Program-made: the position numbers and the translations under genes
Part shown: piece by piece, positions 1 to 64,000 of the stretch
How the letters are laid out: each line of letters begins with the position of its first letter
Numbering within the stretch: the stretch's first letter is position 1
The notes under the pieces: model-generated
Told to the model about the DNA's origin: nothing
Database searches by the model: none
What the model saw: only the letters and a program-made list of their open reading frames with translations
Origin: Capsulimonadaceae bacterium
Lineage (GTDB): Bacteria > Armatimonadota > Armatimonadia > Armatimonadales > Capsulimonadaceae
Reading direction: 5' to 3'
Assembly (NCBI GenBank): GCA_031292625.1
Contig: JARLGU010000031.1
Location: 62,001 to 126,000 of the forward strand
Length of the DNA stretch: 64,000 bases

Positions 1-1
1 C

Positions 2-1084
2 TTTACGCAGTTGGGCAAGGCAATTCCCCTGGTTTTGGCCAAAGTGGACAAGGCCGCTACGATAACACGTCCGCAGACGCCAAAGCCGCCCTATCCGTAC
101 AAGACCGAGGATGTGACGTTTCCCGGCGGAGCGGACGGCGTCGTCCTTGCAGGCACGATCACCGAGCCGGAGGGCGCTGGTCCATTCCCAGCGATCATAC
201 TCGTCGCCGGCAGCGGTCCGAACGACCGCGACGAATCGATTTTGGGCCACAAATTGTTCTTCGTGATCGCCGACAACCTGACGCGTCGCGGATTCGCCGT
301 TCTCCGCTACGACAAGCGGGGAACGCATTTGTCGACGGGAGACTACGGCTCGGCGACTACGGAGGACTTCGCGGTCGACGCTCTCGCGGCGGTCAAGTTC
401 GCCAAGTCGCGGAAGGAGATCAACCCGGCGCGCATTGGGATGATCGGACACAGCGAAGGCGGAGCGATCGCGCCGATGTGTGCCGCAAAATCGCCCGATA
501 TCGCCTTCATCGTCCTCCTGGCCGGTCTCGGCACGCGGGGCGACCACGTGATCCTCTGGCAGACGGCGGCGATGGGCAAGGCGGATGGCGAGTCGCCGGA
601 GGTGATCGCAGCTGGGCAGGAGATGTTGCGCAAGGTCATCGAGATCTACGCCGCGACGCCTGACCAGGCGGCGGCGGTCGCCAAGCTCAAAGCCTATGCC
701 GATCAGTTTGCGGCCGCCACGACGTTGCCGGCCGAGGTGAGGGCCAGAATTGCCGTCGCGCTGCCGCTGGTTTGCTCGCCCTGGTTCCGCGGTTTCCTGG
801 CTTACGATCCCGCGCCGGCTCTTCAACGGGTCCACTGTCCGGTCCTCGCGCTCAACGGAAGCCTCGACAAGCAGGTGTCGCCTGATGACGACCTTCCCGG
901 CATAGCCGCGGCGCTGAAAGCTGGCGGCAACCGCGATGTTACGACCGCCGTGCTTCCCGGCCTGAACCACCTTTTCCAACCCGCCACGACCGGCGGCGGC
1001 GAAGAGTACGCCAAGATCCCCACGACAATCGATCCTGCCGCCCTCGCGAGGATTGGTGACTGGCTCGATGCTCACGGGAAGTGA
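2..1084 (+). CDS. Alpha/beta hydrolase, 5' end outside window
   Basis: This is a serine hydrolase of the dienelactone hydrolase/prolyl oligopeptidase-like fold, probably an esterase of unknown substrate. The frame is open to the left edge, so the TTG at 11 is not necessarily the start and the N-terminus (perhaps a signal peptide) is missing. Counting from that TTG, the nucleophile elbow GHSEGG puts Ser at about residue 148. The acid is likely the Asp in NGSLDKQV and the base the His in GLNHLF near the C-terminus. The next gene is a close paralogue and begins at or just after the stop, so the pair is a tandem duplication and probably one transcript. Confidence 0.85.
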   Translation, partial: FTQLGKAIPLVLAKVDKAATITRPQTPKPPYPYKTEDVTFPGGADGVVLAGTITEPEGAGPFPAIILVAGSGPNDRDESILGHKLFFVIADNLTRRGFAVLRYDKRGTHLSTGDYGSATTEDFAVDALAAVKFAKSRKEINPARIGMIGHSEGGAIAPMCAAKSPDIAFIVLLAGLGTRGDHVILWQTAAMGKADGESPEVIAAGQEMLRKVIEIYAATPDQAAAVAKLKAYADQFAAATTLPAEVRARIAVALPLVCSPWFRGFLAYDPAPALQRVHCPVLALNGSLDKQVSPDDDLPGIAAALKAGGNRDVTTAVLPGLNHLFQPATTGGGEEYAKIPTTIDPAALARIGDWLDAHGK

Positions 1085-1116
1085 AAAGTCGCGCTCAAGC
1101 GAAGAACCGATACACC

Positions 1117-2169
1117 ATGCGGCACGCGAAATACGATCCTCTCTTCCCGGTCATTGCGTTGATGCTCATGCTTACCGCCTCTCGTCCAGCGGTTGCGCGC
1201 TCGGAGAACATCGCCTTCCCCGGCGGAGCCGGCGGCGTAACGCTGGCGGGGACGCTTACCGAGCCTCGCGGAAGCGGACCGTTTCCCGCCATCGTGCTCG
1301 TCCCCGGTTCCGGGCATTATGATCGCGATGAGACGATCCTTGGCCACAAGCCGTTTCTCGTTATCGCGAGCACGCTTACGCGTCGCGGGTTCGTCGTGCT
1401 GCGTTACGACAAGCGAGGCAATCATCGTTCGACCGGCAGTTATGCCCGCGCAACCACGGACGACTTCGCATCGGATGCACTCGCGGCCGTCCGCTTCCTC
1501 GAGACGCGCAGGGACGTCAACCGCTCGCGCATCGGGATACTGGGACAAAGCGAAGGGGGGCTCGTGGCGTCGATCTGCGCCGCGAGGAATGCGAGGATAG
1601 CCTTCATCGTGTTGCTCGGCTCGCCGGGCCTGCCTGGAGACAAGGTGCTCATCTGGCAGACGCAAGCGCTTGGCGATCTGGCCGGCGAGCCGCCTGGCAT
1701 GATCGCGGAGGGGCAGGATCTTATCCGGTGTGCCGCGACAATCTATTCCTGGCCTATCGCGAGACCGGACGTATCCGCCTGCCTATGGGCGCACGCGGCA
1801 ACGAGCGCGCAGGAGTTCCGTCGAAGCCCGCAGGTTGCGGCGTGGATCAAGATGTTGTCGTCGCCCTGGTATCGATGCTTCCTAACATGCGACCCCGCGA
1901 CAAGCCTTCGACGCGTCCGTTGCCCGGTTCTGGCGCTCGCCGGCAGCCTCGACAAGCAGGTGCCTCCGCGTGAGGATTTGGACGCAATCGCGGCGGCCCT
2001 GAAAGCAGCAGGGAACACGGACGTAACCGTAGCGCTCATGCCTGGCCTGAACCACTTCCTGCAGCCCGCAAAAACAGGCGGGACCGATGAGTATGGCAAA
2101 ATCGCCACAACCATCGATCCCGTAGCGCTCGCCAAAATTGGCGAGTGGCTTGAGGCACACGGACGGTGA
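1117..2169 (+). CDS. Secreted alpha/beta hydrolase, paralogue of the preceding gene
   Basis: This is a second serine hydrolase, similar along its whole length to the upstream gene (shared FPGG, DRDE, ILGHK, RYDKRG and SLDKQV blocks). From the ATG at 1117 the protein opens with a short basic stretch, a hydrophobic core and an AVA-R cleavage-like site, so export is likely. The catalytic Ser sits in GQSEGG at about residue 146, and the His in GLNHFLQ. A GTG at 1081 would give a 4-base overlap with the previous stop, but it would put a charged extension ahead of the signal peptide, so 1117 is preferred. Substrate unknown. Confidence 0.85.
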   Translation: MRHAKYDPLFPVIALMLMLTASRPAVARSENIAFPGGAGGVTLAGTLTEPRGSGPFPAIVLVPGSGHYDRDETILGHKPFLVIASTLTRRGFVVLRYDKRGNHRSTGSYARATTDDFASDALAAVRFLETRRDVNRSRIGILGQSEGGLVASICAARNARIAFIVLLGSPGLPGDKVLIWQTQALGDLAGEPPGMIAEGQDLIRCAATIYSWPIARPDVSACLWAHAATSAQEFRRSPQVAAWIKMLSSPWYRCFLTCDPATSLRRVRCPVLALAGSLDKQVPPREDLDAIAAALKAAGNTDVTVALMPGLNHFLQPAKTGGTDEYGKIATTIDPVALAKIGEWLEAHGR

Positions 2170-2173
2170 GAGG

Positions 2174-3130
2174 TTACGCCGCGATGTATTCCCAGATCTT
2201 GTCGCCCATTCCGGTCGCGTGCTCGTGGCCGAAGTCCTTGTAGATCAGGATTTGCTTGGACGACGCGATCTTGTTGTAGACCGCGAACTGGGTCGATGGC
2301 GGGCATGTCGTGTCCATCAGGGTTGCGATCAACAGAACGTCGCCCTTGATTCGGGGCGCGAGATGCTGCACATCGACATAGCCCAGCGTCTCGAAGATTT
2401 CGTCTTCGCGCTCGTGCAGCGGATCGAACGTGCGGAAGAAGTCTCGCAGTTCGCCATAGGCGCCGTTCGCCAAATCCATTTCCCACACGCGCTTGTAGTC
2501 GCTGAGGAAAGGATGAACCGCGACGAGACGCCGTACACGCGGTTCAAGAGCCGCGCAAGCGATGGTCAATCCCCCTCCCTGCGATCCGCCCTGCGCGTAG
2601 ACACGCGCGGGATCGACGCCGGGAAGCGTCATGGCGATCCGGGCCAGCTGTGCGCAGTCGAGAAAGACGTGGGTAAACAGCATATGCTTCGGCCCGCCGT
2701 CGAGACCGCGAATGAAGTGACCGGACATCGTTCGCCCTGGAAAGCCTCCCAAATCTTCCGACCGGCCGCCCTGTCCGCGGACGTCGATCGAGAGGACGCT
2801 GTAGCCTTGCGCGACGTAGTTCAGCTTATCCTGCCACTCGCCTGAGTGGCCGCTGTAACCGTGAAACTGCACAACGGCGGGAGCCGGGGTCGAAAGGTCC
2901 TTGTGCCGCAGGTATTTAGCGTGAATTCGCGCGCCGCCGACGCCCGTGTAGAAAAGATCGAAGCAGTCCGCAAAGCGGGCATTTGTCGCGCGCGGCACAA
3001 GCTCGATCGCCGGATCGAGCGCATGCATGCCTTCGAGGGCTTCGTCCCAAAACTTATCAAAATCAGCCGGCTTCGGATTTCGCCCCTTGTACATCTGGAG
3101 CTGTTCCAGCGGCATATCAACGATTGGCAT
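2174..3130 (-). CDS. CE7-family acetyl xylan esterase / cephalosporin-C deacetylase
   Basis: This enzyme removes acetyl groups from xylo-oligosaccharides or related acetylated compounds. At 318 residues it has the usual CE7 length. The three family signatures are in order: RGQGG near residue 118, GGSQGG with Ser 183, and the acid/base pair Asp 273 and His 302 (in GHEH). There is no signal peptide, so it should act on imported oligosaccharides in the cytoplasm. The start at 3130 is chosen because GGAG lies just upstream; a longer reading to 3184 adds an unconserved basic stretch. It is convergent with the hydrolase pair and followed, on its own strand, by nothing; sugar-phosphate isomerases lie upstream. 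Confidence 0.9.
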   Translation of the reverse strand: MPIVDMPLEQLQMYKGRNPKPADFDKFWDEALEGMHALDPAIELVPRATNARFADCFDLFYTGVGGARIHAKYLRHKDLSTPAPAVVQFHGYSGHSGEWQDKLNYVAQGYSVLSIDVRGQGGRSEDLGGFPGRTMSGHFIRGLDGGPKHMLFTHVFLDCAQLARIAMTLPGVDPARVYAQGGSQGGGLTIACAALEPRVRRLVAVHPFLSDYKRVWEMDLANGAYGELRDFFRTFDPLHEREDEIFETLGYVDVQHLAPRIKGDVLLIATLMDTTCPPSTQFAVYNKIASSKQILIYKDFGHEHATGMGDKIWEYIAA

Positions 3131-3199
3131 TCCTAATCTCCTTACAAACTTCCTATCGTGAAGTCTCATTCCCTGGCGCCGCACTCGCGGCGTCTGAGG

Positions 3200-3988
3200 C
3201 TACGCAGCCGACGCGGCCCATGCTTTTCGCACGACATCGAGGCTTGATGCCGCATCCTTGGCGAAGTCCGGCCAGCCGCACTCGATTGAGATGCGCTGGT
3301 CGTAGCCGGCCTTGCGAAGAGCCCGGAAATACTCGGTCAAGATGGGGATGTCGGCCGCGACCGGGTTTTTGCGGTTTCCCGGCGACGCGATATGAACGTG
3401 GCGAAGCAGCTTGCCCGCGAGCGCCGTTTCGTCATAGCTCTGGCCGTCATGATCCACGTGGTAGAAGTCGCTCAACACCTGTACAGCCTTATGGTTGACC
3501 TGCGTGGCGACCTCCGTGCTCTCCGCGACACTGTTCAAGATATTGCACTCGGTAACGTTCAGCGGCTCGATCGCGATGACGATCCCGTTGGCGGCCGCGG
3601 CATCGCCCGCCCGCAGGAGAAACTCGCGGATCTGACGATACGCCACATTCCGGTCGAAACCATCGGGAACCTGGCGCGCTCCGCCGCTGCCAAAGACAAT
3701 GCTCTTGCCGCCAAGCGCCGCGGCGCGCTTGCACGCGGATGCGACGTACGCCTTCTGCCTCTCGGGATCGACGCCTTCGCCGGTCACGCGCAAATCTCCC
3801 GGGAGAAATCCGTTAAACGCCTCCGCCCGGATCGACGCGGCGTTCAGCGCCTTTTCAAGCGCGGGAAGAACCTCGGATTCAGGCTTTTCCGGCGCGAGGT
3901 GCCCCGCAACGGATAGCTCGACGTAGTCGTAGCCTGCGTCGACAATGATGCCGAGGTTGTTTGTGCCCTCGCAAACTCCAAATCGCAT
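3200..3988 (-). CDS. Sugar phosphate isomerase/epimerase (TIM barrel), copy A
   Basis: The protein belongs to the xylose-isomerase-like TIM-barrel superfamily (AP endonuclease 2 fold), whose members isomerise or epimerise sugars and inositols using a divalent metal. It has 262 residues. Candidate metal ligands are Glu in AIEPL, Asp/His in LSDFYHVDHD, His in HVHI and Glu in SIECGW. A GGAG stands about 8 bases before the ATG. It is a tandem duplicate of the gene at 4150-4941, and the similarity runs into the upstream leader (GTCTCC...GCCGCC..GAGTCG). The substrate cannot be told from sequence; closeness to CE7 esterase suggests a hemicellulose-derived sugar. Confidence 0.85.
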   Translation of the reverse strand: MRFGVCEGTNNLGIIVDAGYDYVELSVAGHLAPEKPESEVLPALEKALNAASIRAEAFNGFLPGDLRVTGEGVDPERQKAYVASACKRAAALGGKSIVFGSGGARQVPDGFDRNVAYRQIREFLLRAGDAAAANGIVIAIEPLNVTECNILNSVAESTEVATQVNHKAVQVLSDFYHVDHDGQSYDETALAGKLLRHVHIASPGNRKNPVAADIPILTEYFRALRKAGYDQRISIECGWPDFAKDAASSLDVVRKAWAASAA

Positions 3989-4149
3989 AATATCGTCTCC
4001 ATTGCCGCCGGGAGTCGTGCTCCGTCAGACGGCCAAATGTTTAACGCAGCATAGGTTCGATCAATGTTCTGAAATGCCCTGCCGAGTTTCGAGCGGATTC
4101 TTGGATCGGCGGCCTATCACATACATGTCCTTCTCGCGCGGCCGTCTGT

Positions 4150-4941
4150 CTATTGACTCTTGGACGCTTCCCAGGCCGTCCGAACGACGGTCAAGGTTGG
4201 CGCCGCCTCGGCGGCTAGATCCGTCCAGCCGCATTCCAGGGAGATGCGAGGGACCGATCCGGCCTTGCGAATAGCTCGGAAATAGTCCGTCAAGACCGGC
4301 AACTCGGCAGCTGCCGGGTTTTTGCCCGTCGTAGGCGTAGAGATATGGACGTGCCGCAACTGGCCGCCCGCACTCGCGGTTTCCTCAAAGCTCTGGGAAT
4401 CGTGAGTCACGTGGAAGAGATCGCTCAGTACCTGCACCGCCGGATGATTGATCTGGCCTGCTATCTCGACAGCCTCGGCGACGCCGGTAATGATATTGCA
4501 GACGCCAGAGTGCAGCGGCTCGATTGCGATCACGATGTCGTTCGCCGCCGCCACGTCGGCCGTCCGAGCGAGAAACTCTCGGATCTGTCGATGCGCGACG
4601 CTCCGGTCGAACCCGTCCGGCACGTTCCGGGCGGCGCCGCTGCCAAACACGACCGTCTTCCCGCCCAATGCGGCCGCACGTTTGAGGGCGGATCGGACGT
4701 ACGCGGCCTGCCGGGCAGGATCGACGCCGTCGCCCGTCACGCGCAAATCGCCGGGTAGGAAACAGTTGAATGCCTCGGCTCGGATCGCCGCCGCGTTGAG
4801 CGCCTTTGCAAGCGCGGGAAGAACCTCGCGTTCGGGCTTCTCCGGCATGAGGTGACCCGAAACCGAAAACTCGACGTAATCGTAACCGGCATCGGCAACG
4901 ATGCTCAGATTGTGGATACCTTCGCAAACTCCAAATCGCAT
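4150..4941 (-). CDS. Sugar phosphate isomerase/epimerase (TIM barrel), copy B
   Basis: This is a 263-residue paralogue of copy A, sharing the opening MRFGVCEG, the DYVE strand, PGDLRVTG and the metal-site blocks (AIEPLH, LSDLFHVTHD, HVHI, SLECGW). Both copies keep the presumed ligands, so both may be active, possibly on different sugars. The leader upstream of the ATG resembles that of copy A, so the duplicated unit included the control region. The spacer between copies (3989-4149) is the copy A leader plus the end of copy B. It is divergent from smc, with about 200 bases between the two starts. Confidence 0.85.
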   Translation of the reverse strand: MRFGVCEGIHNLSIVADAGYDYVEFSVSGHLMPEKPEREVLPALAKALNAAAIRAEAFNCFLPGDLRVTGDGVDPARQAAYVRSALKRAAALGGKTVVFGSGAARNVPDGFDRSVAHRQIREFLARTADVAAANDIVIAIEPLHSGVCNIITGVAEAVEIAGQINHPAVQVLSDLFHVTHDSQSFEETASAGGQLRHVHISTPTTGKNPAAAELPVLTDYFRAIRKAGSVPRISLECGWTDLAAEAAPTLTVVRTAWEASKSQ

Positions 4942-5149
4942 AATTCCGTCTCCGTGGCCGCCAGGAGTCGGGCTCCTTTAAATGGCCAAGTGCTCTACGC
5001 AACAAGAGTTCGCGCAATGGCTGGCAATGCCCTGCCTATTTTGGGGGTGCGTTCCTTGCCTCGCATGGCGCGTTTGACATTGCCCCCTGCTGTGCGCCAT
5101 AATACACGCACCTTTTCCACGTCCTGCCATAGGAATTCGGGCGCTCGCA

Positions 5150-8100
5150 TTGCATCTCAAACGACTCCAACTCACCGGCTTTAAGACGTTTGCCGATAAA
5201 ACCGAGATTCAGTTCTCACAAGGCGTTACCGCTATCGTGGGACCGAATGGCTCAGGCAAATCGAACATCGCGGACGCGCTGTTGTGGACGCTTGGCGAGA
5301 CCAAGGCAAGCGCGGTGCGCGGCGCAAAGGCGTCCGACGTCATCTTCAACGGCGCAGCGAAGCGCAAACAGCTAGGCCTCGCGGAGGTTTGCCTGACGGT
5401 GGACAACAGCGACGGTTCGCTGCCGCTTGCGTTCGATGAAGTCACGATCACCCGCCGCGCCTACCGCAACGGCGAGGGTGAATATTTCATTAACAAGACC
5501 CGGTGCCGCCTGAAGGACATCTACGAGCTGTTCCTCGATACCGGCGTCGGCCGCGAGGCCTACGCGCTCGTCAACCAGAGCGAAATCGATGCCGTCCTTT
5601 CCGCCGATCCCGAAGCGCGCCGCGGCCTGTTCGAGGAAGCGGCGGGGATCAAGAAGTACAGGGTCAAGAAGCGCGAGGCGCTCAAAAAGCTCGAAGCCAC
5701 GGAAGCCAATCTCACCCGCATCCGTGACATTCTGACCGAAATCGATGCCCAGATTGAGCCAATGAGCGAGCAAGCCGAGCTTGCGATCCGCTATAACGCC
5801 CTCCGCAGCGAGCTGAGCAAAATCGAACGCGACTTTCTGATCGTCGAACTGCGCGCCGCGGACAGCGAGCTTTCGACGGCGCGCGACGGACATTCCACGG
5901 AAGACGCCGCAGCCGAGAGGCTCACGCAGGAGCTCGCCGACGCGCAACAGACCTCGGAAGCCGTCGATGGACGGCTTGCGCAAGCGGAAGCGCTGCTCGA
6001 GGAAGCGCGCGGCCGCCTGCAAGCAGCATTGAGCGCGCTCGAACGCGCCCGCAGCGAGCGTCAGTTGGCCGCTCAACGCGCGGAGGGCTTGGGCGCGCAG
6101 CTTACGATCATCGAGCAGGAACTCGATCACCTCGGATCCACCCATGCCGAGGCTTTGCAGCAGGCCGCCGCGCTTGCGGTCGAGGCGACTGCCGCGCGCG
6201 AAGAGCTGAATGGACTCGCGCAAGGTCTCGGGAACGGCGATGTTTCGGCGAAGTCGCTCACCGAGCGAATCGATGCCCTGCGCAAACGCGAAGAGCAGCG
6301 GCGCGCGGAAGCCATGCAGATTGCCCGCCAGCAGGCAGTGCGGCAAGCGGAATTGGCCCGAGCCGAGGCGCGCGCGGCCGAGATCGAGGCATCGCTGCCG
6401 TCGCTAAAGGAAGAAGAGCAGAGAATCGAAAAGGCTGTTGCGGAGGCGATTCGCGATGAAGCGAAGGCCGCCGCGAAGGCCGAGGAATCCGTCGCGGCGT
6501 TGCGTGATGCGCAAGCGGCATCCGTGGAAGCCGACGACGAGGTCAAGGCCGCGCGGGAACGAGCCAGGACGGCGGAACGCGGTTGGGACACGGCACGCGG
6601 GGAAGCCGTCGCTCTTTCGACCCGGTTGCGAGCGCTGACCGACCTCGAAGAGGCGCAGGAAGGCTACTTCCAGGGCGTCAAGGCCGTCGTTCAGGCGGCG
6701 CGCCAGGGCCGGATCGATGCCAGCTTTACCGTGGTCGCCGACGCCTTTACAGCTCCTCCGGGCTACGAGACCGCCCTCGAAATCGCGCTTGGCGGATCGG
6801 TGCAGGATATTATCACGTTCACCGAAGCCGAGGCGAAGGATGGCATCGAGTACCTGAAGCAGACCCGCCAGGGCCGCGCGACGTTTCTCCCGCTCGAGCG
6901 CATGCGACCCTCGCGCGGCAGCGTTTCGCTCGGCCAGGCGCGATCGATGCGCGGGTTCCTGGGCCCCGCGCTGGACCTGATCGATTTCGACCCGAAGTAC
7001 CGCCCCGCGCTGGAAGTGCTGCTCGGCCGCGTCCTCGTCTGCGAAACGCTCGACGATGCGCTCGCCGTGTCCCGCGCCGCCGACGGCTGGGGCCGGATCG
7101 TGACGCTTAGCGGCGACGTCGTCTCGCCCACAGGGGCAATGACCGGCGGCATTCAGCAACGCAAAAGCGGCTCGCTCCTCGGACGAAAGACCGAGCTCGC
7201 GGAATTGCGCAAGCGATTGGACAAGCACTCGGCCAACGAGCAGGCCGCGAGCGAGGAGCTGGAAAAGTCCCGCAAGGCCGTCACCGATGCGCAGGCCCTC
7301 GCGGCGGCGCGCCAGCAGCAGGTCGGCGAGGCGCGGGTCGCGGTCGGCGGAGCGCAACAGGAGCAGGAGCGGATTAAGCGTGATGCGCGTCGTACGGAAG
7401 AGCAGCGCATCGCAATCAAGCGCCGCGTCGAAGAGGCCGGCGTCTCGATTGCGCGGGTCAAGGAAAGCATCGCCCAGCATGCCGCCGCCCTCGCGAATGC
7501 GCAGATCGCCAGCGTCGATACCGAACAGGGCGCGGACCGCGAGCGCGAGGAACTGGCCGCGCTGATCAACGAACTCGAGTCTGTCCGCGGCACGTTGACC
7601 CAGGAACGGATCGCGATCGCCGGACTCACCGAAAAGGCCAGCGGGCTCGAACGCGCCGCGCGGACCGCGCAGGCCGATGCCGATCGCCTCGACGCTCAAA
7701 TCCGCCGCCGCCGCGAGCAGTACGACCAGGCGCAACAGGAACTCGGACAGCTCCAGGCCCGCGCCGCCCAGCGCGACCAGACCTGCGACGATGCGGCCGC
7801 ATCGCTGGAAAAGGAAACCGCGAATCACGATGTTGCGCAGGCAAAGCGACAGGAACTGGCCACGCAGGCGCACGAAGCGCAGATGTTGGTGCGGCGGCTG
7901 AGCGATACAAGAGCGGTCGCCGTCGAAGCCGTTCGCAAACATGAGCTCCGCGAGCAACGATACGAGATGCAGACAGCACAGCTCTCGCAACGCCTGCTCG
8001 AAGAGTACGATACGACCGCCGAGTATGCTCTCTCGCTCGACCGCGACCCCGAGGCGCCCAAGGATACGCCGCGCGAAGTAGCCCGCCTGCGACGCGAGAT

Positions 8101-8713
8101 CCGCGCGATGGGCGACGTCAATACCGGCGCCGCGGAAGAGTATCAGCGTCTGATTGATCGACAATTGTTTTTGGTGACGCAGAAGGAAGATAGCGAAGAC
8201 GCCAAAGCCAAACTCGTCGTCGCGATCAACGAGATCGACGAGAGCACGAGAGATGTCTTCATGGCATCGTTCAACGCCGTCGGCGAGGCCTTCGACGTGC
8301 TCTTTAAACGGCTTTTCGGCGGCGGCGAAACGCAGCTTGTGCTCACGCGGCCGGACGATCTTCTGGATACCGGCGTCGACATTATTGTCCAGACGCCCGG
8401 AAAGAAAAAGCAGAACCTGATGCTGCTTTCCGGCGGCGAGCGCGCCCTGACCGCGACCGCGCTGCTGTTCGCGTTTCTGAAAGTGCGCCCCGCCCCGTTC
8501 TGCGTGCTCGACGAAGTGGATGCCCCGCTCGATGGCGTCAACGTGGAGCGATTCGCCGATCTCTTGCGCGATTTCGGCAAGGAAACTCAATTCCTCGTCA
8601 TCACGCACAACCCGTCGACGATGGAAGCCGCTCCGATCTGGTACGGCGTCACGATGACCGAGCCTGGCATTTCGCGGATTCTCTCGCTCGAAGTGCCGGC
8701 GATTCAGGAGTAA
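5150..8713 (+). CDS. smc: Chromosome segregation protein SMC
   Basis: SMC is the ATPase of the bacterial condensin that compacts and segregates chromosomes. The 1187-residue length is standard. Walker A (GPNGSGKSN) is at about 31-39. A long coiled coil follows, with a hinge domain at about 503-663, then a returning coil. The ABC signature LSGGE is at about 1093, and Walker B (FCVLDEVDAPLD) at about 1117-1128. The start is a TTG at 5150, which gives the canonical opening MHLKRLQLTGFK; AGGA lies about 13 bases upstream. Its partners scpA and scpB, and the often-linked ftsY, are not in the window. The coding strand throws up a 734-codon antisense frame that I treat as a composition artefact. Confidence 0.97.
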   Translation: MHLKRLQLTGFKTFADKTEIQFSQGVTAIVGPNGSGKSNIADALLWTLGETKASAVRGAKASDVIFNGAAKRKQLGLAEVCLTVDNSDGSLPLAFDEVTITRRAYRNGEGEYFINKTRCRLKDIYELFLDTGVGREAYALVNQSEIDAVLSADPEARRGLFEEAAGIKKYRVKKREALKKLEATEANLTRIRDILTEIDAQIEPMSEQAELAIRYNALRSELSKIERDFLIVELRAADSELSTARDGHSTEDAAAERLTQELADAQQTSEAVDGRLAQAEALLEEARGRLQAALSALERARSERQLAAQRAEGLGAQLTIIEQELDHLGSTHAEALQQAAALAVEATAAREELNGLAQGLGNGDVSAKSLTERIDALRKREEQRRAEAMQIARQQAVRQAELARAEARAAEIEASLPSLKEEEQRIEKAVAEAIRDEAKAAAKAEESVAALRDAQAASVEADDEVKAARERARTAERGWDTARGEAVALSTRLRALTDLEEAQEGYFQGVKAVVQAARQGRIDASFTVVADAFTAPPGYETALEIALGGSVQDIITFTEAEAKDGIEYLKQTRQGRATFLPLERMRPSRGSVSLGQARSMRGFLGPALDLIDFDPKYRPALEVLLGRVLVCETLDDALAVSRAADGWGRIVTLSGDVVSPTGAMTGGIQQRKSGSLLGRKTELAELRKRLDKHSANEQAASEELEKSRKAVTDAQALAAARQQQVGEARVAVGGAQQEQERIKRDARRTEEQRIAIKRRVEEAGVSIARVKESIAQHAAALANAQIASVDTEQGADREREELAALINELESVRGTLTQERIAIAGLTEKASGLERAARTAQADADRLDAQIRRRREQYDQAQQELGQLQARAAQRDQTCDDAAASLEKETANHDVAQAKRQELATQAHEAQMLVRRLSDTRAVAVEAVRKHELREQRYEMQTAQLSQRLLEEYDTTAEYALSLDRDPEAPKDTPREVARLRREIRAMGDVNTGAAEEYQRLIDRQLFLVTQKEDSEDAKAKLVVAINEIDESTRDVFMASFNAVGEAFDVLFKRLFGGGETQLVLTRPDDLLDTGVDIIVQTPGKKKQNLMLLSGGERALTATALLFAFLKVRPAPFCVLDEVDAPLDGVNVERFADLLRDFGKETQFLVITHNPSTMEAAPIWYGVTMTEPGISRILSLEVPAIQE

Positions 8714-8949
8714 CTGCGGCAGGACTCCCCGCCGGGTTATTGCCGATCAGTGACTAGGCGGAAAGGCTGGCTGCTTATTCCGCGAACAAGCGAAGTCTCT
8801 GAACGGAGCAGCCCCTAATCAGTCCAATTCTCACAGATAGTAAAGTCCATAGAGAGTGTGTAACGATTCCACGCGGTCGCCGACGGGTTCAAACTCGTGG
8901 CGGAAGCGGAAGACATTCATTTCGCACGCTCCTAAAGAGATATATAACC

Positions 8950-9927
8950 ATGATGAAGCCTATCGCATTTGCCGCCCTCTTGGGCTGCGTACTGTTGTCC
9001 ACGTCCGCAATCGCTCAGACGACGGCGACGCCCGTCTCCGGGACGCCGGTGCGCCTCTGGGATGGTCCAGCGCCCGGCGCGCATGGCGACACGCCGTTTG
9101 ATATACCGACGCTCACGCCCTTCTTGCCGCAACCGTCCGCTGACGGCGCGCCGAGCGCGGCGATCGTCATCTGCCCCGGCGGCGGCTACGGCGGGTTATC
9201 CATGGAGCACGAAGGCACTGCGTACGCACAGTGGCTGAATATCCAGGGCATCGCGGGGTTCGTGCTGAAGTACCGGCTCGGCTCGCACGGATACCACAAC
9301 CCGGTGGAGCAGGAGGACGCCGACCGCGCCGTTCGCATGGTTCGCGCTAACGCAGCCCTCTGGCGCATTGATCCCAAGCGCGTCGGAATCATGGGCTCGT
9401 CGGCCGGCGGGCACCTTTCAGCGACCGTTCTTACGCACAACGATGGCGGGGATCCGAACGCGACGGATCCGATCGACCGCCAGAGCTGCCGCCCGGATCT
9501 CGGCATTTTGTGCTACCCGGTCATCACGCTGGCAGCGCCCTATGCGCATGTCGGCTCCCGCAACAACCTTCTTGGCGCGACTCCGTCCGCTGACGACATT
9601 ACCCTGCTTTCCGCGGAGCAACAGGTGACCGCGCAAACGCCGCCATCGTTCATTTGGTGCACGGCGGACGACAGGGCCGTACCGTCAATGAACAGCCTGC
9701 TTTTCGCCGAGGCTCTAGCAAAAAACAAAGTGCCGTACGTGCTGCACATCTATCCACACGGCCCGCACGGTCTTGGCCTCGGCGACGATCATCCACCGTT
9801 TGCGAAGGCCCTTCCGTGGGCTCAGGAGCTTGCGAGCTGGTTGCAGCTGTCCCATTTTGCGGCAGCCAACACGCCGGTTCCTCTCCCGGCGTCCGCCGCC
9901 GCGACGCCAACGCAAGCGGCGCATTGA
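8950..9927 (+). CDS. Secreted alpha/beta hydrolase (acetyl esterase/xylanase-associated type)
   Basis: This is a 325-residue exported esterase of the BD-FAE/acetyl esterase group that de-esterifies plant polysaccharides. A signal peptide ends near AIA-Q (residue 22-23). The oxyanion region PGGGYGGLS comes at about 76-84, the nucleophile Ser 151 in GSSAGG, an Asp in TADDRAVP, and the catalytic His in HGPHGLG. The C-terminus is an Ala/Pro/Thr-rich tail of about 25 residues, probably a linker or wall-proximal spacer. Two adjacent ATGs (8950, 8953) are possible; the upstream AAAGAGA is a weak ribosome site. It stands alone, followed by repeat-rich non-coding DNA. Confidence 0.88.
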   Translation: MMKPIAFAALLGCVLLSTSAIAQTTATPVSGTPVRLWDGPAPGAHGDTPFDIPTLTPFLPQPSADGAPSAAIVICPGGGYGGLSMEHEGTAYAQWLNIQGIAGFVLKYRLGSHGYHNPVEQEDADRAVRMVRANAALWRIDPKRVGIMGSSAGGHLSATVLTHNDGGDPNATDPIDRQSCRPDLGILCYPVITLAAPYAHVGSRNNLLGATPSADDITLLSAEQQVTAQTPPSFIWCTADDRAVPSMNSLLFAEALAKNKVPYVLHIYPHGPHGLGLGDDHPPFAKALPWAQELASWLQLSHFAAANTPVPLPASAAATPTQAAH

Positions 9928-9952
9928 GAGGGAGTGTGAAAGATCGAAAGGT

Positions 9953-10110
9953 CTTTTAAGACGGCTCCTCGGCCGCCGTGGCCGTTTTTGGAAAAGGGCC
10001 GGCGCAGCGCTTTCGTGACTTCGCGATGCATTCTGGGATCGGACGCTGGCGGCAAATGGCCGTGCGCGTGTCTACGCGGCCTTGCCGATCGACGCTGTGA
10101 ACGTGGCGTC
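9953..10110 (+). repeat. Dispersed repeat family 1, copy 1
   Basis: This stretch matches the reverse complement of about 53305-53480. Shared blocks in the same order are GACGGCTCCT, GCCGCCG, AAAAGGGCCG, CTTC-CGATG, TGGGATCGGACGC, GGCGG-AAA, and CGTGT--ACG. Between blocks the copies have drifted and carry small indels. No open frame is conserved between the copies, so it is a non-coding element, perhaps a miniature mobile element or a regulatory RNA relic. The boundaries are estimates by eye. Confidence 0.6.
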
Positions 10111-10243
10111 GCCAGCAAAGCCACTCGATCCTAGGCTGACCAAGGATGTCACCATACCGGCCCTAATCGGCTTGGTTGTCGTCTGCGCCATCATCGTTAT
10201 TTGGATTTCGATCGCCGTATCGAACCCCAACGGCCCGTTCTAG
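10097..10243 (+). CDS. Possible 48-residue single-span membrane protein
   Basis: A short frame starting with GTG at 10097 (alternative GTG at 10103 or TTG at 10082) encodes a hydrophilic head, one strong hydrophobic segment of about 23 residues (PALIGLVVVCAIIVIWISI) and a short polar tail ending in NPNGPF. The clean membrane segment is what argues for a real gene. Against it, there is no recognisable ribosome site and its first codons lie inside the end of repeat family 1. No function can be offered. Confidence 0.3.
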   Translation: MNVASPAKPLDPRLTKDVTIPALIGLVVVCAIIVIWISIAVSNPNGPF

Positions 10244-10274
10244 CGGCAGGCGAACCACCGCCGGCCTGGAATTC

Positions 10275-10320
10275 CTCGCGTTTCGGGAGGAAGGGGCCCG
10301 CGCAACGGGAAGGTAGGTTT
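10275..10320 (+). repeat. Dispersed repeat family 2, short copy A
   Basis: The core reads CTCGCGTTTCGGGAGGAAGG, then GGCCCG...CGGGAAGGTAGG, matching the 3' half of the longer copies at 19441, 21121 and 37944. Here no plus-strand gene start follows; the neighbour is the 3' end of a minus-strand gene. Confidence 0.55.
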
Positions 10321-10389
10321 CCCTCGCCCATCGGTAATGCGCGTGACGCGGACCTCCGGCTGTGCGGCTGGCTCCGCCGGAAACACCCC

Positions 10390-12657
10390 CTACCATCGCC
10401 GCACATAGTCGGACACGTCTCCCGTGTCCGGGTTTACCAGCATTACGACATTGTGGCGAACCAAACTCGTGCCGCTTACGGACGGCGAGTTTAAGATCAC
10501 TTTCACCGTGTAAGGGTAGGTCGTTTCACCAGCCTTTTTGATGTCCTCAATCGCTTCAAGAACCAAACGGTCGTCTGCATTCGTATCCCCCTGCGATCTA
10601 ACGAGGTAGGCCTGGATGGCTTTGACGCACTTGGCGGCGAGCTCGCCGGCGGGCGCTCTGGGCGGAAGCCGGCGCTGCCGGATGACATCGGCCTTGGTCT
10701 TCGCATCGTCGGCGGCGCTGGAGCCGGCGCTGCGGCTAAAATCGTCGGCCCGGGCGCGAGCGTCGGCCGCTTCGGCGGCAAGCCTCGAAGCCGTCGCATC
10801 GATCGTATCCGCGATGTGCTCGGCTTCTGACGCGCTGGAGCGAGCAAGGCGGGCCTGCGGAAGTGCCGCATCGTTCAGTTTCGCCTGGTCCTCCGCTTCC
10901 TGCGCAGCGGCGTCGGCGTCGCGCTTGGCCAACGCCGCCGCGACCGACGAGTTCTTCGCTTGGGCCGCCAAATGTTCCGCGGCATCGGCCTTCTCGGCGG
11001 CGGCGCGCGCCTGGCGCTCCAGGATCGCCTTTTGGCTGGTTTCAAAAGCATCCGCCTCAAGCCGGTCGAGAAGGTTGTCGATTCTATCCAAGAAGGTTTG
11101 CGAATTCGGGGACTGATGGGCCTCCAGGATCGCGGCCGCGACACGCGCCCGTTCGAGAGCGGCGTTCGCGCGCTTTGCGGCGGCGGCGGCAACCGGGACG
11201 GCCTGATCGACAAGCGCATTGACGACGTGCACCGGCACGGCGGCGCTCACATATTGGCGTCCCTGCGCATCGGTCGCCTTAACCGACGCCAGATGGTAGC
11301 CGCTCGCGCACAGATTCAGGTTGGCGTTGACCGAGTACGGGGGCGCGGACGCGGATCCGACCTCATGGCCGTCGATTAGATATGAAACGTTCACCGGAAC
11401 AAAGCCGTGTGCGACCGAGCAGTCCAGATCCACCGGCGCGCCATCCAGGTTGACCTTCACGACCGGCGACATGTTGGCAAGCGCGATCCGCGCGGGTATC
11501 GTCAGAATCCGCGTTCGCTGATAGGTCGCGTTATCCGCGCTTCTGGCAACGAGAGTAACCGCGACCTTGCCGGATGGATATGGAGCAAGCGATACAACGG
11601 CATCGAACGGGCGGCTTGTCGAACGGGCGACCTGCTGACCGTTGATCAGGTAGGTTACCCCGGTGACTTGGAATCCGGTATCCGCGGGCGCCTCGATCCC
11701 CAGAGCGAGATCGTCGAGCGTCTCATCGGGCAACTCCCTGAACGACACCGGAGGGGATAGCGAGACGATCACGTGAAGACGCCTCGCTTGGATATAATCG
11801 CCTGTAGGCCTATTGACGCGGATATTGATTCGATTGTCCCCGACTTGCCGATCAGTCGGCGACCAGATGAACGAATAATCGCCGCTCGAATAGCCCACGG
11901 GCGCCGTGGCGGCGACCTGAGAGTTGACGAGCAGGGCAAAGTTCGTCGCGTCCGCGCTCAGGGGCGCACGGCCCGAGAACTGCAAGACATCGTCTTGAGC
12001 GCAGTAGACTATGTCGTCCGCCGGATTGACGACGACCACGTTGGAGTAGACGTTGATCTGTTTCGTCCTCTGAAAATGCGCGCCGTCGACGCTGGTTGCG
12101 CGAAACGAGAGGAAGTGAGGTCCTGTCGGTTTCGTGCGCAACGGAATGTGGGCCATGAACGGAGCTTGCCCGGTGTGCGTAACGAATTGGCCATCAACAT
12201 AGAAGTCGACGGCGGAGAGATGGAAGTCGGACTGCGGATCGGTCGCAACGTTAATATCAGCGTCATCGGCGCACGCCTCTGGAAGATTCGTAAAAATCAC
12301 GGGATCCGTCATTGAAACGAGCGCGCGCACCTGCCGGACCGTGGCGTACCCCGCATCCATCAGGAAGCCGCCGCTGGACCGAGACTCGCCGACAGTGAGC
12401 GGATAGTCGCCGGCCGTCTGAGGAGTCCATCGGAACTCAAACTTATCGCTCTGCGAGGTGTCCCCGTCGACGTCCAGCACATACGACGAGCGCGCGTGCG
12501 TCGGACCGCGCAGGATGAGCGTGTCGCCGGCCACCAGGTAGACCACGGTCTCTTCCGGCCCGAGCTCAACCGTGTCCGCCCGCAAGATCCCGCCGGACCA
12601 GTATGCCGCCGCCATGATGACCGTCGCGAGCAACGCGATACGCCTGATTATTCTCAT
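10390..12657 (-). CDS. Large exported protein: Ig-like repeats plus Ala-rich coiled coil
   Basis: No function is recognised. The 755-residue protein opens with a basic N-terminus and a hydrophobic segment (LLATVIMAAAYW) that acts as signal or anchor. About residues 30-500 are beta-rich with at least three Big_7-like Ig repeats, seen as V-(D/T/S)-(F/Y)-(Y/L)-(V/I)-(D/N)-G followed by a PF or PY. About 500-690 is a very Ala/Glu/Asp/Arg-rich coiled coil. A small C-terminal domain of about 80 residues follows, ending in a strand-like PDTGDVSDYVRRW that resembles TonB-C or PepSY-like modules only loosely. The start is the ATG at 12657 with AGGAA 9 bases upstream; the longer frame to 12759 adds unlike sequence. 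An envelope structural or adhesive role is possible. Confidence 0.75.
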   Translation of the reverse strand: MRIIRRIALLATVIMAAAYWSGGILRADTVELGPEETVVYLVAGDTLILRGPTHARSSYVLDVDGDTSQSDKFEFRWTPQTAGDYPLTVGESRSSGGFLMDAGYATVRQVRALVSMTDPVIFTNLPEACADDADINVATDPQSDFHLSAVDFYVDGQFVTHTGQAPFMAHIPLRTKPTGPHFLSFRATSVDGAHFQRTKQINVYSNVVVVNPADDIVYCAQDDVLQFSGRAPLSADATNFALLVNSQVAATAPVGYSSGDYSFIWSPTDRQVGDNRINIRVNRPTGDYIQARRLHVIVSLSPPVSFRELPDETLDDLALGIEAPADTGFQVTGVTYLINGQQVARSTSRPFDAVVSLAPYPSGKVAVTLVARSADNATYQRTRILTIPARIALANMSPVVKVNLDGAPVDLDCSVAHGFVPVNVSYLIDGHEVGSASAPPYSVNANLNLCASGYHLASVKATDAQGRQYVSAAVPVHVVNALVDQAVPVAAAAAKRANAALERARVAAAILEAHQSPNSQTFLDRIDNLLDRLEADAFETSQKAILERQARAAAEKADAAEHLAAQAKNSSVAAALAKRDADAAAQEAEDQAKLNDAALPQARLARSSASEAEHIADTIDATASRLAAEAADARARADDFSRSAGSSAADDAKTKADVIRQRRLPPRAPAGELAAKCVKAIQAYLVRSQGDTNADDRLVLEAIEDIKKAGETTYPYTVKVILNSPSVSGTSLVRHNVVMLVNPDTGDVSDYVRRW

Positions 12658-13110
12658 TTCGTTGCGATTCCTTTCGAGCGCCGCCCAAGCCCAGCAGGAC
12701 CGCCGCAGCTCAAGGCACGCGGCGGGCGCGCACCGCCCTTTGCCGCTTTGCCGTGTCACTCAACGGCTTCGCTCAAGAACGGCAAGCTCTCCCAGCCAAA
12801 AAATTCGCGAAAATACCGCTCCGGGAGCGCCGAAGCCGCCTTCTGTTTCCATACCACTCGATTATGCGCCATATCTCGCTGTTCCTCCAAGACTGGCTTA
12901 CAGGTTTGGTGTCGATTTTCTTACACGCACAAATAAAATTGCGCACGAGTGCGCCTTCGCCGGATGGCCGCAGCCATCCGGCGAGCTCAACGGCTCGATA
13001 CAGGCCCCAATCGGACAGGCGCAAGGACATTGCGCCAGACGATCCGCTGCGATGTATAATGAAAGGCATCGATCCGTGCCAAGGCGCGACGGCGGGTCGT
13101 AGGAGACACC
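12658..13110. other. Divergent intergenic region
   Basis: This 453-base spacer separates two oppositely transcribed genes for exported proteins. A TATAAT at 13055-13060, preceded by TG, is a plausible -10 for the rightward gene; its best -35 (TTGCGC at 13030) is poor and 19 bases away. AGGAG near 13099 serves as ribosome site for the ATG at 13111. I see no gene here. Confidence 0.4.
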
Positions 13111-14022
13111 ATGTCCATTAAACGCCTCTGCGCGGGCATCGCGGCGCTCGCATCGTGTGCGACCTCCGGAATTTGCTTGGCGTCCGGCACAACCGCCTCA
13201 GTCGCGGCTGCATCCGCCATGACCGCGGCAAGCACGCCGCAACCAGCGACGCCAGCAGCCTCCGTCGATGCACAGCTAGCAGCCGCTCGCAAGGCAATTG
13301 TCGAACGCGACGCGGTCATCGCGCGCCTGCGGACTCTGCTCACGGACCGCGACGATATTATCGCGAAGCTCCTCGCGGAAATCCGTTCGCCCGCTCAAGC
13401 TCTGTCAACCAAATCAGTCGCGTCAGCTTCCGCAGCGCCATCGCCGCCCGCTGCTTTACCCGCAGAAACTGCGCAGCTCGGCCAGAACCTGCCGCCGCCG
13501 CCAGCCGGAGTCGCAACATCGATCGCGACGGTTCCAGCCATCCCTTTCGGCGGCCAGGTCGAGATCCACGGCGACGCGTTCTTCAGCGCGCTCGGGATCA
13601 AGGACTTTACCGTCATCCGTGTTGACAATGACCGGGATAGTCCGATTGCCTTCACGCCACAGGTCCGCGTCGTCTGCCGCGATGGCAGCAAGCAGCCCGC
13701 TGAGTTCATCCAGGCCAGCGCCTCTTATGACGCCATCGACCCGCGCACGACCGACGAACGGACAATAGAGGCCAAAACGTTGCGCCACGATGCCCAGGGC
13801 GATTTTTCTGACCATAAATACGACATTAAGAGCCCCGAGGATATGGTCGTGCCGCCGCGATCCACCGTCTATTTCAAAATCTCCTATGTCGATGTCGTGC
13901 AGAACCACCCTCTGCGCATCGAGTTCACTGGCGCAACGCTCGACGGATACGCGCTGGCGTATCCCGGACCGCACACTGGCCCGTACGCCCTAACGTTGGT
14001 AAAGATAGGCGGCGCCTTGTAG
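13111..14022 (+). CDS. Exported protein with short coiled coil and beta-rich C-terminal domain
   Basis: No family is recognised. The 303-residue protein has a signal peptide (about 1-25). An Ala/Thr-rich segment follows, then a heptad-patterned coiled coil at about 58-95 (repeated R-D-x-I-I/V-A-x-L). A Pro/Ala-rich linker comes next, and then a C-terminal domain of about 150 residues with alternating strands (GQVEIHGDAFF, PQVRVVCRDGS, YFKISYVDVV). The tail domain resembles small extracellular beta folds but has no catalytic signature. AGGAG precedes the ATG. The divergent partner also encodes an exported protein with a coiled coil, so the two may act together at the envelope; that is inference. 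Confidence 0.7.
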   Translation: MSIKRLCAGIAALASCATSGICLASGTTASVAAASAMTAASTPQPATPAASVDAQLAAARKAIVERDAVIARLRTLLTDRDDIIAKLLAEIRSPAQALSTKSVASASAAPSPPAALPAETAQLGQNLPPPPAGVATSIATVPAIPFGGQVEIHGDAFFSALGIKDFTVIRVDNDRDSPIAFTPQVRVVCRDGSKQPAEFIQASASYDAIDPRTTDERTIEAKTLRHDAQGDFSDHKYDIKSPEDMVVPPRSTVYFKISYVDVVQNHPLRIEFTGATLDGYALAYPGPHTGPYALTLVKIGGAL

Positions 14023-14253
14023 CGCCGCTCGAGCCGTCGCCTGACTGAGGCTTCCGATCATCACCTCCCTGGCGAACGTGGCGGCGCTCTTCCGACTCGC
14101 GTCTCCAATTCTCGCGAATTCGCCGTCTTTTGAAACACATAACGTTCATTCGACAGTGCTTAAAGTTTGTCTGCTTCGTGTTATTTTTTCATGTAATCAT
14201 CCAATTGGCGGATGACAAGTTTGAGAAAATTATCACGAATGGCCGTCACATCC

Positions 14254-14283
14254 TTGACACGTCTTCAGGCGATCGGTTAATAT
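14254..14283 (+). promoter_or_regulatory. Sigma-70-type promoter of the respiratory island
   Basis: TTGACA at 14254-14259 is followed after 18 bases by TAATAT (14278-14283), or after 17 by TTAATA. This is the best promoter-like sequence ahead of the ten-gene respiratory run, about 70 bases before the first start codon. The 100 bases upstream are noticeably AT-rich compared with the surroundings. The rest of 14023-14351 shows no gene. Confidence 0.6.
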
Positions 14284-14351
14284 AGGGGACACTATCGAGC
14301 GCTTAGAGGCTCGTTTTGCATGGACGTTGTCCATGGAAAGCCGTGCGTGAT

Positions 14352-14516
14352 ATGGGATTGGACCCGGGAACAGCGTATGCGGTCGTCGTTGGCGTCATCG
14401 TCGGCACCCTGGTTCTTGGCGTCTTCGTCTGGGGAGCGGCGAGCGGGGCCTTTGAAGAGACGGAAGACGCGAAGTACATCTTGTTTCGCGATGAAGATGA
14501 CGATGAGCGCGATTAG
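14352..14516 (+). CDS. CcoS-like cbb3 oxidase maturation protein
   Basis: This is a 54-residue protein with one membrane span (about 9-31) followed by a short acidic tail. The pattern W-x-x-x-SG-x-F-(E/D)-(E/D)-x-(E/D) then an ILF and a run of Asp/Glu matches the small CcoS family, which is needed for cofactor insertion into cbb3-type oxidase. It is far too short to classify by fold, so the assignment rests on this motif plus the CcoN, CcoO and CcoI genes on the same strand. The ATG at 14352 is chosen over an earlier ATG (14316) because it leaves only the conserved core. Confidence 0.6.
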   Translation: MGLDPGTAYAVVVGVIVGTLVLGVFVWGAASGAFEETEDAKYILFRDEDDDERD

Positions 14517-14590
14517 GCGAAGCAATTACAATGTAAGCCTGGCTGGTCAGAATGGCAGAAACTCAATGACCGGCTGACGGGCGGCAATTT

Positions 14591-15067
14591 ATGTCCATTA
14601 ACTACGAGCGGGAAAAACAGGAACTCACGCGGCGAAACTTCGTCTCCCTGTCAGGGTGGTCCATCTTTACGCTGGGGCTACTGGGTGCAGGCGGCCTGTT
14701 TGCGCGATTCTTCTGGCCCAACGTCCGCTACGGTCCGCCATCAAAGTTCAGCATCGGCAAGCCGGGCAACTATCCCGACGGCGCTCAGCAGACTTTTATC
14801 GACCAGAAGGTTTCAGTCATCCGGCATGGGAGCAACATCGGCGCGATATCGCTCGTCTGCAAGCACCTTGGCTGCACGGTTGCGCCGTCGGCGACCGGGT
14901 ACGACTGCCCCTGCCACGGAAGCAAATACGACGCCATCGGGCAGGTGACGCACGGGCCGGCGCAGGCAAACCTGGACTGGTTCGGCATTAGTCTTCTGCC
15001 GAGCGGCGACCTGCAGGTCGACAAGAGCGACATTCGCACGGTGAGTGCCTACTACGGCGTCAAGTAG
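14591..15067 (+). CDS. Rieske iron-sulfur protein of a cytochrome bc complex
   Basis: The protein carries the [2Fe-2S] cluster that takes electrons from quinol in the bc complex. At 158 residues it is typical of the b6f/Bacillus-type subunit. A twin-arginine motif (RRNFVSLS) precedes the single N-terminal anchor (about 23-42). Box I is CKHLGC (ligands Cys 90, His 92) and box II CPCHGS (ligands Cys 106, His 109); Cys 95 and Cys 108 should form the usual disulfide. It is followed by both cytochrome b pieces, as in Gram-positive qcrABC order. Confidence 0.95.
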   Translation: MSINYEREKQELTRRNFVSLSGWSIFTLGLLGAGGLFARFFWPNVRYGPPSKFSIGKPGNYPDGAQQTFIDQKVSVIRHGSNIGAISLVCKHLGCTVAPSATGYDCPCHGSKYDAIGQVTHGPAQANLDWFGISLLPSGDLQVDKSDIRTVSAYYGVK

Positions 15068-15097
15068 GCGCGGCACAGGGGAGAGCGTCCATCCGTC

Positions 15098-15979
<882 letters not shown>

Positions 15980-15983
15980 AGCT

Positions 15984-16529
15984 ATGGCAAAGAGGGTGCG
16001 CGAGGAAGAGATTTTTCCTCGAAATCCAAACAAAACTTACGGTCTGATGGAGCTCGTCAAGGGCTCGTCGCCTCGCGTCGATCGCGGTCCCGAAGATATG
16101 GTTTCCGCGTGGCCGCATCTGCTGATCCGCGAGGCTCTGCTGTTCGCGGCGACGTTCCTGGTGATCCTCGCGCTGTCCGTATGGTGCGTCCCGCCGCTTG
16201 AAAAGCAGGCCGACGCCACGAAACCGCCCAATCCGGCGAAGGCGCCATGGTACTTCCTGGGGCTGCAGGAATTGGTGTCGTACGACGCGTTCTGGGGCGG
16301 CCTGGGCATTCCGGGCCTCGTGATCGTTGGGCTGATGGCGATTCCGTATCTAGACCGCCATCACTCGGGGATCGGGCGCTGGTTTGCGCGAAGCCGTACG
16401 ACCGCCGTTACGCTGTTTACCGTGCTGTTCGTAATTCCGACGATCGTGTTGATCATTTTGGGGACATACTTCCGCGGCCCGAACTGGGGCTTTTATCCGC
16501 CCTGGGGGATGCCGGTCGAGCCGCAATAA
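15984..16529 (+). CDS. Cytochrome b, C-terminal part (PetD/subunit IV-like)
   Basis: This 181-residue protein carries the last three helices of cytochrome b as a separate chain, the arrangement of b6f-type complexes. The diagnostic block is [17 protein letters not shown] (the PEWY-equivalent region at the quinol site, here with APWYF). The start at ATG 15984 is supported by GGAG 10 bases upstream and near-contact with the previous stop; an upstream ATG at 15942 would overlap the cytochrome b gene. Confidence 0.9.
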
Positions 16530-16721
16530 CGGCATGCCGGGCAAGCGGTTGGCATGAAAACCTTGGGGTGGCCGACTGCCGTCTTGTACCTGCCTTCTCG
16601 CAACCGCAGGTGTCCGGGCGCACCGGCTGGTGCGGCGTTTCGCGGGACGGCTGGGCGAGCGTTCTTTGTAATTGTTTCGGAGCAAGGCGAGCACGATATA
16701 TTGCCGCCAAGAACACTAGAT

Positions 16722-18368
16722 ATGTCATCATTTGAACCCAGGATATCGATCATAACGAAGTTCGTGCTCTGGAGCGTCGTGCTGCTGGGTTTGACGATCT
16801 ACGTTGTGGCGCGGTCGACCTGGAACAACCAGGACCAGCCGACGCATGACTACATCTACTGGCAAGACCACTACAAAACCGTCGCGGCCAGTCTCACCAG
16901 CGATCCCGAAGTTCGAAAGGCGACTCTGGCTACCCCGGAAACGGTCAATCAGGTCACCGTGCTTCAGTTCCCCTTCATGCAGGCGGATGGCGCCAACCAG
17001 CAGCGCGTCGACCGTTGCCAATCGTGTCACGTCGGCCTGGAAAACCCGTCGATGACCGCGGAGAACATCGTTCGCGCGCTGACGAAGGGCAAAGAGAATC
17101 TCTCGCCGGATCAGCTCGCCGCATTTCTGCGGAAGCCGGAAAATCGGGAGATTTACACGGCCGTCAAGGTTCTTTCCGCGCACCCTGGCAAGACCGGCGG
17201 TTTGGTGAAGTCCACCTTGCCGTATGCGCTCGCCGCCGGATCGAGCCCGGACATCGCGAGCGCCGCGTCGCTCGCCGCTCTGACGCGCACGATGGCGTCG
17301 CATTCCTTCGCGACCTACGGCTGCACGACATGCCACTACGGCTCCGGGCGCGAGCTGCAGGAGCGCAAGGCCCACGCGACCACGAACGAAGCATGGCTGC
17401 AGCCTCTGATGCCCGCCAAGTACATGGATGCCGCCTGCGCACAGTGCCACACGAGCAATAACCCCAAGACAGGCACGTCTGCGTATTTGGAGCAGATGCG
17501 CACGATCGCCCGCGGCCAAAGCCTGTTCAAGAGCAACGCCTGCTGGGGCTGCCACAAGGTCGATGGATTCTCGAAGGGCAACGTCGGACCGGAACTGACG
17601 AATGAGGGCCGCATCGTGAGGTCCGAGACCATCGAGCATCAGCTCTGGGATCCGCGCTACAAGGTGAACAACTGCGTGATGCCCTACTTCTTCTCGCGCA
17701 AGATCATCACGGATTTCGACGCGCAGGGCAAGCCGCACGACTACTACCTGAATGATTATGGCGACAAGCGGCCGCTGAGCGAACTTGCGGTCGCTCAGAT
17801 TGCGAACCCGGATATCCGGGAGTCGCTGACCGCTCATGGGTATGTGCCCGATGCGCGCGCGGTCAACGATGTCGACGCGCTGACCACTTATCTTCTTGCA
17901 CAAACAGGATCGAGCTACTCGGAGAGCCAGGGCCAGCGGATCGCCCGCATCGCCGCCTACAACGCGCAGATGCCGCTGGAGGTTCCGAAGACGATCGACG
18001 AAGGCCGGCTCATATTCGAGCAAAGCGGCTGCTATTCGTGCCACTACGTAGGCGATGCCAAGAATCCGCGAAACGGCAAGGGCGGCGGAGTTGGTCCCAA
18101 TCTTTCGTGGGAAGGATCACGGCACAGCTACCAGTGGATCGAAGAGCACTACCGCAACCCGCAGGAGTTCGTGCCCAAGTCGATCATGCCGATCTTCCCG
18201 TTCTCGGACTCGCAGCGCGCGGCGCTGACCTTGTTTGATGCATCGCGGCTGGCCCCGGGGTCGCGTCCCGTGTCCGCCGATCAGGATATGGCCCCGGAAC
18301 GCTATCCGGCGGGCAAGGCGGTCACGAACAAGACGCCCAACCCGCAGCTTCGGTATATGACGCGCTAG
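16722..18368 (+). CDS. Five-heme membrane-anchored cytochrome c
   Basis: This is a 548-residue cytochrome with an N-terminal anchor (about 10-30) and five CxxCH heme sites: CQSCH at 99, CTTCH at 201, CAQCH at 239, CWGCH at 274 and CYSCH at 437. The last heme lies in a class-I-like domain (IFEQSGCYSCHYVG, then a GPNLSWEG loop). It sits directly after the cytochrome b genes, where cytochrome c1 would be in a proteobacterial operon, so it is the likely electron acceptor from the Rieske protein. The start at 16722 begins just before the anchor; an upstream ATG at 16554 adds an unlikely Arg/Cys-rich stretch. The 190 bases before it hold no other gene. Confidence 0.88.
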   Translation: MSSFEPRISIITKFVLWSVVLLGLTIYVVARSTWNNQDQPTHDYIYWQDHYKTVAASLTSDPEVRKATLATPETVNQVTVLQFPFMQADGANQQRVDRCQSCHVGLENPSMTAENIVRALTKGKENLSPDQLAAFLRKPENREIYTAVKVLSAHPGKTGGLVKSTLPYALAAGSSPDIASAASLAALTRTMASHSFATYGCTTCHYGSGRELQERKAHATTNEAWLQPLMPAKYMDAACAQCHTSNNPKTGTSAYLEQMRTIARGQSLFKSNACWGCHKVDGFSKGNVGPELTNEGRIVRSETIEHQLWDPRYKVNNCVMPYFFSRKIITDFDAQGKPHDYYLNDYGDKRPLSELAVAQIANPDIRESLTAHGYVPDARAVNDVDALTTYLLAQTGSSYSESQGQRIARIAAYNAQMPLEVPKTIDEGRLIFEQSGCYSCHYVGDAKNPRNGKGGGVGPNLSWEGSRHSYQWIEEHYRNPQEFVPKSIMPIFPFSDSQRAALTLFDASRLAPGSRPVSADQDMAPERYPAGKAVTNKTPNPQLRYMTR

Positions 18369-18427
18369 CGGGAGGATATCGCCTAGCGCAGCACAAGCGA
18401 ACGCGGCCGGCGATGGGAGAAACGTGA

Positions 18428-19384
18428 ATGGCTGATGAATCGAAAGAAACGCACGTCGAGAAAACGACTACCGAGATTGACGAAGTGCAGAGCTTCGGCG
18501 GAGGCGATATAACGTCCGTCGAACCCGTCGCCGAGGTGCACGAGGAGTTTCATCACTACTCGGGCGGGCAAATCGTCGAGCACTCGAATACGACGCTCAG
18601 CCCGTGGCTATGGGGCTTCTGGGGCACCGTGATCGTCGTCATCCTTGGCGTCGTGCTCGCTTATGGCGCGGTTCCCGGTTTCCACGTCGGCGAGACGCAC
18701 TATCCGTACAATCCCGAGCGCACCGCGAACGGCTATATGGCGGTGCAGAAAGAGATGACATCGGTCATCACGACCATGCCGCCGACCGATCAGGCGTATG
18801 TCTCGATGGCGTCGCTCAACACGGCAATCGGCGGAGGCAAGAGCCTGCAGGCCAACATCGATGCCGGGCAGGACCTGTACCAGCACTACTGTATCGGCTG
18901 CCACGGCCCAAATCAGGACGGGGCCGGTCCCAACGCAGTTAACCTGAACCCGGCGCCGCGCAATTTGCGCAACGCGCCGTTCATGCAGGCGATGTCCCTC
19001 CAGCGGATCGAAACTTCCGTGCACAAGGGCGTTCCCGGCACCGCGATGCCGCGCTGGGAAAATACGCTGACCGACGAGCAGATCAACGAGGCCATTATCT
19101 ACGTGCTCAGCCTTTCCGCGCCCGTCGACGACAAGGGCAATTTCATGGACCCGCTCTCCGGAGCAGGCTCGCCGTCCGCATCGCCATCGGGCCCGACCGG
19201 CGGGCCGTCGGCCGACAAGATCCATTCCGCCGCGATATCGATGACGCATTCCAGCGTCCCGCCAGTCACGGCGACGTTCAAGGCAGGCGCGGGCAACCAG
19301 CCGGCAACCGCGCTAACGCAGCCGCAAGCGCCCTCTGGGCAGGTGGGGTCGCCTCCGCCAGCTGCGCCAGCGCCGAAGCTGTGA
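18428..19384 (+). CDS. Membrane-anchored monoheme cytochrome c
   Basis: This 318-residue protein has an acidic N-terminal cytosolic segment (1-58), one membrane helix (about 60-82), and a cytochrome c domain with CIGCH at 155-159. A probable Met axial ligand lies in PGTAMPRW. The C-terminal tail of about 80 residues is rich in Pro, Ser, Ala and Gly. The N-terminal topology recalls CcoP, but only one heme site is present where CcoP has two. In context it may hand electrons from the five-heme cytochrome to CcoO/CcoN. Confidence 0.85.
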   Translation: MADESKETHVEKTTTEIDEVQSFGGGDITSVEPVAEVHEEFHHYSGGQIVEHSNTTLSPWLWGFWGTVIVVILGVVLAYGAVPGFHVGETHYPYNPERTANGYMAVQKEMTSVITTMPPTDQAYVSMASLNTAIGGGKSLQANIDAGQDLYQHYCIGCHGPNQDGAGPNAVNLNPAPRNLRNAPFMQAMSLQRIETSVHKGVPGTAMPRWENTLTDEQINEAIIYVLSLSAPVDDKGNFMDPLSGAGSPSASPSGPTGGPSADKIHSAAISMTHSSVPPVTATFKAGAGNQPATALTQPQAPSGQVGSPPPAAPAPKL

Positions 19385-19440
19385 GTTAGGATGCCTCCGG
19401 CGGGCTCTGCGCGGGGAGCGGCGGCGTGACGCCGCACCCA

Positions 19441-19537
19441 ATGCGCTCTTCCGGGCGGTACAGCGTGTCGTTCGTAAGCGTTGAGTTTCTCCCGTTTCGG
19501 GAGGCAGGAGCCCCGAGCTTGTCGAGGGGAAGGTGGG
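19441..19537 (+). repeat. Dispersed repeat family 2, copy B (ahead of ccoN)
   Basis: The element begins with TGCGCTCTTCCGGGCGG and ends with CTCCCGTTTCGGGAGG, AGGAGCCCCG and GGGGAAGGTGGG. CTCCCG/CGGGAG and CCCC/GGGG can pair as two small hairpins. Its terminal AAGGTGGG lies 5 bases before the ATG of ccoN and probably serves as the ribosome site. Confidence 0.65.
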
Positions 19538-19541
19538 TTAC

Positions 19542-21050
19542 ATGGCAGTCCAACAGATCGCGCAAATTAGCTCCAATCCGGTTGGAGAGCGAATCGATCA
19601 CGATGACGATGCAGCCAAGTGGTGGATGACCGTGGCGCTGTTCAATGTCGTCGTCTTCGGAACGTTTGGCCTGATTGCGGCGGTGAAGATGGTTATGCCG
19701 GGACTGTTCGCGGGAGTAAGCTGGCTTGCCTGGCCCCGTATCCGCCCCGCGCACGTCAACGGCGTCGTGTTCGGCTGGCTCGTTCCGATGTCGATTGCGA
19801 TGTTCCACTATTTCATCCCGCGTCTCTCCGGCGCTAAGCTCTACGGAACGCGGATTTCGCAAATCGCCCTGTGCATCTGGGAGACCGGCGTGATCGTCGC
19901 AACCCTCGGGCTGCTGAACCCGTGGGGGGGCGAGTTGCAAGCCGGATCGCTCAACCCCTGGTGGATGACCAAGGGGAAGGAATGGGAAGACTACAACGCG
20001 ATATCGAACATCATCATCACGGTCGCGCTGTTGATGGTGGATTATGTCATCTTTCGCACGATCGCACAGCGACGCTACCGGCAGATCTATGTCGCCACCT
20101 GGTACGCAGTCGGCACCTTGCTCTGGACATCGCTTGTATACGTGGTCGGCAACTGGCCCGGGCAGGCGATCGACTGGACGCTGCATACCTATTTCGGCTG
20201 GGATGCGCTCCCGCACTTTGGATTTACCGGGTCGAACGACGCCAATGTCAACTGGTTCTACGGCCACAGCATCGTCGGCCTCGTCGCGACCCCCGGCGGC
20301 ATTGCGCTCGCATACTACTTCCTGCCGAAGTCGATCAACGCGCCATTGTATAGTCACAAGCTGAGCATCATCGGCTTCTGGACGCTGGGCGCGATCTATT
20401 TCTGGGTGGGCGCGCACCACATGATCTACGGTCCGATCCCGTACTGGCTGCAGACGGTGGCGACCGTGTTCTCGTTCCTGCTGTTCATTCCGGTTGCGGC
20501 GGCTGTAATCAACTTCCTGGGCACGTCGCGCGGCGAGTGGCATCAGCTCAGAAACAACGTCGTATTCAAGTTCTTCATTGCCGGTACGGTGATGTATTTC
20601 CTCGTCTCGACCCAGGGCTCGTTCGAGGCGCTGCGCCCCGTGCAGGCAATCGTCCACTTTACCGATTACACGGTTGGCCACGCGCACCTTGCGCTGTTCG
20701 GCTTCGCTACGATGTTCGCGTTCGGCGCGGCGCTTTACGCGGCCCCGCGCATGTGGAAGCGTCCGCTGTACTCCGAAGGGATCGCCGAGTGGTCGTTCTG
20801 GCTGGCGTTTATCGGCATCACCATCTATGTCGTTTCGCTGACGGCTGCCGGCATCTACCAGGGCAAGCTTTGGATGGACTACCCGCACCTGCCGTTTATC
20901 GAAACGGTCGTCGCGATGGTGCCGTTCTGGCACGCGCGAGCCGGCGGAGGTGCGATGATGGTCGCCAGCATGGTCCTGGTCGCATTCAACGTGTATAAGA
21001 CCGCGACGTCGCCCGCGCCTGCTGAAACGCGCGTCGCGGCAAAGGCGTGA
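19542..21050 (+). CDS. ccoN: cbb3-type cytochrome c oxidase subunit I
   Basis: This is the catalytic subunit, which reduces oxygen to water and pumps protons. It has 502 residues and about 12 helices. Ligands visible are His 71 and His 382 (low-spin heme b), His 380 (heme b3), and His 242 plus His 292/His 293 (CuB). Tyr 286 is 44 residues after His 242, the spacing of the His-Tyr cross-link that defines C-family oxidases. There is no NorB-type glutamate pattern at the CuB site, so it is an oxidase and not NO reductase. The start at ATG 19542 follows AAGGTGG. Confidence 0.95.
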   Translation: MAVQQIAQISSNPVGERIDHDDDAAKWWMTVALFNVVVFGTFGLIAAVKMVMPGLFAGVSWLAWPRIRPAHVNGVVFGWLVPMSIAMFHYFIPRLSGAKLYGTRISQIALCIWETGVIVATLGLLNPWGGELQAGSLNPWWMTKGKEWEDYNAISNIIITVALLMVDYVIFRTIAQRRYRQIYVATWYAVGTLLWTSLVYVVGNWPGQAIDWTLHTYFGWDALPHFGFTGSNDANVNWFYGHSIVGLVATPGGIALAYYFLPKSINAPLYSHKLSIIGFWTLGAIYFWVGAHHMIYGPIPYWLQTVATVFSFLLFIPVAAAVINFLGTSRGEWHQLRNNVVFKFFIAGTVMYFLVSTQGSFEALRPVQAIVHFTDYTVGHAHLALFGFATMFAFGAALYAAPRMWKRPLYSEGIAEWSFWLAFIGITIYVVSLTAAGIYQGKLWMDYPHLPFIETVVAMVPFWHARAGGGAMMVASMVLVAFNVYKTATSPAPAETRVAAKA

Positions 21051-21120
21051 TAGGGGATGAGAAGAGCGCTTGCCGCGCTGGCAGCCTTCCGGGCTGGGGC
21101 CAACGTTCCGTTGGATCCTA

Positions 21121-21202
21121 TGCGCGCTTCCGCGTGGCACTACGCTGGATTTCGCTATTCGTAAGCTCTCCCGTTTCGGGAGGAAGGAGCCCGGTCGAGG
21201 GC
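21121..21202 (+). repeat. Dispersed repeat family 2, copy C (ahead of ccoO)
   Basis: TGCGCGCTTCCGCG opens the element, TTCGTAAGC follows, and CTCCCGTTTCGGGAGGAAGG, AGCCCGG and CGAGGG close it, all in the same order as copies B and D. The ATG of ccoO is 26 bases beyond the end. Confidence 0.65.
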
Positions 21203-21228
21203 AGCCTAGAAGCGTCAGGGATAACTAA

Positions 21229-21954
21229 ATGGCAAAGCCAAAAGCTGAACAATCCGTTCTATGGCTCGGGATCTTCGCATCGCTAACGATGGTCACGGCG
21301 CTCGTATTCACCGCGATTTTCCCGTCATACAACAATCGTTGGAGCACGAATACCGTCGACGGCGCGAAGTACTTCCGCGCGGTCCGCGCCGACACCGGGA
21401 CGGGGTACTCAAAGCTGGAAGAAGAGGGCCGGTTGGTCTACCAGCGAGAGGGTTGCATGTACTGTCACACCCAGCAGGTGCGCCCGTTGCGCACGGAAAT
21501 GATCCGTTACGGGATCCACCACTCGCCCGCGCCGCCAGCGGATGAGCGGGAGGGGATCTACGACGAGCCGCATTTCCTTGGCACCAAGCGCAACGGCCCC
21601 GATCTCTCTCGCGTTGGCGGCAAGTACAGCGACGACTGGCAGTTCTCGCATCTCTACAACCCGCAGCAAATGGTTCCTGGCTCGATCATGCCAGCGTTTA
21701 CGTGGCTGTTCAGCAACGCGAACCCGGCCGATCCGAGCATGGCCCCGGTTCCGTCGCACGAGTGCGTCGCGCTGGTCGCCTATCTGCAAAGCCTGGGAGC
21801 GGACCGGATGATTTGGGATCCCGCGCTCAACGGCGGCAAAGGCGGCTACCGGCCGTGGCTTCTGCCGCAGGACAAACAAAACAGCCTCGCGGAGTCGCAA
21901 GCGGCTTTGATGAACGCCGCGAAGCCGATTCACGCGCCGCGCGTTTCGCAGTAG
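21229..21954 (+). CDS. ccoO: cbb3-type cytochrome c oxidase monoheme subunit II
   Basis: CcoO passes electrons to CcoN. It has 241 residues: an N-terminal anchor (about 10-31), CMYCH heme site at 76-80 inside the family block EGRLVYQREGC, then RPLRTE, GTKRNGPDLSRVGG and YNPQQMVPGSIMPAF, where the Met is the probable axial ligand. Length and motifs fit the family well. The gene is separated from ccoN by a family 2 repeat, and 11 bases separate it from the next small gene. Confidence 0.95.
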   Translation: MAKPKAEQSVLWLGIFASLTMVTALVFTAIFPSYNNRWSTNTVDGAKYFRAVRADTGTGYSKLEEEGRLVYQREGCMYCHTQQVRPLRTEMIRYGIHHSPAPPADEREGIYDEPHFLGTKRNGPDLSRVGGKYSDDWQFSHLYNPQQMVPGSIMPAFTWLFSNANPADPSMAPVPSHECVALVAYLQSLGADRMIWDPALNGGKGGYRPWLLPQDKQNSLAESQAALMNAAKPIHAPRVSQ

Positions 21955-21965
21955 GAGGCACGCAA

Positions 21966-22187
21966 ATGGCCCGCACCTGGAGCTACCGAAAGCGCGAGAT
22001 CGTCATAAACGAAGTTCACCCGCGCGGAGTCCCCGCAGCCGCCGTCGCAATGATCGCGTTCGGCATCGTCATGATTGCGACCGTCCTCGGGTTCACCGTG
22101 TACGCTACCGAACACCAAGCCCCGGAGCCGGTGATAGTCGGTCTGCACAGCGACAGCTATCGGACGCAAGCGCCGGGCGGCAAGTAA
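21966..22187 (+). CDS. Small one-span membrane protein of the oxidase locus
   Basis: A 73-residue protein with a strong AGGAGG ribosome site 7 bases before the ATG. It has a basic N-terminus (about 1-20), one membrane helix (about 24-46) and a short polar tail. It occupies the ccoQ position between ccoO and the copper ATPase gene. Its sequence does not show an obvious CcoQ or CcoH signature, so I name it only by location. Confidence 0.7.
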   Translation: MARTWSYRKREIVINEVHPRGVPAAAVAMIAFGIVMIATVLGFTVYATEHQAPEPVIVGLHSDSYRTQAPGGK

Positions 22188-22220
22188 CGTACCCAGCCGG
22201 GACCGCGGGAGGCATCCTAA

Positions 22221-24695
22221 ATAGGCCTATTCAGTGAGAAGCAGTCTTCGCTAACCGTAACAAACGATGCCGCCGCGCTGACCTGTTGCCTTTGCGGCTT
22301 GCCCGCGCGCGCGCCGGTCATTGTCATCGCCGGCGGCAGCGAGCGCATTTTCTGTTGTCACGGTTGCCGAAACGTCTTCCAAATCCTCAACGCAAGCGGC
22401 GCGCTCGCGCCCGGCAACGATCCCACTTCCTCCGCGATCTACCAGCAGGCCCGGGATCTCGGCCTAATTGGCAATGCTGCGCCAGCCGGCGTCTCTCCGG
22501 TCGCGTCGCCCGATTCGATGCCCATCGAACTCTCACACGAAGGCGGAGCGGTCAACGATCAGCGCCAGTGTGTCCTGCGCATCGATGATATGTGGTGCTC
22601 GTCGTGCGCCTGGCTCATTCAGCACGCTCTTCTTCGGCGGCATGGCGTATCAGGAGCGGACGTTTCGTTCGCATCGGACACCGCGCGCGTCACGTATCGT
22701 CCCGCCCGCATCGGTCCCGATGAGTTGGCGGCGACGGTGCGTTCGCTGGGCTACCATGTGCGCCCCCTCAGCGAGGCGGATGGCACGGGAGAGCGCGCTC
22801 GTCACCGCCGGGCGGGACTGATCCGGGCCTCGCTCACGTTTCTGTTCGCAATGAACGTGATGATGTTCCAGATCGCCCAGTACGCCGGTTACCAGGGAGC
22901 GGCATTCCTATGGATCCTTCTAACGCTCACCACGGTCGTCATGGCGCTTGCCTTTCCGATCTTTCACCGGGCGTTCCAGGCGGCGCGATTGGGCCACGCC
23001 ACCATGGAGACGCTCGTCAGTCTCGGATCCCTGACGGCATACGCTTACTCGATCCAGCAAGTGCTCACCGGCGGGCGGCATGTCTATTTCGATACTGCGA
23101 GCATGCTCGTCGCGCTTGTGACGGTTGGCAAGTTTATCGAGAGCGGCGTCAGGGCGAGCACGATCGATGCATTGAGCATGCTGCATGGTCTCTTGCCGCG
23201 AAAAGCGTGCGTCCTCAACGAGAATTCGGAAGAGCGATTGGTCTCGATCGAGCGGCTGGAGCCAGGCAACGTCGTGCGTGTTCGGCCTGGAGAGCGAATT
23301 GCGGCGGACGGCGTTGTCGCGAATGGAGCGGCTGACGTGGACGAGAGCCTGATGTCCGGGGAGTCGCGACCGGTCGCCAAGACAACCGGCGACGCCGTGA
23401 CCGGCGGGACGATCGTGCAGGGCGGCGCGCTCGATGTCCGCATTACGCGGGTCGGCGCGGACGGCGCCCTGGCGCGCATGATCGCCGTCGTCGACGAAGC
23501 TCTGCGGCGCAGAACGATCTCGGAGCAGCGGGCGGACAAGATTAGCCGCGTATTCGTTCCCGTGATCGTCATCCTCGCCGCCGCGACTGTCTTTGCGATG
23601 CTGGCCGGAGGACACGCGCTCTCCGAAGCGATTCCGCGCGCCGTCGCCGTGCTCGTAATCGCGTGCCCTTGCGCCTTGGGGATAGCGACGCCGCTCGCGA
23701 TCAGCGCGGCCGTCGGCGCGGCGGCGCGCAAGGGCATTATCGTCGCGGATCCCTCCGTGTTCGAGAAGCTTGGATTAATCCGCGCGCTCGTATTTGACAA
23801 AACTGGCACGCTGACCGAAGGACGTTTTGCCGTTCACTGCCTCATGCCGTCAGACGCCGATGCGGCCCCGCTGGTCGCGCTTGAAAGGCTTTCCGAGCAC
23901 CCGTTGGGTCGAGCGATAACGCGGTGGGCAACGGAAGGCGAGCCGGAGAACGTCTCCAGATTCGAGGCCGTCGCCGGAGCCGGGGTTCGAGGAATCGTTC
24001 GTGGCGCATCATGGTTTGCCGGGAATGCGCGTCTCGTTGCAAATCTTGGCGGCGGCATTCCGGAGAACTTGGCGGCGGAAGCGAACCGCCTGCAGGCGGA
24101 AGGTCTGAGCGTCGTTTATTGGGGTAGGGATGGGCGGGAGGTGACTGGCCTAATAGCCCTTGGGGACAGAATCAGGCCGGGCGCGGCAGACCTGGCGGGA
24201 GCGCTCTCGGCGCGAGGAATCACGACGCACATGGTGAGCGGCGACGCCGGGGAAACGGTTCGGGCAGCGGCGCAAGCGCTTGGAATCGAAACGTGGCAGG
24301 CGCAGGCGTCTCCCAGCGAAAAGGCTCAGTGGATCGACGACGTGCGCGGCGGCTTGCCGTCCGGCGCGTTGGTGGGCATGGTTGGGGACGGCGTCAACGA
24401 TGCTCCTTCGTTGGCGCGGTCGGACGTTGGCATTGCGATGGCGACCGGCGCGGAACTGGCGTCGCGCGCCGCGCATGTGACGCTGCTCTCAACGGATCCG
24501 CGCCGCATCCGGGAGCTAATCGATCTCGCGAAAAAGGCGACTCGGATCATCCGCCAGAACCTGTTTTGGGCCTGTGCGTACAACCTGGTCTGCGTTCCGC
24601 TTGCGATGCTCGGTTACGTCCAGCCTGTCTGGGCAGCCGTTGCGATGATCGTGTCCAGTTTTACCGTGATCGTCAACGCGCGCCGGGCCGCTTAA
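22221..24695 (+). CDS. ccoI: Copper-translocating P-type ATPase of cbb3 oxidase assembly (CcoI-type)
   Basis: The protein supplies copper for CcoN. The N-terminus has a Cys-rich CCLCGLP...FCCHGC segment, then an HMA-like domain with CSSC. Six or more helices follow, with CPC in the transport helix (ACPCALGIATP). Further on are the actuator loop, the phosphorylation site DKTGTLTEG and the hinge GDGVNDAP. The start is unusual. The conserved first Cys pair lies upstream of the TTG at 22299, and the only in-frame codon with a good ribosome site (GGGAGG, 8-base spacing) is ATA at 22221, directly after a stop. CTG at 22278 is the other option. The gene ends 11 bases from the convergent heptose kinase gene. 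Confidence 0.9.
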   Translation: MGLFSEKQSSLTVTNDAAALTCCLCGLPARAPVIVIAGGSERIFCCHGCRNVFQILNASGALAPGNDPTSSAIYQQARDLGLIGNAAPAGVSPVASPDSMPIELSHEGGAVNDQRQCVLRIDDMWCSSCAWLIQHALLRRHGVSGADVSFASDTARVTYRPARIGPDELAATVRSLGYHVRPLSEADGTGERARHRRAGLIRASLTFLFAMNVMMFQIAQYAGYQGAAFLWILLTLTTVVMALAFPIFHRAFQAARLGHATMETLVSLGSLTAYAYSIQQVLTGGRHVYFDTASMLVALVTVGKFIESGVRASTIDALSMLHGLLPRKACVLNENSEERLVSIERLEPGNVVRVRPGERIAADGVVANGAADVDESLMSGESRPVAKTTGDAVTGGTIVQGGALDVRITRVGADGALARMIAVVDEALRRRTISEQRADKISRVFVPVIVILAAATVFAMLAGGHALSEAIPRAVAVLVIACPCALGIATPLAISAAVGAAARKGIIVADPSVFEKLGLIRALVFDKTGTLTEGRFAVHCLMPSDADAAPLVALERLSEHPLGRAITRWATEGEPENVSRFEAVAGAGVRGIVRGASWFAGNARLVANLGGGIPENLAAEANRLQAEGLSVVYWGRDGREVTGLIALGDRIRPGAADLAGALSARGITTHMVSGDAGETVRAAAQALGIETWQAQASPSEKAQWIDDVRGGLPSGALVGMVGDGVNDAPSLARSDVGIAMATGAELASRAAHVTLLSTDPRRIRELIDLAKKATRIIRQNLFWACAYNLVCVPLAMLGYVQPVWAAVAMIVSSFTVIVNARRAA

Positions 24696-24706
24696 ATGTT
24701 CGCCGA

Positions 24707-25690
24707 TTATCCGAAGCTGGCGAGGATTTCTGCCTGAGAGATCGTGGCGACGCCGACCTTCTTCACCGCCTCCGCGGCCGCGCGGTTGGCGAGGGTAACG
24801 GCTTCCACCGGCGTCGCGCCAACGGCCAGTGCCAGGGTCATTGCGCTGATGACCGTATCCCCCGCTCCCGCGACATCGTAGACCTCCACCGGACGCGCGG
24901 CGACATGGTGCGGAGAGCTGGGATGGCTTGCGAAGAAGAGGGAGAGGCCTTGCGAACCTCGCGTGATCAGGATGTGCTCCGAACCGGTGCGCGCAAGCAG
25001 CTCTTGACCGGCTTCCAGGACCTTAGCGTCGCTGTCCAGCGGCTCGGCGCCGACGGCCTGTCCGGCTTCCAGCAGGTTGAGCGTCAATACGGTGAGCGAT
25101 GTCTTGGCGGTGATCGTCCGCGGCTTCAGGTTGCCGGTGATCGGGATGCCGCGCTCTTTCGCGATGCGGACGCTCGCATCGATAACTTCGGTTCCGAGGA
25201 CGCCCTTGATATAATCGGAAAGCACGATCGCGTGAGCGTTCGCCGCAAGCCGTTCGATTTGGTCGATCAGCTTGGCGATAATGTCCGGCCCGAGATGGCC
25301 GCGCTTTTCGTGGTCGACGCGAACGATCTGCTGCGAGTGCGCAATTACCCGCGTCTTACGGGTGGTTGGCCGGTCCGTCAGCGTGATCAAACCGTCGACA
25401 TCCGCGCCCTCGCCCCTCAGCGAGTCGCGTAGAGTCTCCGCGGCGGCGTCATCGCCGACCGTGCCGACAATCACTCCCGTGGCCCCGAGGGCGCACAGGT
25501 TGTTGACGACATTGGCGGCGCCTCCCGGAACTTGCGAATATCGTTCGGCATCGACGACGATAACGGGAGCTTCCGGCGAGATCCGGTTTACCTTGCCCCA
25601 GATATACTCGTCAAGCATAACGTCACCGACGACGACAATCTGCTTGCCGGAGAGGAGCGAGAATATTTCCTTGGCGCGTTGTTTATTCAT
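24707..25690 (-). CDS. D-glycero-beta-D-manno-heptose-7-phosphate kinase (PfkB family)
   Basis: The enzyme phosphorylates heptose 7-phosphate at C1 on the way to ADP-heptose for LPS inner core or a glycoprotein. It has 327 residues and matches the kinase domain of HldE/RfaE without the nucleotidyltransferase half. Landmarks are VVVGDVMLDEYIWG at the start, PGGAANV (sugar-binding), and the PfkB signature DVAGAGDTV with the catalytic Asp. The heptosyltransferase-like gene at 62632-63816 is a possible downstream consumer. The adenylyltransferase partner is not in the window. Confidence 0.88.
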   Translation of the reverse strand: MNKQRAKEIFSLLSGKQIVVVGDVMLDEYIWGKVNRISPEAPVIVVDAERYSQVPGGAANVVNNLCALGATGVIVGTVGDDAAAETLRDSLRGEGADVDGLITLTDRPTTRKTRVIAHSQQIVRVDHEKRGHLGPDIIAKLIDQIERLAANAHAIVLSDYIKGVLGTEVIDASVRIAKERGIPITGNLKPRTITAKTSLTVLTLNLLEAGQAVGAEPLDSDAKVLEAGQELLARTGSEHILITRGSQGLSLFFASHPSSPHHVAARPVEVYDVAGAGDTVISAMTLALAVGATPVEAVTLANRAAAEAVKKVGVATISQAEILASFG

Positions 25691-25859
25691 GGTAACACTT
25701 TCGCTTAACTAGATTTACGCTTTAACTGTCAACTCAACCGGCGGCAGTCGCGGCCAGAGCGGAGAGAAGACAATGCAATGAGCACTTCATGACCTATTTG
25801 ACTGGCGGCGCGCCGTTTTGGGACAGCGTTTTGTCCAGATATCAAATATTGCCGTTGCT

Positions 25860-27665
25860 CTACCGTGGCTGCGTTGGTAGTCTCCGGTAAAACACCAGGG
25901 TGATCGGGTCGGTGTAGAGCATGTCGACGGGCGCATCGCTGACAGGCAAGTCATCGATTTGAGCTGTCAAAAGCCCCACGGTTCGTTTGGCGCTGGTCCG
26001 GTCGACGCGGTAATTGGCGGTCAGATAGTGGACATAGGCGCGCGCTGCGGGGTCATGCAGCCTCAATCGGTCATGATACTCCAATTCGCTGAGTACGACA
26101 AGATCCGGCTTGCTGCGTTCCAGAGCCTCGACATCAAATGGCTTATCCGGCGGGTTGATGACGAGCGAGACCGGCGTGCGCGTTTCTTGCGGGAATTTGA
26201 CCCAGCCCCATGGCTGCGGATACGTAAAATCCGGATTGAACGGAGGCGTCCAGAACCACGGAGTCGATGCCAGCCCAACGGATGGCGCCGGCGCGTGCGA
26301 AAGAACCGATTCCGCAATCCGGTCGCGAATGTCGATCCCGACCATCGGCATAATCGTCGTCGCGACGCCTAGAGCACTCAGCGCAACGCAGGCGTTCATC
26401 ACGGCGAGGGCGATCGTACGCTTATGATCGACGCCCAATGAGAGCAGCCGCGCGGCCCAGAGCGCCAGGACGGGCAAGAGCGGAATTTCGTAGCGCGCAT
26501 ACCGGGATGCCGCCAGCGAGATCAGAAGGAAATAGGCAAGGGCGAAGACTCCAATGATCCCGTCGCCGCGCGAGCGCAGGAACAGCGCGCAGGCAACGCC
26601 GCCGAGCATCGCGCCAAGCATCGGCCAGCCGCCAACGGATACGGGCATGTTGTGGACGATGATATACCAGAAGCCCGGTCCCGTATGCTGGAAGTAGAGT
26701 TCCGGATGCTCGTATACGTGAACCTGTTCAAAATGTACATCGGCCAAAAACTTCGCGCGGTCCGCGATCGCTCCTGGGCAGCCTGCCGCGAATGCGGCCA
26801 GCGCCGCCACGAGTCCGGCCAAGGTTCGCCAGAGGGCCGATTTCACCTGTGCCGGTCCCTTGTCAGGACCAGGCGCCCACGCGACGATGTGTCCGGCGGC
26901 AAGGAGGGAGAGAATGACCAGCGCGCAGTTGTACTTCGTCGCCGCCGCAAGCCCCGCAAACACGCCGCTAAGCAGCCACGGCAGTACGCCACGGAATCCG
27001 CCGGTCTTTGCGGCCTCGACGCATTTCGATGCCCACAGGATGCTCAGCACGACCCAGAACGTCGCCGGGACATCCACGGTCGCGAAATGGGAATGTTGCA
27101 CGTGCAAGGGCAAAATCGTCAGCGCCAATGCCGCCGCAAGGCCCACCGAATGCCCCCAGAGCCGCCGTCCGATGGCATAGGTCGCCCAAACGGCGCCGAC
27201 GCCCATCGCGACCGTTACGAGCCGGGCGGCGAAATACGCATGGGCGAACGCCTTGGGATCGATCGCTCCCGTGGCCCCGATAATCGGCCCGATCAGGTGG
27301 TAGCCCTTTCCGATCACGCACGCGAAGGCGATCAGGATAAGCTGGAGCGTCCCGTAATTGTAGAAGTGCGGGACGAACCCGCCGTGCGCAATGTCAAGGC
27401 CGCCGAACGCGGGCAAGGAGTGCATCAGCACGACCGACTCGTCCGGATGGTACGAGAAGGAGTGCAGCACGTTGGGGAGGCCCCATCCCAGCCCTACCAG
27501 GCGCAGTCCCGCCGCTGTCAGAAGCACGATGGCAAGAGCGATCGGTATCCGCTGAAGCAGGGTCGGCGGCGCGGGAGGGGCGGCGACTGCAGGCGGCGGA
27601 GTTTTGGGAGCAGTCCCAGGCGACGATTTGCGGCGTGTGTTCACGCGCCTTTTGGTGTTTGGCAT
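25860..27665 (-). CDS. Polytopic membrane glycosyltransferase (GT39/ArnT-like)
   Basis: This is a 601-residue integral membrane protein with a short basic/Pro-rich N-terminal tail and about 10 helices. The first periplasmic loop carries HPDE (in SYHPDESV), the acidic motif expected for lipid-phosphate-sugar-dependent GT-C enzymes. A soluble C-terminal portion of about 150 residues follows. Such enzymes transfer a sugar from a polyprenyl phosphate to protein or lipid. The acceptor is unknown. It stands 170 bases from the heptose kinase gene, and that gap holds nothing recognisable. Confidence 0.8.
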   Translation of the reverse strand: MPNTKRRVNTRRKSSPGTAPKTPPPAVAAPPAPPTLLQRIPIALAIVLLTAAGLRLVGLGWGLPNVLHSFSYHPDESVVLMHSLPAFGGLDIAHGGFVPHFYNYGTLQLILIAFACVIGKGYHLIGPIIGATGAIDPKAFAHAYFAARLVTVAMGVGAVWATYAIGRRLWGHSVGLAAALALTILPLHVQHSHFATVDVPATFWVVLSILWASKCVEAAKTGGFRGVLPWLLSGVFAGLAAATKYNCALVILSLLAAGHIVAWAPGPDKGPAQVKSALWRTLAGLVAALAAFAAGCPGAIADRAKFLADVHFEQVHVYEHPELYFQHTGPGFWYIIVHNMPVSVGGWPMLGAMLGGVACALFLRSRGDGIIGVFALAYFLLISLAASRYARYEIPLLPVLALWAARLLSLGVDHKRTIALAVMNACVALSALGVATTIMPMVGIDIRDRIAESVLSHAPAPSVGLASTPWFWTPPFNPDFTYPQPWGWVKFPQETRTPVSLVINPPDKPFDVEALERSKPDLVVLSELEYHDRLRLHDPAARAYVHYLTANYRVDRTSAKRTVGLLTAQIDDLPVSDAPVDMLYTDPITLVFYRRLPTQPR

Positions 27666-27674
27666 ATTGTGGTT

Positions 27675-28075
27675 TCAGTTCCCCCAACAGCGCCGATTTT
27701 GACGCGCAGGGCGGGGTGTGGATATCTCTTCGAGCCGCGAGATCCTTATGGTGCGCCTACGCCGGCGGTGCAGGCCTGAAGGATATTTGCGAAAACGCGC
27801 TTCCAGCGCGTCGTAGATATCCCAATTCGCAAATCTTAATACCTTCCATTCATGCGCATCGAGGAACGCATCGCGCTGGGCGTCCAGGCTCCTGGTCTCC
27901 CCATGACTTTCGCCATCGATCTCGATGACCAATCGACACTCGTTGCAACAGAAGTCGACGATATACGGGCCGATTGGCTCCTGGCGGCGAATGCTGCTGA
28001 TGGATAGGTCGCTTTCGATAACTCTCAGGGCTCGCGCGTTGGCCGCTGGGTAGAGCGAAAGAAAGGACCTCTTCG
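27675..28075 (-). pseudogene. Remnant of a DUF559 (very-short-patch-repair-like) endonuclease gene
   Basis: The frame reads RRQEPIGPYIVDFCC, LVIEIDGESHGE, DAQRDAFLDA, WKVLRFANWDI, which are the ordered blocks of DUF559 proteins. The expected N-terminal part (about 30 residues ahead of RRQ) is present only as drifted sequence. Back to the in-frame stop inside valS there is no ATG, GTG or TTG; the first start codon (TTG at 27932) would lose half the domain. I therefore call it a decayed gene. It sits between valS and the membrane glycosyltransferase on the same strand. Confidence 0.6.
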
Positions 28076-28077
28076 CT

Positions 28078-30723
28078 CTATCCCCCCAGAGCCGCCCGGC
28101 GCTCCTTGAGCTTGGCTTCCTTTTCGGTCAGTTCCGCATAGCGCTCGCGGTCCTTAGCCACAATGTCCGGCGCGGCATTTGCGACGAATCGCGGGTTGGC
28201 GAGTTTGCCGCCGACAACGCGAAGGTCCTTTTCGACGCCGGCAAGCTCGGTTTCGATGCGTGCCCTTTCTTTGTCGAAGTCGATCACGCCTTCAAGCGGC
28301 AGATACAGGTCCAGCCCAGGCGCGATCGGCAGAGCGATCGATTTCTTATCCGCCGGCGCTTTCGGCGCCAGTACAAGCGAGCGAACCTTGGCGAGAGTCT
28401 CGAACGCCAGCGCGTTGTCCTTAAGCACCCAGCCGGAGTCGTCCTCGGAGACCAAAGTGGCGTCGAGCGGCAGCGACGGGGCGATGCTCAGTTCGGCGCG
28501 GGCGTTGCGGACGGCGCGGATTGCGGTGATCAGCAGGTGCATCTGACGTTCCGCTTCGTCGTCGATCAGCGCGTCGTCGGCGACGGGATAGGGCGCGAAC
28601 ATGATGCTGGTTTCGTGCCCGATGCTCCGGAAGATCTCCTCGGTGAGGAACGGCATGAACGGATGCAGGAGACGCAGGGATGAATCCAATACATCGATCA
28701 GCGCTCGACGCGCGCGGGCCTTTTCCTCAAGGTCGTCGCTGCGCAATGCCGGCTTGGAAAGCTCGACAAACCAGTCGCAGTAGTCGTTCCAGAAGAACTC
28801 GGTAATCGCGCGGCACGCTTCGTCGAGATCGTATGTCTCCAGCGACTCGCCGACGGTGCGGGCGGTGCGCTGCAGGCGGCTATAGATCCAGCGTACGTGC
28901 AGCGGGGCGTCTGCCAGGTTCTCGGGCGAATCATCGCCGGTGACGGCGGCTTCGTTCATCAGAGCGAACCGTGCGGCATTCCAAATCTTCGTGCAGAAGT
29001 TGCGCGATTCGGGGATACGGTCTTCGCTAAACCGGATGTCCTGCCCTTTTGACGCAAGGCGCATCAATGAGAAGCGCAGTGCGTCCGCGCCATACTTGTC
29101 GATCATTTCCAGCGGGTCGATTCCGTTGCCCAGGCTCTTGGACATGCGCCGGCCCTGCTTATCCAGCACGGTGGCATAAATGTAGACGTCGTCGAACGGC
29201 GCTTTGCCGGTGAACTCGACGCCGGTCATAATCATGCGCGCCACCCACAAGAACAAGATCTCGCGCGCCGTTGTGAGGACGTTCGTCGGATAGAAGCGGC
29301 GAAGATCGTCCGTGTCGCCGGGCCAGCCGAGGGTCGCGAACGGCCACAGGGCCGATGAGAACCACGTATCGAGCACATCTTCGTCCTGACGCAACGTATC
29401 CACCGGGACGCCCAGCTTGACGGCGGCGTCGGCGATCGTCTTCGCTGCGGTAAAGCGGCCATCGTGCGCGTAGAAAATCGGGATGCGATGCCCCCACCAG
29501 AGCTGGCGGGAGATGCACCAGTCGCGGATGTTTTCGAGCCAGTCGAGGCTGATCCGCTTGTAACGATCGGGAATAAACTTGACCGAATCGTCTTCGATCG
29601 CGGCAACGCACTTCTCGATCATCTTCGTGCCAGCCATGCGCGCAAACCACTGCTCGGAAAGAAGCGGCTCGATGATCGTGTGACAGCGTTCGCACGTGCC
29701 GACGGAATGGCGGTAGTCCTCGATGTTGACGAGGTAGCCTTGCGCGGTTAGATCTTCAACAACCGCTTCGCGCGCTTCTTCACGGGTGAGCCCCGCGTAC
29801 TTGTCGCCCGCCTCCGCGGTCATGCGCCCGGTCTCGCCGATGACGACCGTCATTGGCAGGCCGTGGCGTTTGCCGGCTTCGTAGTCGTTGAGGTCGTGCG
29901 CTGGCGTCACCTTCACGGCGCCGGTGCCAAACTCGAGCGAAGCGTAGTCGTCGTAGATCAGCGGGATGTGCCGCCCGGTCAGCGGAAGGATCAGCATGCG
30001 CCCTTCCATGCCGGCGTAGCGCGGGTCAGCGGGATTCACCGCAACCGCCGTATCGCCAAGCATCGTCTCGGGGCGAGTCGTCGCGACCGTTACGGAGCCG
30101 TTGCCGTCCACGAAGTCGTAGCGGATATGCCACAGATGGCTGTCCCGCTCAACATATTCGACTTCGATGTCCGAAAGCGCGGTCGCGCAGCGCGGACACC
30201 AATTGATGACGCGCGCGCCCCGATAGATCATGCCCGAGTCGAACATGCGCACAAACTCTTCGAGGATCGCGTCCACATACGTCTCGTCCATCGTGAAGCG
30301 CTCGCGCTCCCAATCGAACGCGCATCCGAGCCCCTGCATCTGCGAGATGATCCGTGCGCCGTATTGCTGCTTCCAGGCCCAGACGCGCTCAAGGAATTTC
30401 TCGCGGCCCAGGTCGTGGCGGGTGAGCCCTTCACGGGCGATCTCTTTTTCGACGACGTTCTGCGTGGCGATCCCGGCATGGTCGACGCCCGGCAGAATCA
30501 GCACCTGCCGCCCCTGCATCCGACGCCACCGCCCAAGCGCATCCTGGATCGTGTAGCAAACGGCGTGCCCCATGTGCAGGCTCCCCGTAACATTGGGCGG
30601 CGGGATGGTAATCGTATACGGCCGGCCATTGCCCTCTTGCGCCTCGGGCTTGAAATATCCCGCGCTCTTCCAGTCTGCGTACCATTTGGCCTCGACGGCC
30701 TTCGGATCGAATTTTGTTTCCAC
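28078..30723 (-). CDS. valS: Valyl-tRNA synthetase
   Basis: ValRS charges tRNA-Val. The 881-residue protein shows the class I signature HMGH at about 50-53 (after PPPNVTGSL), the KMSKS loop as RRMSKSLGN, a C-CRC-type zinc-like pair region, an anticodon-binding domain and a C-terminal coiled-coil arm (VEKDLRVVGGKL...). A GTG at 30723 is preferred as start, because GGAAGGTAGG lies just before it; a GTG at 30741 would add six residues. The gene is preceded by a T-box leader, so it should be induced when uncharged tRNA-Val accumulates. Confidence 0.97.
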   Translation of the reverse strand: METKFDPKAVEAKWYADWKSAGYFKPEAQEGNGRPYTITIPPPNVTGSLHMGHAVCYTIQDALGRWRRMQGRQVLILPGVDHAGIATQNVVEKEIAREGLTRHDLGREKFLERVWAWKQQYGARIISQMQGLGCAFDWERERFTMDETYVDAILEEFVRMFDSGMIYRGARVINWCPRCATALSDIEVEYVERDSHLWHIRYDFVDGNGSVTVATTRPETMLGDTAVAVNPADPRYAGMEGRMLILPLTGRHIPLIYDDYASLEFGTGAVKVTPAHDLNDYEAGKRHGLPMTVVIGETGRMTAEAGDKYAGLTREEAREAVVEDLTAQGYLVNIEDYRHSVGTCERCHTIIEPLLSEQWFARMAGTKMIEKCVAAIEDDSVKFIPDRYKRISLDWLENIRDWCISRQLWWGHRIPIFYAHDGRFTAAKTIADAAVKLGVPVDTLRQDEDVLDTWFSSALWPFATLGWPGDTDDLRRFYPTNVLTTAREILFLWVARMIMTGVEFTGKAPFDDVYIYATVLDKQGRRMSKSLGNGIDPLEMIDKYGADALRFSLMRLASKGQDIRFSEDRIPESRNFCTKIWNAARFALMNEAAVTGDDSPENLADAPLHVRWIYSRLQRTARTVGESLETYDLDEACRAITEFFWNDYCDWFVELSKPALRSDDLEEKARARRALIDVLDSSLRLLHPFMPFLTEEIFRSIGHETSIMFAPYPVADDALIDDEAERQMHLLITAIRAVRNARAELSIAPSLPLDATLVSEDDSGWVLKDNALAFETLAKVRSLVLAPKAPADKKSIALPIAPGLDLYLPLEGVIDFDKERARIETELAGVEKDLRVVGGKLANPRFVANAAPDIVAKDRERYAELTEKEAKLKERRAALGG

Positions 30724-30741
30724 TCGGAACCTACCTTCCAC

Positions 30742-31030
30742 ATCGACTAACTCAGCGCCCTGAGGAGCCCGGCCTCAACTCGCGGCCTCTCAAACACACA
30801 AAGCCCCGGCGTGCCTCGCACGAACTGCCGGCTGCGTTGCCGGCCTTCATGCAAGGACGCCGGGGCTCGAAAAGCCCAGCGCGGTACCACCTTGCTTCCG
30901 CGGACGAATCCGCGGCACTCGAACGAACATGGCTCCAGGGCGACGTTCAGCGCTTCGCGGCGGAGGTTTTCACCAATTCCTCCTCTCTGCAAGCCACGGG
31001 CAGCGCCTACTCTTCCCTCTCACGGCCTTG
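30742..31030 (-). promoter_or_regulatory. T-box riboswitch leader of valS
   Basis: Read on the minus strand, the leader has the conserved stem I elements AGTA, GCAGAGAGG and TTGGTGAAAACC (30965-30976). The specifier codon GTC follows in the context TGAAC-GTC (30942-30944), which is a valine codon. The antiterminator bears the T-box AAGGTGGTACCGCG (30880-30893). Its UGGU bulge fits a tRNA with discriminator A, as in tRNA-Val. Uncharged tRNA-Val would stabilise the antiterminator and let transcription reach valS. Specifier, bulge and gene agree, which makes the assignment firm. Confidence 0.93.
30803..30866 (-). terminator. T-box-controlled intrinsic terminator
   Basis: On the minus strand GCCCCGGCGT pairs with ACGCCGGGGC across a structured loop and is followed by TTTGTGTGTTT. 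It lies just past the T-box sequence and competes with the antiterminator. Confidence 0.85.
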
Positions 31031-31037
31031 ATGCTGC

Positions 31038-31049
31038 ATTATACCATGC
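31038..31049 (-). promoter_or_regulatory. Extended -10 promoter element of the valS leader
   Basis: TATAAT on the minus strand (31038-31043) is preceded by TGG, an extended -10. The -35 match is weak. Initiation about 7 bases downstream would give a leader starting near 31030. Confidence 0.55.
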
Positions 31050-31062
31050 ATCTCGTCTTCCG

Positions 31063-31092
31063 CTTGACATCGGTCCCTCTGGCGGGTTACCA
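31063..31092 (+). promoter_or_regulatory. Candidate rightward promoter
   Basis: TTGACA (31063-31068), 18 bases, then TACCAT (31087-31092), about 40 bases before the ATG at 31132. The -35 is perfect and the -10 mediocre. It is divergent from the valS promoter. Confidence 0.45.
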
Positions 31093-31131
31093 TAAAGCCA
31101 GTACCGCAAGTCGCTTCCGGGGTGTACCTTC

Positions 31132-31848
31132 ATGAGCCAGCATTCTCCGCGGCCGAGTTCATCCGTGTCCGCCAGACAGACGCGCGTCGTCATTCCGGTC
31201 AAGGTGGATGGCGCTAAGCTGACATTCGCCTTCGGGCAACATCTTCCTGATTTGGTGGATGGCGCGCGCGCGGAGGTCGTGATCGATGCGGAGTCGATTG
31301 CGGACAAATATCTGCTCAAGCTCCTGCAGGCCGAGCAAATTGTCGATTTGCTCGATGTGGATGCGCAAGTCCTTATTGAAATGCGTCCCTGTGTGCTCCC
31401 CGCCGAGTTGCTGCGTAAGCTGTATGTCCCAAGCCGCCGCCTGCAGGCGGCGGGCGGCCGGTATGTGGAGGTGACGCTGACGTCGCCGCTTCGATTACGG
31501 CTGAGCGGTGCGCGGCGCGGCGCGTTCACGGGAGGCAGCTGCGTCATCCCCGCGCTCGGGGATCGCCCGGCGATCAGCCTCAACCAGGCCTTTACGTTTA
31601 TTTCCGAGGTGTACGAGCCAGACCGCCAATCCCATGTCGGCAATGCGTTTCTTCGCGGTCTCTTTTTCAACGAGCAATCCGATGCCTGGTCCCGCCTCGA
31701 AGATCTGCGCAAAGCCTACGAGAGGCGGTTTCAGGATTACCTCACCCAGCAATTCGCCATCAATACCAAACGCAAGCGGCTTTCCGACCCTCCATCCTTT
31801 GAGGAATGGCTGGAAGGCAAGCGACGCCAGACGACGATGGAATTCTAA
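31132..31848 (+). CDS. Conserved-looking protein of unknown function
   Basis: I do not recognise this 238-residue protein. About residues 18-130 look beta-rich (TRVVIPVKVDGAKLTF, EVVIDAESI, YVEVTLTSPLRLRL). The C-terminal 90 residues are helical and strongly charged, with many Arg/Lys near the end (NTKRKRL, EGKRRQ), as in nucleic-acid-binding or ribosome-associated proteins. There is no signal peptide or membrane segment. It has its own promoter candidate and is followed by a 250-base gap, so it is likely monocistronic. Confidence 0.65.
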   Translation: MSQHSPRPSSSVSARQTRVVIPVKVDGAKLTFAFGQHLPDLVDGARAEVVIDAESIADKYLLKLLQAEQIVDLLDVDAQVLIEMRPCVLPAELLRKLYVPSRRLQAAGGRYVEVTLTSPLRLRLSGARRGAFTGGSCVIPALGDRPAISLNQAFTFISEVYEPDRQSHVGNAFLRGLFFNEQSDAWSRLEDLRKAYERRFQDYLTQQFAINTKRKRLSDPPSFEEWLEGKRRQTTMEF

Positions 31849-31921
31849 CCGGCCCTGCAAGCGGGAACTAACGGCAATTGATTCTCGCTATGGATTCATG
31901 TAGTGTCGAGGCGAATGTTGA

Positions 31922-31936
31922 AATATCGTCGATATT
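31922..31936. promoter_or_regulatory. Perfect 15-base palindrome upstream of the deacetylase gene
   Basis: AATATCG-T-CGATATT lies in an AT-rich stretch about 160 bases before the deacetylase start. It is a candidate operator; no regulator can be named. Confidence 0.35.
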
Positions 31937-32098
31937 CGATTGTTTCGCACTTCGAGATGGTGGATTTTGGCGGAAATTACATTTGCCGTGGTAAACTAAT
32001 CGCAAGAAAACGTCCATTCGCTGCATCGTCGCAGCGGTTGCCTACGGGTAATTGACCGCTAACCTCGCGTTTCGTGGTCTGGACGTTTGGAGGAGAGC

Positions 32099-33076
32099 TT
32101 GGGTACACGTTGCATGGCCGGCGGGTCGCTGATGGCCGCCGCCCTCATCCTAGCATTACCGGTCGGAGCAAAGGCTGCGGAGCTTCGCGACACGAATCCG
32201 ATTAAGACCAACTCGATCGGGCTCGTTGCGCCGACCGCGTCCGTAAGTGCGTCATGGGAATCTCCCAACCGTCTGACCGTCGCGGCGACGATCGAAAAGC
32301 TCAAGGGCGAAGACGGTCCCGCATGGCTTGCCGCGCTCGGCATGCCGTCGAACAACGTGCTCAAACGCGTCGCATTGGATCAGGATCGGCTCGACAGAAG
32401 CCTCGCACGCTCAATCGTTTTCCGCGGCAATACGCAGCATAAGACGATCGCGCTGACGTTCGATGATGGCCCTCACCCCGTTTATACTCAACGCCTTCTG
32501 CTTACCCTGCACGATCTTGGCGTGCCCGCGACGTTCTTCGTTGTCGGCAAACAGGTCGAAAAGTATCCCGAGCTCGCTCGCGCGATCGATGCGATGGGCT
32601 ATCCGATTGGAAATCACACGTACGACCATTGCAGTCTGCTGAAGATTCCGGGCAATTATGTACCGACTGAGATTTTGGCCTGCGGTTATGCGGTCAAAGC
32701 CGCAATCGGCACGACCCCGCATCTGTTCCGGCCTCCCGGCGGCGAATTCGACAAGCTGGTTGCGCAGGAAGCCGTCGAGATGGGATACCGGACGGTTCTC
32801 TGGACCGACGACCCCGGCGATTTCGCGAAGCCAAGCGCGGACATAATCGTCAAGCGCGTCCTGTCCCATGCCAGCTCCGGCGGCATCATTCTGCTGCACG
32901 ACGGCATTGAAGAAACGCTCGAAGCCCTTCCTCGCATCGTCGATGACCTGAGACAGGACGGTTACGAGTTCGTCAGCGTCGATGACCTCATCCGCCAGCA
33001 CGATGCCGATGTCCGCGCGGCCGCAACCGCCGAGCCGGTTCCGCAACTCGCTACGAAAACCCGCCAGAGCCGGTAG
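32099..33076 (+). CDS. Exported polysaccharide deacetylase (NodB domain, CE4)
   Basis: CE4 enzymes remove N- or O-acetyl groups from peptidoglycan, chitin or exopolysaccharide. A signal peptide (hydrophobic MAAALILALPVG, then AKA-AE) is followed at about 110-300 by the NodB domain. Motif 1 is TFDDGPHP, motif 2 the metal ligands in GNHTYDHCS, motif 3 RPPGGEF and motif 4 LLHDG. The start TTG at 32099 is chosen for its GGAGGAGA ribosome site 5 bases upstream; ATG at 32114 would be 18 or more bases away. The active-site residues are all present. Confidence 0.9.
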   Translation: MGTRCMAGGSLMAAALILALPVGAKAAELRDTNPIKTNSIGLVAPTASVSASWESPNRLTVAATIEKLKGEDGPAWLAALGMPSNNVLKRVALDQDRLDRSLARSIVFRGNTQHKTIALTFDDGPHPVYTQRLLLTLHDLGVPATFFVVGKQVEKYPELARAIDAMGYPIGNHTYDHCSLLKIPGNYVPTEILACGYAVKAAIGTTPHLFRPPGGEFDKLVAQEAVEMGYRTVLWTDDPGDFAKPSADIIVKRVLSHASSGGIILLHDGIEETLEALPRIVDDLRQDGYEFVSVDDLIRQHDADVRAAATAEPVPQLATKTRQSR

Positions 33077-33119
33077 CCGTTCCAGCGACAGGGACTTGTC
33101 TTCACATCCCTAGAACGGC
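33076..33119. terminator. Convergent hairpin between deacetylase and AraC genes
   Basis: GCCGTTC and GAACGGC enclose an inner AGGGA/TCCCT stem. The structure lies between two converging genes and overlaps the last codon of the AraC gene. There is no T-run on either side, so it may end transcripts or only stabilise 3' ends. Confidence 0.4.
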
Positions 33120-33991
33120 GCCTGAACCGGGCTCAACAGCCGTGGCAGCGGCGGCGTATCGTAATCGGTGGCGCTTTGGCGCATCGCCAGAGGCGACTTG
33201 CCAAACTCCTGCTTAAAACTACTCGAAAAGTGGTAGGGCGTCGCGAAGCCGAAGATCTCCGCAATCTGACCAATGGAGTAGTTGCTGCGCAAGAGAAGCG
33301 TCGCGGCGCGCTCCAGGCGAATCAGCCGGACGGTCTTCGCGGGAGATTGGTTCAATGCCGCCTTGAAGAGGCGGCAAAGATGCTCCGGAGAAACATGCGC
33401 GGCCTCCGCTAGCTCGCCAAGCGGAATGGGGGCCGAAGGATCCGCGTCGATGCGGTCGTAGATATAGCTGCACGCCACTTCGATCGCCTGAGACGCGTTT
33501 TTTTGTCGAACGGAGCCAACCGCGCTTTGGCCGGAGAAAAACACGGACAGCAGGTGAGCGACATCCATCCGCAGCAGTTCCCGGTCGTCGGAGTTGCCCC
33601 ACGTCAAGATGTGCCTGTACAGCGACGCCATTAGATCATCGCCCGACCAGATCTGCCGGACCAGCGGCCAATCGTCGATCGACGGCAGGATCGAGTACGG
33701 GTCGAGCATGTGGAAACGGAAATAGGCGTGCCGCGTTCGCCGCACGGGATCCCACAAAAAGTGATCGTCCTCGCCCGGGCGGCAGAGGATCATACTCTCC
33801 TGCGGGGCATCGACGGAGACCCGGCCGCGCGTGTACACGGCGTCGCCTTCCATCAGCCAGATGAATTCCCACTCGCGCACGGTCCGCGGTCCGTACGATG
33901 CGCCGGGCGGATAGGTGGCGATTCCCATTTGTCCGACATCAATCTGGAGCGTTTCCAGAGCAAACGGTAGAAACACCGTCTTCGTGTCCAT
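33110..33991 (-). CDS. AraC-family transcriptional regulator
   Basis: This is a 293-residue regulator. The N-terminal half is a cupin-like ligand domain (beta-rich, about 20-110). The C-terminal 100 residues carry two helix-turn-helix motifs: AHVSPEHLCRLFK and the signature IGQIAEIFGFATPYHFSSSFKQEFG. Such proteins usually respond to sugars. The target cannot be fixed; the neighbours are a deacetylase (convergent) and, across 390 bases, a divergent transporter gene. Confidence 0.9.
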   Translation of the reverse strand: MDTKTVFLPFALETLQIDVGQMGIATYPPGASYGPRTVREWEFIWLMEGDAVYTRGRVSVDAPQESMILCRPGEDDHFLWDPVRRTRHAYFRFHMLDPYSILPSIDDWPLVRQIWSGDDLMASLYRHILTWGNSDDRELLRMDVAHLLSVFFSGQSAVGSVRQKNASQAIEVACSYIYDRIDADPSAPIPLGELAEAAHVSPEHLCRLFKAALNQSPAKTVRLIRLERAATLLLRSNYSIGQIAEIFGFATPYHFSSSFKQEFGKSPLAMRQSATDYDTPPLPRLLSPVQAPF

Positions 33992-34381
33992 GCCTGCAGC
34001 TTACCCTGTGCGCGTTCAAGAATCGCGCAACACGGCGCAATGCGCCAGGGCGATCGCATTTATAACTGTTAGCAGCGGCGCGTGTCCGGCCCTGAAAGGG
34101 TCGGACTGTGTTGAGAAAGCCCGTGAACGGGCCTAATCGGTAGACGGCCAGCATTTTCGTGAGCCGGCAGCCCGATTGATGGGGCTCGACATCTCAGGAC
34201 GGTCGTTCACGGCCGGAAACCGCGCCAATATCGGTGACAATCGTTGATATTAGAAGATGCGATCGCCCCCCGCAATGCGCTGATCCTCCCGCCCTCCCGC
34301 CCGGGATTCCGCTTTCAACGACGCGTCCAATTCCCCGGTTGCCTGCTTGCGTTTAGCTGCGCGAGCCTCTAAAATGCCCTT
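33992..34381. other. Divergent intergenic region
   Basis: This 390-base spacer has several short inverted repeats: GGCCCTGAAAGGGTC near 34090 and AGCCCGTGAACGGGCC near 34118. There is also an AT-rich TGATATTAGAAG near 34243. It probably holds the promoters of the AraC gene and of the CDF-like gene. No gene is seen. Confidence 0.35.
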
Positions 34382-35080
34382 ATGAGCATCGACGTTTCAT
34401 CACCCGGCACGCAAGCGGTTCCTCGTGCCGCCGATATTCGCGCCGCGTTGGTTCTGACCGGGTTGACGATCGCGTGGATGGTGATCGAAGGCGCGGCGTC
34501 TATCTGGTTGGGGGCGGCGTCCCGGAGTCTGCTTCTGGAAGCATTCGGGATCGACAGCGTGATCGAATTGATTAGCGCGGGCGTGATCCTCTGGTGGCTG
34601 ATCTCAGAGATGCGCGCAAGCTCGGGCCGCGATGCTCCCGCGCAGCTTGAGCGCCGCGCGGCAACGGCGGCCGGAGCGCTGCTCGTTGTTTTGAGCGTCT
34701 ATGTTGTCGCAAGCGCCGTGCTCGGGCTAATCCGCCATGTCGTCCCGAACGCCAGCGAAAGCGCATGGGGCATCCTGATTGGAGTGGCCGCGAAGATCGG
34801 CATGCCGCTACTGGCCGCCGCGAAGCTGAAGGTCGCGGCGCGCCTAGGTTCGCGCGCGTTGCGGGCGGATGCGATGGAGGCGATTACGTGCGGCTATCTC
34901 TCGGTTGCCATGGTGGTTGGCCTCGCGGCATCGTGGCTTGCGGGCTGGTGGTGGGTGGACTCCGCCGCATCCCTTGCGATCGTCCCGCTGCTGATTCGCG
35001 AGGCAAGGGAGGCGTTTACAGGTGAATGCGGCTGCCATGGCGAATGTGCTGCGGAGGATGCCGCGCCGAATAAGGATTAA
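34382..35080 (+). CDS. Cation-efflux-like membrane protein (CDF transmembrane domain)
   Basis: This is a 232-residue protein with about six helices, resembling the membrane half of cation diffusion facilitators. Acidic residues in helix 2 (AFGIDSVIEL) and helix 5 (RADAMEAITCGYLS) occupy metal-site positions. The CDF C-terminal cytosolic domain is missing; instead the protein ends in a short Cys/His tail (ECGCHGEC) that could bind metal. It may be a stand-alone short CDF relative. The substrate is unknown. Confidence 0.75.
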   Translation: MSIDVSSPGTQAVPRAADIRAALVLTGLTIAWMVIEGAASIWLGAASRSLLLEAFGIDSVIELISAGVILWWLISEMRASSGRDAPAQLERRAATAAGALLVVLSVYVVASAVLGLIRHVVPNASESAWGILIGVAAKIGMPLLAAAKLKVAARLGSRALRADAMEAITCGYLSVAMVVGLAASWLAGWWWVDSAASLAIVPLLIREAREAFTGECGCHGECAAEDAAPNKD

Positions 35081-35281
35081 TGGAATCAATGATCGGCTCG
35101 GCAGGTTTGCCGGGGCCGCTCCCGCGCATAATCGAAAGAAGACGCGCTAATATGTTGGTTCGATTAGCCGATATTTCCTAGCAATCGAGTATTATAGTGG
35201 CGTCAAATTCACCGCATTGAATGCGGTCTATCCTGCTGGTTTCGTTTATTCAAGTCGTAAAGTTTCCCCATAGGTGCTGAA

Positions 35282-36067
35282 ATGCCAGATAAAGATCGAA
35301 TTTTTGAAGAGCTTCTCCTCCTTTCGCGCAGGCTTGGCGACGCGAGTCACGACTGGGCCATTCTCGGCGAAGGAAATACGTCCGCTTTCGTGGATGAAGA
35401 GACGTTTCTCGTCAAGGCCAGTGGTTCGAGCCTTGCGACGCTTACGCGCGAGCAAGTCTGCGTGGTCCGCTTCAAGCCGATTCTGGATGCATTCGATGCC
35501 AAGATCGAGTTGACGGACAAGCAGGTGAGCGAACTTCTGCTCAGTTCCGTCGTCGGCGGGGATGGCCGGATGCCGTCCGTGGAGACCCTGTTCCATGCCT
35601 ACCTGTTATCGTTGCCCGACGTATCGTTCATCGGTCACACGCACATAACGAGCATTAACTCCATATTGTGCTCGGCGGCCGGTTGGCAGCTCATGGAAAA
35701 CGCGGGCCGGATGTTCCCGGACGAGATCGTCGTCTGCGGCGAAGCGCCCTGCTGTATTCCATACGTGGATCCAGGCTTGCCGCTTGCGCGCGAAATCCGG
35801 ACGAAGGTGACGGCGTTTATCGGTAAGTATGGGACATATCCCAAGACCATCTACATGCAGAACCACGGCTTTATCGCTCTCGGCAAGAGCTCGAAAGAGG
35901 TCGACGCGATTCACCAGATGGCGGATAAAGCCGCGCGCGTCTTGCTCGGCACGATGACCTTCGGCGGTCCCAAGTGGTTCAGCCAGCAGGTTGTCAACCG
36001 CATCGCGAACCGTCCCGATGAGCACTACCGCCAGAAGGCGCTGGGACTAGGGGCCGAGCGCGCTTAA
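35282..36067 (+). CDS. Class II aldolase/adducin-family protein
   Basis: Members cleave or epimerise ketose phosphates with zinc (fuculose- or rhamnulose-1-phosphate aldolase, ribulose-5-phosphate epimerase). The 261-residue protein has EGNTSAFV (phosphate loop), KASGSSL, ETLFHAYL (catalytic Glu), HTH (zinc ligands) and NHGFIALG (third His region). It is the first of three codirectional genes with a large dehydrogenase and an SrlD-like reductase, so it probably cleaves the ketose phosphate they produce. A TATTATAGT near 35191 may be its -10. Confidence 0.85.
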   Translation: MPDKDRIFEELLLLSRRLGDASHDWAILGEGNTSAFVDEETFLVKASGSSLATLTREQVCVVRFKPILDAFDAKIELTDKQVSELLLSSVVGGDGRMPSVETLFHAYLLSLPDVSFIGHTHITSINSILCSAAGWQLMENAGRMFPDEIVVCGEAPCCIPYVDPGLPLAREIRTKVTAFIGKYGTYPKTIYMQNHGFIALGKSSKEVDAIHQMADKAARVLLGTMTFGGPKWFSQQVVNRIANRPDEHYRQKALGLGAERA

Positions 36068-36217
36068 GCCGCGCGTACGGTCGCTTGCGGATCCTATCGG
36101 CGATCTTTGGGAGCCGCTTCCATGGCCGCATGGCCATTTTCACTCGCGTCGCGCATGGGACCGATAGGCTGTCTTGAGCCAGTGTTCCGTACGCTTTAGA
36201 ACTAAGGATTCAACGAA

Positions 36218-37888
36218 ATGACGGATATCATCGAAAACTATCGGGTGGTCGCGGAGAAGCTTCCCAACCACTACTCTCGCTGGCATCTTCGCGGCGCTGG
36301 CCTCGACGCCCTGAGCGAAGAGGTGGTGGAGCTTCCCGAGATCGGTCCCGACGAGCTTGTCGTACGACACGATACGTGCGGCATATGCTTCTCGGACATC
36401 AAAATCATCAACCTCGGACCGGAGCATCCGCGCCTGATCGGGCGCAACATGGTGGACGAACCGGTGGTCATGGGCCACGAGGTTGCGCTGACCGTTGCGA
36501 AGGTCGGCGACGGGATCAAGGACAAGTTTAAGGTCGGCGACCGGTTTATCGTGCAGGCGGATGTCTACTTCAAGGGCGCGAATATCGCCTACGGCTATGT
36601 TCTCGACGGCGGTTTCTCGCAGTACGGCATTGTCGGCGAGGAAGTCCTGCGCGGCGATGAAGGCTGCTACCTTCTGCCGCTTAAGGATGACACCGGTTAC
36701 GTCGAAGCGGCCCTCGTCGAGCCCTGGGCCTGCGTCGTCGCCGCGTACGAATATCCCAACTTCCGCCAGGGCGTAAAAGCCGGCGGCAAGACGCTTGTCT
36801 ATCAGAAGAGCAAGGCTCTCGGCGCGCTTGCGGCCAAGGATGTCACCGGCAAGGACGGTCCAGCGGCCGTCTTCGAGGCAATCGATTCGCTCGATGCGCT
36901 CGACGCAAAGGTCGCATCGCTGACCGGCGGCAAAGGCTTCGACGACATTATCGTGATCGGAACGCCGACGGCGGCTGAAGTCGAGAAGCTGTCCGTTGCG
37001 CTCACCAAATACGGCATCTTCAACGTGGCGCTCTCCGAACCGCTCGCGGAACCGGTCACCATCGATATCGGACGTGTCCACTATGACCACCTTCTCTATA
37101 TCGGCGGACTGGCTAAGACGGCAGCCGACGCCGCCAAGGCTTACGAGAACAATCGTCGCGGCGATCTGAAGGGCGGCGGCACGATCTGGTTTATCGGCGC
37201 GGGCGGCCCAATGGGGCAGATGCACGTCCAGCGCGCGATCATGCACGAAAACCCGCCCAAGACGATCGTGGTCACCGACGTCAGCGATGAGCGGCTCGCG
37301 CGCATCCATGAACGATTCGGCGCCAAGGCAGCGGAGCGCGGCATCGAGATCGTCGCGCTAAATCCGAACTCGATCGGCGATGCCGCTTATGCCGCCGAAC
37401 TGACCAAGCTCGGGCCGTTCGACGACATAGTCTGCCTCGTCCCTGCTCCCGCGCTGGTCGCCCAGAGCGCGCCGTATTTGGGCGTAAAGGGCGTCTACAA
37501 CATTTTCGCGGGAGTTGCTAAGGGGGTGAGCGCCAAGCTCGATCTTGGCGCGGTCCTGACGAAGAGCCAGCGATTTGTCGGCACGTCGGGTTCGAGCATC
37601 AAAGACTTGCAGCACACGCTCGACCTCGTCCAGGAAGATAAGCTCTCCACTAATTCGTCGCTCGCGGCGATCGGCGGCCACGCGGCCTTCCGGGATGGCC
37701 TCGGGGCGGTCAAGGCCGGCGCGTTTCCTGGCAAGTGCGTGATCTTCCTGCAAATCGACGACCTCCCGCTGACGTCGCTCGATGAAATGAAAACGAGCCT
37801 GCCGACGGTGTACGCAAAGCTGGAAGACGGCAAGTTCTGGACGCAGGAAGCCGAAGACGAGCTTCTCAGGCTGAAGCTCAAAAAATAG
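36218..37888 (+). CDS. Large zinc-dependent dehydrogenase (sorbose-1-phosphate reductase-like) with two Rossmann regions
   Basis: This is an MDR-family oxidoreductase for a polyol or ketose phosphate. At 556 residues it is about 200 longer than a normal MDR. The catalytic N-domain has Cys 57 (CGICFSD) and the GHE pair at 87-88. A first nucleotide-binding-like region (about 185-315) keeps strand order but has lost its glycine loop (VYQKSKALG). A second region has an intact loop GAGGPMGQM at about 327. AAGGA lies 9 bases before the ATG. Neighbouring aldolase and SrlD-like genes support a polyol-phosphate pathway. Confidence 0.8.
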   Translation: MTDIIENYRVVAEKLPNHYSRWHLRGAGLDALSEEVVELPEIGPDELVVRHDTCGICFSDIKIINLGPEHPRLIGRNMVDEPVVMGHEVALTVAKVGDGIKDKFKVGDRFIVQADVYFKGANIAYGYVLDGGFSQYGIVGEEVLRGDEGCYLLPLKDDTGYVEAALVEPWACVVAAYEYPNFRQGVKAGGKTLVYQKSKALGALAAKDVTGKDGPAAVFEAIDSLDALDAKVASLTGGKGFDDIIVIGTPTAAEVEKLSVALTKYGIFNVALSEPLAEPVTIDIGRVHYDHLLYIGGLAKTAADAAKAYENNRRGDLKGGGTIWFIGAGGPMGQMHVQRAIMHENPPKTIVVTDVSDERLARIHERFGAKAAERGIEIVALNPNSIGDAAYAAELTKLGPFDDIVCLVPAPALVAQSAPYLGVKGVYNIFAGVAKGVSAKLDLGAVLTKSQRFVGTSGSSIKDLQHTLDLVQEDKLSTNSSLAAIGGHAAFRDGLGAVKAGAFPGKCVIFLQIDDLPLTSLDEMKTSLPTVYAKLEDGKFWTQEAEDELLRLKLKK

Positions 37889-37943
37889 GAGCGTTCGCCG
37901 CGCGGGCGCGTGAAGCGGACGACTTCTGCGCCTCGATGGACCC

Positions 37944-38036
37944 GTGCGCGCTTCCGCGCGGCTCAGCGCTTCGTACGTTTAACGCATAAACTCCTCCCGT
38001 CACGGGAGCAAGGGGCCCCGAAGGGGAAGGTGGGCC
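37944..38036 (+). repeat. Dispersed repeat family 2, copy D (ahead of the SDR gene)
   Basis: It opens with TGCGCGCTTCCGCGCGG, continues with TTCGTACGTTTAACGC, and ends with CTCCCGTCACGGGAGCAAGG, GGCCCCG and GGGGAAGGTGGG. The SDR start codon is 16 bases beyond. Confidence 0.65.
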
Positions 38037-38051
38037 TAAAAAGGATCTGAA

Positions 38052-38840
38052 ATGTCACGACTCACAAATCGCGCGGCCCTGGTAACCGGCGCCGCGCAGG
38101 GGCTGGGCGAAGCAATCGCCCGGCGTCTCGCCGCAGAGGGCAGCGATGTTGCCCTGATCGATATTAGCCTGGAGAAGGCACGGGAGGCGGCCGCATCGAT
38201 CGCCAAGGACACGGGGCGTAAGACGATCGCCCTCAAGGCCGATGTCACCAGCGACGTCGAAATGGCCGCGGCCGTAGCCGCAACCGTCGAGGCGTTTGGC
38301 AAGATCGACCTTCTGGTCTCCAACGCCGGCATTCTGAAGGCCGCCGATATCACCGAGTTCGCGGCCAGCGATTGGAAGCGCGTCATCGACGTCAATCTGG
38401 TCGGCTATTTCGTCTGCGCGCAGGCAGCCGCGAATGCGATGATCCCGAACAAATACGGGACCATCGTGCAGGTGAACTCGAAGTCCGGCAAGAAGGGCAG
38501 TTTCCGCAACTCCGCGTACGCCGCATCGAAGTTCGGCGGCATCGGCCTGACCCAGAGCATCGCGCTCGATCTCGCCCCGCACAACATCCGCGTGAATGCG
38601 GTCTGCCCTGGCAACCTGCTCGACGGCTCGCTGTGGCAGCAGAGCCTCTACGAGCAGTATGCGCGCACGCAGGGACTGACGCCTGATGAGGTGCGGAAGA
38701 AGTACGAATCACAGGTTCCGCTCGGTCGCGGCTGTACCTACGAGGATGTCGCCAATGTCGTCGTATTTCTCGCCTCCGACGAATCGAGCTACATGACCGG
38801 CCAGGCGATCAACGTCACCGGCGGCCAGGAAATGCGGTAG
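38052..38840 (+). CDS. SDR oxidoreductase, sorbitol-6-phosphate dehydrogenase-like
   Basis: This is a classical short-chain dehydrogenase of 262 residues: TGAAQGLG cofactor loop at 12-19, NNAG-equivalent SNAG at 90-93, Ser 143/145, Tyr 156 and Lys 160. The blocks VNSKSGKKGS, KFGGIGLTQS, PLGRGCTYEDV and TGQAINVTGGQ closely follow SrlD, which interconverts sorbitol 6-phosphate and fructose 6-phosphate. The exact polyol is not certain. AAGGA precedes the ATG. Confidence 0.85.
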   Translation: MSRLTNRAALVTGAAQGLGEAIARRLAAEGSDVALIDISLEKAREAAASIAKDTGRKTIALKADVTSDVEMAAAVAATVEAFGKIDLLVSNAGILKAADITEFAASDWKRVIDVNLVGYFVCAQAAANAMIPNKYGTIVQVNSKSGKKGSFRNSAYAASKFGGIGLTQSIALDLAPHNIRVNAVCPGNLLDGSLWQQSLYEQYARTQGLTPDEVRKKYESQVPLGRGCTYEDVANVVVFLASDESSYMTGQAINVTGGQEMR

Positions 38841-38858
38841 GCATTTCTCAAACACGTA

Positions 38859-38894
38859 ACGCGCCCGGCAGCTGTTCATGCTGCCGGGTGCGTT
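38859..38894. terminator. Bidirectional intrinsic terminator
   Basis: CCCGGCAGC and GCTGCCGGG form a 9-base stem around a 7-base loop, extended by AACGC/GCGTT, followed by TTTGTG. It lies between the converging SDR and histidine kinase genes. Confidence 0.75.
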
Positions 38895-38923
38895 TGTGCG
38901 TGAGCTAGAGCGAAGGTCTGACC

Positions 38924-41900
38924 TTACCTCGCCAGATGCTGGTTAACGACGATGTCGAGGCTGATGTTGAGCCTTTCCAGTGCGGTGCGCAGTGGGCTAA
39001 ACCCGGCGGATGCGGTCGCGACGTCACCGGCGCGCGCGGCCATCTCGACCGCGAGAGCTGCCTGACCGGCTTCGGTGGCGCCGAGGCTGAGCAGCGATCC
39101 CTTGAGCTTGTGGGCGGCCTTCTGGGTGGCGACGGCATCGGATTCGGCGAGGGCTTGTTGGAGCTGTGAAATCGTTACGGGCGACTCCATGCGGTAGATG
39201 TCGATCATCTCGCGAAGGAGGTCCTTGTCGCCTTCGACCTGGGACAGGGCAGTCGTCAGATCGTATCCCGCGAGCTCATCGGGAGCTTCGGGAGCCGGTC
39301 CCGTCGGCAAAGCCGCGATGGCCGCCTGTTCGCCAAGCGACTCGATTACTTCGATCAGTTGATTGATTTGCAGCGGCTTCGGGACATAGGCATCCATGCC
39401 GCCTTCAATGCACCGTTCGCGGTCGCCCTTCATCGCGTGAGCCGTCATTGCGACGATCGGCATGTGTCCGCCGTAGGTCGATTCATGAGCGCGTATTGCC
39501 GCGGTCGCCTCGAAGCCGTCCATCTCCGGCATCTGGATGTCCATCAAAATCAGGTCGAAGTTGTGGCTCTTGAACAGTTCGACCGCGAGCCGTCCGTTGC
39601 CCGCGAGGGTCACGTGATGCCCCCGCTTTTCGAGCAGACGCACCGCGAGCCGCTGGTTGACAATGTTGTCCTCGGCGAGGAGGATGTTGAGCTCCCGGTC
39701 GGCCAGGGAGTGAATATTGAGCCTCGGCTCCAAGACGTTCATCCGCGTGCTCGACGACCCAAGCGCGGTCACGATGCCGTTGAAGACGTCGGACTGCTTG
39801 AGCGGCTTGGTGAGGTAGGCGGCGACTCCGATCTCCCGGCAGCGTCTGGCATCTTCCTGACGATCCCCCGACGAGAGCATCATGAGAGTCGCCTTGGCAA
39901 ATTCGGGGTGCTGCTTGATTTGCTCGGCGAGCTCGAAACCGTCGACTTCGGGCATCATGCCGTCCAGGAGAACGAGCGGGAATGGCTCGGCTGCATGTTC
40001 CAATGCCTCCATCGCGGCCTTGGCGCTTGCGGCCAAGACGGGTTGCATGTCCCAGTTGGTGAGCATATCCGCCAAAATGCGCCGGTTCGTCGCGTTATCG
40101 TCCACGATAAGAACGCGCAGGCCGCGCAGGTCGTCTGCTGTCGGTTTCGGCGCCGGCTTCTCTTCGTTGACCAGAATATTGGCCGTGAAGTGGAACGTGC
40201 TGCCCTTGCCCGGTTCGCTTTCGACCCAGATCCGGCCGCCCATGAGAGCCACAAGTTGCAGCGAGATCGCCAGGCCGAGGCCGGTGCCGCCGTAGCGGCG
40301 AGTTGTGGAGCTGTCCGCCTGGGCGAACGCCTCGAAAATGCGCGCTTGCCGGTCCGGCGGGATGCCGATGCCGGTGTCGCTGACTGCAAAGTGAAGGGTA
40401 ATATCCCTCCCCCTGCGGCTTTCGGCCTCGACGCGAACCACGACCTCGCCCTTCTCGGTGAACTTGATGGCATTTCCGACGAGGTTCACAATGATCTGGC
40501 GCAGGCGTCCCGGATCGCCGATCAGCGCTTCCGGAACTCCGTTATCGATGTCGAGCGCTAGCTCAAGTCCCTTGCCGTGCGCGCGCACCGCGAGACCAAC
40601 CATGGCATCGCCAAGCCGTTCGCGGATTTCGAAGGGGATCGGGTCGAGATCGAGCTTGCCGGCTTCGACCTTCGAGAAGTCAAGGATGTCGTTGATGATT
40701 GTCAAAAGCGAATCGGCCGACGACTTGACCATTCCCAGGTATTCGCGCTGTTCCGGCGTGATTTCCGTATCGAGAGCCAATTCCGTCATGCCGATGATGC
40801 CGTTCATTGGCGTCCGGATTTCGTGGCTCATGTTCGCTAAGAACTCGCTCTTGGCGCGTGTCGCGGACTCGGCGGTAGCCTTGGCTTTTTGCAGTTCGGC
40901 CTCCGCGAGCTTACGCTGGGTGATGTCCTGCATCTGCGAGACGAAGTGAATCGGATTGCCTTCCGTATCGCGCACCAGCGAGTCGCTCTGCAGCGCCCAA
41001 ACGAGCGGGCCGTTCTTGTGCACGTAGCGGATCTCGTTTTGATAGGTTGGGGCCTCGCCGGAGAGTACGGTTTGCTCGCATTCGAGCTCGCTGCTCAGGT
41101 CTTCATGGAACACCAGGTCGTGACGGTTAAGCGCGAGCAATTCATCTTGCGTATACCCGAGCATTTTCGACAGCGCGGCGTTGGTTTGGACCATCTTGCC
41201 GCCGGGTTCAACCAGGGCCATGCCAGTCGCGGAGTATTCAAACGCGCCCTTGAATCGTTGTTCGCTCTCTTGCAGCGCGGCGAGGGCGGCGGTGCGCTCG
41301 GAAAGCAGCGCCTGCTTGGCTTCATAGTCCGCCGTGTGGCTCATGGCGGCGGCGATCAAGCCGACCATTACGTGCAGGACGTGCATGTCGGAATCGCCGA
41401 ATGCGTACGGTTCCGCGGAGAGAACTTTCAGGACGCCGATGACTTTGCGGTCATAATAAAGGGGCAGCACGATCATCGAGCGCGCGCCGACGCGGCGGCA
41501 TTCTTCGATGTCCACGCGCGAGTCCGCCTCGGCGTCATCGCACCGCATGATCTTGCCGGAGCGTACGCTAAGCCCGGAGAAGCTGGTGGCCATGGGACGG
41601 CGAAAGCCAATATGCGATGCGGCGCGGCCGGACGCTGTTCGATAGACCGTGTCGTCGCCGTCGACCAGTTCGATTACAGCGCCGCTGGCATTGGTAATCT
41701 CCTGGGTTCGTTCGACGCTAAGCGCCATAACGGCGTTTAGATCGAGTTCGGCGGTCGCAATATCGTTCTGCGTGGCAATGATGGCTGTGAAGCGCTCGCG
41801 CTCCTGCTTGAGGGTCTCTTCGACGCGTTGCTTTTCAAGCTCGGACTTTTCGAGGTCCATCTGGCGCAACTTGACGTTGGCGGTAAGTTGCCGTTTGTCG

Positions 41901-42202
41901 TTGCGCAAGGCTTCCGTCTGGCGCTTGATCCCCTTGAACATGGGATCGACCATCACCAGCGCGATCAGGATGAGGACCGACGCGGCGAGATCGAAGTAGA
42001 CCTCGTTCGTCGGGATAGCGCTGTGTTCCATGCCGACGAGCATGATCGTTCTGACCGCAAAGCAGAAAAGGGCTGCCGCGATCATCGTCCACGCCCATTG
42101 TTTGCCGTACTGCCAGTTCATACGCAGAGCGCAACCGACAGTGGCGACCTGACAAAGGAGGGCGATCACTAACATGACTTGCGTCGTCAAATGATAATGC
42201 AT
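38924..42202 (-). CDS. Hybrid sensor histidine kinase (GAF-PAS-HisKA-HATPase-REC-REC-Hpt)
   Basis: This is a membrane-bound phosphorelay kinase of about 1092 residues. Domains in order: three or so short helices (1-100), a coiled coil, GAF (about 150-300), PAS (about 315-430), HisKA with [12 protein letters not shown], HATPase (GTGLGLAIS), a receiver with [11 protein letters not shown], a second receiver with [11 protein letters not shown], and an Hpt domain with AAHKLKGS. All phosphotransfer residues are present, so a full relay can run within the chain; the final partner is not adjacent. The start at 42202 begins at the first helix; a longer frame to 42391 adds a hydrophilic stretch of poor quality. 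Confidence 0.9.
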
Positions 42203-42335
42203 AAGCGCTAAGACAAATAATGCCCCGGCAGCCCCTTCGCCGCCGGATCCTGCATCTATTATGCCCCGTATTGTGCCATTCGAGGAGCGTTTCTCGAAAC
42301 GAAGCTTGTCATGTTTACGTTTTAGGCGCAAAATT

Positions 42336-42370
42336 GGCGGCGAAAAAGCTCTATTGCGCTGTTCGCCGCC
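42336..42370 (-). terminator. Intrinsic terminator of the two-component operon
   Basis: Read on the minus strand, GGCGGCGAA and TTCGCCGCC form a 9-base stem, followed by AATTTT. It lies about 35 bases past the stop of the sensor kinase gene. Confidence 0.7.
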
Positions 42371-42403
42371 AGGTATTGCAGTATTCCGCACTCACGTAAA
42401 GGA

Positions 42404-43939
42404 TTATGACAATGCTTGCGGTAACACGACCGTCACCACCGTCCCGTCGCCTTGGATGCTTTCGATTGACAGAGTGCCCGCATGCGCTTCGACAATGGTT
42501 CGGCAGATCGCCAGCCCAAGGCCGGTGCCGCCTTTCGTACGGGCACGCGATGTATCGACGCGGTAAAAGCGTTCTCCGATATGCGGCAGGGCTTCCGGCG
42601 GAATCCCTTCGCCCGTGTCGGTGACCTTGACCGTGACGCGGCCGCCTTCGACGGACGCGTCAAGAGTGACGCTTCCATCCGGAGGCGTATGCCGCTTGGC
42701 GTTGCTGAGAATGTTGGTAAAGACTCGGGTCAGCAAATGAAGGTCGCCTGCTACCCGGATTTCGGGGTCGAACGCGCCAATAACGGCGTCCGGTCCGTCC
42801 AGCGCCGAGACGGCATCGATTGCGATCCCCGCGGCCTCTCGCAGCAAGATCTTATCGTTCTGAATTGCCAGCTGACCGGCGTCGGCGCGTGCGAGCAACA
42901 AGAGATCCTGGACGATCCGGCTCATGATATCCGCCGCCTGGTCGATCGTGCGGATGGTCGCCGTGCTTTGCGCGACGGTTCGCTTGCTCGAGAGGGCCAG
43001 CGATGTATGGGCCTTGATGACCGTCAGAGGCGTGCGCAACTCGTGGGATGCGTCGGCGGTCAGGCGGCGCTGTTGTTCGAGAGACTCGGCCAGACGTTCG
43101 ATCGCATCCTGAAGGCGGTCCAACGTAGAGTTAAAGGTAGACGCCAGTTCCGCGAACTCGTCGCCGCCCTTTACGGGGAGACGGCTGTTAAGATTATCCG
43201 CGCTAATACTTCGCGCCGCCACCGTAAAATCACGGACCGGGCGAAGCGCGCGGCCCGTGAGCAGCGCTCCGCAGAGGCCGGCGAGCAGAAGAGCAAGCGG
43301 GCTGATCAGCAAGACAGTGCGACTCAAATGCCGAAGCTCGTCGTAGACGCTCGTTAAGCTGCGCGCAACCTGGACGACGCCGATGATCTTGCCGTCCGAC
43401 CGAATCGGGACGGTGCACAGTCTTGCCGGATGCCCTTTGATTGAGATCGTGCGGATCGTCTCGCGTCCCCCGAGCGCCTCGTTAAAGGCTGTTTGATTCA
43501 GGATGGATTTTTCTGCGCCGCCTTCAAAAGGATAGCCCTTCAGATCCATGATCGCCGGAGGAAGCTCGTCGTTAGGCCGGTGACCGAAAGGCCGGCGCCA
43601 GGGCATGCGGCGGAACAGTTCGTTCGGTCCGCCCATCTCAGGTCCGCCTGGTCCTCCAGGACCTCCGGGACCTCCGGGGCCGCCCGGGCCACGCGGACCT
43701 TCCGGACGAGCAGCTGAATTCCGTTCGTTTTCGCGCGGCGGTCCGAGCGGACGATCCGGCGGTGAACCGGCATCCGTTCCCGCCAGCATGTTCGCGAAAT
43801 TCGAGACGCGGCGGTCTATGTCTGCAATCAAGCGTATTTCGAGGGTATACCGAAGAGCGGTCACTACGATCGCCAGAACGAACGCAACGAGTGCGACATT
43901 CCACAGTGTTAGGCGAACTCGGGTCGATGAAAGGATCAC
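42404..43939 (-). CDS. Sensor histidine kinase with collagen-like Gly-Pro tract
   Basis: This is a 511-residue two-component sensor. The first helix is at about 10-32. The periplasmic domain (about 33-215) includes an uninterrupted GPR-(GPG)n-GP tract at residues 81-100. A second helix (about 215-240), HAMP, HisKA with ADASHELRTPLTV, and HATPase with GGTGLGLAI follow. The gene overlaps the regulator gene by 4 bases (ATGA), so the two are co-translated. The Gly-Pro tract is coded by near-identical GGNCCN units and should vary in length by slippage. Confidence 0.92.
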   Translation of the reverse strand: MILSSTRVRLTLWNVALVAFVLAIVVTALRYTLEIRLIADIDRRVSNFANMLAGTDAGSPPDRPLGPPRENERNSAARPEGPRGPGGPGGPGGPGGPGGPEMGGPNELFRRMPWRRPFGHRPNDELPPAIMDLKGYPFEGGAEKSILNQTAFNEALGGRETIRTISIKGHPARLCTVPIRSDGKIIGVVQVARSLTSVYDELRHLSRTVLLISPLALLLAGLCGALLTGRALRPVRDFTVAARSISADNLNSRLPVKGGDEFAELASTFNSTLDRLQDAIERLAESLEQQRRLTADASHELRTPLTVIKAHTSLALSSKRTVAQSTATIRTIDQAADIMSRIVQDLLLLARADAGQLAIQNDKILLREAAGIAIDAVSALDGPDAVIGAFDPEIRVAGDLHLLTRVFTNILSNAKRHTPPDGSVTLDASVEGGRVTVKVTDTGEGIPPEALPHIGERFYRVDTSRARTKGGTGLGLAICRTIVEAHAGTLSIESIQGDGTVVTVVLPQALS

Positions 43940-44628
43940 AACTCAGTCCCAACCAGCGGATCCGGCGCCCGCATTGTATAGCCGACGCCGAATACGGTCT
44001 GAATCAATTTCACTTCGTTCTCGGCATCAATCTTCTTGCGAAGGCTCTTAATGTGCGCATCGACCGTGTTTGAGTAGCTGCTGTCGTCGAGCCAAACGCG
44101 CTCCTGAATGACTTCGCGCGACAAGACCTGTCCTTCGTGCGCCGCAAGGGCTTCGAGAAGCGAAAATTCACGCGGCGTCAGCGAAATCTCCTTGCCCGCC
44201 CGAGTGACGCGTCGAGACGACGTGTCGAGAACCACATCGTGGATCTTGATTACGGGCGTCTTGTGGACGCTGTCACGGCGTTGCAGGGCGCGTATGCGCG
44301 CAAGAAGCTCGCGGAAGTCGAAGGGTTTGGGCAGATAGTCGTCCGCGCCGGCATCCAGGCCGGTGACCCGGTCGGTTACCGCATCGCGCGCCGTCAGCAT
44401 GATGATCGGCGTGTCGTACTTTGCTTCGCGGAGACGCCGGCAGACGCTCAGGCCGTCCATCTTCGGCAACATCAAGTCCAGCACGATCGCCGTGTAGGGA
44501 TGCGCCATTGCCATGCCGAGGCCGGATACGCCGTCCGCGGCAACGTCCACTTTGTAATGCGACTGGCGCAGGCCGGTTGCGACAACTTCCGAAATCAGGG
44601 GATCGTCTTCAATGACCAGGATCTTCAT
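43936..44628 (-). CDS. OmpR-family response regulator
   Basis: This is the 230-residue partner of the sensor. Its receiver domain has the acidic pocket EDD at 7-9, phospho-acceptor Asp 51 in VLDLMLP, and Lys in the PKPF loop. The winged-helix effector domain occupies about 128-225, with the recognition region TVDAHIKSLRKKI. The gene comes first in the operon, with a perfect palindrome about 100 bases upstream that may be its own operator. Confidence 0.93.
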   Translation of the reverse strand: MKILVIEDDPLISEVVATGLRQSHYKVDVAADGVSGLGMAMAHPYTAIVLDLMLPKMDGLSVCRRLREAKYDTPIIMLTARDAVTDRVTGLDAGADDYLPKPFDFRELLARIRALQRRDSVHKTPVIKIHDVVLDTSSRRVTRAGKEISLTPREFSLLEALAAHEGQVLSREVIQERVWLDDSSYSNTVDAHIKSLRKKIDAENEVKLIQTVFGVGYTMRAPDPLVGTEL

Positions 44629-44982
44629 AACGCCTAAGTCCGCCTTTTCCCTTTGGAATGGTTTTGCAATGATGTAGATGCGACGACAGGCTTTTCAGCC
44701 CGCGTTTTAGTCGCAAGGTTTATCACAGCTCTATTATAATAGAGCATAGCAATTTCGGATGAAGAGAAAATGAAGCAGCGGACGTGGACAATGAATTGGC
44801 CTGAAACTGGCAAAAAAACGAGGGGCGCGAGGATCATCTTTTGCGGCGGAGGGCGTTAGTTCCGGCGACGCTAAGCGCTACGAATGGTCACTGGCGCGCA
44901 ATCGGCGTGCTGTCTTGCCTTAGCATGGCGTATATTGACCGAATCCGCGTTATAATAACCGCGAGGGAGATCGTGAACAGGG
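44629..44982. other. Divergent intergenic region
   Basis: This 354-base spacer lies between the response regulator gene (leftward) and the SGNH gene (rightward). It holds the 18-base palindrome at 44728-44745 and an AT-rich stretch with TATAAT near 44952. A 29-codon frame at about 44769 has a GAAGAG upstream but nothing else to support it. Confidence 0.35.
44728..44745. promoter_or_regulatory. Perfect 18-base palindrome with embedded TATAAT
   Basis: GCTCTATTA-TAATAGAGC is self-complementary and places TATAAT on both strands. It is well placed as combined -10 and operator for the leftward two-component operon. Confidence 0.45.
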
Positions 44983-45615
44983 ATGGGAATCGACACGGAA
45001 ACACAGCAAAGCGCTCTCCAGGCTGCGGAGACGAATTGGGAGGCTGAGATCCGGGCGTTCGAGCTCGCGGATCAGCAAAATCCTCCGCCTAAAGGCGGCA
45101 TTGTTTTCGTTGGCAGCTCTACCTTAGCCAACTGGGCGGAGATTGCGGAAGATTTCGCGCCGCTGCCTGTTCTTAATCGCGGGTTTGGCGGTTCTCACAT
45201 CATGGATGCCGTTCGCTACGCTGAGCGGATCGTTCTTCCTTACGAGCCTCGGCAGGTGGTCGTTTATTCGGGCGAGAACGATATTGGCAATGGCCGCATG
45301 CCGCGCGATATTTTTCATGATTACCACCGGCTCGTCGATCTCATTCACGCGTCGCATCCCAAGACGCTTGTCTCGTACATTTCGATCAAGCATAGTCCGG
45401 AACGCTGGCCGCTGCGTGACGCTATCCGGGTGACCAATCATCTGGTTGCGGCGTACACCAAGGACCATCCAGGCACCAGCTACATCGATACATCCAGCCT
45501 TACGCTTGACGAAACTGGAAAGCCGATCGCGGAGTTTTACACGGACGGCGTGCATCTTTCGCGCTCTGCCTACGAACTGTGGATCCCCATTGTGCGCGCG
45601 GCTCTCGTCGAGTAG
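44983..45615 (+). CDS. SGNH/GDSL-family hydrolase
   Basis: This is a cytoplasmic 210-residue esterase or lipase-like enzyme. Block I is VFVGSSTLANW (nucleophile Ser in GSS), block II Gly in NRGFGGS, block III Asn in SGENDIG, and block V Asp/His in TDGVHLS. All four SGNH residues are present. The next gene starts 1 base after its stop, so the two are translationally coupled. Substrate unknown. Confidence 0.88.
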   Translation: MGIDTETQQSALQAAETNWEAEIRAFELADQQNPPPKGGIVFVGSSTLANWAEIAEDFAPLPVLNRGFGGSHIMDAVRYAERIVLPYEPRQVVVYSGENDIGNGRMPRDIFHDYHRLVDLIHASHPKTLVSYISIKHSPERWPLRDAIRVTNHLVAAYTKDHPGTSYIDTSSLTLDETGKPIAEFYTDGVHLSRSAYELWIPIVRAALVE

Positions 45616-45616
45616 C

Positions 45617-47617
45617 ATGAGCTTATTAAATCGACTGTTTCGGGTGCTGGCGCAATGGTGCGGCCGCGGGCCTCGCGATCGGACCCACTCGGAACACGCC
45701 GTCTCCGATGGCGCGCCCGCGATGCCGTCCGCGCCATCTGCGTCCGAGTATGTCGAGGCCTTTGACGGCTTCGGACGCAAGCTTCGCGTGCCGCGCGAAG
45801 AGTGGCGGAGCAACGTTCTTTTACCGGAGATTGAGCGGAACTGGGACTACCCCGAAAACCTGTACGCTCATGTCGCCAGCGGACTTCGCGACGGCTTTGA
45901 GGCCGATGTTCTCCCCGCCGCCCGGCACCTTGCGCTAAGCTATCCATCACGCGACGAATATGCCAATGTCCTCGGTTGTCTTCTCTTGAAGCTCGGCGAA
46001 CTCAATGAAGCCGAGGAGGCGTTGGCCCGCTTTCTCGCGTGCAACGCGCCGTCAGGTTATCTGCTCGCCAATCTCGCCAACGTCTATGACCTCCAGGGCA
46101 AGACGCGGCTTGTCGAAGAGACGTTGTGGCGCGCGTTGGAACTCGACCCAAACCAGAAACAAAGCCTCCAACGACTGCTTGAGAGGGCGGGCAAGCAAGG
46201 CGGAGAACGTGCGCGCAAGTCAGTCCTCGACCGCGCCTGCTTGATCCCGGGAAGCTGGCGGCCTCAGTTGATGCTCGCATATGTCGCACTCACCGAAGGA
46301 CGTGCCATCGAGGCGTTGCGGCAATACGAAACGCTCATCGAGTTGCACCCCGAAAGCGGCGAGATGCTGATGATCATCTCCGGCCATCTTGGTAAGCATG
46401 GCGAGCCCGAAGAGCTTGTCCGTCTGCTCTCACCTGTCTATAGTCCAGTCCGTCACGGCCCGTTGGCGGGGATCAATCTGCTGCAGGCCTACCTCGCGAC
46501 GCTCGATGTCGTTGGGGGCGAGCGGTTGCTGCACGAGTTGCTGGACCTCGGTATTCCCGTACATCACGAGAAACTTCTGGAGTACGCTCGGAGGTTTGAC
46601 GAACTGCGAAAGGTTGTCGATGCACCCGCGCCGGACGGCGACGAGCTCGAACTGAATGTCGTCCTGCTCACGGAGCCGCTGTGGTGCGCGGCGCTGGGCG
46701 ATCCCGCGTGGCTGCTCCCCGAAAAGGAAGCCTCTGCGCCGTCGATTGCGTTTGTGTCGCTGGCGAACAGAACGCCCGGCCGGCCCGCGGAAGGCGTCGA
46801 GATCGAAGATGAACCGGGGCGCCTGTCTCGCGCAATTCCGCTGGCGCTTATGGAGGCGCTTTCTTTACGCCGCAACGCCTCGCCCTACTATATTCAGCCG
46901 GTAATAGATCGAATCGGTCCTGCCGTTTCCGGATCCGATTGGACCCAGGAGATGTTGACGAACCTTCTCGCGCATATCGATAGGGCGACGGATATCGTGG
47001 TCTCCGGCTCGGTGACGTCGCTGGCGGACTCGTTCGAGATCTCGATCACAATCTGGTCGGCGCAAGGAATGGGCGCTCTCGAAACGATGACGCGGACGAC
47101 ATCGATGACCGCTCTGGGAGAGGCGCTGGCGTCGCTCGAAAAGGACTTAACCGCATTTCTGGAACTCTTGCCGCCGCTTCCGCGCGGAGAACACACGATC
47201 CGTGACGAACGTCTGCCGGATGACGCGCTATCGGGCTACGTGCTAAGCCTGGGGCAGTCGATGGCGCTGCTGCTTGCGCGCCACGGCATCTGCCCGATCA
47301 CGGCGCTGTGGGGCGAGCGAGCATTGATCGGCGCTCCGCTGGACCTGATGTTGTCGTTTCCAGGCCATTCTCAGACGCCGGCTCTGCTCTTCCTTACCAA
47401 TCTCTGGCTTGACAAACTCGCCGGTTCCAACACGTACACGGAGTTTCGACTCCCCGCGATCAATCTCCTCGAACAAGCTCCGCATGGTTCGACGCTTGCG
47501 CTCGTTGCGCCTCTCTTCTATAAGCTGTTCGATATGGACGGCGAATACGAGCGAAGCAAGGAACTTCTCATGCGCGATGCGTCCGGACCTTATGCGCATT
47601 GGCTGCATCGGATCTGA
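45617..47617 (+). CDS. TPR protein with C-terminal unknown domain
   Basis: No specific function is known. The 666-residue protein has TPR-like helical repeats at about 90-330 (LGELNEAEEALARFLA, LANVYDLQGKTRLVEETL, ALRQYETLIELHP). An alpha/beta domain at about 365-520 resembles in pattern the TolB-N/CsgG-like segment found in TPR signalling proteins (DIVVSGSVTSLADSFEISITIW as two strands and a turn). A helical C-terminus follows. There is no signal peptide. The start is the ATG one base after the SGNH stop; a longer frame would overlap that gene. Confidence 0.75.
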   Translation: MSLLNRLFRVLAQWCGRGPRDRTHSEHAVSDGAPAMPSAPSASEYVEAFDGFGRKLRVPREEWRSNVLLPEIERNWDYPENLYAHVASGLRDGFEADVLPAARHLALSYPSRDEYANVLGCLLLKLGELNEAEEALARFLACNAPSGYLLANLANVYDLQGKTRLVEETLWRALELDPNQKQSLQRLLERAGKQGGERARKSVLDRACLIPGSWRPQLMLAYVALTEGRAIEALRQYETLIELHPESGEMLMIISGHLGKHGEPEELVRLLSPVYSPVRHGPLAGINLLQAYLATLDVVGGERLLHELLDLGIPVHHEKLLEYARRFDELRKVVDAPAPDGDELELNVVLLTEPLWCAALGDPAWLLPEKEASAPSIAFVSLANRTPGRPAEGVEIEDEPGRLSRAIPLALMEALSLRRNASPYYIQPVIDRIGPAVSGSDWTQEMLTNLLAHIDRATDIVVSGSVTSLADSFEISITIWSAQGMGALETMTRTTSMTALGEALASLEKDLTAFLELLPPLPRGEHTIRDERLPDDALSGYVLSLGQSMALLLARHGICPITALWGERALIGAPLDLMLSFPGHSQTPALLFLTNLWLDKLAGSNTYTEFRLPAINLLEQAPHGSTLALVAPLFYKLFDMDGEYERSKELLMRDASGPYAHWLHRI

Positions 47618-47735
47618 GGACGCAGGAATCGGCTCTTTGCGCAACGAACTTTGCCTGGACGCACGATGAGCGCCCGCCTATAGCGCAGCCGACTCTCGCT
47701 TGGAGCGCCGTCAGATCGATATTGGGAAGAGAATT

Positions 47736-49022
47736 ATGACCACTGCACACCGTTCGTATTTCGATATTGTGACCGCCATACGCCCGGACGAGCTCCGAGC
47801 GAAGGCCGATGCCGGGCTCATGCCGAAGGATCCGCCGCGCTTCAACGCGCATGTTCACCTGCCGCCCAACTTTACCGCGTTCGACACGACAAAGCAGGCC
47901 GTCGACCTCGCCGCCGCGCAGCATGTGGGCGTTTTGGGAGCGAGCAATTATTACGATTACTCGATCTACAAGGAGTTTGGCGAGTTGGCCGCATCGAAAG
48001 GGATCTTTCCTCTCTTCGGATTGGAGATTATCGCGCTGATCGACGATTTGGTTGCCGCCGGGGTTAAGATTAACGATCCTGGAAACCCCGGCAAAATGTA
48101 CTTGTGCGGCAAGGGAATCACGAAGTTCGACCCGCTGACGCCCGAAGCCGGGAAGCTGCTCGGACAGATCCGCGGCAACGACAGCGCGCGCATGGCGGCG
48201 ATTACCGAGAAGCTTGCGCAGGTCATTTTGTATCGCGGCATCGATACGGGCCTCACGGTGGACAAGGTAATCGACCGTGTCGTCGCTCGCCACGGCTGCC
48301 CCCGGTCGACGGTGACATTGCAAGAGAGGCACATAGCGCAGGCGTTCCAGGAGGTCATCTTCGACATTGTCGACGAATCCGACCGGTGGACGGCGCTTGA
48401 GCGCGTGTTCGGGACCGGGCCGAAAGATCCTAATAACGCGGTCGTCGTCCAGAACGAGATTCGCAGCCACTTGTTGAAAGCCGGCAAACCGGCGTTCATT
48501 CCCGATACGTTCGTCGGTTTCGAGCATGCCTACCGGTCCATCCTGGCTCTCGGCGGCATCCCGAGCTATCCGATCCTTGGCGATGGCGCGTCGCCCGTCT
48601 GTCCGTACGAGGAGCCTGTCGAGCGCCTGATCGACGATCTTAAGGCGCGTGGAATCCATGCGGTCGAGTTTATCCCGATTCGCAATTCGCCTGAGATGCT
48701 TTCATCGTATGCTAAGGCGCTGCGCGAAGCCGGGTTGATCGTAACGGCGGGCACCGAGCACAACACGCGCGACCTGCTGCCCATCGAACCGGCCTGCGCG
48801 GGCGGCGAGCCGATCCCCGCCGATGTGAAGGAAATTCTCCGCGAGGGCGTCTACGTGGTCGCGGCCCATCAATACCGGGTAATGCAAGGTCTGCCGGGCT
48901 TCGTGGACGAGACGGGCGGTCCGAATCGCGAGTACGCGACGGACGAGCAACGAATCGCCGCCTTCCGGCGCGAGGGCGCCGCGCTGGTCGCAATCTACCA
49001 GAGCAAGACGTCCGTCTGCTAA
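47736..49022 (+). CDS. PHP-like metal-dependent hydrolase
   Basis: The 428-residue protein opens with a [11 protein letters not shown] block, a first metal motif H-x-H of the PHP/amidohydrolase type. It continues with LFGLEII and later [10 protein letters not shown], both typical of PHP barrels. The middle (about 100-260) is an insertion without clear family. GGAAGAG lies 5 bases before the ATG. It shares an operon with the zinc dehydrogenase gene 20 bases downstream, suggesting a sugar or sugar-acid route, but the reaction is unknown. Confidence 0.7.
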
Positions 49023-49041
49023 TGCCAGGGAGGCAAGCAAC

Positions 49042-50079
49042 ATGAAAGCAGTCGTACTGGAACGTCAGCATAAGATCTCGATTCGCGAGATCGACATTCC
49101 CGAACCGCTCGGTGTGCGCGACGTGCGCATTCAGATCTATAACGTCGGCATCTGCGGTTCCGATGTCCACTACTACGAGCATGGACGAATTGGTCCGTTC
49201 ATCGTCAACGAGCCGATGGTTCTCGGCCACGAGGCGTCGGGTACGATCATCGAGACCGGCCGCGACGTGACCGATCTCAAGGTTGGCGACCGCGTCTGCA
49301 TGGAGCCCGGAATACCCGATCCGAACAGCCGCGCGACGCGAGAGGGGATCTACAACCTCGATCCGGCCGTCCGATTCTGGGCGACGCCGCCAATTCACGG
49401 CATTCTTCGACCAACGGTCGTTCACCCAGCGGCGTTCACGTTCAAGCTGCCTGATAACGTCTCCTTCGCGGAAGGCGCAATGGTCGAACCGCTGGCCGTG
49501 GGGATGCACGGAGCCAACAAGGCGCAAATCCGCCCCGGCGATGTCGGGGTCGTCATCGGTGCGGGACCAATCGGGATTTTGACGGCGCTGTCCGCTTTGG
49601 CGGGAGGCTGCTCGCGGATTATCCTGGCGGATACGGTCCAGCCCAAACTTGACCTATCCGAGAAGCTCGGTCCGATTGTGCCGGTGAATGTCTCGCGTGA
49701 TAAGCTTTCCGATGTCGTCGCCGCGCAGACCGGAAATTGGGGCGCCGATATCGTCTTCGAGTGCAGCGGCAACCCGCGCGCGGGTGCAGCGGTTTTCGAG
49801 ACGCTTCGTCCAGGCGGCGCGGTGGTGTTCATCGGCATGATGCCGGCCCCGATATCCTACGACGTCGTCGGTGCGCAGATCAAGGAGGCGAGGGTAGAGC
49901 ACGTTTTCCGCTACGCACACGTCTATCCCCGCTCGCTCGCGCTGATGGGGAGCGGAAAGATCGATGTCAAGCCGCTGATTACGGATACGTTTGCGTTTGC
50001 GGACAGCGTCCGGGCCTTCGATTTCGCGCTGAAAATGCCGCCGACATCCGTCAAGGCGCAGATCGTCGTGCAAGAATAA
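49042..50079 (+). CDS. Zinc-dependent polyol dehydrogenase (xylitol/sorbitol dehydrogenase-like)
   Basis: This is a 345-residue MDR enzyme that should oxidise a polyol to a ketose with NAD. The catalytic zinc motif [19 protein letters not shown], and the FWATPP--G block are those of sorbitol/xylitol dehydrogenases. The cofactor loop is GAGPIG. The structural zinc lobe is changed: where relatives have four Cys after EPG-P there are none ([16 protein letters not shown]), so that site is lost, as in some family members. GGAGG lies upstream of the ATG. Confidence 0.88.
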
Positions 50080-50432
50080 CGGCGGGAGCTTGTTTGGCAA
50101 TTTGCTGGCGGGGGTAATCCTCACTAACGATTGTCAAAGGAGGGTTACGCCAATGCCCCACGTAGACGTCAGTTAGGTTTACACTCAGCGCGCCGATTGC
50201 CGCGCGCAAGTGGCGCTCGGTAGCCTGACCGCTCATAATCGACCGGAGGCCCAGGGCGGAGCCGCCGAATAGGCAGCGCGCTATAGGCGGCCTGTGGTCG
50301 TCTCTCAAGGATGCATTCGATCAGGCGCTGACAAGGATGTGAATCCGCAGGCTAACAAGCCTCGCAGGCCCCTGTACATGCGGTACGCGCTTGTACAGGG
50401 GCCTCGCTGTGAGTGCTTCCGGCGGCGGGACG
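50080..50432. other. Convergent intergenic region with decayed-looking sequence
   Basis: This 353-base spacer lies between converging genes. AAAGGAGGG at 50136-50144 is followed by ATG at 50153 and only seven codons before a stop. On the minus strand, a frame with ALSVNLTDVYVGHW-like sequence (to about 50236) is too short to call. A strong hairpin sits at 50367-50403. I see no convincing gene. Confidence 0.35.
50367..50403. terminator. Strong hairpin between convergent genes
   Basis: GGCCCCTGTACA and TGTACAGGGGCC form a perfect 12-base stem with a 13-base loop. No T-run follows on either strand, but the position between converging genes suggests a bidirectional terminator or 3'-end stabiliser. 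Confidence 0.55.
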
Positions 50433-51206
50433 TTACTTACCCAGCCGCTCGCGTGCGTATGCGACATCGTCGGGCTTGTCCACGTCGGTTCCGATCGAGG
50501 CAAACTCCGTTATGACCGCGCGGGCGACTGAACCCGCCCCCATCAAGCGCCCAATGCCCGTTTCGAGTTGCGCGATCGTAAGCAGACCTGGAAACGCAAC
50601 TTGCGACAGGACTATGCGGACCAGCAGGCCCCAGCCGAGCATTCGCCCGAGCGCGAGAACGTCCTTGCGCGCCGCGTAAGCTTTCATCACGAGGTCCTTG
50701 TTTTTGACAAGCCTGTCCGGGGAGAGGAGCACCATGTTCCCGCCCGTAAACCGCCCCTCGCGCAGCTTGAGCGTCGTACGCTTCATCCCGGCGAACTCGC
50801 GGTTGTATGCGTCCATTGGGATGATCGGATAGCCAAAATCGACAGGAGCGGCGTTGGCGCGGACCACGAAATCGTCGACCGCCGCCGAGGTAATAAACGG
50901 GATGTCGCTCGTGACGACCAGGACCGGCTGCCCGGGCATCGGCTTCGCGGCGGCGATGCCCAGCAGAATGTTATCGAGCATTGAGCTGCCGGGCGCGACC
51001 GGCGTGGTCTCCGGCGTCGCGGGGACATCGCCGACGACGTAGATCTCCGCGATGCTCTTTGCCTGCCGCAGGGCGCCCATTACGAAGTCCAGCATTGTCC
51101 TGTCTGGGGCGAGTTCCACGAGCGCGCGGTTCGATACGCCTGTCGCCTGCCGCATTTCGTCGCTGTTCTTGCCGCCCGCCAATACGATCGCTTTTATACT
51201 GTCCAC
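50433..51206 (-). CDS. MobA-like nucleotidyltransferase
   Basis: This is a 257-residue NTP-transferase-fold protein (IspD/MobA/GlmU superfamily). It has AIVLAGG near the start, though the usual following Gly-x-Arg loop is replaced by KNSDEMRQATG, and the metal Asp in TSDIPF. A helical C-terminal region follows. GTG at 51206 is chosen because GGAGAG stands 9 bases before it; ATG at 51221 is possible. It overlaps the end of ispE, so the two are co-translated. The product could be a nucleotide-activated alcohol or sugar; unproven. Confidence 0.75.
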   Translation of the reverse strand: MDSIKAIVLAGGKNSDEMRQATGVSNRALVELAPDRTMLDFVMGALRQAKSIAEIYVVGDVPATPETTPVAPGSSMLDNILLGIAAAKPMPGQPVLVVTSDIPFITSAAVDDFVVRANAAPVDFGYPIIPMDAYNREFAGMKRTTLKLREGRFTGGNMVLLSPDRLVKNKDLVMKAYAARKDVLALGRMLGWGLLVRIVLSQVAFPGLLTIAQLETGIGRLMGAGSVARAVITEFASIGTDVDKPDDVAYARERLGK

Positions 51207-52108
51207 AGTTTGTCTCTCCATCCACTCGGGTCGCTCACGGTTGTCCGCGTGCGCCATATTCCGGCCGCCCCGGCGTCCTTGGCGACGCGACCGAGGGCGT
51301 CGCGGCTACCGCCGAATACCGCCAACGCCGAACCGCTGCCACAGAGCAGCACCGCCGCGGCTCCTGCCGCAAGAAGGCGTTCGCGGGTTCTGGCAATCGC
51401 CGGATGCATGGCGTAGACGACGCTCTCGAAGTCGTTGCTAACGCCGCCATCTGGCCACGCAAGCGTCGCCCGCGCGCTTCGCCGGTCCGGAAACGCATCG
51501 AGCGCCCGGTATGCCTGCGCGGTTGAGACGCCGTCTGACGGTTTAACGATTAGCAGCTCTTGCTCAGAACCGCCGGCGACCGGGTCGACAATCTCTCCGA
51601 TGCCGCGCGCCCTGGCGATGCCGCCGCGCAGGAAGAACGCGACATCCGCCCCGAGATTGCGCGCGATCGGCTGAAGACTGGAGCCCGTGAGCGGACGGCC
51701 AAGCAGTTCGTTAACCCCGATCAGCACCGCCGCTGCGTCGCTGCTCCCGCCGCCAAGCCCCGCCTGCGACGGGATGTTCTTGGTGAGTAAGATCGTAATT
51801 CCGCGCTCGGCGCTGTCGGCCGCATCCAGGAGCTTGGCCGCCGCGCGGTACGCGAGGTTGCCCTCGTCCGCCGGAATGCCGGTTGCCTCGGGACCGTCGA
51901 CGATCAGCTTCACTCCAGGCGCATCGCTCCATGCCAGCGAAACGTCGTCTGCCAGGGAAAGCGTCTGCATGATCGAGTCGATCTCGTGATAACCGTCCGC
52001 TCGCGGGCTGAGCACGTCGAGGGTCAGGTTGATTTTCGCAGGGGCCTGCAGGGTGACTTTACGGTTGTTGACGAGCGTTGGTTGCTCCGCCTTCGAGGGC
52101 ATCGTCAT
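51194..52108 (-). CDS. ispE: 4-diphosphocytidyl-2-C-methyl-D-erythritol kinase
   Basis: IspE phosphorylates CDP-methylerythritol in the MEP route to isoprenoids. The 304-residue protein is a GHMP kinase with APAKINLTL and DGYHEIDSIMQ at the N-terminus, the ATP loop PSQAGLGGGSSDA at about 113-125, and CGSGSALAVFGG near the C-terminus. The ATG at 52108 overlaps the stop of the upstream gene as ATGA; a second ATG at 52102 has a better-spaced AAGGA. The C-terminus overlaps the nucleotidyltransferase start. Confidence 0.93.
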   Translation of the reverse strand: MTMPSKAEQPTLVNNRKVTLQAPAKINLTLDVLSPRADGYHEIDSIMQTLSLADDVSLAWSDAPGVKLIVDGPEATGIPADEGNLAYRAAAKLLDAADSAERGITILLTKNIPSQAGLGGGSSDAAAVLIGVNELLGRPLTGSSLQPIARNLGADVAFFLRGGIARARGIGEIVDPVAGGSEQELLIVKPSDGVSTAQAYRALDAFPDRRSARATLAWPDGGVSNDFESVVYAMHPAIARTRERLLAAGAAAVLLCGSGSALAVFGGSRDALGRVAKDAGAAGIWRTRTTVSDPSGWRDKLWTV

Positions 52109-53223
52109 TGTCCTTGTTTCGCCCCAAGCACCGCTCTCGCGCCGTCTAGCAGTAGATTTGGATTGACCGATCCCCCTTGCGGGAGATCCCAGAGCAAACT
52201 GGCGCAAGTCTTTGCTCCCGCGCGGTCGTCGACGGTCAGCAGTAGGCCGAAGACGTAATTCATCCCTTCGGCGTCGCGGCGATCCAGCCATTCGGAACTC
52301 AAGCCGTTTTGCCGGTAAAGCGCGATCGGCGGCGCGATTTTGATGCGTTCGTAGTTGGCGTACCCAGAAAATGTCTGTCCCCAGGCCTTTTCCAGCGCGC
52401 CGGCGCCGCCTGCGGCGCCTCGGGCGACCCAGCGGAGCAAGAGGCGTTCGCCATAGTAGCCGTTCGCCCACGGTTCCGGATCGGTGTAATCGCCGCCAAG
52501 AATGGGGAACGCCATGTGACTGTACTCGTGTGCGATCTCGCGAATCCACTCGATCGAGCTGCGCGGGGTCGCCACTTCGTAAAAATAGATGTTATTCCGC
52601 CACTGCTCCCCGCCGGCGTCGGTCTCGTGCCGGCAGAGCCAGACGTTAATTGGGAGGCCGTCGCAAAGCGGCAACTGACCGCTTTTTTCAACAAGGGCTT
52701 TGCGCAGGAGGCACAGCAGGCGTCCCATGCGTTCGGCGAGCGGCAGGTCGTCCGGCGTTTGGCAACGGATGCCGGCGAAGCAGAGGCGCTCACCCTGGCG
52801 CTTTTCCGATAGCCTGTAGAACCACGTCACGCGCGTAAATGGCCACGCGCTGCGCGGATCGTTTACCGGGTCGATCTCGCTGGACGGACTGATCGAGATC
52901 ACCGCGCCGCCGTCGAAACTTTTGGCCTCGATCGGTCCTCCGGCGCCGATGAGTTTGCTCAGGATCTCGTCGGGAACATGTACGGGCAGTGTTCCCGTCC
53001 GAAGCCGGTCAAGCAGGGCGTTTGCTGCGGGCAGTGACTTAGGGCTTCGCGTGTACGCGTCGATATATTCGCAGAACGCCGCGAGAGAGTCTCCGTTCTC
53101 GTCGAGCGCTTGCGCTTTGGCCACGTGCTGATCGTAGTCCGCCTGCGATCCGTGGGCGCATTTTGCGAGCGGGACGGCAAGCGAGAGACAGGCGAGGATG
53201 GTTGCGAAAGAGCGCTGCAGCAT
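52105..53223 (-). CDS. Exported putative zinc metallopeptidase
   Basis: This 372-residue protein has a signal peptide (cleavage near KCA or AHG, about 20-26) and a helical, TPR-like first segment (about 28-75). A catalytic-type HEYSH motif (HExxH) occurs in EIAHEYSHMAFP, with a GE about 25 residues later that could be the third ligand of a gluzincin. No full family is recognised. It heads the metallopeptidase-ispE-nucleotidyltransferase run and overlaps ispE by 4 bases. That link is probably transcriptional convenience only. Confidence 0.7.
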   Translation of the reverse strand: MLQRSFATILACLSLAVPLAKCAHGSQADYDQHVAKAQALDENGDSLAAFCEYIDAYTRSPKSLPAANALLDRLRTGTLPVHVPDEILSKLIGAGGPIEAKSFDGGAVISISPSSEIDPVNDPRSAWPFTRVTWFYRLSEKRQGERLCFAGIRCQTPDDLPLAERMGRLLCLLRKALVEKSGQLPLCDGLPINVWLCRHETDAGGEQWRNNIYFYEVATPRSSIEWIREIAHEYSHMAFPILGGDYTDPEPWANGYYGERLLLRWVARGAAGGAGALEKAWGQTFSGYANYERIKIAPPIALYRQNGLSSEWLDRRDAEGMNYVFGLLLTVDDRAGAKTCASLLWDLPQGGSVNPNLLLDGARAVLGAKQGQ

Positions 53224-53304
53224 TGGTGAGGATTATATCACGTGAGAAGCGAAATCGAACCGATAGCGCTTCATGTGAGGCGGCTTCCCGGCCGCCGTGG
53301 CCGT

Positions 53305-53480
53305 TTTTTGCCCGCGCTTCGTTCACGGCGACGCTTGACGATGCCTCGTCAACACGCGTACAGCGCTTTACCGCCCGCGTCCGATCCCAGCGCACATCGT
53401 GAAGCCGCAAAACCGCCTCGTCGGCCCTTTTTCAATAATTGCCCGGCGGCAATAGGAGCCGTCCTAAATCTTTCTCGCAA
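53305..53480 (-). repeat. Dispersed repeat family 1, copy 2 (inverted)
   Basis: The reverse complement aligns in order with 9953-10110 (GACGGCTCCT, GAAAAAGGGCCG, TTCACGATG, CTGGGATCGGACGC, GGCGG-AAA, CGTGTTGACG). A further GGCCGCCGTGGCCGTTTTT near 53291 also occurs near 9971 in direct orientation, so the element has internal inverted parts. The rest of 53224-53572 has no gene. Confidence 0.6.
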
Positions 53481-53572
53481 CGCCGATTGTTTACACACGC
53501 TTTGAAAGCGCGCTGCCGCGCGGCGCTGTCTCCTCCGCGCGTGAGAGCAGCGGAGGAGACAGCAGGCAGGAG

Positions 53573-54313
53573 CTATGCGTTCTTGATTTGCTGGACGCAC
53601 TTCTTGAGGGCGGGAACCGGGTTTTCGACATCGCCTTCGTATTCGATCACTGCGAAACCGTCGAACTTGACCTTGTCGAGCACTTTCAGCAGACCGGGAA
53701 GATCCAGGTTGCCAGTGCCGACGACGACATCTTCCGGCTTGCGTGCGCGGTCGAAGATGAAGTCTTTGACGTGAATGCCGTACAGGCGGTCGCCGAACTT
53801 CTCCGCCATGGCAAGCGGATTCTCGCCGGCGTCGAGCGCCCACGCCGTGTCGAGCGTCAGGCCGATGCGATTATTCGTCTGGCTGAAGACCCAGGAGAGC
53901 AGCTCCGCGGAGCCCAACCAATGCCGTCCGCCGTGGTTGTGCACGCCCACCTTGATGTCGAACTCGGCGGAAAGCTTTTCGACGACGCGATAGGATTGCG
54001 GGATAGTCCCCGTGGCGAAGTGCGCGCTGATAAACTTTGCGCCCGCGCGCTTCGCGAATTCAAACCACTGCCGCTCCTTCGCTTCGTCGCCGTTGAAGCC
54101 CTGGACGCCGATCGAAACGATCTGCACTCCGGCGTCGCGGTAGGTCTTGATCACGCTGTCGAACACCGATTCGTTGTTGAAATCGATATGAACGCCGCAT
54201 AGTTCAATGGCGTTAACGCCGATTTCGCGGACGAGCGACGCCACCTTGGCGTTGTCTTTGAAGCCTCGGAAGCAGTAGCTTTGAACGCCAATGACGCTCT
54301 TGATATCGGACAT
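53573..54313 (-). CDS. Sugar phosphate isomerase/epimerase (TIM barrel), third copy
   Basis: This is a 246-residue xylose-isomerase-like barrel, diverged from the pair at 3-5 kb. Candidate metal sites are Glu in NAIELCGVH, His in VGVHNHGG, Asp in LTLDTAWA, His in GIHVKDF and Glu in VIEYEG. A strong GAGGGGAA lies 6 bases before the ATG at 54313; the longer frame to 54385 lacks support. A terminator-like structure is not seen. The substrate is unknown. Confidence 0.83.
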   Translation of the reverse strand: MSDIKSVIGVQSYCFRGFKDNAKVASLVREIGVNAIELCGVHIDFNNESVFDSVIKTYRDAGVQIVSIGVQGFNGDEAKERQWFEFAKRAGAKFISAHFATGTIPQSYRVVEKLSAEFDIKVGVHNHGGRHWLGSAELLSWVFSQTNNRIGLTLDTAWALDAGENPLAMAEKFGDRLYGIHVKDFIFDRARKPEDVVVGTGNLDLPGLLKVLDKVKFDGFAVIEYEGDVENPVPALKKCVQQIKNA

Positions 54314-54542
54314 GATATTCCCCTCTCCCACAGTTGCAAAGGGCCGTCCGGCCACGATGGAACGGGCGATCCTTTGTTCATGCATTTCGCCATGTGCGTA
54401 GCGATTCCTGCGGCGGATCTAGTTTTTGCCCGTATCTGCAATAATAACAGGTAGAAAAGTAGAATCGCTCTCAACGGAGAGACAAACGCGCGGCCGCGCT
54501 TACCAAAGGAGAACGCACCGGACTAAAGACAGGAGGAGAGGA

Positions 54543-55127
54543 ATGCAAGACTGGATATATGATGACGGCGGACACTCGTTTCCGGTGGAAACGCCTTCGG
54601 CCATACCGGCAAACCATCCGTTGCGCAAGCTATTTGCGACGATGGTTGAGCGTGCGTTTCTGCTCAAGCTGGGAGTTTTCGACTCTGCCGTGACCACGTA
54701 TGTGGCGGATGTGTTGACGGACTTTTCCCATATGAAGAGCGTCTATAAGGTCCGCAATCTCTCTGGGATCGCGCTCGAGGAGATTGCCGACATGCTGGTT
54801 GAAGCCGATGTGCGACTGAGCGCGACATCGTTCAACCGCGAGCGCGAGGTGCACAAACACATTGGCGACTTCGCTCTCTTCTGGACCGGCGTGTTTCCGG
54901 ATGCGCTGCCGAGGCTGCAGGCCAGCCGGCGCAAGGACTTTCTTGTCGACTATGTCGAGCAGGGCAAGTCGTCGTACGCAATCGCCGCATCGTTCGATCA
55001 CGGAGTCTACGAGGAGCAGGCTCCAGTGCTCAAGCGTCTCTCCGACGAGTTCGAGCTTTGCATGCTTGGCCTGAACTATGTCCGTTCGGAGATAGACCAG
55101 TTGCCCAACAAGGCGCAGGCGGCGTAG
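54543..55127 (+). CDS. Hypothetical protein
   Basis: I do not recognise this 194-residue protein. It looks mostly helical and soluble, without signal peptide or membrane span. It has a very good ribosome site (AGGAGGAGAGGA) directly before the ATG at 54543. It is convergent with the membrane glycosyltransferase gene; only four bases separate the two stops. A real gene is likely from the ribosome site and low-complexity-free sequence. Confidence 0.7.
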   Translation: MQDWIYDDGGHSFPVETPSAIPANHPLRKLFATMVERAFLLKLGVFDSAVTTYVADVLTDFSHMKSVYKVRNLSGIALEEIADMLVEADVRLSATSFNREREVHKHIGDFALFWTGVFPDALPRLQASRRKDFLVDYVEQGKSSYAIAASFDHGVYEEQAPVLKRLSDEFELCMLGLNYVRSEIDQLPNKAQAA

Positions 55128-55131
55128 GACA

Positions 55132-56322
55132 CTACTTACCAGTTGAGGCCGTTCTAGAATCCACTGATCGCGGAGCGCCTCGTTCCCACGTTACGCGCTG
55201 GGAGTTCGTCACGAAGCGCCAGAAGCCACAGAGGAGCGAGAAGTTCATCAGGTAGAAGTACGTCACGGCGCGAAGGGGTTTGGGCACCCACGTGCCGAAC
55301 GAGGTGGTTGCCGCGAGGACGGAGATGAAGATCCCGCAGATCTGCAGGCCAAGCAGCCCAAGAAGCAGCGGATTGCTCGTCAGCGCGAAATTGGCCGCGA
55401 GCCCCGTCAAAATAAAGAACGGAAGCGTCCAGCGAATGATCTTGTGGCTCCAGTACGCGAGGCAAACTAATCCAAATCGCGGGTTCAAGAGTGAGCTGGT
55501 CATGCCGATCGCCTGCCAGTCGCCTGCCCCGATGCGTGTTTTTCGAACCATCTCCTGCCGGCACGACGCGCACGGCGGCTCAGTTGCTCGCGCGAACGGG
55601 TCCTGACTGACGCGGTAGCCCTGCTCAAGGACACGCAATGTGATGACAAAGTCATCGACGATCGTATTTTCGTTGAGCCTCATGTATGCGGCTTTGCGCA
55701 ACGCGTAAATGCCGCCGTTCGATCCGATCAAAAAACCGAGCCGGCTTGAGTTCCTCTTGATCCAGTTCTCATAACGCCAATAAATGCCCTCGCCAGATAC
55801 GCCGCCGTCTTGTTCGAGATGGAGTTCGCCGCTGACGCATCCTACTGCGGGATCAGCGAAATGGGCGACAAGCCGCCGAACCGCGTCGGGCGCATACATC
55901 GTATTCGCGTCGGACATGACGAGCAATTCGTCATTGGCTTGCTCGACTAGATCGTTGAGCACGGATGCCTTGCCACGCCGTCGATCAAATGTAAACGCTC
56001 GCAATCGGGGGTCGGAACATTGGGTCAGGATGCGCGCTGTTTGGTCGGTGGAACCGTCCGAACCGACCAGAAGGGTGAACTTTTCCTTGGGATAATCAAT
56101 TGCCCACGTATTATCGAGCTTCTTCGATAGGACCTCCGCCTCGTTGTAGGCGGCCACGAGCATCGTAACGTGCGGCAGTTCATCGTCGGGCAATGCAGCA
56201 GGCCGCGTATCCTTGGCGGGGGATACCCAAGCGATCAAGGCAAGCAAAAGCGGATACACGAAATACGTGTATCCAACTATGCCCCAAGAAATGATAAACA
56301 CGTACAACGCCAACTTACTCAT
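55132..56322 (-). CDS. Membrane-associated GT2 glycosyltransferase
   Basis: This is a 396-residue processive-type GT2 enzyme. An N-terminal helix (about 5-30) is followed by the GT-A domain: VAAYNEAEVL, SDGSTDQT, MSDANTMYAPDAV (DxD-equivalent), CVSGEL, and a GxGDWQAIG block in place of the usual QxxRW. About three helices near the C-terminus follow. It probably makes or extends a surface polysaccharide. It is last on the minus-strand polysaccharide locus. Confidence 0.87.
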   Translation of the reverse strand: MSKLALYVFIISWGIVGYTYFVYPLLLALIAWVSPAKDTRPAALPDDELPHVTMLVAAYNEAEVLSKKLDNTWAIDYPKEKFTLLVGSDGSTDQTARILTQCSDPRLRAFTFDRRRGKASVLNDLVEQANDELLVMSDANTMYAPDAVRRLVAHFADPAVGCVSGELHLEQDGGVSGEGIYWRYENWIKRNSSRLGFLIGSNGGIYALRKAAYMRLNENTIVDDFVITLRVLEQGYRVSQDPFARATEPPCASCRQEMVRKTRIGAGDWQAIGMTSSLLNPRFGLVCLAYWSHKIIRWTLPFFILTGLAANFALTSNPLLLGLLGLQICGIFISVLAATTSFGTWVPKPLRAVTYFYLMNFSLLCGFWRFVTNSQRVTWERGAPRSVDSRTASTGK

Positions 56323-56635
56323 TAATTAGACTCTGGCGCGAGGCGAGCGTAATGTGATCGCGCGAATGGCGAACATCGCATGCCTAATAATACCTGATGA
56401 CACACTCTCGCCACGCCGATCCGGCTGGATATTTCCTAGACATCTTCTCCGAAGATCAAAGAATGCAATGTGGTCGCTATGCTTGCATTCTTTCAAAATT
56501 AACTGAAATCACCGGTGGCCAATTTGAAGGTTGCGCGACGTCCGTGGACGAGGAGACTGTCCGATTGAGGCCGGGGACGTCCAGCGCTTTCTCCCTCCGT
56601 GTTGTTAGACGCGGCAATGCTCCCCAATGTTGCAA
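56323..56635. other. Intergenic region between two GT2 genes
   Basis: These 313 bases are AT-richer than the flanks. They hold a hairpin at 56458-56493 and half of the inverted repeat at 56627-56656. A plus-strand frame of 163 codons crosses it but runs antisense into the GT2 gene and has no family features. Confidence 0.4.
56458..56493. terminator. Bidirectional hairpin, AAAGAATGCAA/TTGCATTCTTT
   Basis: An 11-base perfect stem with a 14-base loop, with T-rich ends on both strands. It lies downstream of the GT2 gene on the minus strand and suits an intrinsic terminator. Confidence 0.55.
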
Positions 56636-56656
56636 TTATCTTGATAATTGCAACAT
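56627..56656. repeat. Perfect 14-base inverted repeat at a gene end
   Basis: ATGTTGCAATTATC, two bases, then GATAATTGCAACAT. It covers the last codons and stop of the GT2 gene at 56636-57568. Confidence 0.6.
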
Positions 56657-57568
56657 GATCATCACGCGAAGACGATTCCAACAGTATTGCGCCTGCCAGG
56701 GAGAGACAAGCGCCGCGCCCAATATAAGGAAGGGAGCGAATATACGGTTGCGCTGTGTCAGTGCCCGTCGAGACCATCGTTCGGCGATGCGCATGGACGC
56801 AGATTCCACGAGACCGCACTGGGTGGCGCGGTCGTATCCTTCCGCGGTGAAACCATCGTTGCCGCCGTTCGTGAGCCGCATTTTATAGAGGGATACGATA
56901 TACTTGTGTGCCTTGCGTTGTTGGAGGGTGTAGAGCTCGGTAATATTGCCCGGTCGTAGTCGCAACGCGACTAATGCCTCCGGAAGATTTGCGACTTGCC
57001 AGCCTAGCGTGATCGTCCGCAACAGGAAGTCGTAATCCTGCGCCACCTTCATTATCCGGTATCCATTGAGCTTGTCGTAGATTTCCCGGCGAACCAACCA
57101 GGACGAGTGCTTGGCGGGCGAAGCGAGCAGCATTGTTCGCTTGACGAGATCCGGCGTGCGTGGCGCCGTGACAGTCGCGAGAGGGCGATCCGATACATCG
57201 ACCATGACCACCGCCGTGCCAACGAGGCCGACGGCAGGATTGGCTTCCAGGAAAGCGATTTGCTTCTCGAAACGCGTTGGCATCGCGAAGTCGTCCGCGT
57301 CGAGGCAAGCGATATAATCGCTGGTACAATACGGCAGTCCGTAATTTCGAGCTGCGGCTGCCCCGCTGTTCTTAGGAGTAGAGAGGATCGTCACCCGGTC
57401 GTCATTGCTAGCGAGACGTTCTAAGACCGCCAGCGTATGATCGGTTGAGCAATCGTTCACGGCCACGATCTGAATGTCACGCATCGTCTGTGCAAGAAGA
57501 CTTTGGACAGCCTTCTCGATATATGGCTCGACATTATAGGCGGCCATGATCACGCTAACTTTTGGCAC
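56636..57568 (-). CDS. GT2 family glycosyltransferase
   Basis: This 310-residue enzyme opens with VSVIMAAYNVEPYIEKAV, then NDCSTDHT, the GAAAARNYG block and CLDADDFAMP (DxD motif with DADD). Two weak hydrophobic segments near the C-terminus may tether it to the membrane. It adds one sugar to a lipid-linked or surface glycan. The upstream side holds only the decayed gmd. Confidence 0.9.
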   Translation of the reverse strand: MPKVSVIMAAYNVEPYIEKAVQSLLAQTMRDIQIVAVNDCSTDHTLAVLERLASNDDRVTILSTPKNSGAAAARNYGLPYCTSDYIACLDADDFAMPTRFEKQIAFLEANPAVGLVGTAVVMVDVSDRPLATVTAPRTPDLVKRTMLLASPAKHSSWLVRREIYDKLNGYRIMKVAQDYDFLLRTITLGWQVANLPEALVALRLRPGNITELYTLQQRKAHKYIVSLYKMRLTNGGNDGFTAEGYDRATQCGLVESASMRIAERWSRRALTQRNRIFAPFLILGAALVSPWQAQYCWNRLRVMIMLQLSR

Positions 57569-57629
57569 TATGTAAGTCCCTCATGGAGATTTCTGCACCA
57601 CGAAATTAATGCAAAGGAATAGATGGCCA

Positions 57630-58010
57630 TCATCGCTCCATGAAATCATCGAGTGTCGTCATATGAACAAGCGCGGATCCACGCGCTTCCCACTTATGGA
57701 TTAGCTCACGATGGGCCAGCTTAAGATCGAACTCGACCATTCAATCGACAAGGCGATCGAACGATATCTCAGGTCCCCACCCAAGCGCCGTTTCCACCTT
57801 CGTGGCGTCTCCCAGCAAATGGTCGACTTCCGCGGGCCTTATGTGGCGTGCGTCAAAATCGACATGGTTGTCAATTGACAGGTCGAGAACGGCACTAGCC
57901 ATTTTCGAGGAACTGGCGGACTGAAAACGCTACCCCCGGGTGCGACGACACAGTCGCCCGGGACGTCCGACCGCACGAGCCAAAGACCTGTCGCGGTCTC
58001 AAGAATAATA
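57630..58010 (-). pseudogene. Decayed GDP-mannose 4,6-dehydratase gene (C-terminal part)
   Basis: The minus strand contains broken blocks of Gmd in order. WLVRSDVPGDCVVAPGG (about 57920-58000) comes first. After a frame change, FSVRQFLENG follows (about 57900-57930). After another frame change, DFDARHIRPAEVDHLLGDA, KVETALGWGPEISFDRLVD run to an in-frame TGA at 57741-57743, where Trp is usual. The frame then continues MVEFDLKLA, again Gmd-like. At least two frameshifts and one nonsense change show it is not functional. The N-terminal two thirds are missing or unrecognisable. Confidence 0.75.
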
Positions 58011-58422
58011 ACTTTACCCTCTCGCCAAGCATGTTTCGATCAGAAGCGAAGACAGCGCACGTCACTTTTATGACTCTCTCGCGAAGTCCGGCTGGCTACA
58101 CTGTTGGACAGCGATGTGTCTATGGTGATATTGGAGGAGTACGCAACGGACATCTGACGCCGAATGGGACTGCACCCAACTAAATCGCTTACGTTCGGGA
58201 CATGAAGGGTCGGGTCCATGTTACCGTTAGAGCATTCCACCTGTCAACACAAATGCCGTCCGGATGGCGATCCTGCGTATGGGATGACGTCCACGCCTTA
58301 TCAGGCAGCCGCTCCGCCATTTTTCCATGTCCGGCGCAATTGCCCCATCACGGTTTGCCGACGCGCTGAACAAGGCTCTTGAGATACCTGCGCTCAGGAG
58401 CCACAAGCGAAATGGAGAAGGG
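58011..58422. other. Degenerate stretch upstream of the gmd remnant
   Basis: A 66-codon minus-strand frame (58040-58240) shows no family features, and the rest has many stops in all frames. It may be the rest of the decayed gmd or of another lost nucleotide-sugar gene. I cannot identify anything in it. Confidence 0.35.
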
Positions 58423-59532
58423 CTACCCGAATCGCTTCATTACTTCCAGCGTTTGGAGTGCGGTGGTCTTCCATGAAAACCTCGCCAGGTTATTTCGGCC
58501 CTTGGCCACCAGACTCTCGCGCAATTCCGGTTCCGAAAGACAGCGTCTAAGCACCGTGGTCATATCCTCTGTCGAGAACGGATCGAAGTACACCGCTCCG
58601 TCACCCGCCACTTCCGGAAGCGACGCCGCGTTTGCGGCGGCGACCGCTGTCCCCGCCTGCTGGGCGTCCAGCGCCGGGAGCCCAAAGCCTTCATAGTAGG
58701 ACGGGAAGACGAACAAGTCGGCGTGTGCGATCAACGGCATAACGTGCTCGTCCGGGACGTAGCCCGTTACGATCACGCGATCCGCCAGTCGTAGATCCTT
58801 TATGCATCGATCCAGCTTGCCGTTTTCCGGCACGTGCCCCACCAGAACGAGGTCGTGTGGAAACTCGTTGCGGATCGATGCAAATGCCTCGAGCAGGCGC
58901 GGAATGTTCTTCCGCTCACTTTGGCTGCTGAACACGATCAAGTACGGAGCTCGCAGCCCATACGCCTGAGTAAGCTCGTCTTTGCTGATCGAAGTCGCCA
59001 CGTGGGTGCGCGGGCCAAGCAGAGTGACGGTCGTTTTGCTCGCCTCTATGCCGATCTTCTCCCTGAGGCCACTTTGGGAGAATTCCGAGACCGTGATGAC
59101 GTGATCGCTTCGAATCGCCGATTGCGTGACGAACCAGCCGAATATCAGGCGTTTCCACGCGGACATGGCCTCCTTGAGTGCAATAAAATTGAGATCGTGA
59201 ATGTTTACGACGTTGGCGCACGGCAAGCTCAACGGGCAGACATAGCCGAGCGAAAAGCATACGTCGATTTCATCCCGCTTTAAACGACTCGGCAAGACAA
59301 ACTGCTCGAAGAAATACCGTCTCGGCAGATTCTTGGCGTCGATTGGACAGATCGCGGTCTCAAAGTTCGCCGCCTTCGGAATGTCGAGCTTCGCGCCTTC
59401 GCGGTTTGTGTAAACGACATATTGGTTATCCGCGTCTATTTCCGCCATGCCGGCCATAAGGTGTTCGGCATACGTCTGCGTGCCGCCGACATTGCCCGGT
59501 GTGCAGTAAATGACATTTAAACCGATTTTCAT
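58423..59532 (-). CDS. GT4 family glycosyltransferase (group 1)
   Basis: This is a 369-residue GT-B enzyme. The N-terminal domain has GGTQTYAEHL (donor/acceptor loop). The C-terminal domain has YLIVFSSQSERKN, VGHVPENG, VTGYVPDEHV and the E-x7-E block FPSYYEGFGLPALDAQ, typical of mannosyl or glucosyl transferases. It appears intact while both adjacent genes are decayed. The second of two ATGs (59532) is used. Confidence 0.9.
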   Translation of the reverse strand: MKIGLNVIYCTPGNVGGTQTYAEHLMAGMAEIDADNQYVVYTNREGAKLDIPKAANFETAICPIDAKNLPRRYFFEQFVLPSRLKRDEIDVCFSLGYVCPLSLPCANVVNIHDLNFIALKEAMSAWKRLIFGWFVTQSAIRSDHVITVSEFSQSGLREKIGIEASKTTVTLLGPRTHVATSISKDELTQAYGLRAPYLIVFSSQSERKNIPRLLEAFASIRNEFPHDLVLVGHVPENGKLDRCIKDLRLADRVIVTGYVPDEHVMPLIAHADLFVFPSYYEGFGLPALDAQQAGTAVAAANAASLPEVAGDGAVYFDPFSTEDMTTVLRRCLSEPELRESLVAKGRNNLARFSWKTTALQTLEVMKRFG

Positions 59533-59548
59533 CAATATATCCCCGTTT

Positions 59549-60460
59549 CTAAAGATCCTTTGCCGCCGCGCTCAGGGTCGCGTGCGTGATCAAATGAGCG
59601 TATTGGGAAAACTCCAGTTCGCTGTCGATTGGGGCCAGCGAAGTCATCAAATGTTCGGTACGGGCGGACGTACCAGCGACCCTACTGCCGGCGCTTCGCA
59701 GCACGCTGTATTTCGTTGCGAAGGCGATTGGAAAGATCAGCCATACCGTATACAGTTCCGTATATCCGACAAATGCTGCGGACGAAAGGCCGATTCCGAT
59801 CAAATAACTTACGAGGTAGCCCTGCATCGCCGCATCGCCTGCCGAAAGGCGATGCAGGCGGAATCGAGGGGCGCAAGAGAGATGCCGAAAAGAATGAGCA
59901 AAATGCTTACCATCCTTCTTCGGCCAGGATTCTGAAAAAATCCGCAGTAATGCTGTTTGTAAAGACCGCCAATTCTGTCGCCGCCACGTAGTTCATCAAC
60001 AACTGTGGCGATACTCCCAATCCCACGCCTGCGAGCGAGTGGGCTGCAAACATCAGGCAACCCGCCAAGATACCCGCAAACCTAGATACTGTCGTTCCTT
60101 GCAGTTCCAGTGCCAAATGGTCGCAGAATGTGCCAAGCGGACGATTTCTATTATAAACGTGTCCACGGACCGCGCAATATCTTGAGATGCAAGCGTGCAG
60201 ACAGCGCCTTCGAGTACCGAGGTCGAATAAAACAGCAGCATGGCCTTCGGCACGGCGAAAACGAACGCTATGCGCGTGATTTCGCAGACTAGCAAGAATA
60301 TCATACAACTCGCAAGCGATATAAGTGCCTGCCAACCAAAAGTGGGCGTAATCGGAAACAACGCAATGCAAGGAATCCATAAAGACGCGCCCGTCCAATA
60401 CAACAATGAATTGACGGTCTTATGCATGGCGTCCTGTTCGCATACTTATTCGTGAATCCA
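59549..60460 (-). pseudogene. Frameshifted polytopic membrane protein gene
   Basis: Hydrophobic segments are spread over three minus-strand frames, in order. About 60420-60180 carries LLYWTGASLWIPCIALFPI and WQALISLASCMIFLLVCEI. About 60080-59907 has FAGILAGCLMFAAHSLAGVG in a second frame. About 59827-59680 has GYTELYTVWLIFPIAFATKY in a third. Taken together they read as one protein of several helices broken by frameshifts. Its C-terminus matches the protein entering at the right edge (YTELYPAWLLFPVALAMKY). The family (flippase, polymerase or GT-C) is unresolved. Confidence 0.6.
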
Positions 60461-60539
60461 TGTTGGACATTCGTGCAGGCGCTGCACGCCGAGGTCAGTC
60501 GAGGAAAGTTCATCGGAGGAGAGCGGCATTCCCGACAAT

Positions 60540-61730
60540 CTATGCGCGCATAATGCGCTCGAATAGTGTCATGAACTGTCCCGTCACCGCGTTTGCGCCG
60601 TGCACTTCAATCGCGCGCTTTCTAGCCGCCTTTCCGAGGCGTGTCCGGAGCGCGGCGTCGTTTGCTAACCTTATTATAGCCGATGCGAGGGCGTTAGGGT
60701 CATTCGGAGACACCAACTCTCCTGTTTGCCCATGCGACACTTCAGCCTTGAATGTATCGATTTCCGTCGCGATGATCGGGAGGCCGCACGACATCGCGTT
60801 GAGGAGTGGGCCGCTCGCTGATGGGCCGAGTCCGCCAATATAAGGCAAAACGAAAATGTCCGCGGACGCAAAGGTTTGCTGCATGGTTTCTCGCGGCAAA
60901 TAGCCTGGAATGTCAATAAGGCGCGCCGCAGGGGATGACATTACCAAGCTCCTCATGCGCTCGCAGAATGTATCGGAGGACCCAACGCCGTCGGATCCGC
61001 CCGTCAATAGCAGACGAATACGGCTGCCGCATTCGCGTTGAACGTCCTCCATTGCTCTTATGAGCGGCTGGATGCCTTTTGAGGGAGCCCAGAACCCGGC
61101 GAATAGCACCGTGATGGTCTGCGCAGCGGGCCTTTCGCGCTCGATCTCCGGCGGTAAACTCGCCAGAAGATGCGGGATCGAACAAGCATTCTGAAGCCCG
61201 TAATGCGATTCAAGGGAGGCCGCGCCAGCCTCGGTCAGCGTGACGACCGCCGCAGCCGACCGTAGGACGCGGCCCACAACCCCGCGCGCAAGCTGCGTAT
61301 AATCCAGCGCCCGCGCAACATGACGGACGAAATTCGAGCGCAAACCGAAACACAATGGATAGAGCGCAGGGGCGACTACAAGCGGCGGATCGTGGACCGT
61401 CAGCGAATAGCGGACAGCGGGGGCCAGGCGGCGGATCCAGTAAAGGGTATAAAACTCGTCGAACTGTTTGATGCCGATTTCCGCGTGAACGAGACGACTC
61501 TCGCAGAGAACGCCATCCTCGATCCATTTCTGTACGCGTCTGCGGCAGGCTTCAAAGTCACGCAATGAGTTGCCGGTCACGCGATCATGCTCGGACCAGT
61601 CGAGATGGCAGCCGGTACAATCCCGCATCGCGGCACTGAACGCGGCTGCATAGTCGGCAATCCCCGATCTAGACGGCGGGTGAGGAGCGAGGTATAATAC
61701 GGAAGTTCCTGATTGATCGGTCAACGGCAT
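60540..61730 (-). CDS. GT4 family glycosyltransferase (group 1)
   Basis: This is a 396-residue GT-B enzyme: LYLAPHPPSRSGIADY near the start (the GG-x-G-acceptor loop of many surface polysaccharide GT4 enzymes), VLFAGFWAPSKGI, LLTGGSDG, IPGYLPRE, and the acceptor-phosphate region LPYIGGLGPSASGPLLNAM with the second-domain AMSCGLPIIATE. The start at ATG 61730 begins at the conserved first strand; a longer frame to 61856 would overlap the preceding GT2 gene. Confidence 0.88.
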   Translation of the reverse strand: MPLTDQSGTSVLYLAPHPPSRSGIADYAAAFSAAMRDCTGCHLDWSEHDRVTGNSLRDFEACRRRVQKWIEDGVLCESRLVHAEIGIKQFDEFYTLYWIRRLAPAVRYSLTVHDPPLVVAPALYPLCFGLRSNFVRHVARALDYTQLARGVVGRVLRSAAAVVTLTEAGAASLESHYGLQNACSIPHLLASLPPEIERERPAAQTITVLFAGFWAPSKGIQPLIRAMEDVQRECGSRIRLLLTGGSDGVGSSDTFCERMRSLVMSSPAARLIDIPGYLPRETMQQTFASADIFVLPYIGGLGPSASGPLLNAMSCGLPIIATEIDTFKAEVSHGQTGELVSPNDPNALASAIIRLANDAALRTRLGKAARKRAIEVHGANAVTGQFMTLFERIMRA

Positions 61731-61762
61731 AATAGTGTTCTCGTAACGCCCCGTTTTGAGCG

Positions 61763-62629
61763 CTATACCACGGCGCTGCTTCGGTAAGGCTTTGTTAACC
61801 CGCTTACTAATCCCTGCCAGCGGACGATAGCGATCCGAATCTGGTTCGGATTGCACCGCAAACAGGCCATGACGATCGCTCGAAACGACATCGCTACGCA
61901 GGCCGTTGATTCGAGGGCGCTCAGATTGTTCTTGCGGGCCACTTGGCCCATGGCAAACGCATAGTGATACAGCTTGCGCTTCGCCGCCGCATCGACGACG
62001 ACATCTGACAGATTGGGATGATGGACGCGGAGTTCGGGCGCGAAATAGGCCACAATTCCGGCATGGGACGCTCGCAGCAACAAGTCCGTTTGTTCGCCAG
62101 CCCAGAGATCGGTTCCGGCCCCCGGCCCGAGTTCCTCATCGTAGCCGCCCAACGCATCGAACGCGCTCCGGCGAATAAAAAAGGTGTACTCACAGCCCCA
62201 ATAAAATGATCGGAAGCGGCTCATCCGGTGTACGCCCGGCTTCGGGGGGCGGCCGTAGTAACTGCCGTTTTCATCAACCGGAACGCCTAGAATTGCCTGC
62301 CAATCCTGGTGTTCGCGCAGGATCCTTGCCGCCGTTTCGAGCACATCGGGATCGTAGAAGCAGTCGTCGTCTGGCCACGTCACGTACGCGCCGCGCGCAT
62401 GGCTGAACCCTTCGTTTCGAGCACGCGCCGCGCCGCGCTGCCGGGAGCGAACGTGGGTGATGTCCAACTTGGACGCATACCTTTCAATAACGGAATCAAG
62501 CGAGTTGCTCCTGCTTTGGTCCACGACGATCACATGAAAATCGGTCAGGGATTGGCGGTCCAGCGTTCTAAACAGACGCTCAAGGTCATCGGGACGGCCG
62601 ACGGAGGGGACAATAAGCGAAAATAGCAT
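61763..62629 (-). CDS. GT2 family glycosyltransferase
   Basis: A 288-residue enzyme with LIVPSVGRPDDLERL, VVDQSRSN, GAARARNEGF and WPDDDCFYDPDVL (DxD as PDDD). It also has a late GGYDEELGPGAG-D-WAGEQTDLLLR block typical of rhamnosyl/galactosyl GT2 enzymes. Two bases separate its start from the stop of the GT9 gene upstream, so they are coupled. Confidence 0.9.
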   Translation of the reverse strand: MLFSLIVPSVGRPDDLERLFRTLDRQSLTDFHVIVVDQSRSNSLDSVIERYASKLDITHVRSRQRGAARARNEGFSHARGAYVTWPDDDCFYDPDVLETAARILREHQDWQAILGVPVDENGSYYGRPPKPGVHRMSRFRSFYWGCEYTFFIRRSAFDALGGYDEELGPGAGTDLWAGEQTDLLLRASHAGIVAYFAPELRVHHPNLSDVVVDAAAKRKLYHYAFAMGQVARKNNLSALESTACVAMSFRAIVMACLRCNPNQIRIAIVRWQGLVSGLTKPYRSSAVV

Positions 62630-62631
62630 TG

Positions 62632-63816
62632 TTATTCCTTCGTGTTCGACAACGCGTTAGGCACGCTCGATTGTCGCAGCAATTCCATTCCGGCATTGAT
62701 GGCCTCTCGAACCGTTGTTAGACGGCGGTCTAGCTGCGTTGGACCAAGCGAGACGCATGTTCCGGGATATCCCCACTGCTGCTGGTGTTGCTGGGCCGAC
62801 TCCCAAGCGGTGACGTTGCCGGACAGCCACTCGGGACCGAGTAGGACGACCTCCGGCTTTGTGAAGGCCGCAGCCGCATGCATGACCATGCTGCCGTTGC
62901 AAAACACCAAATCACAGGCCGCAATTGCTGCGAAGGATTCGCGCAAGGACAGCTTTCCGCAGGCACTGACCGCGCCGGATATCGCGCTTGCGATCGCCTC
63001 GCCGATATTGGCGTCTGCGGCGCCTCCGAGCACTAAAATATCCACGGAACGCGTTTGCGCAAGTTCGCGGGCCAGAGCGACAAAGTTATCCGCTCCCCAC
63101 GATTTGTTTGGATGGCCAGACCCCGGCGCAATCACAACTCGCGCGGCGCCTGACGAGTTCGCGTCCGAACGCGTGCGCCACTTGCGTTCGCCCCGTTCGC
63201 GCTCATCGTCCGACAAATAGATTTGCGGACGCGCTGGCGGCAACGAGCGAGCCCCCAAGATCTCGGCGAAACGGAGATTATGGCGTGAGACATGTTGGTG
63301 ATAGTCGTAAGGGATAGTCAACTGGCATGCTGATGCGCCGCCGCCTCCGATCAGTCCCTTGACGCCTAGGCGGAACGGAATCCCGAGCCGCAGCAGCAGC
63401 ACGGATCCTAGATGCGAGCCGAGAACATCGATCCCGATCGTAAAATGACGCTTCTGCAGGTCACGGACCTGAGATGACTGAAAAATATACCGAAGCGCCC
63501 CCGCGTACACCTGGCCGATCGATTTGCCGTAGCACGTGCGGTTGTTCCACGGAGCATCGACGACCAGCACTTCGTCAACGTACGGATTGTTCAGCAGCGT
63601 ATCCTTGTTCCACGGGCCAACCGCGACCGTCAGGCGCGCGCCGGGATATATCTCCTTGAGCGCCTGAAACAAAGGGCTGGTGACCAGCAGGTCTCCAATA
63701 TCGTTGTTGCGGAGCACAAAGATCGACTGCGGCGCCTCCGGGATCCGATCGTACGATTTGACCAGCTTGCCCGCAAGCCAAATCGGCGCCTCAATTGCGG
63801 TCGCTTTCCAACTCAT
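62632..63816 (-). CDS. GT9 (heptosyltransferase-like) glycosyltransferase
   Basis: A 394-residue GT9 enzyme that likely adds a heptose or similar sugar to LPS core or a surface glycan. The N-terminal domain has FVLRNNDIGDLLVTSPL, the conserved R-x-x-x-x-GD loop. The C-terminal domain has IAPGSGHPNKSW, LGGAAD, KLSLRESFAAIAACDL and NGSMVMHAAAAF (donor phosphate site). The start ATG 63816 is taken at the first conserved residues. With the heptose kinase gene at 24.7 kb this supports heptose-containing LPS. Confidence 0.9.
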   Translation of the reverse strand: MSWKATAIEAPIWLAGKLVKSYDRIPEAPQSIFVLRNNDIGDLLVTSPLFQALKEIYPGARLTVAVGPWNKDTLLNNPYVDEVLVVDAPWNNRTCYGKSIGQVYAGALRYIFQSSQVRDLQKRHFTIGIDVLGSHLGSVLLLRLGIPFRLGVKGLIGGGGASACQLTIPYDYHQHVSRHNLRFAEILGARSLPPARPQIYLSDDERERGERKWRTRSDANSSGAARVVIAPGSGHPNKSWGADNFVALARELAQTRSVDILVLGGAADANIGEAIASAISGAVSACGKLSLRESFAAIAACDLVFCNGSMVMHAAAAFTKPEVVLLGPEWLSGNVTAWESAQQHQQQWGYPGTCVSLGPTQLDRRLTTVREAINAGMELLRQSSVPNALSNTKE

Positions 63817-63890
63817 AATCTGTTCCGTGCTGCCATAACTTACGCGACAGCTTCGTCGCTCACATGCCACTGGCGCGGCGTCGAGGGGGA

Positions 63891-64000
63891 TCACCGCTCT
63901 GCGGCGGTACTAGACGAGACCGAGATCCTTTGCCGAGCACTGTACTTCATGGCCAATGCTACTGGAAACAGAAGCCATGCCGGGTAGAGTTCGGTGTAGC
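63891..64000 (-). CDS. C-terminal end of a polytopic membrane protein, partial at right edge
   Basis: The last 35 codons read YTELYPAWLLFPVALAMKYS followed by a basic tail. They match the C-terminus of the broken gene at 59549-60460 (YTELYTVWLIFPIAFATKY), so this is a paralogue, perhaps the intact one. The rest lies beyond the window; the type of transporter or transferase is unknown. Confidence 0.55.
   Translation of the reverse strand, partial: YTELYPAWLLFPVALAMKYSARQRISVSSSTAAER

What the first reader, a model, noticed from the sequence alone, without database searches (positions are those of the whole stretch)
14254..24695. Single-strand island joining a b6-type bc complex, two unusual c cytochromes and a cbb3 oxidase lacking CcoP
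One promoter-led run encodes a CcoS-like protein, Rieske, split cytochrome b (15-residue heme spacing, PetD-like second half), a five-heme anchored cytochrome c in the c1 position, a one-heme anchored cytochrome c, CcoN, CcoO, a small membrane protein and CcoI. CcoP, CcoG and CcoH are missing. The order suggests quinol-to-oxygen transfer through dedicated cytochromes, possibly a bc-cbb3 supercomplex in which the five-heme and one-heme proteins replace c1 and CcoP. The genes are seen; the supercomplex is inference.
Basis: partly seen in the sequence, partly recalled or inferred. Interest (0 to 1): 0.72.

Follow-up and report, generated by a model that had tools for sequence, protein, structure and literature searches.

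The report
Linked bc–cbb3 respiratory gene island
A bacterium of the phylum Armatimonadota keeps the genes for its quinol-oxidising complex and its only haem-copper oxygen-reducing enzyme in one block, joined by a five-haem and a one-haem membrane-anchored cytochrome that probably act as a dedicated wire between them; the parts are variants of known kinds, but the fixed combination is unusual and testable.

Summary
Ten same-strand genes (14.3–24.7 kb) encode CcoS, Rieske, split b6-type cytochrome b, a five-haem anchored cytochrome c (c5), a one-haem anchored cytochrome c, CcoN, CcoO, a small one-helix protein and CcoI. The genome (Armatimonadota, Capsulimonas-type family; 96% complete) has no other haem-copper oxidase, no FixP_N-type CcoP and no CcoG. 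The core order is kept in all seven family genomes and in one genome of another family. Three corrections to the interpretation: (1) the one-haem protein is probably a shortened CcoP, aligning collinearly with CcoP; (2) CcoG loss is specific to this genome, since four relatives keep it inside the island; (3) cbb3 oxidases without a diheme CcoP are usual in this phylum, and split-b bc complexes with 5–8-haem cytochromes are widespread there and known from Nitrospina, Kuenenia and Geobacter. Distinctive is the stable joining of the two modules. The last c5 domain is closest to CcoO. Best reading: a dedicated menaquinol-to-oxygen chain in which c5 (c1 position) and the one-haem CcoP-like subunit carry electrons with little need of a soluble carrier. 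A stable supercomplex is plausible but undemonstrated. New variant of a known kind.

The parts
14352..14516 (+). CcoS-like assembly protein (start 14352 or 14343; reading frame open from 14316)
   Evidence: FixS PF03597 23.9 bits; TIGR00847 E 1.9e-5, below cut-off; same small gene with 'GAFE..EDAKYI.FRDEDDD' before Rieske in the family genomes
14591..15067 (+). Rieske [2Fe-2S] protein of the bc complex
   Evidence: PF00355 43.5 bits; CKHLGC...CPCHG
15098..15979 (+). Cytochrome b, N-terminal half (b6/ExtP-like, extended N-terminus, His pairs 14 and 15 apart)
   Evidence: PF13631/PF00033, ExtP 258.7 bits of cut-off 290; alignment A1
15984..16529 (+). Cytochrome b, C-terminal half (PetD/ExtQ-like), Qo motif APWY instead of PEWY
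   Evidence: PF00032 22.1 bits, ExtQ E 3e-21; motif in relatives
16722..18368 (+). c5: one N-terminal helix, hemes 1-3 in a c7-like part, hemes 4 and 5 in two class I c domains, the last CcoO-like
   Evidence: five CXXCH conserved in 8/8 orthologues; PF14522, PF13442, PF00034, PF02433; best solved-structure matches are CcoO chains
18428..19384 (+). One-heme, one-helix cytochrome c, probably a shortened CcoP; Pro/Ser-rich tail
   Evidence: TIGR00782 ccoP residues 34-231 on profile 6-194, E 3.6e-9, below cut-off; hhalign to CcoP 98.4% whole, 77% for the N-terminus alone
19542..21050 (+). CcoN, catalytic subunit of a C-family heme-copper oxidase
   Evidence: PF00115 E 2e-81; TIGR00780 ccoN 290.9 bits, below cut-off 583; heme, CuB and helix VII Tyr positions kept
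21229..21954 (+). CcoO, one-heme subunit
   Evidence: FixO PF02433 E 1e-42; CMYCH plus invariant Met154
21966..22187 (+). Small one-helix protein, in the CcoH/CcoQ position, family unassigned
   Evidence: orthologue in L026 (E 1e-12), similar small genes in L027, L028 between ccoG and ccoI; no Pfam family over cut-off
22278..24695 (+). CcoI-like copper P1B-type ATPase; the listed TTG start at 22299 drops the conserved CCLCG motif, a CTG at 22278 would keep it
   Evidence: TIGR01511/TIGR01525 over cut-off; upstream reading; 47% to L026 orthologue
14254..14283 (+). sigma-70-like promoter match TTGACA-18-TAATAT, not above chance

Best explanation
The island encodes a dedicated menaquinol:oxygen respiratory chain. 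Rieske plus the split cytochrome b oxidise menaquinol by a Q cycle; the low-potential electron goes back through the b hemes. The Rieske electron passes to c5, which sits in the c1 position and works as a short multihaem wire; from its CcoO-like end, or through the one-heme CcoP-like protein, it reaches CcoO and then the b/b3-CuB site of CcoN, which reduces oxygen. CcoS and CcoI serve oxidase assembly (copper delivery). Shown: genes, order, conservation, cofactor motifs, lack of another heme-copper oxidase in this genome. Inferred: the electron route, menaquinol as donor, and physical contact between the complexes.
For: Order Rieske-cytb-petD-c5-one-heme-ccoN kept in 7/7 family genomes and G087, ccoO following in all whose contig continues. 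One COX1-family gene in the genome. All ligands of a C-family oxidase, the Rieske motif and five CXXCH conserved. c-type hemes elsewhere in the genome only in two larger membrane proteins, so no obvious soluble carrier. The last c5 domain matches the CcoO heme domain (98.3%; PDB), the one-heme protein matches CcoP. Menaquinone made by the futalosine route is likely (two MqnA/D-type genes). In the engineered Rhodobacter complex the gap between heme c1 and the nearest CcoP heme is about 51 A and needs a moving carrier (PMC7876108), the kind of gap a multihaem subunit could bridge.
Against: No biochemical data. AlphaFold models of c5 and the one-heme protein were poor (pLDDT 48 and 45), so heme distances are unknown. 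Related multihaem bc complexes in the phylum lack any adjacent oxidase or sit near an A-type one, so c5-like proteins do not by themselves imply a cbb3 partner. Genome is a draft, 96.4% complete, and divergent small cytochromes c can escape Pfam. A true bd oxidase and a second bc cluster offer parallel routes.
Confidence: 0.72

Rival explanations
1. The two complexes are separate in the membrane. The one-heme protein, with its linker and long Pro/Ser-rich tail, is a tethered shuttle of the cytochrome cy type that swings between them, and c5 is only an enlarged c1.
For: One helix, a long linker before the heme domain and a long tail in the one-heme protein; cy-type tethered carriers serve cbb3 in Rhodobacter (PMC7876108).
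Against: Its N-terminus resembles that of CcoP (77%, P 2e-5) whereas eight control segments from the island gave at most 1.2%, which favours an oxidase subunit rather than a shuttle.
Confidence: 0.3
2. c5 passes electrons to or from another periplasmic or extracellular partner (nitrogen oxide, metal), as proposed for multihaem bc complexes of anammox bacteria and Geobacter, and its place beside cco is mainly regulatory.
For: Comparable architecture in Geobacter (PMC2825233) and Kuenenia/Nitrospina (PMC3578206, PMC12954380); many relatives have the multihaem bc complex without an adjacent oxidase.
Against: No reductase or outer-membrane cytochrome gene in the island; orthologous c5 always beside ccoN; CcoO-like last domain.
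Confidence: 0.15
3. An ordinary pairing: the genes were brought together by chance or for co-expression and form no special complex.
For: Both halves have relatives that live apart; bc and cbb3 genes came together separately in G045 (L157).
Against: Order kept across considerable divergence (CcoN 53-69% identity; c5 31-55%); repeated joining of bc and cbb3 genes suggests selection.
Confidence: 0.25

Closest known systems
Split-b Rieske/cytochrome b complexes with multihaem cytochrome c (Nitrospina gracilis and Kuenenia octaheme type), and the multihaem bc cluster of Geobacter (GSU2930-2937)
   Same: Rieske, b6-like cytochrome b (split with subunit IV in Nitrospina), multihaem c in the c1 position (PMC3578206, PMC12954380, PMC2825233)
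   Different: Here five hemes in a c7-like plus two class I arrangement with a CcoO-like end, and direct linkage to a cbb3 oxidase; no Cys for heme cn/ci before residue 150 of cytochrome b
cbb3 (C-family) oxidases, CcoNOQP type of Proteobacteria
   Same: CcoN ligands, one-heme CcoO, CcoS and CcoI; related CcoP-like N-terminus
   Different: Only about 30-36% CcoN identity to plasmid-borne examples; one-heme CcoP-like protein encoded before ccoN; the Glu of the 'FEGP' segment is Gln in the island clade; separate clade
cbb3 oxidases without diheme CcoP (Sinorhizobium meliloti pSymA ccoN + three-heme ccoO; Paraburkholderia fungorum ccoN-ccoO-one-heme c-P-type ATPase; Nitrospina fused subunits)
   Same: No canonical CcoP gene; c hemes redistributed between CcoO and small cytochromes (PMC3578206)
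   Different: No bc genes beside them in the stretches read
Armatimonadota cbb3 clusters linked to an alternative-complex-III-like module (five-heme c, Fe-S, NrfD-type)
   Same: Same phylum; G001-G005 carry such a second cbb3-type oxidase
   Different: Two-heme CcoO, no bc complex, separate FixP_N-like small protein in some; absent from the window's genome
Engineered Rhodobacter capsulatus bc1-cbb3 supercomplex; obligate actinobacterial bcc-aa3 supercomplex
   Same: III-IV electron transfer through membrane-bound cytochromes c (PMC7876108, PMC8361435)
   Different: Those use c1 plus cy, or diheme QcrC plus CuA; no multihaem bridge; in Rhodobacter the pet and cco genes are not in one block (own knowledge)

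Membership tests
C-family (cbb3) heme-copper oxidase | CcoN with two heme b/b3 His sets, three CuB His and a helix VII Tyr | tested here: met
   H71, H242, Y286, H292/H293, H380, H382 invariant in A4 and aligned with Rhizobium and Variovorax CcoN
C-family (cbb3) heme-copper oxidase | One-heme CcoO | tested here: met
   FixO E 1e-42, one CXXCH, invariant Met
C-family (cbb3) heme-copper oxidase, NOQP subtype | Diheme CcoP | tested here: not met
   One CXXCH in the candidate; no FixP_N match at threshold anywhere in the genome
CcoP/FixP | FixP_N membrane segment followed by c domain | tested here: inconclusive
   FixP_N 9.3 bits, cut-off 24.9; TIGR00782 36.3 bits, cut-off 179.95; hhalign N-terminus 77%, controls 0.1-1.2%
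Rieske/cytochrome b complex, b6 type | Split cytochrome b, second His pair 15 residues apart | tested here: met
Rieske/cytochrome b complex, b6f/heliobacterial type | Cys near N-terminus for covalent heme ci/cn | tested here: not met
   No Cys before residue 150 in the window protein; none invariant there
Rieske/cytochrome b complex | PEWY-type Qo motif | tested here: inconclusive
   APWY in the island and related complexes; that variants of this motif exist is from memory, the paper is not held
Multihaem bc complexes | Multihaem c encoded directly after the split cytochrome b | tested here: met
   Five CXXCH in 8/8 orthologues; 5-8 hemes in related clusters
III-IV supercomplex | Physical association of the two complexes | not testable with these tools
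   Needs protein work; single-chain models too poor

The most novel reading that the evidence does not exclude
The island encodes a native, obligate bc-cbb3 supercomplex without a diffusing carrier, in which the five-heme subunit is a fixed wire from the Rieske site to CcoO and a one-heme CcoP completes the oxidase: a third architectural solution beside cytochrome cy and the actinobacterial bcc-aa3.
Probability: 0.35. Interest if true: 0.75.

Novelty: new variant of a known kind. Interest (0 to 1): 0.5.

Why it matters
Native bc-cbb3 supercomplexes have been low in abundance and unstable, so the known structures come from an engineered fusion (PMC7876108). A lineage that holds both complexes and their cytochromes in one gene block, with members that have no other heme-copper oxidase, gives a natural system in which carrier-free transfer between complex III and a cbb3 oxidase can be tested. 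It also shows how c hemes have been reshuffled among the c1, CcoO and CcoP positions.

Tried and rejected
AlphaFold2 models of c5 (A6) and the one-heme protein (A7) had pLDDT 48 and 45; no fold search was made on them. Small FixP_N hits in G001-G004 were at first taken for separate CcoP genes; reading the stretches showed about 100-aa proteins beside an alternative-complex-III-like cluster, and a second cbb3-type oxidase in several of those genomes, absent from the window's genome. Strict absence of CcoP and of CcoG as defining features of the island was rejected. FixH search: hits in the own genome lie elsewhere, so the small gene could not be called CcoH. Rfam found nothing in 13-26 kb. Promoter match not above chance. 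Literature searches for this arrangement in Armatimonadota found none, in an open-licence library only; three specialist papers on Qo motifs, cbb3 evolution and bd diversity were not held.
Full report
Where it is. The window is part of contig 60 of a 5.77 Mb draft genome, 96.4% complete. Its nearest orthologues lie in contigs titled Armatimonadetes bacterium and Capsulimonas sp., so the organism belongs to Armatimonadota, in the family of Capsulimonas. This is inferred from record titles; the genome itself is unnamed.

The observation. Coordinates are in the parts list. Gene gaps are 4-192 bp. The b6-type spacing, the Rieske motif, the five and one CXXCH motifs and the oxidase ligands were checked directly. 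A promoter-like hexamer pair sits exactly at 14254, but such matches are expected by chance, so a single transcript is not shown.

Whole genome. There is one COX1-family gene, the island's ccoN, one true CydA (C25) and one CydA-like protein with a c domain at C19. There are two cytochrome b genes, the island's and one at C19. Cytochrome c domains (PF00034, PF13442) occur only in c5, the one-heme protein, a 287-aa DUF2231 protein and the C19 protein. FixP_N gives no match, CcoG only a short ferredoxin-like fragment, FixH two matches far from the island. Menaquinone genes of the futalosine route appear present (the family also holds related proteins).

Conservation. A c5 search found orthologues in all six other family members and none in twelve order-mates of the neighbouring family. 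Rieske, cytb, petD, c5, one-heme c and ccoN are adjacent and in this order in all seven family genomes and in G087 of a different family; ccoO follows wherever the contig goes on (G004's contig ends after ccoN). A ccoS-like gene precedes Rieske in the family genomes. In G001, G003, G005 and G087 a complete ccoG (427-459 aa; FixG_C domain in the two scanned) and a small one-helix gene lie between ccoO and ccoI. In G002 and G006 ccoG and ccoI are not beside ccoO. Thus CcoG was lost from the window's island, not from the system. A whole-collection scan with the cytochrome b profile returned only six loci, all of them islands; its patterns were strict, so this does not show absence elsewhere.

The one-heme cytochrome. 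TIGR00782 (ccoP) covers residues 34-231 collinearly with profile 6-194, E 3.6e-9, but far below the curated cut-off. The profile of eight orthologues matches solved CcoP chains, in 8smr and 6xkw from the membrane segment through the first heme domain. Against five named CcoP proteins, hhalign gives 98.4% for the whole and 77% (P 2e-5) for the part before the heme domain alone; eight control segments (c5, CcoO, cytochrome b and CcoN pieces) gave at most 1.2%. I take it as a probable one-heme CcoP, status inconclusive by curated thresholds.

The five-heme cytochrome. All five motifs are kept in eight orthologues. Hemes 1-3 fall in a c7-like part, hemes 4 and 5 in class I domains. Domain 5 matches the CcoO heme domain at 98.3%, more than any CcoP domain, and CcoO chains are the top solved structures. 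Invariant Met320 and Met489 fit His/Met hemes 4 and 5; invariant His194 and His218 are candidate extra ligands for the first three (inference).

The cytochrome b part. It is closest to ExtP/ExtQ models, below their cut-offs. It has no N-terminal Cys for heme ci and carries APWY at the Qo motif, as do related complexes in the phylum.

The oxidase. The island CcoN proteins form one clade (100/99) apart from Proteobacterial NOQP enzymes and from the other cbb3 enzymes of the phylum (the places of the long S. meliloti and P. fungorum branches are unsure). The Glu of the NOQP 'FEGP' segment is Gln.

Context in the phylum. Among 291 genomes, 18 further loci encode cytochrome b of the same group (over 270 bits); nearly all are followed by a cytochrome c with 5-8 hemes, none of the fetched stretches showed a cbb3 gene, and two (G042, G055) lie near an A-type COX1. 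Other cbb3 clusters of the phylum mostly have a two-heme CcoO, no diheme CcoP, and a five-heme cytochrome with Fe-S and NrfD-type genes nearby. G045 joins ccoN-ccoO to a diheme c, Rieske and an undivided cytochrome b, an independent bc-cbb3 linkage. Cbb3 operons without diheme CcoP also occur in named Proteobacteria.

Literature. Split-b bc complexes with multihaem c are described for Nitrospina and Kuenenia (PMC3578206, PMC12954380) and a multihaem bc cluster for Geobacter (PMC2825233). In the engineered Rhodobacter bc1-cbb3 complex heme c1 and the nearest CcoP heme are about 51 A apart and a mobile tethered cytochrome is proposed to carry the electron (PMC7876108). No paper on this arrangement in Armatimonadota was found, in an open-licence library only.

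Verdict. The module is a new variant of a known kind: known parts, an uncommon fixed combination, and two modified cytochromes. Function as a menaquinol-to-oxygen chain is likely; a supercomplex is possible and testable.

Noticed in passing
G000:C19, L035:3512-7870: A second Rieske and undivided cytochrome b are followed by a 471-aa protein joining a CydA-like domain to a c domain, preceded by a 394-aa membrane protein without a Pfam family: a possible bc/bd-like electron-transfer cluster.
   Followed up: partly
window 22250-22310: No ATG, GTG or TTG start lies upstream of the conserved CCLCG motif of CcoI; the TTG at 22299 would drop it. A CTG start (22278) or a sequence problem is possible.
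   Followed up: partly
L157 (G045:C31), 7946-14259: Independent linkage of ccoN and a two-heme ccoO with a diheme c, Rieske and undivided cytochrome b in another Armatimonadota family.
   Followed up: partly
L061/L162 (G002:C1, 7.08-7.10 Mb) and L158-L161: Relatives in the family carry a second cbb3-type oxidase with two-heme CcoO; in G002 it lies near an alternative-complex-III-like cluster with a five-heme c7-type cytochrome and a FixP_N-like small protein.
   Followed up: partly
L034:7922-8785 (G000:C10): 287-aa membrane protein with a DUF2231 domain and a cytochrome c domain resembling the last c5 domain (26%).
   Followed up: no
L065:8205-8429 (S. meliloti pSymA): A 74-aa 'hypothetical' protein beside the ccoNO pair has a 'DYAGG' segment before its helix like that of the one-heme cytochrome, possibly a detached CcoP anchor.
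   Followed up: no

Follow-up and report, generated by a model that had tools for sequence, protein, structure and literature searches.

The 64,000-nucleotide stretch of DNA analysed here (the window), which comes from a 5.77 Mb draft genome of the Armatimonadota, raises the question of whether the leader of its valyl-tRNA synthetase gene (valS) is a tRNA-sensing T-box, and of which parts of such an element it retains. Infernal places a match to RF00230 directly 5' of valS, at 30850-31032 (-), with 81.4 bits, an E-value of 4.5e-18 and model positions 1-219, the full model length; this E-value puts the element beyond chance. A default Rfam scan misses it because the curated cut-off, 93 bits, exceeds the score; the gathering-threshold scan of the window accordingly reported no T-box, and the element was recovered by the E-value scan instead. 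An earlier note had proposed a T-box controlling valS, and the match, the gene downstream and the specificity described below bear this out; the Infernal search that it suggested as a check also succeeded, with GUC as the specifier, albeit at a score under the curated cut-off. We take the leader to be a genuine tRNA-sensing T-box of an Armatimonadota bacterium, and it is one by every feature testable here, with function read from the sequence. Matches of the window to microRNA and similar Rfam families arise by chance from the terminator hairpin.

The putative promoter is marked by a probable -10 box, TATAAT, at 31038-31043 (-), preceded by TGG as in an extended -10, and the position of this box would put the RNA start at about 31031; by sequence comparison, several relatives have a TATACT-like box in the corresponding position. 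The consensus promoter scan, which requires a -35, did not report the extended -10. Stem I (30932-31028 (-)), as aligned to RF00230, comprises a K-turn (UGA ... GGAGC), a loop-E AGUA, the specifier internal loop and distal AGAGA and UUGGUGAAA loops, the latter two being the predicted binders of the tRNA elbow. An 11-nt linker, CAUGUUCGUUC (30921-30931 (-)), in which no pseudoknot or hairpin was detected, replaces Stem II and the Stem IIA/B pseudoknot, and leads to the RRRNG purine motif GAGUG (30916-30920 (-)) 5' of Stem III and to the Stem III hairpin itself, CCGCGGAUUCGUCCGCGG (30898-30915 (-)). The antiterminator, GCAAGG-[UGGUACC]-GCG...CGUCCUUGC, occupies 30851-30895 (-), with its UGGU bulge at 30889-30886 (-), and the terminator hairpin and its interrupted T-run occupy 30792-30867 (-), with arms at 30867-30850 and 30820-30802. 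The pieces named in the earlier note, namely the Stem I motifs, GUC, the T-box GCAAGGUGGUACCGCG with UGGU and the terminator hairpin, are all found in the right order. The valS gene (28078-30723 (-), identified by Pfam and NCBIfam valS) most likely starts with GTG at 30723, which we prefer to the mechanical open reading frame from 30741, and its ribosome site is GGAAGGTAGG, at about 30739-30730.

The specifier codon is GUC, for valine, at 30944-30942 (-), in the context GAAC-GUC-GCCC and the register GAA-N-xxx-N-CCC. Reading specifiers from the closing-helix register, we find GUC in all 25 valS T-boxes compared, with varying flanking bases. It matches both the downstream gene and a tRNA that the source genome encodes, tRNA-Val(GAC), whose end, ...CCACCA, supplies an ACCA complementary to the UGGU bulge. 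The agreement of codon, bulge and gene noted earlier therefore holds, and extends to the tRNA.

The antiterminator and the terminator are mutually exclusive, the 5' arm of the terminator being the 3' arm of the antiterminator. In a comparison of 12 distinct versions drawn from Armatimonadota valS T-boxes, helix A1 of the antiterminator covaries, with a score of 0.664 versus 0.218 in shuffles (none of 500 shuffles as high), and the signal is lost when the partner is shifted by one to three columns; 95.8% of cells are paired and four of the six pairs have changes on both sides, a pair count that omits L204, in which the 3' strand of the antiterminator was not locatable. For the terminator region the folding energy is -68.8 kcal/mol. 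Compared as rivals for the strand that they have in common, the antiterminator reaches -22.2 and the terminator -56.9 kcal/mol, and when unconstrained the terminator fold is better by about 20 kcal/mol; energies that favour the terminator in this way are expected for a kinetic, tRNA-assisted switch, but are no proof of one. The earlier note had described a terminator with a T-run, and while the hairpin stands (z = -8.4 versus shuffles), the T-run is interrupted (UUUGUGUGUUU, 30802-30792) and is the one weak item in that description.

What the earlier note overlooked is the missing Stem II domain, which we consider the more telling feature. Only 16 nt (CAUGUUCGUUC-GAGUG) separate the K-turn from Stem III, with neither Stem II nor the pseudoknot, and both are likewise absent from each of the six valS-type T-boxes detected in the source family, where 9-14 nt lie 5' of the purine motif. 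This short layout recurs in G015 and in four genomes of a single genus in the sister family, whereas the valS T-boxes of G007, G008, G010 and G011 keep the pseudoknot and have only 4-5 nt in the place of Stem II, and those of G014 and, outside the order, of the other families have Stem II plus the pseudoknot. The valS T-box of a named member of the Chthonomonadaceae, also Armatimonadota, has both as well, and in a search of named loci for T-boxes 5' of valS it alone passed the cut-off. G018, whose stretch is longer and may form a hairpin but has no pseudoknot, was not classed; a pseudoknot match in L159 was discounted, as it falls in repeats of the L159 Stem III; L195 has the F-box CCCGUUA and does not match the strict pseudoknot pattern; and for the families that follow L210 the pseudoknots were identified by visual inspection. 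Within the source order, then, the valS T-boxes form, as judged by their predicted parts, a series from Stem II plus pseudoknot through pseudoknot only to neither. On a ValS tree, in which the forks between families are partly unresolved, the state with neither domain needs three changes, a number forced by well-supported branches. The ilvB T-boxes examined from the order keep a pseudoknot, as do many of those before thrC-like genes, and the loss therefore concerns the valS T-boxes and is repeated. From this pattern of about 25 sequences, some of them from draft genomes, it seems probable that the Stem II-less layout is not confined to glycine, and that Stem II disappeared repeatedly from the valS T-boxes of Armatimonadota, accompanied in several lineages by the IIA/B pseudoknot, so that elements with the pseudoknot and no Stem II survive today as intermediates.

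We are confident that the leader would act as a transcription-attenuating T-box that makes valS dependent on uncharged tRNA-Val(GAC) and that has lost Stem II and the IIA/B pseudoknot. The GUC specifier in Stem I would pair with the anticodon of tRNA-Val(GAC), while the distal double T-loop would grip the tRNA elbow; a short single-stranded linker, similar to that of glyQS, would join Stem I to the discriminator domain. With uncharged tRNA, the ACCA end would pair with the UGGU bulge and the antiterminator would be held, so that RNA polymerase reads into valS; with charged tRNA, the 3' arm of the antiterminator would become part of the terminator hairpin, which is very stable, and transcription would stop. 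Fairly strong pairing of codon and anticodon presumably allows the long Stem I to suffice without Stem II.

Because the T-run 3' of the hairpin is interrupted, another output has a small probability, and a translational T-box, in which the switch would hide or free the valS ribosome-binding site and transcription would not be ended, could also account for the failure of the consensus terminator scan to report a terminator. That scan, however, allows loops of 3-8 nt only, which the long, interrupted hairpin does not fit; the ribosome site lies some 60 nt past the hairpin, outside both folds; relatives have the same hairpin with cleaner T-runs such as GGGCUUUUUUGU and GGCUUUUUGUG; and Stem I is long, as in transcriptional T-boxes (PMC7583486). 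We therefore think a translational switch unlikely. Even less probable is a decaying relic that dispensed with Stem II since tRNA sensing had already been lost, as might be read from the low Rfam score and from the absence here of a domain that related T-boxes have. Family members without Stem II have the Stem I motifs, GUC, UGGU, the purine motif, Stem III and both competing hairpins intact; their antiterminator pairing has been maintained although the ValS proteins of these genomes are 67% and 63% identical to the nearest, a divergence of a third or more; and the loss has occurred repeatedly. We infer that the loss was functional, and that transcription attenuation in response to tRNA-Val(GAC) is the likely physiological role of the leader.

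Two further T-boxes are present in the source genome, which thus has three, before ilvB (acetolactate synthase), valS and a threonine-synthase-like (thrC-like) gene, and relatives have others before leuA-like, ilvD, pheS, ilvC and probably ileS genes (names read from the proteins). The ilvB T-box has the specifier CUC, for leucine, in a genome that has tRNA-Leu(GAG), and keeps its pseudoknot; in the thrC-like one (L148:2393-2850, corresponding to C18:40392-40850) an F-box-like CCCGUUA is the only pseudoknot part seen. The methionine specifier AUG is present in all 12 thrC-like T-box loci (L148, L150, L153, L156, L158, L161, L167, L174, L181, L187, L201 and L218). A second ThrC copy in the source genome has no T-box match and lies near a homoserine dehydrogenase-like gene. 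A PF01053 enzyme is absent from five of the 11 genomes with a T-boxed ThrC copy, and PF01837 was found in none of the 13 genomes searched; the T-boxed paralogue may be a homocysteine synthase that uses O-phosphohomoserine. The bulge is UGGA in three of the 12 (L148, L156 and L201), where the tRNA indicated by the bulge is not the one indicated by the specifier: of the three tRNA-Met genes in the source genome, two end in ACCA, which does not match UGGA, and its tRNA-Thr genes end in UCCA. An initiator-like tRNA-Met gene (L281:137-213, on C34 of the source genome) has the sequence ...CCCCCGCTCCCA, with an unusual C at position 73 before CCA.

The earlier note had also called the bacterium apparently diderm, and had drawn attention to a T-box as unusual in such a cell. 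LpxC, an enzyme of lipid A synthesis, is encoded in the source genome and in 278 of the 291 genomes of the phylum, which makes a diderm cell with lipid A likely and upholds the first point; a heptose-7-phosphate kinase-like gene in the window (24707-25690 (-)), with an rfaE domain I just under the cut-off, fits an LPS-type outer membrane. The second point is the right angle but is not special to the window, for T-boxes are present in 151 of the 291 Armatimonadota genomes, 143 of them together with LpxC and eight without an LpxC match. T-box control of amino-acid genes is thus widespread in Armatimonadota, a diderm phylum. It appears to be absent from whole branches, since in some families (e.g. 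f14 and f27; G080-G092 and others) the genomes examined have LpxC and no T-box. In one locus (L162, G005:C160) a valS-type T-box, with GUC and without Stem II, is followed by a 485-aa gene unlike valS, reflecting an insertion, a rearrangement or a misassembly. T-boxes outside the Firmicutes and Actinobacteria are also found on amino-acid genes in Geobacter and Pelobacter (leuA), Deinococcus (isoleucine and glycine tRNA ligases) and Dehalococcoides (PMC2494555); the table of that survey does not include Armatimonadota, whose genomes differ in having several genes per genome under T-boxes. We found no paper joining T-boxes with Armatimonadota or Armatimonadetes in the open-access literature searched.

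The reduced valine T-box is relevant to the classification of these elements, since T-box classes are partly defined by the presence of Stem II. The absence of Stem II from glycine T-boxes has been ascribed to strong GGC:GCC pairing, Stem II being essential only for A-U-rich codons, and the preference for C at the third codon position has been attributed to the Stem II S-turn (PMC7583486). GUC, which forms two G-C pairs, agrees with the idea of pairing strength, but the ilvB specifier CUC has an equal G-C content and its T-box keeps the domain, so that pairing strength alone is not decisive; the retention of C at the third position where no S-turn exists must have a different cause or be simply inherited. 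If our reading of the losses is right, it would fit a need for Stem II mainly with weak, A-U-rich codon-anticodon pairs, and it would mean that loss of Stem II need not entail loss of the pseudoknot and that a preference for C at the third position can outlast the S-turn said to impose it. The valine leader and its relatives with the whole or half of the domain provide matched natural constructs for the roles of Stem II, the pseudoknot and the C-rule.

In comparison with known systems, the leader resembles Class I T-boxes such as that of Bacillus subtilis tyrS in its long K-turn Stem I, specifier internal loop, elbow-binding distal loops, T-box bulge, Stem III, antiterminator/terminator switch and aminoacyl-tRNA synthetase target, but Class I elements have a Stem II with an S-turn and a Stem IIA/B pseudoknot (F-box), both of which it lacks. 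With the Class II T-box of B. subtilis glyQS it shares the long Stem I, a feature that goes with transcriptional T-boxes (PMC7583486), the short single-stranded linker to the discriminator domain, the absence of Stem II and, by prediction only in the valine leader, a transcriptional output. Class II T-boxes are, however, described as glycine-specific (PMC10482949), with GGC in glyQS, whereas this leader has the valine codon GUC and precedes valS; no report of a Stem II-less, non-glycine T-box was found in the open-access literature searched. By its predicted structure, therefore, the leader is not Class I, and is Class II in architecture and not in specificity. Nearby relatives within the phylum have Class I valS T-boxes, and its layout thus probably arose separately from that of glyQS.
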